Shown here: positions 1-64,000 of the stretch, piece after piece
Numbering within the stretch: position 1 is the stretch's first letter
How the letters are laid out: each line of letters begins with the position of its first letter
Notes under the pieces: model-generated
Seen by the model: the letters and a program-made list of their open reading frames with translations, nothing else
Told to the model about the DNA's origin: nothing
The model's database searches: none
Position numbers and translations under genes: made by a program
NCBI GenBank assembly: GCA_950295325.1
Contig: OX485806.1
Coordinates: forward strand, 49,161,169 to 49,225,168
Reading direction: 5' to 3'
Origin: Polytrichum commune
Lineage: Eukaryota > Streptophyta > Polytrichopsida > Polytrichales > Polytrichaceae
Length of the DNA: 64,000 nt

Positions 1-3000
1 TTCGTATGGGATACGTGACAAATGGTACAAAATCCCAAGAAATATTGAAGTAATATTTTATTTGGTCTGTAACATTGAATCCATATATAGCACGACCTAC
101 CAAAGAGAGGAACTGAAATTAAAGTCATAGTGAGAACGGTGATTACCTATGTTTGAGTCAAGGTCATATATATGAGCTCAAATCACCTTATAACTCAATT
201 TACAGATATTTATGTTTGCATTGGAATAATGCAAATGATGAATGGGATACTTTCAGATAGGGTCACTTTTGACACTACTAGCTTAAAAGTATAAAGAAGG
301 GTAAACCCTCCACATGACATATTGAGGCCCATAATGGGCTTCTCAGACCTTTAAGGGCCAAGAGGATGTATAAGTTGTACCTCAGAACAAGACATAGCAG
401 CGAGGGTTAGGTTGAGCTGGTTCCACAGGAACAAGCAACATCTTTCTTGACGGATGCTCAACGCGGTATGTCATCTTGCACAGAATTAATATACTGATTG
501 ATGATGCCTTCTTCCAGTGACACTAAAAGAGAGTCCCTAAAACCAGCGATCCTAAAACCAATGCACTTTCAATAGAGGCAATAGTAATAAAGACACACCT
601 GTATATATATGGACTATTACTATGTAATTTAACCTCTCACAAAAATAATATAAAATTCCTTTATCCCATCCTCCTCCCAATTGAATCTTCACTTGTTTCT
701 TGCTTTGTGTTGTTTTTTTTTGTTTTCCCTTGCTTTCATGTTACTCAATGAAACTTGGGGAATGCTTATTGACATGATCATGCACATGTCATACCTCCTA
801 AACATGTATTATGATTTACCACACAATTATATAGTCATATAAAATGTTGGGCAAGGTTGCCTTGACTATTTGTTTTGGATGTGGGTGTAAGCACAATAGA
901 GTGGACAACTCCTTATCCATGCCTAGTGTTCAGGGAAAGTGATTCAAAACTATACACTAACTTTGAATTTTGTGAAGAAAAACAACATAGACATTTTTAA
1001 AACATATTGATCTACAAAGCCAAGCAAATTATGATGACAAAAAAAAATCTAATAAAAGTCTACATATTTTAGAAGATGGTACAAGTGGTGTGCAAATAGG
1101 TGATATTGAACAAGTGATTGTCTAAAATTTGTTTAAAGCATGATAAATCTACATTGAATTGATGGTTTTCCACAAAGTTTGTGATGATGCCCTCAAGCAA
1201 ATAATGAAATCAAGGAATATGAAAGAAAATTCCAATTTCAAAATAGTTAAGGTCATGAAATCTACACTCAAAACCAGACTCAATTATTTGTTTTTGAGCA
1301 TCATCTTTAATGATAAATATTGAAGATCTCAACTTGATTTTCTACATTTGAGTATTCAACACAACAACAGAGGTCATCATGAAAAAAATCCAATTTAAAC
1401 AATGCTTTGCTACTACTTTTAGGTCTTTGACCAAAAAATGATGGGTTTAATATACAGGAGCATTTTTTGAACCACTTTACCATGCTTGCACCCATGTGTC
1501 CAGTTGGAGACCATATTTGAATATTATGCCAAATCAATGCAAAAGATATTGGAGGGGTGCATCATAATTGTTTTCTGAGAATGATTGGAGATTTAAGTTA
1601 TTTGCAACAATGGCAATGGGCTCCAACTACGCTCCTTTGCAAACTTTAAAATTGTTGTTTGAGTGTCAACTATAGGACGTCAAGTGAAGATTCTTGTTCC
1701 TTTGGAATTATTGCATAGGCCTTGTGGCTTGTGTTAACAACTCAAAAAAAACGCCTATAATATTTGGAATCCATTTTTAATTAAAAAACTTTGGCACAAT
1801 AAAATCAATTGTAGGTTTCCAATCCCAAAAACTCTAACTATTCATTGGAATTTTGAATGACGTGCATGGGTGCCTATGAAGTAAATCCCCCTAGATATGA
1901 GAAATGTATAGAGAAATAGGTTTACAAACTAGTGTTATATTAGAATATAAAATTAAGTATTTATTGTAAGGTTTTCAATCCATTTTGATAAATGCCTTCA
2001 TTATATACACAAAATTAAATACACAATGGAAATATAGGTCTTTATATATATATATATATACACACACACATACACACGCATTGGAAGACTTGATGAAGTT
2101 TATGAAGAAAAACAAATGTATATGTACGAATGGCATGCTAGAAAATGGTCTCATGTATTTCTACTAAGATTTTTAATGTAATGTAATTAATGCCTCCTCT
2201 ACATATATAGAATACAAATCTCAAATTGAATAAGCATTTAATACATATCAAATTCAATTTTTCTTTCCAATGAGAAAGTCATTAAGCATTTTTTCATTCA
2301 TAGCATGTAACTCAATGATTGCATCAAGCAAACAAAGACAATTTCATAAAAACTTAACCACAATCAAGATAGCAAAACTCAAAGGAGCCCATGAACACTC
2401 CAAAAACCTCTTGTTTGTAAATCCGAATGCAAACCCAAACAATAATGAGCAAAATAGTCATTAGGAACTATTATCAATGACAACAATGGACAAAAACAAG
2501 AATTGAATGAAACACACCTATTATCAATTTTTTCTCTAAAATATAAGGCCATTTTTATACATCTACTTTTATTTCAATATTTTTAAGAGTTTTTTTAAAT
2601 ATACACTTAAAATTTTTAATACCTTTCCCTTATTATTATAATTTAATAAGACTAAAGATGAAAATGCACAAATAAAAATACATACAAACAGGCATATGAA
2701 CAATGCTTGGAGTGAGATGGTCTCATGGTCTCTTTGTTTTGCCTCTTATTTTTTCTTTTCTTTTCTTTGGTTCATATAAATAATATTTGTTTACTTTTAT
2801 CCTTCTTGGACCAACGTTGTGGCCTAATTCTAACATTATTGTTTTTCACACCTCTTTCATTATATTTCTATTGATTATGAACAATATGATGCTCTACCTC
2901 TCACAATTTCATCTGGTATTACATTTTTATTGAATATGAGCAACCTAATACTCCACCTTCAACACTCCCATTTTGCGAACAGTCAAAGACTTGTAATGCT

Positions 3001-3186
3001 ATTCAATTTCTTAGATTCTCAACTTTATATAGTGAGGATCAAACATTGCCCATACGTTTCCATATATTATGCCTAATCGTTTCACTCTAGCTCAAAGAAG
3101 CTTCTAATATTGTCACATTGGCTTGATCCTCACCATATTTAGGCCAAATGTGGTTCTTCCACCATTTTCTAAGTGGTCGCCGCTTC
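1..3186. other. AT-rich intergenic DNA, no gene recognised
   Basis: The open frames here are short (under about 80 codons), have no recognisable motif and lie in AT-rich DNA. I see no conserved domain, tRNA or LTR boundary. A microsatellite near 2.05 kb is listed separately. Confidence 0.6.
2043..2079. repeat. (TA)n(CA)n compound microsatellite
   Basis: An uninterrupted TA run passes directly into a CA run with one TA interruption. It is a simple dinucleotide repeat and likely polymorphic. Confidence 0.9.
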
Positions 3187-4000
3187 TTAGTGGGTCGCGC
3201 CGTTCTTTGCCAAATCTTTAGCAATAATGTTGTTATTTGCCGGTCTTTCACGTGCATTTTCAATCACAATGCCATTACCTCCCACTTCCTCATTGCCATC
3301 AACAAATTGTCCACCACCATTGAACAATGGCGATTTGGAAGATTTTTTCACCACCATCATCGTAGGGCCTTCATTTCTTCCACTTAGAGACACCTCCAAA
3401 TTGTTTCTAATGCTCCTACTATCTTTCATAAACACAACATCTTTTTTTTTATGATTTGTTTTGGATCCAAACAAATCAACCTGTACACATTCATACCTTT
3501 GCAATATCCACAAAATACACATTTGAATCCTTTTGCATCGAGTTTGCCCCTTTTTCATATGAATGCATTGCACAAAGTTGGCCGCACCCGCTCCACACAC
3601 TTTCGTGAAGGTCGTTTGGTACAAATTGGTACCCCAAACCCTAAACCAACTTGCAACTTCCGCATGTGAAGCATAATTTGTGATGCGATCTATGCCTTAT
3701 GTCTCTCATTTCAACTCTGACAATAATGGACCCCATTTTGATGGTTTTAGCCATGATATCATCACCAAAATGCACGTTGCATGGAGTAATTACCTTGTAT
3801 GTGTCAAATGTTGCCCTATGCAAATCATGTTCTTCGTGGCACCCGAATTCATGATCCATTTGCAAACACTTCTCGAATGCGTTCCGTATTGCATTGCAAA
3901 TGCAAATTTGTCTTTTTCCTTTGCATTTATGGTATTGTCCCTCTCTTACTTTTAATCTTTGTGTTTCCACTCCAATCCACTCAAATAAGGTCCAATTCAT
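3187..4000 (-). pseudogene. Ty1/copia polyprotein fragment, internally deleted
   Basis: Read on the minus strand, the first part (4000 to 3641) matches the copia protease region. It contains 'HEFGCHEEHDLHRATFDT', then 'VHFGDDIMAKTIKMGSIIV', the GDD...GxGxI pattern that follows the retropepsin active site, and then a degraded equivalent of the 'VLHVPKLxxNLLSV' stretch. The second part (3624 to 3187) jumps to the end of the integrase core: 'CILWILQRYECVQVDLF' resembles the GY-x-KGY region and 'DVVFMKDSRS' the I(S)RDVVF motif. Most of the integrase and all reverse transcriptase are missing, and frameshifts lie between the parts. It is an old defective copy. The family assignment rests on motif order and is fairly secure. 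Confidence 0.75.
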
Positions 4001-4340
4001 TTCAAAATCGTTTTTATGGTGTCAAATAAACTTGTGGACTATCAAATCACTCAAATCAATATCTATTCACCACAAATAAGAGCTATTTTTCTCAAATATG
4101 CCTTAAAAATATCAAATCTCTCAGGTCGCATCTTCTTCACCACAAATGAATCCCCTTGCTTTCAAATGTATATTAGAATATTTTAATCATTCAAGTTAGA
4201 TATGGCTTCACTCAAATGAATGCATTTTTTTAAAAACATACCCGTTTGCACTCTTCAATCACTCAAGTAAGATGTTCTTCATCTCAAATCATACTCAAGG
4301 CATTCAAACAACAATTCATTCAACTCAAAATCCTTGAATG

Positions 4341-4700
4341 GTTTCAAACAAGCCATACAACACTCAAACCTCACAAATAAGCTTTAAACCACTCAAAATA
4401 ATCAAATCATATGTTTTTGAAGTGTAAACACCTCCAAAACCCTCAAATAAACTCCTCAATACTCAAACCTCTCAAATTAGATTATCTAAGAATCTAAACA
4501 CCTTTAATGTTCTCTCATAAACTCCTCAACATTCAAGCCTCTCAAGTTAGATGTTTTTAGAGTTTAAATACCTTCAAAACTCTCAAATAAACCTTTACAT
4601 TCTTAAATCACCTTAATGAAATGTTTTTTGAAGTTTAAACACCTCCAAACCTCTCAAATAAACCACTAAGCACTCAAAACAGTCAATTCATATGTTCATG
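4341..4700. repeat. 70-bp degenerate tandem repeat
   Basis: Units beginning ATGTTTTTGAAG(T/G) start at about 4411, 4481, 4551 and 4621, an exact 70-bp step. Each continues with a variant of 'taaacacctccaaaac' and 'ctcaaataaactcctcaa'. More degenerate ACTCAAA-rich DNA extends upstream to about 4000. It has no coding content. Confidence 0.8.
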
Positions 4701-4740
4701 CATCAAACATGCATTCAAGTAAAAACAAAACACAAATAAA

Positions 4741-5366
4741 CATGTTCGGCCTTGGGTGGGTTTGGCCACACCACCTCACCCATATAAGCCTCTAGGGCTT
4801 TTGGCAGAGCTCCTACCCCACCATGAAGAAACCTTTTGTCTCTCTACCAAGAGTCGGGGCCAAGTAGACATTTTCCCTTAGCCGCTCGGGCTGGAAGCCT
4901 TTAGTAGCTTTAGAACACCATAATTTCTTTGTATGATAGTTGATGCAACAAGCAACCACTCCATCGGCATCTACGTTTTATGTAGATGCCGATGGAGTCC
5001 TCACTTGCCCCATTTGGGCAAGTATTGCGGACGTTAAGCATGTTCAAACCTTGGCAATCCCAGGAGCCAATCCCAGGCTACTGTTGCACCAGGGCGCTGT
5101 CCCGGGATAGCGCCCCTTATCATTAGATTATCATATCTCCTAGCTCACACCTCTGAATAAGGTGTTCTTGAGTACTCTAGAATCACTACGCCATAAGTTA
5201 CACGTAGCTCATGGCCTTACCCTCATGACCCTTAATCTCCGTGGGTGGGAGGTGTTCCCAACTCCCGGGGCACTCTCACCAACGGTGCCACAAGTCCCGG
5301 TGTCACTCCGGGGTCCCCCTTGTGCCCATGGTGTTTTGGGCATTCCTCATGAAGAGGTGTGCAACA
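4741..5366 (+). mobile_element. 5'-truncated LTR, family A
   Basis: From 4741 the sequence is collinear with the second half of the LTR at 25,232-26,203. Shared blocks are the 'cacctcacccatataagcc' block, the 'ccaagtagacattttccctt' block, the hairpin around TCGGCATCTAC and the GGCGCTGTCCCGGGA palindrome. It ends near GTGCAACA, equivalent to the GTGCACGACA end of the other copy. The first ~320 bp of the LTR are absent, so this is a fragment. An inverted repeat of 17-bp arms (4963-5003) is strongest in this copy. Confidence 0.8.
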
Positions 5367-8300
5367 CTATTCACGTTTAAAATTCCACCCTCCAAAACAA
5401 GGTTTGATGGCAAATATCCTCACATCTCTCATGCATTAACGCGTTTTCTATCGCGCCTTGGTCTATGCGACCTAGACCCATGGTGAGACAAAGCAATTTG
5501 GCCTCATCATCTTTTCTCTAAGTACGATGATGCTCTTCACTTCTCTCTTAACTTGCCATGCTCTTGAGATCATGCCATACCTTGTAGCTCCAAATTCATT
5601 CACCAAACTATGTTGTGGTCCGGTAATGAAATAGGTAGAGCACATAGCCTCCACACAACACAACCAACAATACGATTTGTAGTTAATCTTTGTCAAAATC
5701 AATGCCTCATGATTCAACTTGCTCAACAAGTTAACGTTGTAGGTGAAATTGTACTCCAAACACCAACTCCCCAAAATGGCTACAAAGATTACGGCTCAAA
5801 AACATGTAGGATTGAGATGTTGGCGATGTTCAAATGAAAATTGCATATAGGTGGCATGACAATCCTAGGGGTTCATGAAAGAACCAAGGATAAGTAGCCA
5901 ATTATACTCTAAAAATGTCCACAGGGTATTAGTAAGCCACTTGTACCGCCTTGGGCAGTCGCAAAACCTCAGATCATTTCTCACATTCAAAGGAGGTTCT
6001 TTGCTTCATCCTGCACATATGCATTGATAAACCTTGTCATGTGACTGATTTAGATCAGTGCTTAGTCGTCTTGATTGGCCGACATCCTCCAAAATCCATT
6101 CCAAGGCATTCCAGTTTGGAATTGGTTGTTCCACGTCTTTGTCGAATAGGGCCTCGTATTTTCCCAAAAATTTGTGCATCAAGGGGTTGTTCACTTGGCT
6201 TGTACCACTCAACTTTCTATGTACATGGTTAGGAGGGGTTAAGAAAAATGTGATTTGATTCTGCAAATTAGTTTGTGCATTTCCTCCTGTTTGTTTCATC
6301 TATTGATCCATCATGTACATCCTCTCTTTTAGTTGGTAATATTTGAACTGATAATGTCCGGGGCCAAAATCAAGACGTCTACCCATAGCCAACTTCTCTA
6401 AATTGGCATCCATTGCAGCTTGCAAAAAGTTGTCTCCTCTTAGACTTGACTTCACCCTAGAAAATTCAGCTGCCTAATTTTTAAGCATGGGTGAAAGGCT
6501 AATTGTCAATGCAGTGCCAATTGTTGCATTCCAAAATTGGAGATCTACCTCTCTTTGGGGTGGGTTTAATTCTAGAGTTGCCATTTGATGTCTCCTTTGT
6601 TATAGAGACAACTCCAATTGGGGTACAATATGTGAAAACTCTGACTCCAAATTTGGCTATAGACTGGAACACCTTGAAGAGGTCAGTCACTTTCAATCCT
6701 TCCTTTATTATATGAGAAGATTCTCACATCCATCCATTAGGGATTTTACCTACAATTTCTTAGAATCAGGGATATTTAGGTATTAGTTGGATTGCAGGCT
6801 ATAGACTAAGAAGAAGATGTCTCGCTGTAAGTGAAAGTTTTTGAACAAGGAGGAAAAAGGTGGACACACACTCTCAATTACCTACACACCTAACTTCATT
6901 CTCTCAATCCTTCTTTGTTTTGCTTCCTGCTTGATTTTTTGCCTTTCCAATCTCTCTTCTAATTCTCGGATTTTATGCCTGCTTTCCAAAATATCATGTT
7001 CACTCACTTAGTTTGTGTATGTTCTTTGAAAGATTGAATATTTTTTGGCTAATTTTTTGCTTTTATATATATTTTTTAAACTGCCCGATTGTTCAATAAT
7101 AAAAAGGAATGAATTTCAGCTTTAATGAATTTTTTTGTGAAAGGCACGAGTCTTAGGAAAACTTTGAGTGCAAGCCTTTGTGTCGAATTTTATGACCTAA
7201 ACGAAATATTCATGGCCTACAAAGTATGTAGAGCTCAACTATCTCCACATGTTGCTAAGGTTGATAGTATTGTAGTAATTTAGAACGTCATCCAAATCAA
7301 GATGACTAAACTACCTAATTTCCTTGTCATTTGTTGTTTTTTAACCCCAGTTTTCTTCTTTTGTTATAGATGAAAGTGCTTTTGTTCTTTTAAAAAACTC
7401 TTCTACCTTGTGTTCAACATGTTGGATTTTTAAGTATAACTTAATTTTTTTTAATGAACTATTTTCTTGGTGATATCTCTTCAAATAATATATTTCGATC
7501 AAATGTTACTTCTAATTTATCAATTTGTTTGTTTGTTTTTTTTTTCTTTTGTGTTGAACTACTTCATATGCCGCAGTTGTTTCAATAAGCTCAAGTGTTA
7601 CTTTCTAAGCATTGATCTAGATCTTGTTTATTTTTTCTCTTGCATCGATGTTGTAAATTTTTTATGTGTCATAGTTGTCTTATCAAGATTCAAGTGTTAA
7701 TTACTTCTAAAGATTGATCTAAATTGTATCAATAATTCTTTGTAGCGTTGTGTCATCTTCATGTGCCGAAGTTGTGTTTCTTCTTCTCAAGTAAATAATA
7801 ATTTTTTCTTCAAATAGCTAAGTATCTTAAGTATCCAAGTAACCGTATAAAAAATTTAATTTCCCCTCCAAATCGCCGAGTAGCCAAGTAACATCTCCTC
7901 TCTTCTAAATATCTCAAGTTGCACATAACCTTCTTCAAATAACCAAGTAGCCTAAATAACAAATAATGTTTCTTCAAGTTGTTGAGTAACCAAGTAGCTA
8001 AGTAACCAAGTGGTTTTTCTAAATAATCAAATTGCACGTGTCATTTTTCAAATAACCAAGTAGCATTTCTTTAAATAGCAAGTGATTTTTCTTCAAGTTG
8101 CAAAGTAACCTTCCTTTAAGTTGCCGAGCAACCAAATAGCTAAATAACCAAGTAAAAAATAACTTTTCCTTAAATAACCAAATTACCTTTTGTTCCAAAA
8201 AAAATTATCTTTCAACTTTTATTTTTAGTTTCCTAATTGTTAATCTTCAATATCAGAAAAAATTCCGTTAAAATGTGTGTTGATAGGAACTTAATAATAA

Positions 8301-8558
8301 TGAAGTTGTTGTTGGACACTCTCATTTCATGTAGAGAAGATTTCTTCTTTATATGTGTGGTAATGCCTCTACTAAGCTCCACTTTCTTATCAACTCTTGG
8401 GAAGGCATCTTTGCGTCATTCTCTAACCTGTAATTTTTTTCAATTCTCAATTCCTCTTAATAATATTTTTTTGCATAACAATGTCATTTGGATTTTCAGC
8501 TATACATGGTACATTCTATTTTTAGAACAAACACAATAGTTGTATTATAGTTTTTCCT
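5367..8558. other. Non-coding stretch with decayed frames and low-complexity block
   Basis: Minus-strand open frames at 5,472-5,774, 6,006-6,299 and 6,499-6,696 could be remnants of one decayed coding sequence, but I recognise no family. From about 7,790 to 8,180 the DNA is a cryptic simple repeat made of variants of 'aaccaagtagctaagt'. Nothing else is supported. Confidence 0.5.
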
Positions 8559-8593
8559 CAGGGTTGTCTATTGTGTCGTGACAGAGGCTAATC

Positions 8594-8630
8594 TCGGCAT
8601 AATGTCGTGCCGTCATGACATTATGCCGGA
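8594..8630. repeat. hAT left subterminal hairpin
   Basis: CGGCATAATGTC and its complement GACATTATGCCG form 12-bp arms around a 10-nt loop just inside the left end. The right subterminal region has a comparable hairpin, TGTCGTGACGGA...TCCGTCACGACA, near 22,210-22,236. Such palindromes near hAT ends are plausible transposase-binding sites, by inference. Confidence 0.75.
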
Positions 8631-8764
8631 TGTTGTCTTTATCCTGACGGACTTGAATTTTACCAAATTCTGTGTGTAATTACATTACCCCATTTCGGAC
8701 ACGTAGGATGTAAGATGTCCACGTGTGATGACATGTCAGCAAAGTAGAGGTAAAGTGGGGAAAA

Positions 8765-8812
8765 AATTACTAGCCCCCATCCGCCCCCGTTCCCCCCCCC
8801 CCGGTCCGCCCC
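8765..8812. repeat. C-rich tract near left hAT end
   Basis: A run of C homopolymers mixed with 'ccgcccccgtt'. Similar tracts with the same 'cccgtccgcc' core occur near 19,215 and 21,998 inside the same element, each next to a coding-region start or the subterminal region. They may be promoter-proximal or G-quadruplex-forming on the minus strand. Confidence 0.6.
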
Positions 8813-9080
8813 CGTTAGATTCGTAGTCCTCCTCCATGAGTACTATAAATTGAGGGTTCAAGGTGCCATTTTTGCCTCCACTGTCATAGTGTGTCTCAAG
8901 ACTTTTGATTCTCTTCTGAGGAGTGAGGATTGAATGCGTGAGACCCGATTGCAGAGGATACTTTGTCCACTCTAGTGACTGTGAATTAGGGTTGCCCTTG
9001 TGACACTCTTCAACAGGACCTAGTATGCGATCAAAGTTATTTGCTCTACCTTGTTTGTATTTGCAGGTTTTGTTGAAATC

Positions 9081-12000
9081 ATGCCACGACGAAATGATGC
9101 ATGGGATCATTGGTACGAGGATAAGGGGATGGTTCCCGGTAAATCACAAAGGCAGGTTAAATGTAGGTTTTGCCTGTTCGTCATATCTTACCGAGGAAAT
9201 AGAATGTTGGCCCACCTTGGTTATAGACCTCCTTTAGGGGGTCCTAGTGATGTTTCCACATGTAGGATGGTACCCCCGCATATTAGGGTCTTGTTTGAAG
9301 ATTGCGGAGGCCCTGTGCCCTTACATGTAGGCATTGTAAATGAGGACCCTCCGGTGCGAGATGATGTACCTCTGGAGCCTATTATAGCGGACTCCGTAGA
9401 TAGTGAAACAAAGCCTTTGCTTATGTCCCAATCCACACAACATTCTGGTGTTGTGGCACATGGCACACCTCCTCGTGAACTACGTCAACTCAACATAACG
9501 GAGGGGTTCAATGTGTCAACAAAAGAATTCCTTGATAGAGCATGGGCAACGGCTTTTTATGAAGCTAACATTCCTTGAAAATTATCCTTGAAAATATAGA
9601 TCAGGATTTGCTTGAATAAAGTCGCGAGCAGCGAAGGCCATAACTGGGGCATTGTCGGTGCAAACTTGGACCACATTATGTCGACCAACATTTTCCACAA
9701 ATGGTTGAATTTGAGCAGCAACGTAGAGATGATCCTTGTGATTTCCCGTGGTATCAATGGTACCCAAGAAAACGTCTCCCTTTGTGCCACATTGAAGAAC
9801 ATTTAGGAGAGGTCGGTTTGCACGTTGTCCCATCCATCACAACATATTGTAACGCCATATTTGTCAACGGAATATTTTCAAGGATATTTTCAAGGATATT
9901 TTCAAGATCCGCATTGCCTAGATCTCCTCTTAGAAGAATGGGTGAAAAAATTGGTAAAAAAAGCGCGCCATATTTGTGTTTTTGTTAAAAATCATCATGT
10001 TTCTCAAGCTATATTCCGGAGGTTGTCACCAAATCTCTCACTCCGCCTACATGTAGAGACCCGTTTTGCAACGAACTTCATCATGATAGAACGTCTTCTT
10101 CAAATACGCAATGCTTTGGAAAGAATGGTGGTTGATGAGGATTGGCCTACTTTAATGCGTGATTTGAGGAGGAGATCTCGCACCGCTTACATGAAGGGCT
10201 TTGCAGTGTGACGCTTATACGTTCCGATGGATTCTGGAATACATGCAAAAATTTCTTGTATATGGTGATCCCGGTTGTTAAAGTTCTTTATGTATTTGAT
10301 GGCAAGGCGCCTGCAATGGGATTGGCTTGGAGGGTCATGCATGATTTACAAACCCATGTTCGTGGATTCAGTAAACCCCCATTTCGCTTAAGCCTTGAGC
10401 TTGTTGCAAATGCTATGCTAACGTTTCAAAATAGACGGAGGTTGATGTTGAATGATCTTCATTGGGCTGGACCGATGTTAAATCCGCTTCTACGTGGTTG
10501 GGCCCCATTCCATGAGGATGACAATTCGAGGACAATCCTAAATCGAGTTCTTCGCAGGCTTGCTCCAAATGAGGACACTTATGTCCAAATCCTCCACCAG
10601 TACCAAGATTTCCTTGAAAATCGAGGGCCTTTTGCTGATTCTACAGACCCAAACGTACATGCCGCACCTCTCCATGAATGGTGGGATGCAATGGGAGGTG
10701 GAGCTAAGGCCCTCCAAACAATAGCAAGACGTATCCTTGCACAAGTATGTTCTGCATCCGCATGTGAGCGCAATTGGAGCATGTACTCATATGTTCACAA
10801 CAAGAGTCGCAATCGCTTGAAGCATTGTCGTGTTGAGGACCTCGTCTATATATATACCAATAATAGGCTCATTCGACATCGGAGGGGCCCAGAACCTGCG
10901 CAATGGTACGAATTGAATGAGGTCCATTTTGACGATGACCTTGATGAAGAAGATGACAACGAAGATGACGTGGATCCAAATGATAGGGCCGGAAATGATG
11001 ATGACAACAATGTTGATGACATTGACTTTGATTTGGATGATCTCGATTCAAATAATCATGATTCAGAAGATGATGATGACAATGGTAGTGATGGAAACCT
11101 TGGGGTGTTTGATTTTGATGAAGCGGATGTCCCCCATCATAACGACGGAATGCATGACAATCATGAGGGGTCTATTGGAGGACCACCTTTTGAAACCCTC
11201 CATACGGGACAAGGTTTTCCCTCTGACCATAATGTTGTTATGGGGGCAACAAAGAATGTAAGAATTGAAGTAGATTCCTTGCAACCTCATAGCGATTCTC
11301 TTTTATTTGGTGGAGGTGACAATGTACTACCCGCAAATGAGCCAACGCATGTTCAACAGGAGCCACTTCCAACCATAGTACATTCTAAATCCATGGAAGC
11401 CTCCCTCATATCCAACCATCGTATAGAAGTTCAAATACCCAATGTTGTTGAAATGCCTACAACTCGATTTCATGCACTTCAAGGAATTGCATCCACCTCT
11501 ACGGTGCAAGTGCATGCACAACGTCAACATCATCCCTTTACTCGAAGTATTGCCAATACTTCTAGATTGGATGTTTCACGTGCAACTGCTGTGGGTGCTA
11601 CTTTGGTTGCTATGCACAATGTTTCAAGAAATGTTGCTATAGAGGCACCACGCCATCCATCTGTTCGTCGACATGTTGTTGAGAACATACCAATTACGAT
11701 TCCACCCGCATCAGTTTAGCTTCTACACAATCAATCCAATGGAAGAGGTGGTCTCGGAGTTGGAGGTGGAAGTACATTGGGGGATGCAATTATAGATGGA
11801 AGTAGAGATGAAGTGCACTCAAGTCTTGGTACGGGTGGAGGGCGTTTGAGAACTACGAGAGGTGTCAAACGTACTAGGAAGAGGTATCAGGGAATATCGC
11901 TTCCGTATACTGCTGAAGACTACAATGGAAATGAGGGTAGACCACATCTAGATGAAAATGGCATACGGGATGCAGAGGGCTATCGGCCCACCAAGAAGAT

Positions 12001-12139
12001 AATTATATCACAACATGACCGAGAGTTGCACAATCGGAGCGCGACTCCCCAAATAGATGATGATTTCAGTACAGACGAGTCTGAAGAAGACCTAAGGTGT
12101 GTCGAAGCAAATGATCCCACCGTACAGATTCGAATGTAA
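9081..12139 (+). pseudogene. hAT transposase, inverted and frameshifted
   Basis: The chosen start, ATG at 9081, gives MPRRNDAWDHWYED, then a BED-type zinc-finger start (KCRFC, then LAHLG), and runs to 9578. The expected next block, the hAT DUF659 region (CCDGWDNVQ, PLLNVL, GTIDTTGNHKD, VQVCTDNAPVM), is on the opposite strand at 9582-9862. The plus strand resumes with HCLDLLLEEW, ICVFVKNHH and LHVETRFATNFIM. A frameshift at about 10,207 leads into the C-terminal dimerisation region (ARRILAQVCSASACERNWS...YVHNKSRNRL, about 10,720-10,830) and a long acidic D/E tail. An in-frame TAG at 11,717-11,719 is followed by further in-frame coding to 12,139. About 80 codons between FYEANIP and DKYGV are missing. 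It cannot make functional transposase; the family call is secure. Confidence 0.88.
9575..9888 (-). other. Microinversion inside the hAT transposase
   Basis: This ~300-bp segment reads as transposase only on the minus strand, while both flanks read on plus. It is bounded by inverted copies of CCTTGAAAATATCCTTGAAA: the left copy lies at 9575-9598 and the complement TATTTTCAAGGATATTTTCA at 9870-9900, in 2-3 tandem copies. The arrangement fits inversion or template switching between these arms. Confidence 0.8.
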
Positions 12140-12850
12140 TGGTTTTGCACAAATGTGGTCGTTCGGTGCTCCCACGTACTCATGTAATTTTTTTTACGTC
12201 AAAATTGATACAACCTTAGGGCCTTTGGTAAGACATTTAGACCACAAAGCGAACGCTACCTTCGCAGTTGTATCGTTTATTATAGTAATAAAGTTATTTA
12301 TTGCATGTTTTTAAAATACCATATGGTTGTCAACTTGTCGTTGCAATTAATCTCCAACAGAATGTTATGCCATTATTAGTACAATATTTTGTATTATTCT
12401 TACTGTGCATGGAGCTTTATTTTTATTTATTGAGTTTCTTAAAGCAAATGCTTTTATAAATATTGTAAGCCCCCTATTACTTGATTGTACATGCTTCGTT
12501 GGTGACTTCCTCTTTTTGAGAACCTTTCTATGTGTTTTATATAATTATATTTTTATGTAGTTTTCAATATTGACTATATAGTTAATAGTACTTTTGGTTA
12601 GACTATCATATGAATTACTAATATTCAAGTAAGTTTTTAAAATTTTCGAAAAACATTAAAACATGTGGCATCCATATACTATCTTTTACACGTTCTAATC
12701 ACTTAGAAATGACAACTTGCCGGTAAATCCTCTTCATATTACATATTCTTTTAACAATAAATATGTTCATTGCGTCCAAAGTCTTCTTCCCTTCCTATAC
12801 AACTTCCTAAACATCATACAAAAATTCCTAATCTGAATCTGAATCGAGGT

Positions 12851-14826
12851 CTATTGCAATTGGATTACCTGGATCAAGACCGCCGTGCCGTTGAAGTCCT
12901 CGTCTGCTCGTGATGATTCCCCTGCACCTTCCATGCTTCGCCCTGCTCCACGGGTGAGATATGGACGACTTCTAGGAGACAATGAAACGGCATTACGTGG
13001 TCTAGGCCCACCATTTAGCCATTTCAAAACCGCATCATCTGTAAGTCTACACAAGAGTGCATCAATTGCACTCAACTACAGCATGTTCTGGTGGTACCCC
13101 TGCTCCAACTCCAATTCAAGTCTCGGATCCTGTTCTAGGTATGTCATCTGCATCTTGTTCCAAATCATGCTCCGATACTAATTCGAAACTTGCTGCATTG
13201 TACCAAGGAGGATGATTGCCTCTCTTTAATTGTTTGCTTGTTGTATCCCAATGCCAACCAAGAGATTGGTAAAAAAATCTTTTCAAGCCATGTTCGGGGA
13301 GTTTGTTGGGATATAATTCATCTGTAGCATACGTAATTAGACGTGCACTCCGTGTCCATGCTCCATTTCTGTTCTCGTTCCATAGCTCAACATTGGCATA
13401 ATTGTATAATCAATTCCACTCAACATTCTCCCCATCAAACTCTTGAAGTTCGAAGGGAAAGTCCTCAGGCACACGTTAGGCATGTAATCCCGAAGGCCAA
13501 ATTGGAGGTACGAAGGAGGGTGAAAGGCTGATCTACAATGAGGACATTGGCGTTTCTTGATCATATTCCCTATTAGATATTGTGGATGGAATTGGGCCCC
13601 ACATGATCCAACTTAAAAGCATCCCTCTGGGCCAAATGGACATTGGCAATGTGTGCGATTTGCCAATGTCCATTTGGCCCAGAGGGATCTGTCTAAAACC
13701 ATTGCATGTGGATTTAGCCATGTAAAATGGATATTCATGCATTTGTTCCACATTCCAATGGTGATCCTCATCGGACACTTGCAGCCAATCGAATGCTCTC
13801 ACTTGGCAATGTCCACTCCCTATATTCATTCTACCTACTAGGGTTCATCTGCTCATTTTCTGGCCATGACGTGAGCATCATGTTCCGCATTTTTTTTATT
13901 GCGGTTTCATTCTTTCTGGATGCTCTCAAACTCAGCTTCAAATTGACGGGCCTTTGCCATAGCAAACAATGTATCTGTCCTCATATTCTTGCGCTCCACA
14001 GTCGTATCCAACAGAAATTTCTTCAACGTTGCATTTTGCTCCTCCAGTTGACCAAGAATGTTAAGGTCAATCTTGGCTTTGTAATCAACAACAACTTTAT
14101 TGATCACTTGAAGTTGTTGCTGTATGTCTACCATCTCTTTTTGCAAAGCCTTCATTTTTCCTTGCATTACTTGATTCATCGTACATACTTCCAAAGCTGG
14201 TGACTTTGCAATATTGGCTTCTTCTAAAGCTATGTTCCTCTCTGCTTGCAAAGATTGAAGGTTAATGTCTGTTGGTGAACTATTTGAACTCCCAGCCTCC
14301 CCCATCGTAATTGTTGCAACTTGATTTTCCAAATCGAGAATCCTTGCTTTGTACTCACGAATTTCCTCAGCATGCTGCATACGCAATTCATCCATTCTGC
14401 TCTCCATCGTGTCCACTCCAAGTTCACCAAGGTTTTCCTCGTTAACCATCTTGTTATTCGAGTTGTTAACCTCAATTTCTGCCATATTCTCTTGGTCTTC
14501 CATGTCGTCATTTATACTTGCAAACGCCTCCTTGATTACCGTCTCCATATCATTGTGTGCTCGCCCAAGACGACGTGGCCTTTTTGGTTCTCGGCCCTCT
14601 GGAATTAGGGTCCCTAGCTCATCCACTGGTCTGGGATTCCTTCTGAACCACTCCGAAACGGGAGTGTATGAAATATCTGAAACTTCACACTTAGTGAATG
14701 CAATTCCAATACCCCAAATTTCTTCTCGTTCAAAGCACCCAGAGTTAACCAATCCACTCTTACTCGTAACGCGTGTTCCGCATACATCATACATGCCACA
14801 GACATCGGAATTGCACTCTTGGCCAT
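12851..14826 (-). pseudogene. hAT cargo gene: coiled-coil plus CxxC motif, unknown function
   Basis: On the minus strand the longest frame (14,794-13,907, 295 codons) has an N-terminal segment with CGTRVTSKSG and an acidic/basic linker (GREPKRPRRLGRAH). A long predicted coiled coil follows, rich in E, Q, L and K heptads and containing EEIREYKARILDLENQ. An alternative ATG at 14,826 in another frame (MAKSAIPMSV) probably belongs to the same gene across a frameshift. Coding character continues downstream in shifting frames: HHWNVEQMHEYPFYMAKST, then KRQCPHCRSAFHPPSYLQFG (a CxxC pair), then ELYPNKLPEHGLKRFFYQSLGW and a tail ending near 12,851. I recognise no family. It may be one multi-exon gene or a decayed one; stops and shifts favour decay. 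It lies tail-to-tail with the transposase. Confidence 0.5.
13621..13688. repeat. Perfect 29-bp inverted repeat with 10-nt loop
   Basis: The left arm 13,621-13,649 (containing GGGCCAAATGGACATTGGC) and the right arm 13,660-13,688 are exact reverse complements. The hairpin sits inside the cargo gene's coding remnant, so it was probably created by a templated duplication of one arm. Confidence 0.95.
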
Positions 14827-15529
14827 CTTCCTAAATTGGAGATATTTCTAAGTATTGTTTGAAATCTTCATTTTGTCTTCACGTCTTCGAGCTGGATATA
14901 ACTCGCACACTTGGATTTGCAATGTCGTTCGTGACAAGATCTTGGCCACAACCGATCAAAGTGAGGAAAATTCACGTACTACATTGCAGTCCTCGCTGAC
15001 CACGGCTGTGATACATTCTCCCAACCTGTCCTAGCTTTTTGGTTGTCGTCATCATAAACATCCCACTCCAACTGTGCGGCCTTGCGTTGATATTTCTAAG
15101 GTTCCTTTCATCCTCCACTTGCCATGTCTCCACTCTAATTATAGTTCTTAAGTCTAATCTAGAACTCTAATTTTATAAATTCTAATTGTACTTCATAATA
15201 ATGCTACAAAAACAACCAAGCATACACTTCAAAATAATGGTGCTGTGGAATGAGTTCAAAAATGATGTTAAAAAATTCAGCACACCCTTCGAGCACCCTG
15301 CTACCCGCGCTTATACAGAGGCCAGTTGAGTGGGCACGTCATAAGCAATTTGCCAAAAAACGGCCACCCTAAATACATCCACAAAATACGTGAGTAGTAC
15401 TATTTGTAAAAAAAAGACCCCACACTCCCTCGAGCACCCCGCTATCCCACGTTTTTTTTCAGAGGAGAGCCATCCAAGCGCCCACAAGGAGTGAAGTGGG
15501 GTACAACAAGTGGTCCCCTCCACTTATAT

Positions 15530-15755
15530 ACCGCATCCGCCTCCCCGTACCCCGTACCCAACCATCCCCTGACCCTCCCCCGTACCCCACCATGCCCCCC
15601 CCCCTTCACCCCTCCCCCCTCCCCCCTCCCCCCTCCCCGTACCCGACCCTATCCCCCTTCCCCCCCTTCCCCCCCTCCCCCCCTCCCGCCCACCCTCCCC
15701 CGACCCTGGCCCCCTCCCGCCCGCCCTCCCCCGACCCTAACCCCCCCCGTCTGCA
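15530..15755. repeat. C-rich low-complexity tract
   Basis: About 220 bp made almost only of C runs with 'cct', 'cgt' and 'ccac' interruptions. The minus strand carries many G runs and could form G-quadruplexes. Proline-rich open frames across it are composition artefacts. It lies upstream of the minus-strand cargo gene, so a promoter role is possible but unproven. Confidence 0.85.
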
Positions 15756-16639
15756 CCCGAAACCAGTTGATTATAAAGTTTATTTTTAAAGAGTTGATTA
15801 TAAGCTATAAAAGGTTGCTAAAATTCAAATGAATTTAAGAGTGAAAGTCCTCACAATCTTTTGGTTCAATCTTTTGGACGTGTCAAATTCACTTTGGACG
15901 GGTTCTAAAATCAACATGTTTATAATTTTTTCTAAAAAAATAAATGGTATAAATATCAATTACATTATGTCATATATGACATGTGAATATAAACATAATG
16001 AAATTTTATTACTAATACCCAATTAAAATATCAATCTTAAAGTGTTTGATTCACCTGCATACATTAATTCATCAACCACAAAATTTAGACCCTTTTTAAC
16101 ATAATATCCGAAATTATAATTGAAGGTAAACTTAGCAATTGAACAAGAATTAGTATATATAAACATGTCCAAAATTTCAAAAATGAAGACCTACTTACCC
16201 TTCAAAGAAATGGATGAATTCTTCTATCCTTGATGTTTATCTAAACAAACATCACTACATTCCAATTGATGTTTTTAACTGGAATATTTGCACATGAAAT
16301 GAAGAACTTTAAACTAGTACGTAGATGATTTTTTGTTAGGTTTTTTTTAGAAAAATTACTCTCACATATTGTAGTGCATGACACAAAAAAGTAGGTTGAA
16401 TCTCCTTGACCGCGAAGCCTATCATTTCTTGTTTAAAAAAAAAAACTTAAATCCTTCATCCAAAGTCATAGAAGTATGTAATAATAAACGGCTGGTTGAA
16501 TTTCAAAAAAAAGAATCATAAAGCTGGTACAACATATTATACAAGTAATAACTTTATTACTGCGACGACAGTACAAATGCCCTTTGTAAATCATATACAT
16601 GAATAAACCATGCATAATCTAATATTCCACTTCATTCCG

Positions 16640-17194
16640 TCAACTTGACTTCCGTGGCTTCCGTCGAGGGTCCGTTCTTGGCGGAAGAGGATCCGGCTGA
16701 AGTAAATCAACATAGCTAATCGTTTAGTCTTTCATCCGTTCTTTCAACGGTAGCCGATGAGGCGATAATCCTCTCATCTTCTTACGAAAATGCAAAGTCC
16801 TTAAAGATTCCCCCGCTACCTTGACTTCTTCAATGTCAATTGAGTTGTCCTCCACATCCACATCCCCGGGCTTTCGTTCCATATGCGCACTCACATCAAC
16901 CACATCATTTGGATCTCCACCCACGCATTTTTTTAGGTCTTTCTCCACCGCATCGATCTCCAATTTGTCCGCATATCGTCGTTGGTCCTCCTCCGCCCTC
17001 AACTTCCATGCTTGTATAGATTGTGAGAAGGGGGTCATGACATATTCATCACGAAACTGATCTCTAGCATTTCTCTTATATCTCTCACGCTCGGGTGATG
17101 GATTGAATGAAATATGGGAATCCCCTAAATTCTCTATCTCCTCATCCCATCCTAGACCCTCAAACATGTCTCTCTCCTCTCCCATCTTATCCAT
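16640..17194 (-). CDS. GEERDMF-family gene, copy 1 (hAT cargo), premature stop
   Basis: The frame runs MDKMGEERDMFEGLGW... to a TAA at 16,724-16,726, 156 codons. It aligns along its length with the gene at 30,716-31,258: M-x-x-MGEERDMF-GLGW, LGD-H-FN-SPE, (T)PF-QS-QAW, EEQ/EDQ-RYA, and a conserved end MRGLSPHR-PLK-RM-D. In copy 2 the protein continues after that motif. Here the sequence after the TAA stays homologous in the same frame (TISYVDLLQPDPLPPR, basic tail) to a TGA at 16,640. So the TAA replaces a codon that is Lys in copy 2 and truncates a basic tail. The protein is charged and hydrophilic, with no membrane segment and no family I recognise. Confidence 0.65.
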
Positions 17195-17425
17195 GATACT
17201 CTATTTCGTCATATGTATGAGTCTAAATGCTCTACTTATATATTGAGCTCAAAGGACTTCATGAAATATACAATAGTTGATGTAATCAAAGATGTAGAGG
17301 ATCTAATTCTCGTTGGTGAGGTCAAAAGGTAGTTGTACTTTTTGGAAAAGTCTTTCGACATCCGCATTGGAAACCCCTTTGATACCTCTTTAAAGCTTCT
17401 ATAGTTGATATGTTATCCATTCATT

Positions 17426-17675
17426 CAACAAATCACAAATTTGTGCTTCAACCTTAGTGGTTCATATGGTTTCACAACCCATGTCACGCATCCCAAGGCC
17501 ACTTTCATTCAACAAATCACATATTGGTGCTTCAACCTTAGTGGTTCATATGGTTTCACAACCCACACGCATACGAAGGCCACTTTCATTCAATAAATCA
17601 CATACATGTGCTTCAACCATAGTAGTTCATATGGTTTTACAACCCTAAACCCTAAAATCCTAAACCCTAAACCCT
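17426..17675. repeat. 82-84-bp tandem repeat ending in telomere-type repeats
   Basis: Three units begin CAACAAATCAC or CAATAAATCAC at about 17,426, 17,510 and 17,591. Each has 'gtgcttcaacc(t/a)tagt(g/a)gttcatatgg'. The last unit runs directly into CCCTAAACCCTAAAATCCTAAACCCTAAACCC variants at 17,641-17,675, an interstitial plant telomere-type repeat inside the hAT element. Confidence 0.8.
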
Positions 17676-19010
17676 TTCAAATCATAAACCTAACAACAAT
17701 ATTACATCCAATCTATCTTCAATTAAGGCATTGTGAATTGTGCATTGCACATTGCACATTACACTCAAATTGAAGGGGATCTCTGCATTTTGTAAAGTCT
17801 ACCTCAAATCATCCCAGTATCAAGCTAAGATGCCTCATAAATAACCCAATATTTAACCAGCCAAAGCATCACTAGCATGTCAATTGACGTGTGGTTTTTT
17901 CTTCACAAGTCACAGTACGTGTCAACTTCTCAATTGTGCACGTCAATTGACATGCATTTTTTTTTTGCGAGTTTTTAAGTGTCAAAAGTGAATAACTTGC
18001 AAAAACTTTGTCAAACATACAAATTGTTTCCCCCCATCCCCCAGCCTTTCCCCATTATGCTCCCGTACAGTGTATAAGTTTGACAAATTTCATTTGACGT
18101 TCAACTCCAAATACAAAGTGTCATGTGACATTTAAAAAAAAATGAATATCAAAATGACATCTACATTTAATTCTAAAATGTCACCTCAATTTTGGGTTAC
18201 ACAACATTTTAGAAAAACTAATATTTTAAATAATAAAAAATACAATCTTGATTTGTAACAAAAAACTATCAATCGGGCATAAGGGCCAAGTTCCATGTAC
18301 CGGTCCCGATCCGTTTATTTTGAAATAAATGGGTGGGCCGGTGAAAAGAGGGTGGTGCCATGTACCCATTCCTCTCACCCAAGGACTTCCCTAAAACCCG
18401 GGTAAAGCTCCCTCGGTTATAGCGGACACGTCCAGCTATCCCAATGCACCTACAAGAACTTGCTCCGAAGATTTCCAAGTAGCTTTTAGTTAAGTAGCTT
18501 TCACACATGGTCATTGTTTTATCTACCAACCAATGAATGTTGGATAGTTTTTTCCCATCCCCAAATGCCTTAATCCTTACCATCGGTTTTTGTTAATGGA
18601 ACTCCTCGTGCCCTCAAAGCTAAGACTAAAAGCAACCAATCACAAGAGCGGGAGGCAACACTTTTAGAGGTCCTACATTCTTGCCTCATGTCTAGGTACC
18701 GATGGGAGGGTCGGTAGTTTTACCTTAAAACCTCCATTTTTAAGCCATGCCACATCATTTGCCAACTAGGCTCGGCACGTGATAATGTCGATGGTGTGAA
18801 CGCTCAGTTTTAAGGACCCACTTTTAGGCTTAGCTAATGTCAAGTAGAAAGGGGCCTTAAGTAACATATTTATATATAGAGAAAAAAATCAAAAGAAATA
18901 TTCATAAAATATTTAAAACATTATTTTGGTATCATTTAGGGGTTACAGTTCAATTGTAGTAAAATAATCACATGATTATTTGTTTTTATGTAATAGTTAC
19001 ATGGAACTCG
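17676..19010. other. Non-coding part of the hAT element
   Basis: No supported coding frame. The DNA is moderately AT-rich, with short open frames only and no recognisable motif. Confidence 0.5.
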
Positions 19011-19193
19011 GATTCCAGCGAACAGCGCAGAATTGCGGTTGCACATTCTCTTGCAGTACAAAAGTTATTTCATATTTGTATAGAGGACTTCATTACCTAT
19101 CCGTGGACACCAAGAACTCATTTTTTGGAGTTCATATGATTTTTTGAGAGCCAGAAAACCGAGACTGTGTCTTAATTTTTTTTTTAAAGTGAA
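19011..19193. repeat. ~190-bp internal hAT repeat, isolated copy
   Basis: Starts GATTCCAGCGAACAGCG and includes 'cctatccgtggacaccaag' and 'catatgattttttgagagcc'. The same sequence recurs in tandem at 21,534-21,996, so the kinase-like gene lies between copies of one repeat. Confidence 0.9.
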
Positions 19194-19522
19194 TATCCCG
19201 CCTGTCCACGCCCCGTTCCCCCCCCCCGTCCGCCGCGTTCCCCCCGTCAAATCCGACCGAGATCTCATCATGATGTGGGCCCCATCAAGATGAAACTCCC
19301 CTTTACCTATATAAAGCCGGGGGGCTTTAGTAGCAATCACTTTTCCTCTCCTCCCACCACATCGGGACCCGAGACCTTGTTACGTCCCAAGGGACAGCGG
19401 CACCGCGCGGGTCTCAAGGGGTTTGGGACGGCAGGGCAAATTGTGGGGTAACCCTCGCAATTTTTTTTTCATAGTCACACACTCATTTCTACACTCACTC
19501 ACTCACGCGGTTTTTTTTCACG

Positions 19523-21561
19523 ATGGAGGGGGAGGACATGGCTCATTACCAAGACGAGGATTCAAGGCTGCACCGTGCTTGGCTCCAAAGCAATGCATCT
19601 GCGAATATTGGCGAGGGTATGGGAAGCGAGCCCGGAAGTGGAAGTCCTGCAGCACGTAGAGCATGCCCCGATCCTTTTGAATTTGATGAGGAGTTTTTTG
19701 TTGTTGGTCATTCTGGAGGCAGCCAATCACGGGAAGCCGTGGAACACGTGGGAGTCGGGGAAATAATGGATATAGAGGGAGAACAAGAAGGGGACCAAGC
19801 TCAGGCAGTTCCACTAGTATACAGCACGTGCCACCACGATCTCCGACACGGCGGACATCAAGACCACATAGCCCTGCACGTTATGTACCTCAGGCTTCGG
19901 ATAGTGATGAACGACATGGATTGAAACGCGCAGCAGATTCGGAAGAGATGGAGGAGGGGTCCACGGCATCAGGTTCGCAATCAAAGAAAAAGAAAAATAG
20001 AGGCAAACGCGATAAATGGAACGATGAGATAAATGGAACGATGAGATTCGAAACCATTGTAGGACATTGCTTTCGGAATGGTTTAGAAATAACAACATGT
20101 TTTTTTTGGAAAGACAATACCTCAATAATGGTATAAAGGGTTTATAGTTGGTGAAGAACGATTTGATGTCTCTTCTCACAGAAGGCACGGCTGGAGCGGA
20201 GTTTGAAGAAGATAGGGGCATGAGCGATTGGGACACCTGGATTGAACAACAAGGCAGGAAGCAATTTACAATCCAACAATGACATATGATGTTGTGCATC
20301 CTGGTGAGGGAAGTAGTAGTGGCATGAAGTCTAAGCTGTACAAGAAGCTAGAGAATTGGAGAAGAGGCGTAATAATAGCAAAAAAAACATCCGCCCGCAA
20401 CCTTCCCGTTTTTTTTACAGACAAATGGCAAACAACATTGCCACTCAGGGCCAGCATGGTGTCATATGGCTGCCTAGAAATGCGGAGATCAAAGCCTTGG
20501 ATAAGGATATCTTCCAAGGGACCCACGGGGTGGTACGGAGGGTCACAATTCATGGAGCATCATTCATCCCTAGCTGGATAGAGTGGGCTGGGAAGACCAT
20601 GAAGGCCACAAATAGTTTGGAGAATCAAAAGGAGTATTCAGTTGAAGCATTGGCATGTCCAGTAGATCATCCTGGGGTAATCAAGCTACAGTACCTCAAT
20701 ATGAAAACATACGAATCCTATTCGATGTGGTGGAATGGAGGCTCTTTGAAGCACATGAAGGCCTATGACTACCAAGTTCCGGATGTCCATGAGAGCACAA
20801 TCCTTCAAACGCCTGGGCCAAATTTTGAAGCACGGAAACGTTTGGTTGTATATCGAAGGCATCGAGCTTATTTGGCATGGGCTCTAATGTGCATTGTGGA
20901 TGTAGTGCACAAGCATGACGTGTTGCACAATGACCTTAATCCCGACAATGTCATGCTGCATTTCCCACAAGACCGTGACAACACGGTTTTCATTGGTGTG
21001 TGTGATTGGGGCATGACATCATGGGGAGATGAGGACGCCCCCTCTAACTATGGAAAAGATTCAGTGGATGAGATGAACAAGCACAAAGAAAAATACAACT
21101 GTGCTGGTCCTGAATTATTCCATGTACGAGGGCAGCGTGAAACATCCACCTCTCCAATGAGGATGGCTTGGAAACATAGGCACACATTTCTCTCGGAGTC
21201 CTTCTTAGAGGGTGTTTTGGCAAAGAAAATTTATCACAAGGATTCGACTTTCCCCTTGTTTCAGCTAAACCTTGATCCAAATGGCTTCAAGATGCGATTT
21301 GAGGTAGCATTGGATGCATTGACGAAGACCAATCCAGCAGAAAGGTCAACCATCACACACGTAGTGAACATGTTGAAGTCGCCTCCATACAGCATGGCTA
21401 ATCCGACAATGTGCTTCCGTGACACTGCAAAATATAACTTTTTAGTTTCTTTTGCATCAATTTTGAATCATACCAATTTTGTAACCGCTGGAGATGTAAA
21501 TAAAGCCATCAATTTTTCATACAAAACTTGTATATTTTTTGGAGTTTATATGATTTTTTGA
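19523..21561 (+). pseudogene. Protein-kinase-like hAT cargo gene, frameshifted
   Basis: The ATG at 19,523 opens an acidic N-terminal segment (MEGEDMAHYQDEDSRLHRAW). The frame shifts near 19,830 into a basic stretch (SQSKKKKNRGKRDKWNDE) and again near 20,045 (LLSEWFRNNNMFFLERQYLN), with a TAG at about 20,150. The kinase domain lies in the frame 20,356-21,561. It has a Gly-loop-like GTHGVVRRV, a candidate lysine in WAGKTMKA, a catalytic loop LHNDLNPDNVML (HND in place of HRD) and DWG in place of DFG (GVCDWGMTSWGD). A C-lobe helix EVALDALTKTNPAERSTI follows. The Lys, Asp, Asn and Asp positions look retained. The last ~15 codons come from the downstream repeat. Introns rather than mutations could explain some shifts. 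A captured host kinase is the likely origin. Confidence 0.7.
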
Positions 21562-21996
21562 AAGCCAAAAAACAGAGACTATGTCTTAAAATTCCAAAAA
21601 AAAATGAAAGGTGCTGATTCCAGTGAACAGCGTAGAATTGCGGTCGCACATCCTCTTGAAGTACAAATTTTATTTCATATGTGTATAGAGGACTTCATTA
21701 CCTATCCGTGGACACCAAGAACTCATTTTTTGGAATTCATATGATTTTTTGAGAGCCAAAAAACCGAGACTATGTCTTAAAATTTCCAAAAAAAAGTGAA
21801 AAGGTGCTGATTCCAGCGAACAACGTAGAATTGCGGTCGCACATTCTCTTGCAGTACAAATGTTATTTCATATTTGTATAGAAGACTTCCTAACCTATCC
21901 GTGGACACCAAGAACTCATTTTTTTGGAGTTCATATGATTTTTTGAGAGCCAAAAAACAAAGACTATGTCTTCAATTTCAAAAAAAAAGTGAAAAT
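21534..21996. repeat. ~190-bp internal hAT repeats, tandem copies
   Basis: A partial copy at 21,534-21,615 is followed by full copies starting at 21,616 and 21,809 (193-bp step). All carry 'gattccag(c/t)gaaca', 'cctatccgtggacacc' and 'catatgattttttga'. The last copy runs into a C-rich tract just before the subterminal region. Confidence 0.9.
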
Positions 21997-22079
21997 CCCC
22001 CCCCCGTCCGCCCCACACACTCCTTAGTCATATTTTACTACTTTGATTTTAACATAATGATAACATAATGGCAAAATGG

Positions 22080-22291
22080 TTTACCTGGCGCTAGGCATAT
22101 CCACGTCCACGTCGGCCTTTTCTGCCACATAGGACGCCACCTTGGCAAAAAGGTAAGTATTTTACCCACCCTACTAGCTGCCCCCTAGGTTGACCCTACG
22201 TGGACCCTATTGTGTCGTGACGGAGGGTCCGTCACGACACTACACGTCATGACGGCACGACACCGTCATGACGTCGGGATCGACAACCCTG
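22080..22291. repeat. hAT right subterminal region
   Basis: Contains short palindromes and repeated GTCATGACGGCACGACA-type motifs, ending GACAACCCTG. The motifs are inverted relative to the left end, as expected for transposase-binding repeats. Confidence 0.75.
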
Positions 22292-22299
22292 TTTTTCCT

Positions 22300-25231
22300 A
22301 TAATTGGATTGCGGTCTATTTTTAGTGTAGCAAATATATCTCAGTTTCAACTATAAATGGACACACACATTACATTTTTAGCATGGCTCTTAATGCTATC
22401 AAAGTTTAGCTATAACATCCATAATCTATTTTTAGAGGAAAATAATACAATAAAAATCTTGATAATATATTCATATACTCAATTTTATCATATTAAAGAT
22501 TATATCATAACATTTTTATAATCATATCACTCATCATATTTAATTTCCTTAGGCAATCAGTCATGCTTATGAAACATAGAGAATGTAGATTCAAGAATAA
22601 TTATAATAAGAATGATAGCGGAATGAAATAGATATGCAAAGAAAAAAAATTAGTATAATTCATGTTAAGATTCTAATATCTCTTAGACTCATAGCGACAT
22701 TGATTGGGAAGTTACACGTATTCAATTATCCACATCCTTGTATATAACCGCATACATTCTCCTTGCAATATTCCTTCTCACACATATGAATATTAATGAG
22801 TCTTTCTTGGTAAACCACTCCAATCAAAAACTTTACAATACAACTATTCTCACCTCATGTAAATTTCTATGATCTCTCAACGTTTACACCAATGCCTTTC
22901 ATTACCACAATTTCTCTCACCAATGTACGTATCCATAATTTCACTCCTTACACAATTGCCTTTCAACTTTTACAATTTCTTCTTTTCTTGCATGTTCTAC
23001 ATATTCTTCTCAATACACCCAATGTCCGACTCATGAGACTATCTCACCTCATATGAGTTCCTATGCATGGCACTCATCAACTCTCTCAAACATAATCAAC
23101 TTGATCATATTAATGCTATCAATTACTTTGCCTCTACCTTGAATAATTAAGAAGAATATTTGAGTTTGAAACTGTTGTATTCCAATATGATAAAGATACA
23201 AAAAACCTAACTCTCATGTAGCTTATCATTGTGAATAAGGTGTGTTAATTCTAATCCTAACTCTATATATATTGAGAAATGGCGCCTAACATGTGTTTTT
23301 CTTCTAGATTGCTATATCTTTCTTTTTGTTGAAGAATGTTTTTTAGAATTCTCATAAAGAGGACAATCTCCTAAATCTTCCTTTTACATCATCATGTGGT
23401 AGATTATGCCCTAAGATCCACCAATTGTTATCTAGGTGTGGGAAAGTTTCAAAAATATTCCAAAAATTTATTTTTTGGCTCTTAATCCCCCCCCCCTCCT
23501 CGGTTCCCTCACCTACGTGGTCAAAATGGTTTTTAAATCCACATAAAATACACTTATCTTAAGTGGCTACGTTATGTGGCTCATTAATTCCAATAATTCT
23601 TTCACTTATGTTTTACTTACCTCTCATGGTAGCCTATTAATCTGAAACGGTTCACTAATTGTGGTTAATTAATTTCTAACTAATCACTAATCTTAATAAG
23701 TTTATTAATTGGGGGGAAAAAACTACTTGGCTTCGCGGGTCTCCATACCCTCGGTTACCTGAGTTTAAATACATGTTTGAGGGCCAATTAATAATTAGGT
23801 TGATATATGGTCCCTTTCTTTCTCCTTGATTACTTAAAATACCCATCTCGGTTTGGTGGTTGTGGTGCCCTTCCTTGCCATGTCTCGGTACTTGAGTGAT
23901 TATTGTTTCTTTTGGTGCTTGTGTGATTGCGGCTCTACCGGTGATTGCATAGCCATCTGCTGCTATTGGCCATTTGTTGTCGTTGCCGCTGGCCACTCTT
24001 GCTATTGTTGCTACTGTTATTTCCTTGGTGGTGTTTTTTAGTCCTTTTGTTTTGCTTTCCCTTTGTTTAGGGTTTTTTTACGCTTTCCAATATATGTGCA
24101 TGTCTCTGAAGCAACTAGTTATAATAAGGTAATCACTTAACCAAACAACATTACAAATCCTTGTTGACAATTTTGTACTTGAGACTTTCCGCCAACGCAT
24201 ATGTAAGTACGGCCATAGGTAAAAGGAGCATTGCATGTGAAGCAAAATGGTTTCAATGAAGGCCATAATTTGAAACCAAATGATAACTTGAGGAAAAGAA
24301 ATTGTCATGTGTTGGGAGGCGATTGGAACACTTAAAGAACGTAATGGGCGACATTATACCATATCGAAAAGAAAGGAGCCCAAGAGCGAGCATATAAGGA
24401 AGTAAAAACAAGTCAATCTTTGAGTATCATTAGACGTTTATTGATTACTTAAGATTATGGCATGCACTACATTACACTAGACTCGACATTGAAACTTGGG
24501 TGACTTATTCTTAGACTTGGATACTTGGTTATAAATAGATTAAGATCAAATAGACAAGATTTAGGACCTGCTAACTAAACTATAGTATTTTGCAATTGAT
24601 TTGAGCATCGTAATTAAACCATAAAAATTAAAGAACTTTTGATGTAATGTAAAATTTTGGAATGGAAAAGATTTATTTTATGCACCTCAAAATGATCCAA
24701 TGATATTGTAAAGGGAAATATTATTCTTGTTGAGAACTTAAACAATTGCGTAAAAGAAAAACAATTTTCTTGAATCCAATTAAGATGAAGGATAAAAGAT
24801 GGCATGGACGTGGATAGTAATATGTGATGGCCAGTAGTCTTTGGAAACTCACAAACGTGTCCTCTGTCAATCCATGTAAGGACAATGGTCCCACTGCCTC
24901 ATTCAATCGAAGGTAAATTAATGAACACACTTAACCTGCAAGGTTGATATTATAATATTTCTTGATTAATTAAGGAAAGATTATTGTTCAAATCAAAGAA
25001 CCTTTGGCCCTAGTTATATGTCGTCATAGGTTACTCAAAATATTATTGTTGAATTGAGACTCATTGTATTGAAAAACACGCCTGATATAGCGAGTAGTGA
25101 CTACTAGACTATGGTTGGCTATAAAAAATAGACCACGCAATTGCATGTACTATATTGACTAACCTTAATAATCCCTTTTTATATCCTTGAATTCTACAAA
25201 ATTCATATCAAACAAGGTATCACCTAGGTTT
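22300..25231. other. AT-rich intergenic DNA, no gene recognised
   Basis: Only short open frames without motifs. A C run lies near 23,485. No LTR, TIR or RNA gene is evident. Confidence 0.55.
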
Positions 25232-26203
25232 TGTCGCAACCTTTGCTAGCTCCCTTAACAATCTTGCCAATTTTTGTTTCTAGCAAAGGTTACGAGCGCT
25301 AACCCTTCGCATTCCGCCATGCTAATGGTTAGCTCATCCTACCCCGGGCCTTATAGTTCATAGGAAGGAACCAACCCTCATACTTTGCTTTCGGGACTCA
25401 CCCCTTAATTGGTAACCCATTCCTAGATGTGGACTTCCATCCATGAAAGTCCAATCCTATGTTGATCATCGTGTTGCCGGAGCAACACTACAACAACCCG
25501 AAGCGTATTATGCAACTATGGCCTCACATTGAGGCCAATGCCCATGGAGGCCATGCCGTTCGGCCTCGGGTGGGTGAGCCCACACCACCTCACCCATATA
25601 AGCCTCTAGCACTCTATGCGGGGCCCCTACCCCACCGTCAAGAAGCCTTTTGTCTCTCTACCAAGAGTTGGGGCCAAGTAGACATTTTCCCTTAGCCGCT
25701 GGGCCTAGAAGCCCCTAGCAGCTTCAGACCATCATAACTTCCTTGTATGATGTTCAATGCTAACAGCCAACCACTTCATCTTCATCTACGCTTCACGTAG
25801 ATGCCGATGGACTCCTCACTTGCCCATTCGGGCAAGTATTGACGAAGTTATGCCTGGTCGAACCTTGGCAGTCCCGGGAATCACTCCCAGGCAGTGCTGT
25901 ACCAAGGCGCTGTCCAGGGACAACGCCCCACTCAAACTGCCGTAACTCCTAGCCCACACCTCCGATTGAGGTGTTCTTGAGCATTCTAGAATCTACAGGC
26001 CATAAGCTATGCATAGCTCATGGCCTTGCCCTTGTGCCTCTTAGTTTCCGTGGGTGGGAGGCGTTCCCAACGCCCGGGGCCCTCACCCACACTAGAATCA
26101 CTTGGGCCCTCTCACCAATGGCACCACAAGTCCCGGGTGTCACTCCGGGGTACCCCTTATGCCCATGGTGTTTCGGGCACTCCTCATGGAGAGGTGCACG
26201 ACA
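25232..26203 (+). mobile_element. Solo LTR, family A
   Basis: Begins TGTCGCAACC and ends GCACGACA, with TG...CA ends and a 5-bp terminal inversion TGTCG/CGACA. It is collinear and near-identical to the inverted copy at 52,246-53,221, and its second half to 4,741-5,366. No target duplication is visible (GGTTT on the left, CTCAC on the right), so it may derive from recombination between two insertions. There is no coding sequence. Confidence 0.82.
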
Positions 26204-29200
26204 CTCACCCCCACCAAACGGAGTCGATGCCCTCATTGACTATACTCGTAGTCGGCACACCAATTCTTAAGTTGCCATCCTCTATGGTGCCGCATTGTGT
26301 TTACCTTAGGGCGCGACCCCCACATGTGGAGAAGTCTTTTGTACATGTGGGGGTTGCGCCCTGAGTGTGGGAAGTGTGGAGGAGGGTGGTTGTGACCCCA
26401 CGGGGTCGAGCGACATGCTGTAAAGGTAGTAGCAGCGGCTGGCGGCCTTGAGCTGATTATGGTTTCCTCTCACCTTTCCTTCACATTTTTTTCTTCTTCT
26501 ACAATGCCGGAAGTGGTAAGGGGTAATTACGAATTCTACTGAGAAAGGGGATCCAGAGAAGTAGTGGTCAGGTTTCCTCAAAAAACACCAAAGTCCACTG
26601 GGAGAAGGGTCGAAGTTTTGTGAGGAAATGGATATCCATGAAAGTTGGCACTGATTTTGAGGTCCTCCATAGTTGCAGGCGGCGGCAAGTGTGTGGCGTG
26701 AGTAGTTGGCGAATTGTACAAAGACGATTAGGGTTCCAACTTAGTTGTGTAGGGGATAATATTGGTATTGATTTTATTAGTTGCTCCTTAGGACCACCCT
26801 GATCCACTTGCGAGGAACTTTGAGCAAGCAAAGCATTGTCTCTCAGAGGTTTTTGAGGAGGAGTGGAGTCAATCATTCACTGTATTGCAGCACAGCTGCT
26901 GAGAGAGTTCAAACCTAGTGGTCGGAAAGATCCCAGAGGTTGCGAGGCGGCGCTTGTCAATTGACACGATGAATGCAGAGTAGTGTGGTGCCACCAGCTC
27001 GCTCGATGTGCGTGTCTGTGTTGGGATTGTTGCTAGGGGCAGATATAATGCAACCTAATTAGATTAATGGGTTAATCGGCAAGGGATTGTTCACAATCTG
27101 AGTTGAAAAGATAAATATTACTTTTGTGGGAGGTTTCGGACCAGAACTGAATGCAAGTAGCAACCCTGAAAGGACCGTTGCAGGGAAGAATAAAGAAAAC
27201 ACCAATGTGACTCTGCCCTTGTGGTTTTTTAAGCACAGAATGACATTCATTCAAATAAGAAAATTAAAAACTTCCACACATGGTGCTGGATGCATGGGGA
27301 AAAAAATTTAGTAACCTTTTGTCGTAGCAAGGTCATAGATTCCCCTTTGGGGAAGAACAAGAGTCATGGGTATCCTAACTTCTAGGCACTCTCATCTCTG
27401 AATACCGGAGGTAATCGATGGACTTAACGTGAGACCTTAAGAGTCGTTGACCTCTAGCCCTAGTTCAGGGGGAAAACAAGGCTTAGAAGAGACATGGTGC
27501 ATGGTGCTACATGAGCATGCTTAGTGGAGGAGGTGTTAAAGACAAGTCTTTGAGTGATGGGTTCGCCTTTGAATCTGGTGTGTGTGGCAGGAACAACTTG
27601 TTTATAGAATAACCAAGAATAAAACTCTAGACGTGCATGAGTATGGTTTAATTTTAGAAATCTTTGGATGGGCTGCGGAAAATTGATAGTTGGTTGCAGA
27701 TAGGACAAACATGCAGTGGCTCTGCTCGACGGTCGTGTGGTTGTCGTGCTTTGAGGAACAAGGTAGGCCTTTCTAATTAACTAATTGTAGAGTAAGTGGC
27801 TGGTTAATTGCAATGAAGGACATGCAAATAAGGTGAGGAATCATCAAGGCAAACGAAGGAGGGGACCTCCACAAGGCAGGATCAACTAACACGAAGATGC
27901 GGGGGCAACTGCAGCGCGATGGCAAGGGGCGGGGCATGTAGGGGAGAGGATTGTGGTTGCAGACCATCATTGCCCGAGGCCCTCTTCGGCATGGTCCCTT
28001 GCTCTGCAAGAGGGTGAGTGGGACAGGGGGTGCGAAGGAGATGGCCGCATGATGCGCATGAGGGTATGCATGAGTTGAGTTGTGGCACGGTGCCCAGTAA
28101 TCAGTGTATCTAGAGGTAGTATGAAAAAGAGTTGATCAAGCCTAATGTTTTGCCAACATTATAAGGTACTAGTGTACCTTATGAAGGACTCAAATATTTG
28201 TAAGTATTTGTATGTTTTAATGAAAGGGTGTTATATACACCACTTCCCCCACTTCAATTGGAATGTATTTGCACAGGTGAATGGTGAAATTGGGATGTGA
28301 CAATTGACCCACACCCAGAGTAGGACACAATCAAGGGTGGTGGTGTTATTTGCTCACACCAACCCAAAAACCTATCTACACCTATCCAATCAATGGCTTC
28401 CATTAGTAGTCAACATGTTTGTTGTTAATTTGTGCAAGCAGTCGACTGGGCAAGTGATTGTTTTTTATGAGTAGTCAACTTCATATGTAGATGCAAGCAT
28501 GGGCGTGAAATAGGTGCAATGAAAAATTGGAGGATAGCCAATATTTGTTTGTCTACAAACCATTAGCATATTATAACAAAAGTATTGCCAATATATCAGA
28601 ATTTTACGCAAAAATGTTCATTTAAGTAAAACATGTGTAGTATGGAAACCCCCATGATGAACCTGAAATTCTAAACTTATTTATTACCATCCATGGTTTT
28701 TGTTTGCCATCAGTTCATGAGGCAGTAGTGACATGATGTAGGACTCAAAAACGTCACATCAAGGGGGTGGCATTTGTTGCCAAATAGTTGACAAGCTAAA
28801 TCGAATGCTACCTAAAAGATAACAAACAAAGTTTATTGCTCCAAAGCAATCAATTTCTAAATATTTTATTACTGCAAACAAACAATCAACATTGCACTTG
28901 ATTGCTAATGAATACTCGTTCTAGTGGTCAGCTATTAAATTTGTAGTTGACGCCTTGTCTTTCTCATAGACTTGTGGTGTCCATGGGTTGGCCTTGGAGG
29001 GGTCACATCCAATCAACGCTCTTCCCATGGGTATATGTGGACCCCGCTTCCATACCACCCTTTCTTGGGTGGGTCCTTAATTGTTGAGCATTTGTTGCCA
29101 TTCAAAGACTACGGTGAAGGGCAAACCTTTGTGGATGTATGATTGGACACTTTATTCTATTACACAACATTGATTTACATACATAAATACATTTTCCATT

Positions 29201-30715
29201 GCGTACCATTGTGGTCGGTTTTATTATTTCAAAATATGGGATAACGTTTTGAAACAATATTGGAATGTGTAGAATGTAAATACTCATTTTGCATAAGTTC
29301 TACATCATAGTTTATTGTTGCCATGACATTAATCTAGGGTTCTTTTAAAAATATAGGTGGTAGCAATTATTTTGAAAGAGCTACGATATTAAACTAAATT
29401 GATTTTAAGAAAGAAAAAAATTATAAGTTTAGATCCAATGATGGTGGATACAAAGATTACGCTACCAGAGCCTCCACATGGTAGGAAATCAGGTTTGTGG
29501 GGGGCTCCACAAAGGACTTTGGGATTGACATGGAGAGGTGCACCTATGATGAATTCCAACATATTAATCATCCTTAATTTGATTTGAGTTTGGATCTCCA
29601 CCAGTCATGGGCTCACCCTACCTAACATAGTTCATCTGCATCCAACATTTTACATTGCCCGAGGTAAGGCATTTATCGTTGGTTATGTTGCGCAAAACAT
29701 CTAGAATAAACTCCCAAAATCTTTGACCTTCATCGGCAAATAATAGTGGGTCATGGCCAACATTGCAAAGTTGTTGTGCAACCACGTGACTATATAACAT
29801 TGAGCCTCTTTTTGGTAATGTACATATGGATCATGATGTCTCATATTGTAGACAAAGGAATGCCACCCATAACTTCTCTTCCTTCAATTTTTTCTTTGCC
29901 CCTTTGTTTTCTACATGCCAAAATGATTGAACGTTTTCACCCAAATATGTTGTGCACCCCCAATCGCACACCCCAATCCTCAAACTTCCTTATGATTCCC
30001 AATGGAGCATAATCTTGTCTATGAAAATATCATTATGTTGCACCATTTTTTTGTGCAAAGCCTATGATCCATAACAAAGCCTAAACCAACATAATTTTCT
30101 TAGCCCAAAACCTTTGAACTTGGTTTCACAATTGGCATTTGGTTGCACTCAATGACATGACGCTAGCATTTGGGTCATATGCGGACGACATAGCTATGTG
30201 AGCGTAGAGCAGAGAGCGGAGAGCGGAAAGGAATTAAATTTAGTAAACTTCTCATACCAAATTTAGAAGTATTAAAAAAATCTTGAATATTCTCAGTATA
30301 TTCTAGATTCTCCTTAAAATAGTATAAAATTGTGACCTATTTCCATGGAATATATAGGTCCAAAAATAAATCAAAAGGCCCTGAATTTGAAAGGTCTCAT
30401 TACATTTGGAAATCGGGAAGAGATAAAATTAAGATAAAACTAAAAAGTATATGATAAAACCAATGATGAACCAAGAAAGAACGAATGAAAATAATTATAT
30501 GGAGGTTGGTATAATTGAAGAATGGGTCAATCAAAATACAAAGGGCGATCAAGTTTCTTCAATTTTATTCCAACACTTTTGTCTTTGTCCTATGTGGGAG
30601 TCAACTCTAGAGCTTGGACTCCAACAATTATTGTTTGTGGTCGAAGAGCTTATCTTCAGCAGTATATAAATGAGGACATAAGTTATACTTGCATGCAATA
30701 CGGATGTAGAGACAT
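26204..30715. other. Intergenic DNA, no gene recognised
   Basis: Open frames are all under about 105 codons and overlap on opposite strands, with no domain motif. A hairpin at 26,308-26,362 is listed separately. At about 30,199-30,228 there is a short repeat (GTGAGCGTAGAGCAGAGAGC) whose complement occurs near 54,396-54,432. Confidence 0.5.
26308..26362. repeat. 20-bp inverted repeat, 15-nt spacer
   Basis: AGGGCGCGACCCCCACATGT and, after 15 nt, its complement ACATGTGGGGGTTGCGCCCT, with one mismatch. It lies about 100 bp after the family A LTR. It could be a fragment of a small foldback element. Confidence 0.85.
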
Positions 30716-31258
30716 ATGCACATAATGGGAGAGGAGAGAGACATGTTTGCTGGCCTAGGATGGGAGAAGGAGATTAGAAGTCTAGGAGATCCGCATGTTC
30801 CTTTTAATTCATCGCCGGAACATGACATAGGTGCTGCAAATCGATATAGTGATGACTACGAACTGACTCCATTTTTGCAGTCCACACAAGCTTGGAGGTG
30901 GAGGATGCAGGAGGAGCAGAAACGATATGCAAAAAATGATAAAAGGCGAGGTGATGTGCAGGAGAAGGACGAAACAAGGTGCATGAATAGTGAAGCAAAT
31001 GATTCGACTGATTTGAATGAAGACAAGGCAATCGACACCGAGCAGGAAGTCAAGATGGTAGGCGAATGTTCAAGGTCTTTGTCGTTTTGCGATAGGATGA
31101 GAGGATTATCGCCGCATCGTCGTCCATTGAAGGATCGAATGAGGGATAAAACGGTTTCGTACATTGATTTGCTTCGACCGGGTCCACCTCCATCAAGAAG
31201 GGACGACGAAAAGAAGTCCAAAGCATGTAGGAGGATGGAAACACAGAAGTATAGTTGA
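30716..31258 (+). CDS. GEERDMF-family gene, copy 2, intact frame
   Basis: 180 codons from ATG 30,716. This start is preferred over the ATG at 30,725 because copy 1 also has M-x-x-MGEERD. Conserved blocks shared with 16,640-17,194 are MGEERDMFAGLGW, LGDPHVPFNSSPEHD, ELTPFLQSTQAW, EEQKRYA and MRGLSPHRRPLKDRMRD. Copy 2 continues KTVSYIDLLRPGPPPSRR and a K/R-rich tail. A variable acidic middle separates the blocks. It has no signal peptide or membrane span, and I do not recognise the family. It lies tail-to-tail with the SWIM remnant. Similarity between a hAT cargo gene and this copy outside the element suggests capture, or an unseen related element here. Confidence 0.65.
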   Translation: MHIMGEERDMFAGLGWEKEIRSLGDPHVPFNSSPEHDIGAANRYSDDYELTPFLQSTQAWRWRMQEEQKRYAKNDKRRGDVQEKDETRCMNSEANDSTDLNEDKAIDTEQEVKMVGECSRSLSFCDRMRGLSPHRRPLKDRMRDKTVSYIDLLRPGPPPSRRDDEKKSKACRRMETQKYS

Positions 31259-31429
31259 TAGACATAGTATGTATGCTTGACACAATTCCGTATTGTAATA
31301 AAACATCTTAAAGGGAATAAAAACAATCCATGGGATTTTATTTATTAGAGCAAACAATTATGAGTTCACATGATGTCCACAATGGGCACATGTAGTAGGA
31401 CACAATGTATTGGTAGGCTGAGATGAATT

Positions 31430-32038
31430 CTAGGAAGTAGAATGTGTCAAAAGACCCCCTTCGTGGATGAGTTTGACTTCATTGAAGCTGAAGGTTGGGG
31501 CGTGAATGAACAAATTCACCTCCGCATCTAAATTAGAAACCTTGATGAAGATGTTATAGAGATGCTTACAATTCAGATAGGAATTTTGTTTGTGGCCGAA
31601 CTTGGAAATCATATCCAAGAAGTATGGGCAATTGCACTCTGGAAGAGAACTGACTGTCATTTGGTAGATGGGGGGTTGCGGTTCTGCCTTGGACTGCAGA
31701 GTGAGAATGCAACCAAAGCCTGATTGAGGGATCATTGTTAACTTCATAACAGTACCATGCATAGCTTCAGCAGAAGCAACCATCTGCCTGTGTTTTGCCG
31801 AAGGTGCGCTGCTGGATCGTCGAACAACCTTGGACAATCTTGTCAGAGGGATGAAGTCTGGGTTGTCTGGAATACGGATTCCAGACATATCCAGTGGGGG
31901 AGCGGAGTTGGTGAAGAGTCGAGTTGGGGTGATGCGCTCCTTTGGTGGGAGTTGAAAACCTGCGTTCTCAAACGCGAAGATCTCCGAACGGGTGAGGTTG
32001 GTCCCAATCTTGACGGGCCCAAAACAATATGTTAACAA
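31430..32038 (-). pseudogene. SWIM zinc-finger protein fragment (MULE-type transposase C-terminus)
   Basis: 202 codons on minus with no ATG at the upstream edge, so probably 5'-truncated. It contains CNCPYFLDM...NCKHLYNIF, the CxC...CxH pattern of a SWIM zinc finger. After it, FIHAPTFSFNEVKLIHEGGL matches the C-terminal LAPTYTYNEVTHLLELAGVV of the MULE-like transposase remnant at 55.5 kb. SWIM fingers are typical C-terminal modules of MULE/FAR1-type transposases. Its upstream end stops where the retroelement sequence at about 32,040 begins, so that insertion probably cut it. Confidence 0.68.
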
Positions 32039-33200
32039 TCAGATCTGACATAGGTCTGTATAGTAGCCAAGTAGAAGAACTGAGTCTCCGTATCAACCAA
32101 ACAGTCATCCCTAATCATCAAAGGGCGTTGGAGATAGCAAAGATAAAGGCATTTGATCACTGGTTGAGCGAAAAGACGGCCACAAAGGATCATCATTCAT
32201 GCAATACCCCAGAATTATTGCAAGTCATTTTGGAAAAGTTTGAACACACAAACTCTTCCATGGAGAAAACACTCCAACAGTGGTCCAACGTATTTCCAAA
32301 ACAGTCAATTGATACACCTTACGGGCACCCAGAGGGAGCCACCGAGCATGCCAGAGTTCAGAAACTCGAATTGGAACTTGAAAATAGGACTATCCAGAGG
32401 GACCAGTTATTTGAAAAATTAGGGCTCCTCCAAGGGCAGCATCTGCGGAAGTTGAGTGAGCCGAGTCGCGGCGAGCAGGAACTCCATACCCAGATAAAAC
32501 AGATGAACACCAACTCAGCACATCAAAATGAATCAATTAAGGGCATTCTCGGCCAGCTACAACGACTAAGGCTAACAGTTTGCAGCCTCAAGGAACAACA
32601 CCTGCAACAGCCTTCAGAATTAATAAAACCCTCAGCTCTCAAAAAAATAAAATGTAACCAAAGGGAATCCTCGGAGGCTGCAAAACCGCAAATTTTAGTA
32701 GCCCGGGCTCAACCCTTACAGAAATTAAAGGTACCTGCACAAACTGAAATGAAAAGGGCCACAGAAATGGCTAAAATTGACGCCTTCGATTATAGGATTG
32801 ATAGCAAGAGCAAAACCAGTGAGCAGATCACAGCCTTAACCACATCGACAGACACCACAAAGAGTTTTATTCGGATATTACCAACAAAAATAGGTTACCT
32901 AGCCTTCCACCATACGAACCACAGACCATAAAGGAGATTCAGCAAATGACGGACAAACATTTTCCCGAGTTTATGTCGGCACTTGACACCCTTGCAAGCG
33001 AGGATACGACATTACTACATGCAGCAAGTCACAAGAGCATATCACAAGAGCATTGGAAGATAGAAACACACATTGGAACAACGACAAATATCTACACCTC
33101 AATCCCGAACACTACTTTATTTACGACAACTAGATCCAGGGAGTATGAAGAAAGCCAAACGATCCTGAGGGCAGGATCTCAACGTGGGGAGGGGGTAAAA
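32029..33200 (+). CDS. Coiled-coil ORF at the 3' end of an LTR retroelement
   Basis: A 300-codon frame (32,029-32,931) is rich in coiled-coil heptads, for example ELELENRTIQRDQLFEKLG and QMNTNSAHQNESIKGILGQ. A shifted continuation starts near 32,870 (PSLPPYEPQTIKEIQQMTD) and runs to about 33,206. It ends at a purine-rich tract (GTGGGGAGGGGGTAAAA, 33,184-33,200) immediately before TGTTGAG, the layout of a polypurine tract next to a 3' LTR. I see no protease, RT or integrase motif. It is probably an additional 3' ORF or a non-autonomous element's gene. Function unknown. Confidence 0.5.
33184..33200 (+). promoter_or_regulatory. Polypurine tract before 3' LTR
   Basis: GTGGGGAGGGGGTAAAA directly precedes the LTR start TGTTGAGTACC at 33,201, the position of the plus-strand primer of LTR retroelements. 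Confidence 0.7.
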
Positions 33201-34002
33201 TGTTGAGTACCAACATTGTAGAAGAGAAAAGAAGCACATCGACATTCAAACGGCACTTAATCAACAAGCATGCAACTTGGGAAGAAGGATTCGTGAAGAG
33301 GAAGAAGAGCAACACCAAAGAAGAATGCCGAAGGAAGCTTCGGCCATGGAGTTCGGCCATGGAGTCGGCCACGGTTTTAGGGCCCTTTTCCGCGGATTTA
33401 CATACCTTACGCGTGGCTATAGGTTCCCTTACCCACGGCAATGGGTGCCCATCGGGTTTATGGAGGAGAACTTAGGATTTAAGTAGAAGGCTACTACATT
33501 AGTATTAAGGAATTAGTATTAGGCATTATGAAGTATATTAGGGCATATAGGAAATAGGATTTTGAGATTAAAGGACCATTAAAGAGGCAATATGGAAGTA
33601 TTTAGGAATGAAAGATTTTAAGGATCAATGACTATGTGAAGAGGCATAATGACGGAGTATATAGGAATGTAGTATTTTTGAGGAAGCACGATTATGGAAT
33701 ATATGGGAATTTTAGATATTGAACTCAAGGAGACATTATGAAGACATTAAGGGGAATATGGTACATTCTATTAGCATGATCATCAATCAATCAACATGAA
33801 GAATTGAGTGATCTCCTAAAAGAGTTTAGTATGTAGCCACAACAAGGAGTTAGGGAAATCTTGGAATTATGAACATCAAGGTGACGAAACGGTTGTAACC
33901 GTTTAGGATAAGAATCATCTACATATATCAAAGATAGTAAGTATCTAGGAAAGTGGAAGTTAACAACCACTCTTAGTATAGATTTTGGATAGGAAGAAAA
34001 GA

Positions 34003-34012
34003 CTATATAAGG
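34003..34012 (+). promoter_or_regulatory. TATA box in the LTR
   Basis: CTATATAAGG lies about 800 bp into the LTR, followed about 35 bp on by CTATACCTCATTTTC. It fits a U3/R promoter. Confidence 0.55.
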
Positions 34013-34909
34013 GAAGTATTTTAGGAGACCTATACCTCATTTTCTACACAACGAAGTTATCTTAAATTTGAGTGTCAAGAATCACTTGAAGCTTTTGTAA
34101 CTCTCCTCTCGAGGAACTTTTGCAATACACTTATCTTTTCTACAATATGAGTGATCTCTCTTACCTCTCCCTCTCAATTTGAACTACGAGTTGTCAATGG
34201 TACTTTGTAGCTTAAGTGATTGAGCAACCGAGAGTAGAGTAGATTGAGTAGATTCTTTTGAGAAAGAACTCAAAAGATAGTGTGAGGGTGAGAACAAAGC
34301 GCTCAAGACAATTTGGAGAATCAATGGAACTTTGAGAGAGATTGATATGAGAAAGCAATTGTCAATTTATACAACTTGAGTGAAGGAAACACGATTATCT
34401 CTCAAAGCGGAACTTATCATTGATCTCCTCAAAAGGGAATTATAAATATAAATGTGATTGAATGCTTGAAGAATTATATTGCATGAATGATTAAAGTGAA
34501 ACCTCTTAACGATTACAAACTCCTTCAAAAGAGGAGGAACTTATTATCATAAACTACATAATTGACTTACAAGTATTATGCATATTATAATATATAACAT
34601 ATGTTTGAGTATCAAACTTATTTTATGATTAACAAGAATGATGAAGACATAAAATTACATCAAAGTTTGAATCTATATGAATGAAGTAATATTGATATGA
34701 AATAATCTACTTACTACAATTGTTATTGGAACTTCTTTCTTTAAATTTCTTTGTGAGTTGTTGGATGTCATTAGAAGTTGAAAGAGTTCTTTCTCTTGAA
34801 CAAACACACAAGAGAGTAATGTAAGAATGATGTTCTAATCTTCTCGTCATCAAGAAACACTTTGTAGTAAAAGTTCTTCTTCTCTTAAGATATTTTGTGA
34901 GTTGTTGGA

Positions 34910-36900
34910 TGTGAGGCCAAACCCCCCACCCTTAAGCGTCCGTAGTCCGAGTAGTGGGTTTGGGCTCACATTCCTCCGCGGTATTGGATTTGGACTTGGA
35001 TGAGTCCATAGTGCAAGGTTCACCCTTCAAGTGGTCTTGGATTTAACTGGAACTCACTTTTAACAACTCAATGTACAATTTCAATACGTATGTGGAGAAT
35101 GCACAAGTTAACTATGTTATTTTAACCTCCTTATGCTCGGGTGCTATTTTGTCTTTGTTTGCTTCTAACGTCCATCCGGCCGCTTTAGCTACACAAGCCC
35201 TTAAGGATATCCCTCTCCTAAATGGAGTCCGTGCCGTTGACTCTATACTACCACTTGAACTATCACTTGTGTATTCCGTATCGCTACTATAAGAGGTCTC
35301 ACTTGGTGTCTCCATACCGTACATAAGCCTTTAAGTATTAAAAAATACTTATGTGACTTATGTCAATCCCTCCCTCGCACCTTTGGTCTTTGCTTCCTTT
35401 GTCTTGCCATCGCGAGAGTGCTCCACATTCTCCATTAATTTGTGCACGTGGTTTATTTTTAAAGAGAGGATGCAAGTGTTAAAAAAAACACTATTCTCTA
35501 TAGTCAATCTCAAATACATTTACTTGTGAAAGCCACCATAACACTAATTAGCATAATGTAACTAACTACTTGTCTATGAGCTAATTAGGTAGGCTATCTA
35601 CTAAGCTCCTTCATGAACCCATCTCTTTACTTTCTAATTACATAAACCCAGCTCCTTCATAAACCCAGCTCCTTCATAAACCCACAACTTTGTAGTTGTA
35701 ATCCCCAACTACCTCACTAATTATTCAAGCCCTTAACTAATCTTCCTACCTAATTTCCCTAATTCTACTAACAACCCCTTTCTAATCACACAATTCTTCT
35801 CTAATCCTAAAATCCTAAAATCCTAGAGAGGAGAGGGGGAGAGAGAATTTCCTAACTTCACTAAGACTAACTAATCCACACAAGTATATTTTTGCACTCA
35901 TCACAACATCAAGTGCTCAACTCTTAAACATGGAACTTGCAACCACGTGTATTCAAAACATGAACTTTAAGTACCACAAATTGGAATCATGAATTAACTT
36001 TAAAATCCTTCACGTCAACACTAATTCTACCAAGAGGTCAAGCCCTCTTCAAGGCTAACAAGCCTTGGCTCTCAAACTAAAAACTAAGCACACACATGTG
36101 CTCCAATATGGCTTCCCACACCCACACTTATAACTCGTGGGGTGCCTTGGAGCACAAAGGAAAGAGAGGATGAGTGAGGGAAGAATGAGGGATTATATAG
36201 TAAGCTTGAGGGGGTGAGCACCCTCAAGGCTCACGATAAGCCCTTGAGATTTCCTCCTACTTAGTAGGCGCCAATCCTATCTTCTAAGCCTCCCTCCCTC
36301 AAATGATCAACAAGGATCCTAATTCGAACATTTAACTAGCCTTGGCTTTCTACCTACCACACTTTACCAAACTTGGGATGCTTCAACCCAAACTTAGCCT
36401 CCTTCGCTTTCCGCCGCCATAACTTTCTCCCCTTACTTTCCCAAATCGTCGCTCACCACTTAATTCAAACCACGATGCTTAACTCGTGATTTGATTGGTG
36501 CTTTGAGAATTTGCTTATCCTCCACCTTGCATTCTTCCTTGGGCCTTCCCCATTAAGTGGCCATGATGAGGTGGTCCACTTGTGCGCTCCATGTGATCCT
36601 CCATTCATCCCAATTCGAATGCACTTGCCTCTTGAGTCACTTTGGTTGTCTCCATCCATTTGTACTAGCCTACTCACTAACTACTCAATCCAAGTTCTCC
36701 TTACCTATCCTCATTCACTCAAATCCTTCCGAAGGTAAAAACACAATAACAACTCACATCCTAGCCTCTTACAACATGGTACTTCTAAGACTAACATTTC
36801 ACTCTTTTTATATTTTTGTGAAGTAACATGCTACTTCAAAGTGCATCAACTAACGTTTCAAGGGTCTAAGACTAAATGTGGGCACCCTTTTGGGCTCACA
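34910..36900. mobile_element. Nested solo LTR, family B (1,991 bp)
   Basis: Starts TGTGAGGCC and ends GGGCTCACA. The flanking 5 bp are TTGGA on both sides (34,905-34,909 and 36,901-36,905), a clear target duplication. No coding region of a retroelement is inside. The start shows the CCCCCACCCTT...GTAGTCCG block also seen at 63,302, a second member of the family. It inserted into the LTR described at 33,201. Confidence 0.85.
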
Positions 36901-37949
36901 TTGGATGTCATTAACAATCAAAGAAGAGTTCTTTCTCTTGAACAAACCTCAAGAGAGTTATAATTATTCTTGTCATTAAAACACTTTAAATGTTAAACGT
37001 GACATTGCAAAACAATCAATGATGTGTTCACGAAATTATAACTACTATATGCATACATGTCAAGTTACAATATTATAAGTAGTAACACTTGAGCTTAAAA
37101 AGAAGACTCAAGAATATTAGATCTTCTTCATCATTATAAGGTTACTATCATTTGTGTGATTAATGTTTATGAACTACTAACATTAAGGATCTATACAATT
37201 TATTGAACACTATATTATTATCAAGGATATTGTTACACTTCTTGAAGCTTTCTTTAAATCTAATGGTTCTTATTATCAATGATGCCTTACATTGAGAGTA
37301 AGAATTAAGATAATGAGATTGTGTTCACTCCAATAACTATATTCATATCATAAGAAGAAGAGAGGGATTATTAATTAGAGACCGAACATATTAATGAGGC
37401 ACGGTAGTTCTCAAGCGAATATAAATTTACGTGATGTCTCACCGTGAGTCTTCTTGAGCTAAATTGCAAGGGAACGACCCACGGGGTGTATCAGGGTTGA
37501 ATCTGCAGTCGATAGACGAAGAAGTGGAGAAGAGTGGTTCACAAGCACCATTTATGGCAGAGAGCAAGCATCCGAACAATTCAAATCAGAGCGGGTCCCG
37601 CGAGGAGAGAAGGGAGAATTCGATGAATACCGTAAGTTTGTCGTAAGCTTATATGCACAAGGGGTACTTCAAGATTTAGGTTTATGGGAATATGAAACAG
37701 TAATTTCAAATCTCTAAAGATGGGAGAGAACTTGCAAATAATAGGACAAGCAATATATGGAAAGGGATAAGGAAATAAGAAGGAGCCTTGAGTGGGAGAC
37801 ATGCGCCTGGGTGGGATTGACACCCACCTGCCTACATTATAGCAAAGACCTTAGTTCGTTATGGAGTAGAGAAAGACCCTCTCGGATACGAGAGGGTCTG
37901 TCAGTGAGGGCTTGAGGACTACATTGTGAATTCAAGGTTGTATATGTTC

Positions 37950-38400
37950 AATTGTGTCCACAAACTCGGTTCATAGTGCCGGGAAGGACCTAAGGACTAG
38001 ATATTGAATTGAAGGTAGTGAACGTTGTATGCGTAGATGGGGAAAAATTGTGTCCACTAACTCGGTTCATAGTGCCGGGAAGGACCTAAGGACTAGATTT
38101 TGAATTGAAGGTAGGGTACGTTGTAGGAGTAGATGGGGAAAACTTGTGTCCACTAGTTCGGTTCATAGTGCCGGAAAGGACATAAGGACTAGATTTTGAA
38201 TTAAAGGTAGTGTATGTTGTATGAGTAGATAGGGCAAACTTGGGGGCACTAGTTCGGTTGATAGTGGCGGAAAGGACATAAGGACTACATTTTGAATTGA
38301 AGGTAGTGTATGTTGTACGAGTAGATAAGGTAAACTTTTGTGCACTAGTTCGGTTGATAGTGCCGGCTAGGCCATAAGGAATAGAATATGAATTGAGGTA
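37950..38400. repeat. 96-bp tandem repeat in intron 1
   Basis: Units starting TGTGTCCAC or equivalent lie at about 37,953, 38,049, 38,145, 38,241 and 38,337. Each has 'cggtt(c/g)atagtgccgg', 'aaggac(c/a)taagga' and a 'gttgta' block. It is unrelated to the 139-bp satellite except for the general 'aaggactag(a)ttttgaat' feel. Confidence 0.85.
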
Positions 38401-38689
38401 TAGGGTTTTTGAATTGAATACATATCACTTGTGTGGTGTAGCTCGGGATAGTTGTTGAGGTGAATGTTGTGAGGCATGAATGTGTAGCAAGGGTTCACTT
38501 GTCTATGCCATTACGGCTTATAGTTAATCGGCCATGAGGACCGGGTAGGCAAAGAGGAATAGTTTTTCAATTGAGGGTTAGGGTTTTGAATTGAGAAGAT
38601 CGTGTGGAGAAGCTCGGCTAGGAATTGGGAGGCGGGCAAGAGACCAGAAATGGAGGGGAATGCAGTGAACTACATATTCTTTATCTGTT

Positions 38690-41600
38690 ACTGATGTTTC
38701 CTCCTAATGGCCAGATTTTGATTGAAATGATTTGAGGCATGTATGTTTAAGTGTATGTTAGATATGTTCTCGGTTTCGACCTTCTTGTCTATGGCGTGGT
38801 AGGACCCTCTCGGATCAGAGAGGGTCAAGCAGGAGAGCTTTGGAGGGCCAGATTTCGATTGAAATGATTTGAGGCATGACTGGTTAAATGTATGTTTGAT
38901 ATGTATTCTGTTTCGGCATTGTTGTGAATGGGCTGGTGAGGGACCCTCTCGGATCCGAGAGGGTCCAGGAGAAGGGCTTTGAAGGCCAGATTTTGATTCA
39001 AATATTTTGAGGCATGTACGTTTTGGTGTATATCTCATATGTTTTTGGTTTCGGCATAGTTATGTATGCAATTGGGTAGAACCCTCTCGGATCCGAGAAG
39101 GTCAAGGAGAAGGGCTTTGGAGGGCCAGATTCCGATTGGAATGATTTGAGGCATGAATGTTTAAGTGTATGTTTGATATGTTTTCGGTTTCGGCCTTGTT
39201 GTGTATGGGTAGGGGTGGGACCCTCTCGGATCTGAGAGGGTCAAGGAGTAGGGCTATGAATGGCCAGATTTTGATTGAAATGATTTGAGGCATGTATGTT
39301 TAGGTGTATGTTTGCTATGTTTTATGTGTCGGCCTAGATAAGTATGGGCTGGGGTAGGATCCTCTCGGATCCGAGAGGGTCAAGGACTAGGCTTTGAAGG
39401 GCCACATTCCGATTGATATGATTTGACGCATGACTGTTTAAGTGTATGTTTGATATGTTTTATGTTTCGGCATTGTTGTGGATGGGCACGGGTTGGACCC
39501 TCTCGGATCCGAGAGGGTCATCAGGTAGTGCTTTGAAGGGCCAGATTTTGATTGAAATGATTTGAGGCATGTATGTTGAAGTTTATGTTTCATATGTTTT
39601 CTGTTTTGGCCTTGTTGTGGATGGGCTGGGGTAGGACCCTCTCGGATCCGAGAGGGTCAAGGAATTGGGCTATGAATGGCCATATTTTGATTGAAATGAT
39701 ATGAGGCATGGATGTTGAAGTGTATGTTTCATATGTTTTCTGTTCCGGCATTGTTGTGAATGGGCTAGGGTAGGACCCTCTCGGATCCGAGAGGGTCATC
39801 AGGTAGTGCTTTGAAGGGCCAGATTTTGATTGAAATGATTTGAGGCATGTATGTTGAAGTTTATGTTTCATATGTTTTCTGTTTCGGCCTTGTTATGGAT
39901 GGGCTGGGGTAGGACCTTCTCGGATCCGAGAGGGTCAAGGAGTTGGGCTATGAATGGCCAGATTTTGATTGAAATGATATGAGGCATGGATGTTAGATAT
40001 CTTCTCGGTTTCGGCCTTGTTGTGTATTGGCAGGGGTCGGACCCTCTCGGATCCGAGAGGGTCATCAAGTAGTGCTTTGAAGGGCCATATTTTGATTGAA
40101 ATGATTTGAGGCATGTATGTTTAAGTGTATGTTTGATATATTTTCTGTGTCAGCCTAGTTATGGATGGGCTAGGGGAGGACCCTCTCGGATCCGAGAGGG
40201 TCAAGGAGTAGTGCTATAAATGGCAAGATTTTGATAGAAATGATTTGAAGCATATATGTATAAGTGTATGCTTGATATGTTTTTGGTTTCGGCCTTGTTG
40301 TGTATGGGCTGTGGTAGGACCCTCTCGGATCGGAGAGGGTCAAGGACTAGGGCTTTGAAGGGCCAGATTTCGATTGAAATTATATGAGGCATGTATGTTG
40401 AAGTGTATGTTTGCTATGTTTTATGTGTCGGCCTAGCAATGTATGGCCAGGGGTAGGACCCTTTCGGATCCGAGAGGGTCAAGGAGTAGTGCTATGAAGG
40501 GCCAGATTTTGATTGAAATGAATTGAGGCATGTACTATGTTGAAGTGTATGTTTGATATATTTTCTGTTTTGGCGTTGTTGTGATTGGGTGGGGTAGGAC
40601 CGTCCGGATCCGAGAAGGTCAAGGACTAGGGCAGTGAACATGTATGTTTAAGTGTATGTTTGATATGTTTTATGTGTCGTCCTAGAAAGGTATGGGCAGG
40701 GGTAGGACCCTCTCGGATCCGAGAGGGTCATGGACTAGTGCTTTGAAGGGCCAGATTTCGATTGAAATTATAGGAGGCATGTATGTTGAAGTTTATGTTT
40801 GATATGTTTTTGGTTTCGGCCTTGTTGTGTATGGGCAGGGGTGGGACCCTCTCTGATCCGAGAGGGTCAAGGACTAGGGCTTTGAAGGGCCTGATTTCGA
40901 TTGAAATTATATGAGGCATGTATGTTGAAGTGTATGTTTGCTATGTTTTATGTGTCGGCCTAGAAATGTATGGGCAGGGGTAGGACCCTTTCGGATCCGA
41001 GAGGGTCATGGAGTAGTGCTATGAAGGGCCAGATTTTGATTGAAATGATTTGAGGCATGTATGTTGAAGTGTATGCTTGATATGTTTTTGGTTTTGGCCT
41101 TGTTGTGTATGGGCTGGGGTAAGACCCTCTCGGATCCGAGAGGGTCAAGGAGTACTGCAACGAATGGCAAGATTTTGATAGAGATGATTTGAGGCATGTA
41201 TGTTTAAGTGTATGTTTGATATGTTTTATGTGTCGTCCTAGAAATGTATGGGCAGGGGTAGGACCCTCTTGGATCCGAGAGGGTCATGGACTAGTGCTTT
41301 GAAGGGCCAGATTTCGATTGGAATTATAGGAGGCATGTATGTTGAAGTTTATGTTTGATATGTTTTCGGTTTCGGCCTTGTTGTTTATGGGCAGGGGTGG
41401 GACCCTCTCTGATCCGAGAGGGTCAAGGACTAGGGCTTTGAAGGGCCAGATTTCGATTGAAATTATATGAGGCATGTATGTTGAAGTGTATGTTTTTTAT
41501 GTTTTATGTGTCGGCCTAGAAATGTATGGGCAGGGGTAGGACCCTTTCGGATCTGAGAGGGTCAAGGAGTAGTGCTATGAAGGGCCAGATTTTGATTGAA

Positions 41601-42170
41601 ATGATTTGAGGCATGTATGTTGAAGTGTATGCTTGATATGTTTTTGGTTTTGGCCTTGTTGTGTATGGGCTGGGGTAGGACCCTCTCGGATCCGAGAGGG
41701 TCCTCAGGTAGTGCTTTGAAGGGCCAGATTTTGATTGAAATGATTTGAGGCATGTATGTTTAAGTGTATGTTTGATATGGTTTATGTGTCGTCCTAGAAA
41801 TGTATGGGCTTGGGTAGGACCCTCTCGGATCCAAGAGGGTCATGGACTAGGGCTTTGAAGGGCCATATTCCGATTGAAATGATTTGAGGCATGACTGTTT
41901 AAGTGTATGTTTTATATGTTTTATATGTCGGACTAGAAATATATGGGCTGGGATAAGACCCTCTCGGATCCGAGAGGGTCCTCAGGTAGGTCTTTGAAGG
42001 GCCAGATTTTGATTAAAATGATTTGAGGCAGGTATGTTTAAGTGTATGTTAGATATCTTCTCGGTTTCGGCCTTGTTGTGTATGGCTGGGGTAGGACCCT
42101 CTCGGATCCGAGAGGGTCATCCGGTAGTGCTATGAAGTGCCAGATTTGGAATCAAATGATATGAATGATG
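38690..42170. repeat. 139-bp palindromic satellite, intron 1 array (~25 units)
   Basis: Palindrome starts (GGACCC) fall at 38802, 38941, 39079, 39218, 39357, 39495, 39634, 39773, 39912, 40039, 40178, 40317 and so on to 42094, nearly all steps being 138-140 bp. Each unit has a 24-26-bp palindrome (arm GGACCCTCTCGGA and its complement). It is followed by 'ggccagattttgattgaaatgatttgaggcatgtatgtt' variants (quoted in parts: GGCCAGATTTTGATTG, GATTTGAGGCATGTATG) and 'tttcggcctt'. Open frames across the array are satellite artefacts. A related imperfect palindrome also occurs at 37,875. Confidence 0.95.
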
Positions 42171-44257
42171 TATGAAATGACATTTGGATCACATTATGAC
42201 TTCAATGTTCTCTTGCATTTGTGTAGGAATCACAATCCATGGATCTTATTCTATCGGTGGATCCCTCTGTGGATGACCATAATGTTCAATTGGACGTTCC
42301 TCTAGTATGATTATAAGCATGTGCTTCCCTCCTTGAGTTTTTCGTCGCATCCCATACGTGGCCTCGCTTTCATTGTTATTCAATATTTTTCGCATTACCT
42401 AATGTTTTTATGGTTGCCCGTGTAGAATGATGCACTGGTTGCAACCGACTATTTGCGTCCTCTTGATGAGTCCATCCCAGAGGAGACTGAGATCTTGATT
42501 CGGAGGTCACAAAAAGAAGACTCTAATGTTGTCATTAACCGGGTTTGAATGAAACCTTTTCATAAGTTGCGTTTCTCTATCCCTTTGTGCCGCTTGCGAT
42601 GTCTTCCACTTGTTCGTCCCATCAACGAGGTTGATGTCGCTCGGTTGGAAAATGAGTTCGTCATGGGCTACCGTGACGGTGACCGAGCCTTGTATGTCTC
42701 TCCCTACAACAACCTCAATGAGGTACTCCATGTCTCCGATGACATCCACAATTCTTGGAGTTCATTATGTCAAGAGGCCAATGAGGAATTTGACGCCATG
42801 CTCCAAAATGACCCTGACCTTGAACACCTTTCTAGAAAGATGTTCTACGTGTGGGAAGGGAACCACCGTCTGTCGGCTTGGTGGAGGCACATTAATAAAC
42901 ATCATTTGCTGGATAAAGATTGGCATATCTCTGTTCACTGTATTGTCGTGGATCCAAGGAATTCCACCGCCGTCTTCTTGAATGCCATGAATGACATCAA
43001 TTGGTAAGTTTACTTTTCTTTCCCTTATTTTTTTGCCTTTTCCGGTTTCTTTTTATGTTTCACTTTTATTTGGACCCTCATTACTTCGTCTTTTAGGTCC
43101 ATGGAGCACGATCATGTTAAGGACAACCTCCCTGCCAAATTGCTTCGCATTCGTACATTTGGAAAAATGAAGCTTGAGGATTTCAAGGACCTCATTTCGG
43201 TTGACGACTACAAGATGTGCGAGGCTAAGATGGAGAAGACTCCTACTTGGTATCCCCTCACATTGGATGTCTTCGTCAAGTTCTTGTACAAGGTAATATT
43301 TCTTCTTACTCTAGTTTTTCCTTTCCTCATGTTTTGTGCATTAATCCTTACCCACATTTCTGTTTGTTTTAGAGAGAGATCTCGAATTCGGCGGATACTG
43401 CTGCACAGTTATACCATGAGTCCACTCCCGAGGCTCTTAGATCTGCTACTGGGATTTGGGATGCTATGACAAAAGCCCAGGATAGATTGATCAAAAGTAT
43501 TCGATCTCGGAGCTTTGAGAAGTTCATCTCAATCGCCCATAAGGACAACGGCGATGACTTCTTCCAAGAGGTACTCCCTGGACCTCTTCAATTTTTGTTT
43601 CCCTTTGCCTTCATGTTTTTGTGCTTTTGCTTTATGTATATTCCCTTACATTGCACTATGCATTTTTTCAGATTGACCGTCATTTCTCTACCTTCGTCGT
43701 CCCGGATATGACTATTGAGAAACTGCAAAAGGTGGCAACTACATATGTAGATGCTTCCTTTAAGGCTAGATGGCTTCGGTGGTGGAAACCAAAAACAAGT
43801 TCCTGTCTTCTCTTCCTCTTCGCGAGAAAGCCCTCGATGACTGGCTTCACAAAGCTTCTTTTTGGGCACAGGTGCTCCCATACCTTATACTTTCTGGATT
43901 GTGATTTTGGGTTGTAATGTTGAAATATATTGCATTATGTGTGGGTTACTTTGTGTTTAGTTAGGCCACATTTCTGACTTCATGTTTTTCTCATCTTAGT
44001 TGGAGAAAAGGGTTGAGGGTGAGATCGCCTCATTTGAAAATGAACTCACCATCGACATCGACTGGGTTTCTACTGAAGATCTTTTGCAACCTGCTCATTT
44101 TGTCGAACATTGGAGGCTCATTTTGTGGGACAAGGCTTTTCGAGTGTATTTTGATGACAAGGGAGACTTGAAGTTCACCAAAGGACTCGATCTCATGGAG
44201 TTCGAGGAAGGTCCCATAGCTATCAAGCGCGTTGCTTACCGGTATTCATTTTTGTTT

Positions 44258-45595
44258 AATATATTTTCTGTTTCGGACTAGTTATGGATGGGCTAAGGAA
44301 GGACCCTCTCGGATCCGAGAGGGTCAAGAAGTAGTGCTATGAATGGAAAGATTTTGATTGAAATGATTTGAGGCATGTATGTTTAAGTGTATCTTAGATA
44401 TGTTCTCGGTGTCGGCCTTGTTGTGTATGGCTGGGTAGGACCCTCTCGGATCCGAGAGGGTCATGGACTAGGGCTCTGAAGGGCCATATTCCGATTAAAA
44501 TGATATGAGGCATGACTGTTTAAGTGTATGTTTGATATATTTTCTGTTTCGGCATTGTTGTGAATGGGCTGGTGTAGGACCCTCTCGGATCTGAGAGGGT
44601 CAAGGAGTAGGGCTTTCAATGGCCAGATTTTGATTGAAATGATTTGAGGCATGTATGATAGATATCTTCTCGGTCTCGGCCTTGTTGTGTATGGGCAGGG
44701 GTGGGACCTTCTCGGATCCGAGAGGGTCATCAGGTAGTGCTTTGAAGGGTCCTATTTTGATTGAAATGATTTGAGGCATGTATGTTTAGGTGTATGTTTG
44801 ATATATTTTCTGTTTCGGCATTGTTGTGAATGGGCAGGGGTAGGACCCTCTCGGATCCGAGAGGGTCAAGGAGTAATGCTATGAAGGGCCAAATTTTGAT
44901 TGAAATGATTTGAGGCATGTATGTTTAAGTTTATGCTTGATATGTTTTCGGTTTTGGCATTGTTAGGAATGGGCTAGAGTAGGACCCTCTCGGATCCGAG
45001 AGGGTCAAGGAGTAGGGCTTTGAATGGCCAGATTTTGATTGAAATGATATGAGGCATGTATGTTAGATATCTTGTTGGTCTCGGCCTTGTTGTGTATGGG
45101 CAGGGGTAGGACCCTCTCGGATCCGAGAGGGTCAAGGAGTAGTGCTATGAAGGGCCAGATTTTGATTGAAATGATTTGAGGCATGTATGTTGAAGTGTAT
45201 GTTTGATATATTTTCTGTTTCGGCGTTGTTGTGATTGGGCTGGGGTAGGACCCTCTCAGATCTGAGAGGGTCAAGGAGTAGGGCTTTCAATGGCCAGATT
45301 TTGATTGAAATGATTTGAGGCATGTATGATAGATATCTTCTCGGTCTCGGCCTTGTTGTGTATGGGCAGGGGTGGGACCCTCTCGGATCCGAGAGAGTCA
45401 AGGAGTAGTGCTATGAAGGGCCAAATTTTGATTGAAATGATTTGAGGCATGTATGCTGAAGTGTATGTTTGATATATTTTCTATTTCGGCCTAGTTATGG
45501 ATGGGCTAGGGGAGAACCCTCTCGGATCCGAGAGGGTCAAGGAGTAGTGCTATAAATGGCGAGATTTGGATAGAAATGATTTGAGGCATGTAAGA
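44258..45595. repeat. 139-bp palindromic satellite, intron 6 array (10 units)
   Basis: Palindromes start at about 44301, 44438, 44577, 44704, 44843, 44981, 45108, 45247, 45376 and 45512. The array fills an intron (44,242-45,653) that would otherwise be of the ~100-bp size of the small introns in this gene (80-128 bp). It begins about 16 bp after the splice donor and ends about 60 bp before the acceptor. Confidence 0.95.
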
Positions 45596-47879
45596 AATTA
45601 TCTTCTTTTGTTTTCATTTCCAATTCTTTGTTCTCATGTTTTCTAATGTGTAGGTGCATTCACCGTGAGCTTGTCGTGAAGAATACTCTTCATTTTTCGT
45701 CCTTGCCTACATTCTTTGATGATTGGATCGATGACACCTCAAAGCTTTGTGTGTACACTCCCATGCAACTTGTAAAATTCCCACGGGTGCATTTGGTGGC
45801 TGGTGGTTGGTACTTGGATTGCTCTCGTGGATTCGTTCCCGACGTAAAAGAAACCCCCTCTACGAAAGCCTCGCTTCCTCTGCCCTGAGGTAATTGAATT
45901 GGAGGAAGAGCCGGAAGAAGATGAGAATCCCCCTCCTCCCATCATTGACAAGGAGGTTGCACCGGTGAAGGCCAAGGCCAAAGGCAAGAAAGTGGCCTCC
46001 AGTCAAGTCTCCACCCGCTCTTACACAAAGGCCTCCGTTCTGGGCACCGCAGCTCCAGCTACCACGGTTGTGAGAAGACCAATGGCAACTCCTTCTGCCC
46101 TTTCTCAGGACCATGTTCCGTCCCATAGCGGTGTCACCATTCCATCCGTGCCGCGAAAGGGGAAGGCTATTGCTCCGGATACCTCCGCAACTTCTTCGGA
46201 GAAGTCCTCGTCTCTTTTTTTGATAGAGAATGTTGACATGGGGGACCTCATAGAGGATCTCATGCGATCTAAAGTTCCCCCTCTCGCTTACCGCCGCATC
46301 CAAGAATTCCTCACTAAGGTACGTAAAACATTATCTTGTTTACCCGTTCTTTTATTTTAATTCAACACTTGTTTTGTTATATTTTTCCTTGGATTTTTTC
46401 TTTCCAGGTTGGAGCGGGTCGTACTCGTCCTAATACCAAGGCTAAGGTGCACACAAGGCTTGATCTACTCTTTGCAGATGTGTCTAAGAACCTTCGTGTA
46501 CCGGACATCTCCTCATCATCGTTGGATGTTCTCCAATGGAACAAGCGTTCTTCCTCTTACTTTGAGGTTCTGTTTGCCTTTGCAAACGCCAACCTCCATG
46601 ACGACGGCGTTCTTGTCTTTCCACATGCCACTGATCCTGACGTGTCTAGATCCATACATGACTGGGCACATACAGAGGACTTCTACGTTGCCGAAGACTA
46701 GTTCGGCATGAATGACCTCGACCTTCAATCGCCTACTAATCCATCGGAGTTGGTAATTCTTTTCTTCCCTCATCGTCTTGTATTCTTGTTTTTTTTCCCT
46801 TGCATTTTTGTATTCCTAATTCAAATTTTTTTTCATGTTTTCCAGACTCGCAAGTTCTTTATCAAGGTTCTCGTGCGTAATGACTCTTTTTTTAATGTCC
46901 GGACCTCGAACTTCGAAAACCTGGCTTACAATCTCAAGAGAGATGGTTGGCTCAATAGCTTCGCCGATTCGAAGAACCAATCGCTGAGGGAAGATGGCGT
47001 GCCTTGGAGAGGTGCTCGTGAAAAGGGCCCCGAGTTTTACTTCATCATTTTCTCCGCTCTCACAGACAAGGACGACATTATCATGAATTGGCAATGTGGC
47101 CTTGGTTGGTTTTTCTTCTCCTTGTTTCTCATGACTTTGTTTTGCTTTGTTTTGCTTTCTTTTTTTATTGTTACATTCTCCATTCATTACCTTATGCTCA
47201 CATTTTCGGATTTCGTTCTTCTAGGAGGTTCCGTCATTGCATGTCGATCTATTCAACGCCATATTGTGGCGCTTCAGTCGGATATCGATATCTTCAAGTC
47301 CATCCTCCTACCAATGCGTGAGACTGACCAAGAACACACTTCAGAGCGTGCTGCCCCACAACGAGGATCGGTTTTTGCTCCTCCTCCCCGGAAGATGGCG
47401 AAGCGCAATTTCGATTTGCTGTGTGCGTAAGTTCGTTCTTGGCTTCTAACTTGCTTTGTTCGATTTTTGTCTTCTCCATTCCGAATGTTTGGCTTGTGCT
47501 AATTTTTTTGTTGTCTCTTTCTATATTTTCAGAGTCCATATTGAAAGCCCGATTCGTGTCCTTAATGCGGACATGTTTTCAACTCCTTCGACGACATTTG
47601 AGCTCCCTTCTTATGCTGCTGACATTGCCTATGTTTTGGCGGAAGCACCGTCCTCACCTTCTAGTCGCACCCGCCCTTTCAACAAATTAGTTTTGGATTT
47701 TCTAGACATAGAGGCCGACCAGGGCGAGGAAAGTGATAGACATGGTAGTCCAAGTTCTTGACTACGCCTCGTACGTTTGAAACCTACATCACCTATGTAT
47801 TCTCTATGTTCAAGTGTTTTATAATTTCATTCCCTGAATTTCCATGACTCTTGTTCTCACCACATGGTTCGGCCTAACT

Positions 47880-49790
47880 GTGTATAATGGCCACATCTTC
47901 ATTGAAATGATTTGAGGCATGTATGTTTGAGTGTATGTTTCATATGTATGGGATTCGGTAGGACCCTCTCGGATCCGAGTGGGTCATCGAGTATTACTTT
48001 GAAGAGCCAGATTTTGATAAAAATGTTTTAAGGCATATATGATTAAGTGTATATTTCATATGTTTTCGGTTTCGGCCTAGTTATGTATGGCTTAGGTCGG
48101 ACCCTCTCGGATCCGAGAGGGTCATCTATTAGGACTATGAAGGGCCAGATTTTTATTCAAATATTTTCAGGCATGTATGGAAAAATATATATTTCTTGTG
48201 TTTTCTATTTCGGCCAAGTTGTGTATGTGCTAGGGTAGGACCCTCTCGGATCCGAGAGGGTCATCTAGTGGGACTATATAGTACCATATTTTGATTCAAA
48301 TATTTTGAGGCATGTATGTAAAAGTATATATTTTTTGTGTTTTCTGTTTTGGCCAAGTTGTGTATGTGCAAGGGTAGGACCCTCTCGGATCCGAGAGGGT
48401 CATCTAGTGGGACTATATAGTGCCATATTTTGATTCAAATATTTTGAGGCATGTATGTAAAAGTATATATTTCTTGTGTTTTCTGTTTCGGCCAAGTTGT
48501 GTACGTGCTAGGGTAGGACCCTCTCGGATCCGAGAGGGTCATCCAGTGGGACTATATAGTGCCATATTTTGATTCTAATATTTTGAGGCATGTATGTAAA
48601 AATATGTATTTCTTGTGCTTTTTGTTTCGGCCAAGTTGTGTATGTGCTAGGGTAGGACCCTCTCGGATCCGAGAGGGTCATCCAGTGGGACTATATAGTG
48701 CCATATTTTGATTCAAATATTTTGAGGCATGTATGTAAAAATATATATTTCTTGTGTTTTCTGTTTCGGCCTAGTTGTGTATGTGCTAGGGTAGGACCCT
48801 CTCGGATCCAAGAGGGTCATCCAGTGGGACTATATAGTGCCATATTTTGATTCAAATATTTTGAGGCATGTATGTAAAAATATATGTTTCTTGTGTTTTC
48901 TGTTTCGGCCAAGTTGTGTATGTGCTAGGGTAGGACCCTCTCGGATCCGAGAGGGTGATCCAGTGGGACTATATAGTACCATATTTTGATTCAAATATTT
49001 TGAGGCATGTATGTAAAAGTATATATTTCTTGTGTTTTCTGTTTCGGCCTAGTTGTATATGTGCTAGGGTAGGACCCTGTCATATCCGAGAGGGTCATCG
49101 AGTATTACTTTGAAGGGCCAGATTTTCATTTACATATCTTGAGGCATGTAAGTTTATGTATATATTTCATATGTTTTCTGTTTCGGCATTTTATTTATGG
49201 GCTGGGGTAGGACCCTCTCGGATCCGAGAGGGTCATCGACTGGGACTATGAAGTGCCAGATTTTGATTCAAATATTTTGAGGCATTTATGTAATGGTATA
49301 TATTTCTTGTGTTTTCTGTTTTTGCCAAGTTGTGTATGTGCTAGGGTAGGACCCTCTCAGATCTGAGAGAGTCATCTTTTAGGACTATGAAGGGCCAGAT
49401 TTTGATTCAAATATTTTGAGGCATGTATGTAAAAGTATATATTTCTTGTGTTTTCTGTTTCGGCCTAGTTGTATATGGGCTAGGGTAGGACCCTGTCGTA
49501 TCCGAGAGGGTCATCGAGTATTACTTTGAAGGGCCAGATTTTCATTTACATATCTTGAGGCATGTAAGTTTATGTATATAATTCATATGATTTCTGTTTC
49601 GGCATTTTGTTTATGGGTTGGGGTAGGACCCTCTCGGATCCGAGAGGGTCATCGATTGGGACTATGAAGGGCCAGATTTTGATTCAAATATTTTGAGGCA
49701 TCTATGTAATAGTATATATTTCATATGTTTTCTGTTTAGGCCTAGTTGTGTATGGGCTGGGTGGGACCCTCTCGTTTGGTCTATGTGTGT
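47880..49790. repeat. 139-bp palindromic satellite, 3' flank array (~14 units)
   Basis: Palindromes at about 47962, 48099, 48238, 48377, 48516, 48655, 48794, 48933, 49072, 49209, 49348, 49487, 49626 and 49764. Units here form a distinct subfamily ('gtgggactatatagtgccatattttg', in parts GTGGGACTATATAGTGCC and CAAATATTTTGAGGC) but keep the same palindrome. Two units (49,072 and 49,487) share a mutated left arm and appear to be a segmental duplication. Confidence 0.95.
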
Positions 49791-50340
49791 GCACTAGTTT
49801 GGTGGTTAGTGTCGGGTAGGACAACTTGGGGTTCACGGGTTCAACATTTTGTTTTCTTTTTTGAATTTTTCATGTTATGGTGTTGGACTAGTTAGGGACC
49901 CTCTCGGTTCCGAGAGGGTCCATGGGTTGGGGGGTTGATCATGATTTTATGCATGTGGTATTATAGCCGTAATGCTATATATTGCATCCAGGTCATTATG
50001 AGGTGTATTACGTAGGATCCCCTAATTAAGTTAAGGCTATACATGTAGGATGTGTGGTTATGTGGATGGTTCCAACTACATTGTTGGTAGGATCAACTAT
50101 TTTGTATCTTGGCTAGAATTAGCCACTCTTGCAACCGAGAGGGTCTTAGGCTAGGAATGTAGGACCAGATTATCCAATTTCGTTTTCAAAGCTTTCATTT
50201 GTGGATAGTTTCAATTACTTGGTGGTTACTAGGTTAAACTATTTTGTATTTTGGATGGAATTAGACCCTCTCGGAACCGAGAGGGTCTTAGGCTATTAAT
50301 GTAGGCCAAGATTATGGGCATTATGATAAATATTGCATCC
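49790..50340. repeat. Dispersed palindrome variants (GGTTCC and GGAACC centres)
   Basis: GACCCTCTCGGTTCCGAGAG at about 49,898, a half-decayed copy near 50,129 and GACCCTCTCGGAACCGAGAG near 50,265 lie outside the 139-bp spacing. They sit in partly duplicated ~180-bp DNA with 'aggctaggaatgtagg'-type blocks. Confidence 0.75.
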
Positions 50341-50749
50341 CCCCTTCATTATATGGTGTACTAGCTAGGATCTCCTACTCAAGTTAGGATTTTCCATAGT
50401 AATGTAATGCACTCAAATCAAATCAAACATCATAGCAATGATGGTCACCTCCCCTTCCACCCTTTTTACAATGGAGGACTTCCAAGCACATGCCCTTCAC
50501 AACAAATGCAACTTTTCATTGCATTCTCCTACTCCATTCTGGTGAGTGTTCGGACTCTCCCCCTTTGAATTTTTGTTCATGTTTTTTTAGGCCAGATTTG
50601 TGGGTTTAATGCATAAGATGTAATTCTATGTTTCGGTTTTCCCTCTTGGACCCGAAAAGGTGTATGGTATGCAAGATTGTTGGGTTTCATGCATAAGATG
50701 GAGTTTTGTGTTTGAATTTTTTGTGGCTACTTTGGACTTCAATGTTGAA

Positions 50750-52125
50750 TGCGTGTTATTGTATATAGGTTGGACTTGTGTGTGTGTGTATGTGGTTGGA
50801 TTGGACACTCTTCCTTCAAGTATTTAGGACCAGATTTTGTACTTCATTGTTGAATGCTTGTTTGTGTATATAGGTTGGACTTTTGTGTATGTGTATGTGG
50901 CTGGATTGGACCCTCTTCCTTCAAGTACTTAGGACCAGATTTGGAATTCATTATTGAATGCTTGTTTGTGTATATAGGTTGGACTTGTGTGTATATTTAT
51001 GTGGCTGGAATGGACCCTCTTCCTTCAAGTATTTAGGACCAGATTTGGAATTCAATGTTGAATGTTTGTTTGTGTATATAGATTGGACTTTTGTGTATGT
51101 GTATGTGGCTGGATTGGACCCTCTTCATTCAAGTACTTAGGACTAGATTTGGAATTCAATGTTGAATGCGTGTTAGTGTATATAGGTTGGACTTGTGTGT
51201 ATGTGTATGTGGATGGATTGGACACTCTTCCTTCAAGTATTTAGGACCAGATTTTGTACTTCATTGTTGAATGCTTGTTTGTGTATATAGGTTGGACTTT
51301 TGTGTATGTGTATGTGGCTGGATTGGACCCTCTTCATTCAAGTACTTAGGACCAGATTTTGGAATTCATTGTTGAATGCTTTATTGTGTATATAGGTAAG
51401 ACTAGTGTGTATGTTTATGTGGCTGGATTGGACCCTCTTCCTTCAAGTACTTAGGACCAGATTTGGAATTCATTGTTGAATGCTTGTTTGTGTATATAGG
51501 TTGGACTTGTGTGTATGTTTATGTGGATGGATTGGACCCTCTTCCTTCAAGTACTTAGGACCAGATTTTGGAATTCATTATTGAATGTTTGTTTGTGTAT
51601 ATAGGTTGGACTTTTGTGTATGTGTATGTGGCTGGATTGGACCCTCTTCATTCAAGTATTTAGGACCAGATTTGGAATTCATTGTTGAATGCATGTTTGT
51701 GTATATAGGTTGGACTTGTGTGTATGTTTATGTGGCTGGATTGGACCCTCTTCTTTCAAGTATTTAGGACCAGATTTGGAATTCAATGTTGAATGCTTGT
51801 TTGTGTATATAGGTTGGACTTTTGTGTATGTGTATGTGGCTGGAATGGACCCTCTTCATTCAAGTACTTAGGATCATATTTGGAATTCATTGTTGAATGC
51901 TTGTTTGTGTATATAGGTTGGACTTGTCTGTATGTTTATGTGGCTGGAATGGACCCTCTTCCTTCAATTACTTAGGACCAGATTTTGGAATTCATTGTTG
52001 AATGCTTGTTTGTGTATATAGGTAAGACTAGTTTGTATGTGTATGTGGCTGGATTGGACCCTCTTCCTTCAAGTATTTAGGACCAGATTTTGGATTTCAT
52101 TTTTGAAGTCCAAAATGTGTATATA
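50750..52125. repeat. 104-bp satellite (~13 units), palindrome-less relative
   Basis: The unit is 104 bp, for example consecutive starts at 50,854, 50,958 and 51,062, then 51,585, 51,689 and 51,793. It contains GGACCCTCTTCCTTCAAGTA, then 'cttaggaccagattttgga', 'gtttgtgtatataggttgga' and 'gtatgtggctgga'. The GGACCCTCT...CCAGATTTTG order matches the 139-bp satellite, but the right palindrome arm is gone. Open frames starting M(L/F)VCVYRLD are repeat artefacts. Confidence 0.92.
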
Positions 52126-52245
52126 GGTGAAACTAGTTTGTATGTGTATGTGGTTGGATTGGACTAGAGGGTTTTCCTTGAATTATTTAGGACCAGATTT
52201 TGGAAGTGTATGGGTTCCCATTTGCTATATGAGTCGGCCCCTTAC

Positions 52246-53221
52246 TGTCGCGCACCTCTCCATGAGGAGTGCCCGAAACACTATGGGCACAAGGGGGACC
52301 CCGGAGTGACACCCGGGACTTGTAGCGCCGTTGGTGAGAGGGCCCAAGTGATCCTAGTGTGGGTGAGGGGCCCGGGCGTTGGGAACGCCTCCCACCCACG
52401 GAGACTAGGAGGCATGAGGGTAAAGCCAAGAGCTATGCGTAGCTCATGGCGTGGTGATTCTAGAATGCTCAAGAACACCTCAATCGGAGGTGTGAGCTAG
52501 GAGTTATGGCCATTTGAGTGGGGCGCTGTCCCGGGACAGCGCCCTGGTACAGCAGTGCCTGGGAGTGATTCCCGGGACTGCCAAGGTTCAAACAGGCATA
52601 ACTTCCTCAAGACTTGCCCGAATGGGGCAAATGAGGAGTCCATCGGCATCTACGTGAAGCGTAGATGAAGATGGAGTGGTTAGTTGTTATGAGCGGACAT
52701 CATACAAGGAAGTTATGATGGTCTGAAGCTGCTGGGGGGGTTCTAGGCCCAGCAGCTAAAGGAAAATGTCCACTTGGCCCCAACTCTTGGTAGAGAGACA
52801 AGAGGTTGGTTGACGGTGGGGTAGGGGCCCCGCGTAAAGTCCTAGAGGCTTATATGGGTGAGGTGGTGTGGCCTCACCCACCCGAGGCCGAACGGCATGG
52901 TCTCCATGGGCTTTTGGCCCATTGTGAGGCCATAGTTGCCTAGTATGGTTCGGGTTGTTGTAGTGTTGCTCCGGCAATGCGATGATCAACATGGGATTGG
53001 ACTTCCATGGATGGAAGTCCACATCTAGGAATGGGTTACCGATTAAGGGGTGAGTCCCGAAAGTAAAGTAGGAGGGTTGGTTCCCCTCCTATGAGCTATA
53101 AGGTCCGGGGTAGGAGGAGCTAACCATTAGCATTGCGGAATGCGAAGGGTTAGCACTCGTAACCTTTGCTAGAAACAAAAATTGGCAAGATTATTAAGGG
53201 GGGCTAGCAAGGGTTGCGACA
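52246..53221 (-). mobile_element. Solo LTR, family A, with target duplication
   Basis: 976 bp. Read on plus it starts TGTCGCGCACC and ends TTGCGACA, the reverse of the copy at 25,232. The 5 bp on each side are CTTAC (52,241-52,245 and 53,222-53,226), a clean target duplication. It contains a perfect 24-bp palindrome (52,521-52,544; arm GGGCGCTGTCCC) and a hairpin with CGGCATCTACG arms. A ~37-bp host segment (AAGTGTATGGGTTCCCATTT...) occurs both at 52,205 and 53,270, flanking the insertion. Confidence 0.9.
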
Positions 53222-53462
53222 CTTACACCAGAATTTGGAAGTTTTTTTTTTGGATCATTTGTGTATGCTAAGTGTATGGGTTCCCATTTGCTATATGATT
53301 TGGCCCCTCACATATGATTATGGCTAACTCTCGGCCAAATTCCAGATTTCATTTATGTTGAGTTCATGTTTGGCTATTGGAGGAATCAAGCCCTCTCACC
53401 ACATTCGGTATCATGTGGGTAGGTAAGTTGATTCGGCCCTTACCCTACATTTTGAAGTTTAT

Positions 53463-54020
53463 TTGTTATTTATGTTGGATTATGTAGTTAGGCATTTGTC
53501 TCAGTTCCGAGAGGCTGCAAGTTTCGACCTCTTACACCAAATTTTGATTTTATTTTATTATGAATGTGTGTCCTTGTGTGACTCATCAGGTAACGCAAGA
53601 ACGCGCGCATTCCACGTCATCGTGCCACACGTATTGCATCTGGACCTAGATGTACAGTTGTCCGTATTAGTTCCCAACTTAGTGGTGGGTGCTACAAAGG
53701 ATTATGCGAGCCGGGAGAGGGCCTTTGACACCAAACGCCGTTTGTTGGTAATCGGCAAATTGAGGCTATGTAGCAAAGCATGGAAAAGGATTGTGGATAG
53801 GAGTGTGGAGTACAATGCTCTTCGTTTGGCGGCGCATGAGTACTCCATGGGTCCACATGCTCTCCCACAGTTGTGTTTGCCATGCGAACAGAACCTCGTC
53901 AAACTTTTTAAATTGAATTTCATGTTGTTCTCACAAAGCCGGCACCTAAACCCAAAAATTTCCAAGAGGATTTTGAGGTTGAACTTGGGGGATTTGTCTT
54001 TGCGTTCTTTGGCTAGCTAA
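53463..54020 (+). CDS. Possible F-box-like protein fragment
   Basis: 185-codon frame. The middle and end (from about residue 85) read like a plant F-box-type helical motif: RLLVIGKLRLCSKAWKRIVD, then SVEYNALRLAAHEYSM, where the 'R-L-x-S-K-A-W-x-x-I-V' pattern is typical. The first ~40 codons overlap DNA that resembles the preceding non-coding repeat. A CAG|GTAACGC acceptor-like site near 53,590 may mark the real exon start. No leucine-rich or kelch repeats follow. The family call is tentative. The frame ends before a possible poly(A) region (AATAAAATATTTTG, about 54,148). Confidence 0.35.
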   Translation: MLFMLDYVVRHLSQFREAASFDLLHQILILFYYECVSLCDSSGNARTRAFHVIVPHVLHLDLDVQLSVLVPNLVVGATKDYASRERAFDTKRRLLVIGKLRLCSKAWKRIVDRSVEYNALRLAAHEYSMGPHALPQLCLPCEQNLVKLFKLNFMLFSQSRHLNPKISKRILRLNLGDLSLRSLAS

Positions 54021-55547
54021 GGGATGAATTGGAAGGCTGTTATGGTGCGGTGGAGATCTATGGCATGTTCTAGAGTAGAGTATATAGCTACTTGAACTGA
54101 CTACCCATTTTTGTAAGTCTTGAGGTTGGCTACATTTTGTTGGCCAATAAAATATTTTGTTTATGGTATTTTGATTTCAATTGGTGACGTCAGCCCTAAT
54201 TTAATATGAAACATATACTATAAGATGTTTGATAACAAATGCAATCTTCCACGCCTATAGGATCCGTTGGTTTTTCGAACAATTCTGGATTATTATGTCC
54301 ACGGGAATGGGGTGCCTTTCCAAATATAAAATTCAAACTATCTCTAATTCCACGGAAAAAGGCACTGCTTCTCCTAAAATTACCCAACAAATCTCCGCTC
54401 TCTGCTCTCCGCTCTCTGCTCTACGCTCACACTACTAAGTTTCCCGGTCATATGCTCTATCCTGGATATACAATTCTCATAGAATTCCTTTGTTCCACCA
54501 TATTGTGTAGCCTACATTGGATACATTGTTGATCAAACAAAACTTGATGAGGCCAAAATTGGTGTTCTTTAAGACATATGCCTCGGCACTAGCTTGGATC
54601 CAAGCATGTTGCCAATCTTTGGAATTTTTTTGGCCCATGTAACATTTGAAGATAGATGTTTGTCACCCCCACTCTTCACCTTACTAAGCTTCATGTATAC
54701 ACCCCCCGCCAACTTGTTAATGCTCTTCAACCACATCACATTTTGCCATATCAAGAATCCACAATAATTGGCATGGGCTTGACACTCTTAACCATTTCCT
54801 TAATATCTCTTCCCTCCAAGGAATTGTTGGTGGTTGCCTTGGGCAACCATTTGGCCATAGAACCCCAACATCCAAAAACTTCCCGCATTTTCACTCAAAC
54901 ATTGAAAATTTGTTTCTAAGGTGGAAAATGTTATGAAAAAATTACTTGAAATTGAAAACCCCATTTTGGACCTTATTCTACACCCAAAAACCAAATCCTA
55001 TGAGATTTCTATCCCCAATAGATTTAGATCTATCCATTGCTAATCAAATGGAATTTTCCATGTCTTTCTTGATTCATTAGCCATTTTTTGTTTCCAAAAA
55101 TCTTAAAATTTCCACTTGATGCCATGGGGCACTCTACAGGATCTTTATGCACCAAGTGCAATGGATGGTATTTGTTTAAAGGTTATTTACATCCAACGCA
55201 TGATTTAAAAAATCCTTATAATTATTTAAATCTCTAAAATAACCTTATTTGTTTGCACTAAGGGAAGCTATCTTATGAGCAGTGAGCGGTAACACATGAA
55301 CAATGAATCCAAATTTAGTAAAGACACACGGGTTTAGGGTACATAACCAAAATTTTGACAAATTAATTGCATATTTTCAATTGTAAATTGCCAGTATTTT
55401 AAATGAAGTACAGGTAAAAGGGCCCTATTGCCATGGATAATTTAAAACACTTTCAATCCATTGCTAATTTTTATTAAAATAATCCAAACCAATACATGTC
55501 ATTTATTGACATCCTTATACATGTAGTTACAACCAACACTTGCACAA
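54021..55547. other. Intergenic DNA, no gene recognised
   Basis: Short frames only. It contains a CCGCTCTCTGCTCTCCGCTC block (54,397-54,432), complementary to one near 30,199, and a TATGAGCAGTGAGCGGTAA block near 55,277, complementary to one near 62,838. These may be ends of unrecognised transposons, but no target duplications match. Confidence 0.5.
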
Positions 55548-57180
55548 CTACTCACATTCTACAACACCAGCAAGTTCAAGTAGGTGTGTAACCTCATTGT
55601 ACGTATATGTAGGTGCCAACACATATTTCTTCTTAGTGCCATTTACACAATGCTTGATGTCATCAGGGCAAAACCAAAATTCATACTCCACATTGTTGGT
55701 AGAACGAAATTCCTTCTTGAGCCCTTTGTATGTTGGTGCAAGTGTGTCATGTTTGCTACTCCCGACTTTGGCATTGCACATAGTCCCTGTAATGGCTTGT
55801 AATACCCAACATCGTTTAACTGAGTTGGGTGGTAATCTTGCAATGTGCCAATTGGAAATGAAACATTCAGTCTCTAAGATAGTTGTAATATGAACCACAT
55901 CATGCTCTACAAAAGTCAACGATTCATCTATGCATTGGCGAGTTGTCCGGCTGTTAGGACGAGGAATTGAATAATTCACTTTGTGCGGGTCGATGCAAGT
56001 TGAATTTTTGTTTGGTGGATCCAAATAACTCGGACCCTTCCCATGCACAATCTCTGGTTTTGGCGCCTTCTGTCCCTAGGTAAAACTTCATAGCATCTGC
56101 CAACATTTTTTGATCCCCATACTTAGCAGCTGCTTTGAGTTTCAAGGACGCAAAATCCGGGCCTTTACCATCTGATCCCCCTTTCAACCATGCCCAATAA
56201 TTTGCAATTTGCATGAAAGTACAAATCATGTCATCCACTGTTGTTTCATATAAACAAATCATCTTGTTGCCGGATTGTTGGAGCCATTTGTTGTATACAG
56301 TTTTTGTAAAGTTGCATTTTGGCATTTTTGCATGTTCTTTGATTGTCATATCCTATGAACCATACACAAGTATAGGGATAGGAAAAATGAATTATAAATG
56401 TGTTAGAATAAAAATAAATCAGCAAAAATTCAATGACATTGAATAATGTAGATTATTATACACTTACAAGTAACATATGACCACCCCATTGTCTATAACG
56501 GAAATGCCAAAATTCCAACCACTTTGAAAGGCCGAGGATGCCTTCCTCTGTGGTAGCTCCGGATGACAACCACCAAGAACAAATGACATAGTACTTAGTC
56601 TCAGCATCGCCCATTGTTTTTGCATCTTTGTAATCCTTGCAAAGTTGTTTGTGTTGAAATTGCAATGATGGTTTGATATACGTCTGTGTCACCTTATCCA
56701 AACTTGCATACTAATAAAAAAACATACACGCTCATGTGCGACCATGGGCAAAGTTTGATCACCATCACTGTAAATCATCCTCACCGCATTTCGATTAGCT
56801 TGAGCACTGAACACCATGTTCGAAATTTTGGGAAAATTCCATGATTTTGGGAAAATACAGTTTAGGTTGAGTCGACCTAAAATGTACCCACTGGGTACAT
56901 TTTAGGTCGACTCCACCTAAACTGTCATCAAATTGGGAGACTGGAAATCTCCCAAAATTTCGAATATGGTGTTACTGTCTGCCATGAACCCTTTGAAAAT
57001 TACCTTTGAAACATCATTCTCTGTCATTACAACATTCAAAATTTTCCAAAAGAGACTTTGTGTTGTACCATCCTCAGATTGTATGTCACCACACGCAATA
57101 GTCAACACTTTACAAAATCGACTATCGTACACATGACAAACAATTGTTGTCCAATCTTTCACACATTTAATATGTGTGGG
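55548..57180 (-). pseudogene. MULE-like transposase, interrupted by a foldback element
   Basis: Read on minus from about 57,180: KDWTTIVCHVYDSRFCKVLT, then FWKILNVVMTEND and FKGFMADS. The frame breaks at a 164-bp foldback insertion and resumes as SAQANRNAVRMIYSDGDQTL. Next come KPSLQFQHKQLCKDYKDA, ICSWWLSSGATTEEGI and WLEFWHFRYRQWGGHMLL, a probable intron with GTAAGT donor near 56,467, then MTIKEHAKMPKCNFTKTVY and AGKTR-type helical segments. A shift near 56,045 leads to the C-terminal frame ending LAPTYTYNEVTHLLELAGVV. This block order is that of a plant DDE (MULE-like) transposase group with a SWIM C-terminus. A classic SWIM CxC is not visible here. The same C-terminal motif occurs in the fragment at 31.4 kb. 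Clearly non-functional. Confidence 0.65.
56810..56973. mobile_element. 164-bp foldback element (MITE-like)
   Basis: The whole element is an imperfect palindrome with ~80-bp arms. The outer arms are AACACCAT(G/A)TTCGAAATTT and complement; the inner arms GTCGACCTAAAATGTACCC and complement are perfect and meet at the centre. The flanking ACTG (56,806-56,809 and 56,974-56,977) is a 4-bp duplication. Removing the element plus one ACTG rejoins the transposase frame as ADS-AQAN, so the insertion is exact. Confidence 0.85.
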
Positions 57181-57599
57181 TCACGCTCACGGGTTGAATT
57201 AAAGCTCATAATTGACAAAAAAGAAGAAGTTAGATATCAGAATTAGTCAATATGTAGGTAGTTACTAGGTTTTGAGACATCCACCTGTGGATGCAAGTTG
57301 TGTAAAAAACTGGTATTAGGTTTGGATCAACCCGGGTTTGAATCCAGTTGGTTACATTGACTGGTGCTATCCCAAATTGAGTTAATAATAAAGCATGAGT
57401 AATTTATAGGAGGATACAAAGAAGAGGTTATTACGCGGGTGTGCGTAGAATCTTCTCGATTTTTTTTTATCTTTAGAAACTTGTTATTATTTATCCGTGT
57501 GAATCAATCAAACCGCTCACGGTTGGGTCATAGTCTAAATAGAAATGAAATTAGTAAATAGAAATTAGATTTAGGTTAATTAATTAGTATGAAGAAATG

Positions 57600-58050
57600 T
57601 AGACAATGGGTGAAGAACAGCGAAGGACAATGTCAAAGGAATGAACGACAACGTAACACGACGCCGAATAGATGAAGGACAGTGAAAGACAACCTCGAAA
57701 GAATGAATGACAGCGTAGGACGACGCCGAACGGATAAAGAACAACGTAGGACGACGACGAATAGATGAATGACAACGTAAGACGACATCAAATGGATGAA
57801 TGACAACGTAAGATGATATTGAATGAATGAATGAAGGCGTAAGACAACGTCAAATATAGGACATCAACGAACAGAGGATGATATCAAACAGATAAGATGT
57901 CGAGTGGATGAAGGTATAAACGTATGACAACAACAAACAAAAGATGATATTAAACGGATGAAATGTTGAGCGGATGAAGGTATAAACGAAGGACAACAAC
58001 CAACAGAGAATAATGTTAAGCGGATGAAGTCGAGCGGATGAAAGCCATTA
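57600..58050. repeat. 31-bp minisatellite with a 66-bp higher-order tail
   Basis: Units like GATGAATGACAACGTAAGAC start at about 57,702, 57,733, 57,764 and 57,795 (31-bp step), degenerating on both sides. Downstream, GATGATAT(C/T)(A)AAAC-type units at 57,877 and 57,943 repeat at 66 bp, each with 'ggatgaaggtataaacg'. Confidence 0.8.
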
Positions 58051-58153
58051 GATCAAACGGTTGGGAAACCATGACCGTTGGATCTAGGGGTTTAGATAAT
58101 GGCGGCTAGGGTAGGGACGGCCATAAAGGCCAACCGTTAGATGAAGGTATGAT

Positions 58154-59220
58154 TTGATTTGCATAGGTTATAGCCAAGGTAACTCTTACAACAATCCGCA
58201 TCTGCAAGGCAATATCAATTTTTTTTTCATGACAGGCAAGTGCAAGGGTTCCAACCCAACCAACATGGAGGCAATGGACAACAACCTTCCCATGGAAACC
58301 AAGGCTACAACCATGATACCAACTGGAACCAATGATTCAATAGAGATGACCGTAACCTAAATTCTGGTCGTAACCAAAATAAAATTAGGGGTCAAGCCCG
58401 ACTGGGTCATCCTCATCAACCAAATTTCCAAAACGCTCGGTATGTCGACGTGAATTCCATGGACCCAATGGGCAATAGTGATCCAATCTTCCAGATAACA
58501 CTCGTTGTACTACACGAGCATAAGCCAATGGTCTTCTCTACTCTTCTTATGGGGTTGGAAAAAGAAACGGTAGATGCCGAAGTTATGACTAGAGCCCAAC
58601 GGTTAGTCAACCCCCCTATATAACACATGGTGGACCCCCTACTTTCTTGGATGGATCACCAAACTTTGTTCAATTGAACAAGGTCATTAACTCCGCCATT
58701 CAAGATGCCCTCAATGAACCCCTTCTTAACAAACCCTCTACTGAGGCAGTACCATTGGTAGAATCTGATGAAGATGAAGATGACGACGATTTGTACCGGT
58801 TTGTGGACATCTTAGAGAATAGATCAGATGGACCTTTGAAACCAAAACCTCCATATTCATCCCTTCTTCTAAACAAGACCAAGTGTGCACAAAAAAAAAC
58901 TTAAAAATGTAAGAAGAAGGGTGCGTGACTTTGACAAATAGGAGAAGGAAAAAAAATTGAAATTTTCTATCACAAAGCAATTATATAGGGCCAAAATGGA
59001 ACGACAAATGAGTAGGGTCACTTCATGTGACATCAAAGACACTGCACGCGTACTAGAATTTCCTGCAATAGAAAAAAATGAAAATGTTGAAATCGAGACG
59101 CAACATAACAAACAACCCTTCATTTTTGGAAATGATGATGATAAACGAGTGAGCAACACTACCAACGATATGTCTGACGTAGAATAAGAAAGAGAATGTA
59201 CTTCCATTTACAATGCACCG
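58154..59220 (+). other. Decayed coding-like region upstream of the paralogue
   Basis: Several short frames in changing phase. One is Q/N/G-rich (about 58,200-58,340, retroelement gag-like in composition), one acidic (ESDEDEDDDDLYRFVDI, 58,647-58,904) and one basic/acidic (58,957-59,187). A GTAAGT donor at 59,221 follows the last. Whether any is an upstream exon of the gene at 60.5 kb is unproven; none resembles exon 1 of the 37.5-kb gene. Confidence 0.35.
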
Positions 59221-59369
59221 GTAAGTTTTTGATGGTGTTATGTATAGATGAGGCAATTTCCAATTGATATCACCTCCTCAACCCCATTGGATTACCTACC
59301 TCTTCTTTGCCTATTCTATGTCGATATTATAGCCGTTGTCCCAATTTTCTTGTATATTTGTCTCTTGAA

Positions 59370-60250
59370 AAAAAATTGTGAAATAGGGGTTTCGGTACGA
59401 AAACCCTATTCCACAATATTTTTTTCAAAAAATATACTTCTAAGTAAATAATTTTGTTGACATCATAGTCGGTGTCCTCATTTCTTTTCCAGGTTTATTC
59501 TTGAAAAACATTTGTGGAATAAGGGTTTCGGTACCCAAACCCTTATTCCACAACTTTTCTTCAAACAATATACTTCTCAGTAGATAATTTTATGTTGACG
59601 CCATAGCCGGTGTCTTCATTTTTTTCTTTTTTTATTCTTAAAAAAAAATTTGTGGAATAGGGGTTTCCGTACCGAAACCCCTATTTCACAACTTTCTTTC
59701 AAACAATATATTTCTCATTCAATAATATCATGTTGACACCATAGCCGGTGTCTTCATTTTTTTTCCATGTTCATTCTTGAAAGAGAATTGTCGTATAGGA
59801 ATTTCGGTACCGAAACCCCTATTCCAGAACTTTCTTTCAAAAAAACGTTTTGGTCCTTCACCAATTTATTATGACACTACAATGAATGTCTTCAATTTCT
59901 TCTATGCGTATTTCTTAAAATAATGTTGTATATTAGGAGTTTCGGGACCAAAATTCCTATTTCAGAACTTTTTTTCAAGTATTAAAATTTCTTCTTGACT
60001 AATTTAATGTCTATGTTACAACTGTGGCATTTTTTTTTGTATGGCTATTTCTTGAAAGTAAGTCACGAAATAGGGCTTTCGGTACTACTCCATAGTTTCT
60101 TTTAGAAGAAGTACTTCTAATTTGTCAATTTCAAGTACAGGGGTTAGCCATCTGCCTCATGTTTTACCATGTTTATTTCTAAAATAAAAGCTTTGGAATG
60201 GAGATTTCGGTGCCGAAACCCTTACTCTAAAATTTACTTGAAAATAAATA
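59370..60250. repeat. ~138-bp palindromic satellite, GGTACC type (7 units)
   Basis: Palindrome centres at about 59394, 59530, 59669, 59806, 59944, 60081 and 60209 give steps of 136, 139, 137, 138, 137 and 128 bp. The best arms are AATAGGGGTTTCGG and complement around GGTACC (about 59,650-59,690). Linkers share 'atacttctcagta(g)ataat', 'gccggtgtcttcattttttt' and 'ttattcttgaaa'. It does not resemble the GGATCC satellite in linker sequence, but the unit length and design are the same. Confidence 0.9.
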
Positions 60251-60463
60251 TTATCTTTATCAAACTATTTAGGTGTTTTCAAGTCTATATGTGTGTTTTG
60301 TATTATATCAAAATGTTGATGGTTGTGTCAATTATACAGTCATGTAGGTGGCCTTTATTCATTCTTTCATTGAACTTTAAGTGTCAAGTATATTTCATTT
60401 TATAGTTTAGTTTATTTATTTATTTGAAGTTACTTATAATGTACATTTGATGTTTTGTTGTAG

Positions 60464-62110
60464 AATGGATGATTATTTGTTGCATGATCTTTTTCACTTA
60501 TTATACGTTTTTCTTTGGTTGTTAATATGTATGATTACATTTTGGCAGACATCGACATTAAAGAAACATAAAAAAAAAAGTTACAATAAACAAATTTCAA
60601 CTATTAGACCAATTCTAGAATTTGATGTTCAGTTGTTGGAGAATGAATATTTCAATGGTTATAGGGAAGGTGATTGTGTTTTGTATGTTTCTATTGTCAA
60701 CGATCGTGGGGAGAATTTATGTGTAATAAATGACAAGTTGAGATCTTGTGATCCAATATGGCAACAAGTGAACGATGTTTTTGAGTAGTCACTTTCCCCA
60801 GATGAGGATTAGAAGGTTTTTAAAGATAAAATATTTTCAATATGGGAGGGTAATCACCAAGTTATAGCATGGAGACGGCACATAGATAAAGTTCATGTTG
60901 ATGAGAAAAATTAATATTATAGTGTGGATTGTATATGCCTTAATGCAATGGATGTGACTGGCATTCTCTTAGATGCCATGAATGACGTCAATAGGTTAAG
61001 CCTGAAGCCCATTGATTTCAATTTTTTTTGTCAAATGCATTGAAGATCAATCTTATATTTATAAATTTATTTTGTTGAATATCAGATCCACGGAAATTGA
61101 TCATGTGAGGATCAATTTGGTTTATAAAATCCATTGCATTTGGAGTTTTGGGACTTTGAAGCTACAAGAATTTAAATATATTTTGTCCCCTAACGATTAT
61201 GCTAAGTGCGAGAAGAAACGCCCATGGACTACATGATATTCTCTTACTGTAGACATTTTTTCAGCTTTCACCTACAATGTGAATCTTTAAAATCTGAATG
61301 TCTACATCAATTTTATGCTCTTACATTAAGTTCTTTTATTATTTTAAACTAAAAAATTTCAATGTTGTTTTCATCGTAATGTTGTAGCAGCATCAAAAGA
61401 GGCATATTATGAGGACAAAGACAACATTCTATTGGCCCAAAGATCTTCCAAGCTTGAATTGGAGGCTACAGCAAATGCGGTGAGATAAACAACCAAAGCA
61501 TATAGGTTAAAAGAATTTGATAAACTCCTTGCAATTGCGGATCCCGCAAATGGCATTGATTTTGTGAAAGAAATAAGTATTTGTATTATTTATTTGATTT
61601 TTGTGATATGTTTTGTTTCATTGTGTATTTTATATTTAAATTTATTTTAAGGTAAATGGGCATTGGAGTTCTAATCCTAAACCAAAAATGATCTTGGAGA
61701 AATTGCAAAAAATTACAACAACTCCGGTGAATGGCAAGTATAAAGTGAAATGGTTGAAGTGGTAGAATTCATCTCCGATGACACGCGAGGCTTTGCATTT
61801 CTTGCCTCCAAATTTTATAGACAATAACCTTGATTTATGGTTGGTGAAAACATCATTTTGGGCTCAGATTATATTATGAATTATAGTTGTAAATGCATTT
61901 ATGCTTATGAAAATATCATAATTAGCGTTTTTATTTGTTAAGATAGTTATTTGACATAACGTTTTATGTATGAATTCTAATTTTTAGTTGGAGGAAGGTG
62001 TCATCAATGAGTTTCATGACATTCTACCACAATTGGGTGATGTGGTTTAGAATAACGTCCTTTATGTGATTCATTGCCACCTCCTATTGTCCATAGTTTG
62101 CAATTAATTA
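60464..62110 (+). pseudogene. Decayed paralogue of the ParB/methyltransferase-like gene
   Basis: Exon order matches the 37.5-kb gene. An AG|A exon at 60,464 (MDDYLLHDLFHLL) is equivalent to the MDLILSVDPSVDDH exon. An exon from 60,549 has RPILEFDVQLLENEYFNGYR, with a TAG and then IWEGNHQVIAWRRHIDKVH and LLDAMNDVNR. The next (from about 61,086) has EIDHVRINLVYKIH and FGTLKLQEFKYILSPNDYAK. Then EFDKLLAIADPANGIDFVKE (61,389-61,575), KPKMILEKLQKITTT and KVKWLKW, stop, ...VKTSFWAQ (61,652-61,877), and LEEGVINEFHDILPQL (from 61,988), which ends at a stop. Stops interrupt at least five exons. No methyltransferase-like exons are recognisable downstream, though frames near 62,270-62,400 keep some coding feel. 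GNHR is conserved except R to Q (GNHQ). Confidence 0.75.
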
Positions 62111-62476
62111 ACATGGTATGCAAAGATGACGAGTCTATTCAAAAATCTCCAACGAAATCTCGCTTGAGTGCATAAGTTTGTTGGTTTGAATGATTTTAAA
62201 ATTTTGGTTTTTCTTGTGTACTATTTAGTCTTCCACCAATTGTTTCTAACATTTTTGGATATTGCATGTAGAAAAATGAAGGATGCGATGTCCCCCCCTC
62301 ATCAATTGATTATCCTTGTGTATACCGAGTCTGAGGCGATACGGTTAGTAACTGTCATTACACCTCCAAGGCGAAGTAGATCTAAACATTATGATTTTCA
62401 TATCTTGACATTCATGAATATAGAGGCAAAAGAATGTAATGTTTGTGTTTGTAATAATAAGGAGAATAATAAATAA

Positions 62477-63168
62477 TAAAATATAGATACATGAAGAGGT
62501 CTTGCACATGACTTGGTATATATGTGCACATGTTTTTTTTGTTTTTGTGTGGCAATTATCTAGTTTACCCTAAACTCTAATCACTAAGAGTGATTTGTGT
62601 GACCATTGTCTAAAATTCCTAAACCCTAATGATTTCCACAACATCATTGTTTTATAGCTTTCATCATTGTTTCAAATGTTCATATGAATTGGAGCAATCA
62701 ATTGGCAAGTTAGTTTTTGGCAGGTAACATCTGTTGATGTTTGAGCTACAAATATGTGGTAATAGGATACCAAACCCACGGTGATGGGTATGTTTCTTGA
62801 ATTTTTCTCACCCTAATCCGCTCATTAATTACTGCTCACTGCTCATATGATAGCGTTCCCTGCTTGTATCTTATCATCACTTATATTTTCCCATGCCAAT
62901 GCAGTTTACAAATGTTTATATTCCTCTTACATAAAAAAGAGTCCTTGTGAATATATAAAATCATGTCCATACATACCAATGCATATTTACAAGAACCACA
63001 TCTATACATAGTATTGTTAACACAAATCCATACAAACCATTGCAAAAAAAACTTGTGCTCCAAGTTCATATTACAAAATGAAACAATTTTTTTTCCACAT
63101 TTGTGAAATGCAATTTTTATCCATCCAATGTGCACTATGCTTACAAACACATCATACTAGACATTAAT
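62477..63168. other. Intergenic DNA, no gene recognised
   Basis: AT-rich. Contains two short telomere-like fragments (CCTAAACCCTAA near 62,616) and the CTGCTCACTGCTCATA block near 62,838. No coding frame is supported. Confidence 0.5.
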
Positions 63169-63301
63169 TGTTGCAACCCTTGCTAGTGCCCTTTAATTTC
63201 TCTTGATTGCTTTGCAACTCTAGCAAGTGTCACGAGCACTAACATGCACATCCCACACACGTGCATGGTTAGCTCCCTATATCGCGGACCTCCAAGCTCA
63301 T
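63169..63301 (+). mobile_element. 5' fragment of an LTR, family A relative
   Basis: Begins TGTTGCAACCCTTGCTAG and keeps CACGAGC(A/G)CTAAC and ATGGTTAGCTCC in the order seen at 25,232-25,340. It is diverged from the other copies and stops where a family B LTR begins. Confidence 0.65.
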
Positions 63302-64000
63302 TGTCAGCCCTAAACCCCCACCCTTGTGCGTCGTAGTCCGGGTGGAAGCCTAGGGCTCACATGCATTTGTTTAACACCAATGATTCCTTGGAACTTGGAT
63401 TCTTATGCCTTCCCAGTGAAATTGTCCAACACACAAGTTTTATTCAATGCCACAAGGTTCCAAGTATTTAGAAATACTCCTGTTCCTCACAGTCATTCAG
63501 AAATCACTGATCCACAATCGCACACACTATGAGCTAATGTGCTACCCTAACCCAATCCTTTTGCCTAGAAGCAACACCAATGTTACAATTGGCTTGCCTG
63601 CATCAATTCCCACACTTAACTAATAACCTAATAATTACTCAACAAAACCATTAGCACCTCACCCCTAATGTTGGCTACCCCTAACTTCTAATACTAGTTT
63701 TCATTTAGCTGATTATCCTTAAATCCAGCTTAAACCTTGCTGGACCCACCTTGTTCAATAGTGGTACATTGCCTGAGTCCAGCAACCACGGTTCTGTCAC
63801 CTCTGCCTTCGGCAACTGGGAACCGGTATGCTCTCTCGCATTCGACTGTCGTCTCAGACCCACCACTTCCTTCTGCACTCGCCAACATCAAGCTGCCTCG
63901 GAGCCAACCCACTATGGTGGCTAATGTTCAGTCCTCCTCGCCATATCTCTGCCACCTATATCGGTAACCTCCCTGTTATCCGAGTAGTTCCCTCGGCATT
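63302..64000 (+). mobile_element. LTR, family B, running off the window
   Basis: Starts TGTCAGCCCTAAACCCCCACC with CGTAGTCCGGGTGG and CTAGGGCTCACATGC, matching the first ~60 bp of the solo LTR at 34,910. Its right end is beyond the window, so solo versus full-length cannot be decided. Confidence 0.6.

Follow-up and report, generated by a model that had tools for sequence, protein, structure and literature searches.

Gene and repeat content of the locus

The window, i.e., the whole 64,000-nucleotide stretch of Polytrichum commune DNA that was analysed (C4:49161169-49225168), holds two genes with ParB-like exons, gene A and gene B, both of which are accompanied by arrays of palindromic repeats (Table 1). 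Gene A is the cargo of a 24.3-kb DNA transposon, the A element. Both genes are pseudogenes that contain stop codons, and the range 59370-62110, in which an earlier note on this DNA had placed a palindromic satellite, takes in the decayed gene B as well as the array. An AACCCTA repeat and introns were also seen, which are plant-like features. A remnant of a hAT transposase lies at 10163-11719 on the plus strand (Dimer_Tnp_hAT, E 3.3e-10), and a non-palindromic 104-bp satellite with GGACCCTCTTCC was found at 50731-52164, within the A element and 3' of its gene.

Table 1. Features of the two loci in the window (positions are those of the window).
Feature	Position	Strand	Remarks
A element: transposon with short inverted ends and a 10-bp target duplication, GGTCATATGC	30183..54445	.	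duplication at 30173-30182 and 54446-54455, by eye
Transposase of the A element, C-terminal part, CxC...CxH motif	31430..32035	-	
A array 1, CCCTCTCGGATCCGAGAGGG, 139 bp, intron 1 of gene A	38706..42174	.	
First coding exons of gene A; EGNHR motif (ParB-like); stop codon at 42546	42239..43007	+	
A array 2, internal intron of gene A	44253..45592	.	
Methyltransferase-like exons of gene A with DPPY and FxGxG in degenerate form and one internal stop	46408..47430	+	methylase likeness via the L038 counterpart
A array 3, 3' of gene A	47886..49774	.	
Transposase remains, head-to-head with gene B	55803..57174	-	tblastn 33-48% identity, E 7e-44 and 3e-34
Gene B, conserved upstream exon, one internal stop, GTAAGT donor at its end	58996..59220	+	similar stretch in L035
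B array, seven decayed units of the GGGTTTCGGTACCGAAACCC palindrome	59387..60221	.	period 128-138 bp, intron 1 of gene B
Pseudogenised ParB-like exon of gene B, carrying an EGNH motif and several stops	60464..60992	+	
Gene B, middle exons, remains	61386..61850	+	by-eye comparison with L035

The seven palindromic units that had been reported from gene B proved to be real, and their spacings in the window are 136, 138, 138, 138, 137 and 128 bp. As read from the sequence, the array sits within an intron between the upstream exon, which is followed by its donor at 59221, and the exon that contains ATGGATGATTATTTG and opens after the AG at 60463. The palindrome has decayed in this copy: the seven units are identical to the 20-bp family consensus, GGGTTTCGGTACCGAAACCC, at 18, 19, 19, 18, 15, 12 and 17 of 20 positions, two of them are badly decayed, and the exact TTCGGTACCGAA was retained in only one unit, at 59803. 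In the better-kept B copies at the loci L035 and L036 the consensus is symmetric over about 30 bp per arm with few interruptions. At the other locus of the window, CCCTCTCGGATCCGAGAGGG recurs at 139 bp in all three arrays of gene A, as had been noted before, and the linkers of the A and B satellites differ, which agrees with the earlier description of them as unrelated.

Mobility and transposase of the elements

The A element and a pair of element copies, X (C4:4759106-4783105) and Y (C3:8681239-8705238, reversed), are mobile. X and Y share positions 2695-17330 of X (14.6 kb) as blocks of 5.4 and 8.4 kb with 99.1-99.2% identity, the array between the two blocks differs in length, and the flanks are different. 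Both of the elements with two recognisable ends are bordered by 10-bp target duplications (GGTCATATGC in A and CTCGGGTGGG in Y), and their ends have a common inverted stretch, TGTGAGCGTAGAGC..., inside differing tips; these features were read by eye. The ends of the B element were sought in the window and none were found. A repeat of about 1 kb occurs in the window at 4744-5368, 25232-26203 and 52245-53224, and several more copies are present in the flanks of X and Y. The X and Y elements lie in or beside copies of this repeat, perhaps because of an insertion preference. The left end of X was rejected as an element end because a nested 1-kb repeat cuts it, and the true left end is seen in Y and in the window.

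An open reading frame of 766 aa (L043:3909-6209), which lies on the strand opposite to the gene, has a D..D..C..H pattern that may be MULE-like. Its relatives were found in L036 (45% identity), L035 (39-42%) and the transposase remains beside gene B (33-48%). Near the C-terminal end of the A-element transposase there is a CNC...CKH stretch, for which Pfam gave no match and which may be SWIM-like, and the transposase models in Pfam and NCBIfam did not match the ORFs of the elements. Mutator-like transposons (MULEs) create target site duplications of 9-11 bp. The CxC...CxH motif and the 10-bp length of the duplication suggest that the elements of both loci are probably Mutator-like. Each element is proposed to carry the transposase gene on one strand and the second gene facing it head-to-head; judging by L035 and L036, the transposase remains and gene B of the window would be parts of the same element.

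Family size and occurrence of arrays

The gene family is very large, with hundreds of exon copies, and most of the branches that were examined own a palindrome array. The whole 407.8-Mb assembly of 64 contigs was searched. The A exon yielded 1240 first-look candidates; 150 of them were scored, and 150 matches were returned. The B exon, a divergent exon of L049 and the L054 exon yielded 919, 951 and 1279 candidates, respectively, with 150 scored for each; the match lists of the A and L054 exons overlap. Sixteen loci were read at 6-8 kb (L035-L042 and L047-L054). This sample was non-random and included several loci of one clade; GGTACC sites were the reason for including L035 and L036, and a repeat known from L025 was the reason for including L041. 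Palindromic arrays were present in 13 of the 16 loci, or in 10 of 13 when these three picked loci are left out.

The arrays of L035 and L036 were of the B type. The C palindrome, AGGCCTCGGATCCGAGGCCT, was found in L037, L038 and L049, mostly with units of 96-128 bp, and in L052 at 170 bp. Other arrays consisted of AGCCCTCGGATCCGAGGCCT in L050 and L051 (unit 128 bp), AGGCCTCGGGTCCGAGGCCT in L053 (118 bp), GCTCTCGGCTCCGAGAGG in L047 (85 bp) and ATCCCACGGATCCGTGGGAT in L054 (64 bp). The palindrome CCCTCTCGGTTCCGAGAGGG and its reverse complement were found in L041 at 149 bp and in L042 at 140 bp; the two loci share the motif in an orientation opposite to their genes, and the array of L042 lies 2.5-3.3 kb 3' of the exon start. 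A second palindrome, TGACATGTCA, is present in 17 copies in L041, where it lies in the linker of the 149-bp units. No intact palindromic array was found in the three remaining loci: L039 has a 75-bp satellite with one half-site, L040 has a 64-bp satellite without a palindrome, and L048 has scattered, unrelated palindromes and a 106-bp array without a palindrome. Family members that lack any palindromic array would have spoken against the pairing proposed in the earlier note, and with L039, L040 and L048 this is partly the case. Arrays are also placed in other introns and 3' of the gene. The proposal that the satellites share a unit length near that of one nucleosome was rejected because palindromic units across the family measure about 64, 85, 96, 118, 128, 137, 139, 149 and 170 bp.

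The association was further examined by a blind scan for at least three copies of any pair of 7-bp half-sites around a free centre, in which CGG was not required. It returned arrays in 11 of the 16 loci, every one with a half-site that ended in CGG; L037 and L038 gave ACGGGTG as well. L050 and L051 were missed owing to one asymmetric position, and the decayed B array of the window was not detected. Among the 30 loci of 3.4 kb that best matched the A exon, arrays were found in 17, all with CTCTCGG. The scan of 51.5 kb of control sequence gave three arrays, namely those of L001 and L003, two loci that had been selected through the GGTACC pattern, and one within or next to a 32-bp tandem repeat in the flank of Y; the scan of shuffled loci gave none in 320.

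Genome-wide association of satellite and gene

Across the genome, TTCGGTACCGAA occurs at 84 sites compared to 27 for the reversed control. Among the sites listed on C1-C3, 41 of 50 have a B-type exon (a B-exon match with E up to about 1e-16) no farther than about 3.1 kb away and nine do not; conversely, 13 of the 16 B-type loci on these contigs have at least one exact site within about 3.1 kb. Spaced pairs of this 12-mer were found 28 times, in 14 loci, and never in the reversed control, and therefore the B array is not a product of chance. The paired GGTACC arrays lie at most 1.3 kb from a B-type exon in 13 of 14 cases, on its 5' side in 13 of 13, and the exception is the array at C4:48319569, which has no listed B-type exon at that distance. 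Thus, the GGTACC satellite does not occur mainly away from these genes, an outcome that would have spoken against the pairing proposed in the earlier note.

Pairs of CTCTCGGAACCGAGAG (GGAACC/GGTTCC) numbered 175 and 308 by strand compared to 0 in the control, and four of the five clusters among those listed lie at or within 3 kb of A-exon matches, the one at C2:4.83M being the exception. Pairs of TCGGNNCCGA numbered 2436 compared to 28 in the control genome-wide, and those of the related GTCTCGGTACCGAGAC satellite 136 compared to 0. For just one of the five GTCTCGGTACCGAGAC clusters listed, at C1:468-472k, does a listed exon lie 8-11 kb away, an outcome that speaks against the association; as the exon lists cover 150 scored candidates per query, however, a missing neighbour weighs little. 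The satellite in the clusters at C1:468k, C1:57.30M, C3:3.56M, C3:23.83M and C3:42.92M, GTGTCTCGGTACCGAGACAC with units of 138-139 bp, has the same core, and several clusters contain units in both orientations.

Diversification of the palindrome

The palindromes vary by clade around the common core CGG-NN-CCG. Eleven consensus palindromes were compared, including GTGTCTCGGTACCGAGACAC, to which no gene could be assigned. The bases at positions 2-7 from the centre were complementary in all 11, those at each of positions 8, 9 and 10 in all but one, and the centre pair in seven. The arms differed from A by 26 two-sided and three one-sided changes, as counted from comparisons of consensus sequences that are not independent events; when L052 and L053, which repeat the arms of C, were left out, the counts were 18 and three. 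Arm type agrees with the phylogeny of the ParB-like exon (18 rows; strong support on six of 15 inner branches), in which the AGGCCT/AGCCCT, CTCT, GGGTTT and ATCCCA arms fall into separate groups, and the array-less L039, L040 and L048 fall among the CTCT group. This concordance could be explained by common descent within one element. In the arrays of A, B and C, the unit is best preserved in its palindrome, whereas in D, E, L047, L050, L052 and L053, i.e., in six of the 11 arrays, the palindrome is at most as well preserved as the remainder; the units were gathered via the palindrome, which somewhat favours its conservation. Of the TCGG-x-CCGA design that had been proposed as common to both loci, CGG-NN-CCG is shared across the family, but the arms differ by clade. 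That the palindrome is tied to the gene family and has diversified with it holds, as the arms follow the protein clades, and the idea of a pairing of protein and site is well supported by these sequence comparisons at the level of the family.

The second protein

The exon family carries a nearly invariant EGNHR (or DGNHR) motif, which in our view resembles the G-x-x-R motif of ParB/Srx proteins. When 11 exon members were scanned against PHROGs, phrog_1033, a phage ParB-like partition family, matched two (best E 0.13), one of them from L035, and a family of unknown function scored E 0.074 for one member; a piece of L049 matched phrog_1033 with E 0.037. Nothing relevant was found for the ParB-like exon in Pfam and the PDB, and the predicted fold of the exon in the window reached a pLDDT of 40. 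Of 64 stretches in viral contigs that fit a pattern for relatives, none was confirmed, and a tblastn search of phages gave a best E of 3. At L049 1390-1940, a second, divergent ParB-like exon (YDGNHR) lies beside a C-type gene, and the matches listed include some 50 close copies of it with an identity of at least 86%.

In the C-terminal exons of L038, one and the same stretch matched phrog_18293 (E 0.0017), phrog_3008 (E 0.013), the CcrM model in an NCBIfam search (E 0.0031), DpnA in the PDB (E 0.0081) and N6_N4_Mtase in Pfam (E 0.12). This stretch falls where permuted N6/N4 methylases have their SAM motif. The counterpart exons in the window, those of gene A, gave no methylase match. At the DPPY position, ADIPENL was read in L037 and L038, ADVSKNL in the window, ADVPENL in L041 and ADLPEGL in L036, and hence the DPPY-type catalytic motif of an active N6/N4 methyltransferase is absent from all five. 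Because DPPY is replaced and the FxGxG region altered, the methylase activity was probably lost. An active adenine methylase that marks GATC-like centres was set aside for the loss of DPPY and the variability of the two centre bases. Taken with their marginal scores, these matches suggest that the protein probably consists of a ParB-like part and a dead methylase. The ParB-like exon is under purifying selection: dN/dS was 0.10-0.18 in eight of the 10 pairs with a usable dS and 0.23 and 0.68 in the two closest pairs, and three of 13 pairs were saturated.

Proposed mechanism and alternative explanations

We propose that both loci belong to a large transposon family in which a second protein and its cognate palindromes keep the element active, an interpretation whose chances we consider to be evenly balanced. 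The second gene would encode a domain of ParB/sulfiredoxin type fused to what was once an adenine/cytosine-N4 DNA methyltransferase and is now degenerate, both identities being marginal, and the palindromic satellites would be arrays of its binding sites. Recognition would be by a symmetric dimer: the free centre and the symmetry of the arms could be accounted for by a dimeric protein that reads arm-CGG, a 2-bp spacer and CCG-arm. Such a protein could coat the non-coding DNA of its own element and keep that element active, most likely by excluding or removing silencing marks; anti-silencing is put forward as the most likely purpose because the closest precedent, VANC/VANDAL, acts in this way. 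The drift of the arms from clade to clade would then confine each protein to its own kind. A bolder version, which we offer tentatively and regard as somewhat unlikely, is that a eukaryotic transposon superfamily captured a prokaryote-type ParB-methylase that is now a catalytically dead, dimeric reader of palindromes, coats parS-like arrays and shields the element from silencing, with several and perhaps many more protein-site specificities in one genome.

Among the alternatives, the protein may be an accessory transposition factor that joins the element ends or regulates the transposase promoter with no involvement of silencing. In favour of such a factor, the arrays are internal to a mobile element, and in the copies of B and C type that were read (L035, L036, X and Y) the main array separates the two divergent genes. 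However, gene A also has arrays within an internal intron and beyond its 3' end, and the array of L042 is placed 3' of the exon start, so they are not specific to the ends, and the end sequences of A and Y are without such a palindrome, which makes this explanation unlikely. It is also conceivable that the satellites are passive, the palindrome having grown by slippage and gene conversion and hitchhiking with the gene in the element. Common descent alone would produce both the association and the concordance with the tree, L040 and L048 have tandem arrays that are not palindromic, and the palindrome is no better kept than the linker in six of 11 arrays. On the other hand, passive satellites would hardly be expected to change mostly symmetrically in their arms (26 versus three, or 18 versus three) with CGG-NN-CCG staying constant, to keep the palindrome best in the A, B and C arrays and to show a CGG half-site in all 11 matches of the blind scan, and we therefore judge this origin to be quite improbable.

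A parS-like system, in which a ParB-type protein loads on the palindromes and spreads and thereby serves segregation, clustering or retention, would account for the recurring weak match to phrog_1033, the clustered palindromic sites and the presumed likeness of EGNHR; the homology is marginal, though, and chromosomal transposons need no partition, which leaves such a role with little probability. The least probable explanation is that the palindromes act as intron RNA hairpins or as cruciforms, by which small RNAs are made or evaded or splicing is affected: the arrays are intronic in A and B and the palindromes are perfect enough to fold, but A array 3 is outside the introns, 3' of the gene, the constant CGG-NN-CCG with its free 2-bp centre is more readily explained by a protein dimer than by a stem, and the orientation of the motif opposite to the genes in L041 and L042 implies no fixed RNA sense.

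If the proposed binding and anti-silencing are correct, hundreds of copies of related DNA-binding proteins would form a natural series within one genome, with four or more types of site known to date and many copies of the presumed site close to each, and protein-DNA recognition and its drift could be read from sequence. It would also suggest that selfish anti-silencing as practised by VANC has more than one origin and was achieved here by an unrelated protein, and the series might yield new sequence-specific tools for plant epigenomes.

Comparison with known systems

The En/Spm transposon encodes TnpA, which has many copies of a short site in the element and regulates the transposase promoter or joins the ends. 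It differs from the system described here in that its sites are short, subterminal and not arranged as a palindromic satellite, and the protein is unrelated. Bacterial ParB-parS also relies on clustered palindromic sites, and the protein studied here is weakly ParB-like; the bacterial system, however, has a partition partner, whereas in the moss the sites lie in chromosomal transposons and the protein has no significant family match. Fusions of ParB and methyltransferase in phages and bacteria have a similar order, with a ParB-like N-terminal part followed by a permuted N6/N4 methylase-like C-terminal part, but in the family described here DPPY has become DIPE, DVSK, DVPE or DLPE, and introns interrupt the gene. 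Among the titles and abstract openings listed from the open-licence literature on ParB in connection with transposons, Mutator-like elements, bryophytes and satellites, none describes such a system. The DUF1985 and DUF287 domains, which are characteristic of VANC proteins, had no match in the exons that were scanned by Pfam (all but three middle exons).

In Arabidopsis, the VANC proteins act on VANDAL transposons via motifs that form tandem repeats, both intronic and in other non-coding stretches of the element, and these motifs differ between relatives (PMC5735166, PMC10398659). VANC proteins carry DUF1985 and DUF287, the motif of VANC21 has nine bases, YAGTATTAY, and VANDALs are non-TIR elements (PMC5735166, PMC10398659, PMC6446971). 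The present family differs in that its protein is ParB/methylase-like and its site is a 20-bp palindrome with CGG-NN-CCG, and the anti-silencing function was demonstrated in Arabidopsis, whereas in our case it is proposed from sequence. The likeness lies in an element, Mutator-like in the case of VANDAL and probably so here, that carries a transposase and a second protein, whose putative targets are tandem-repeat motifs in non-coding parts that have diverged between related elements.
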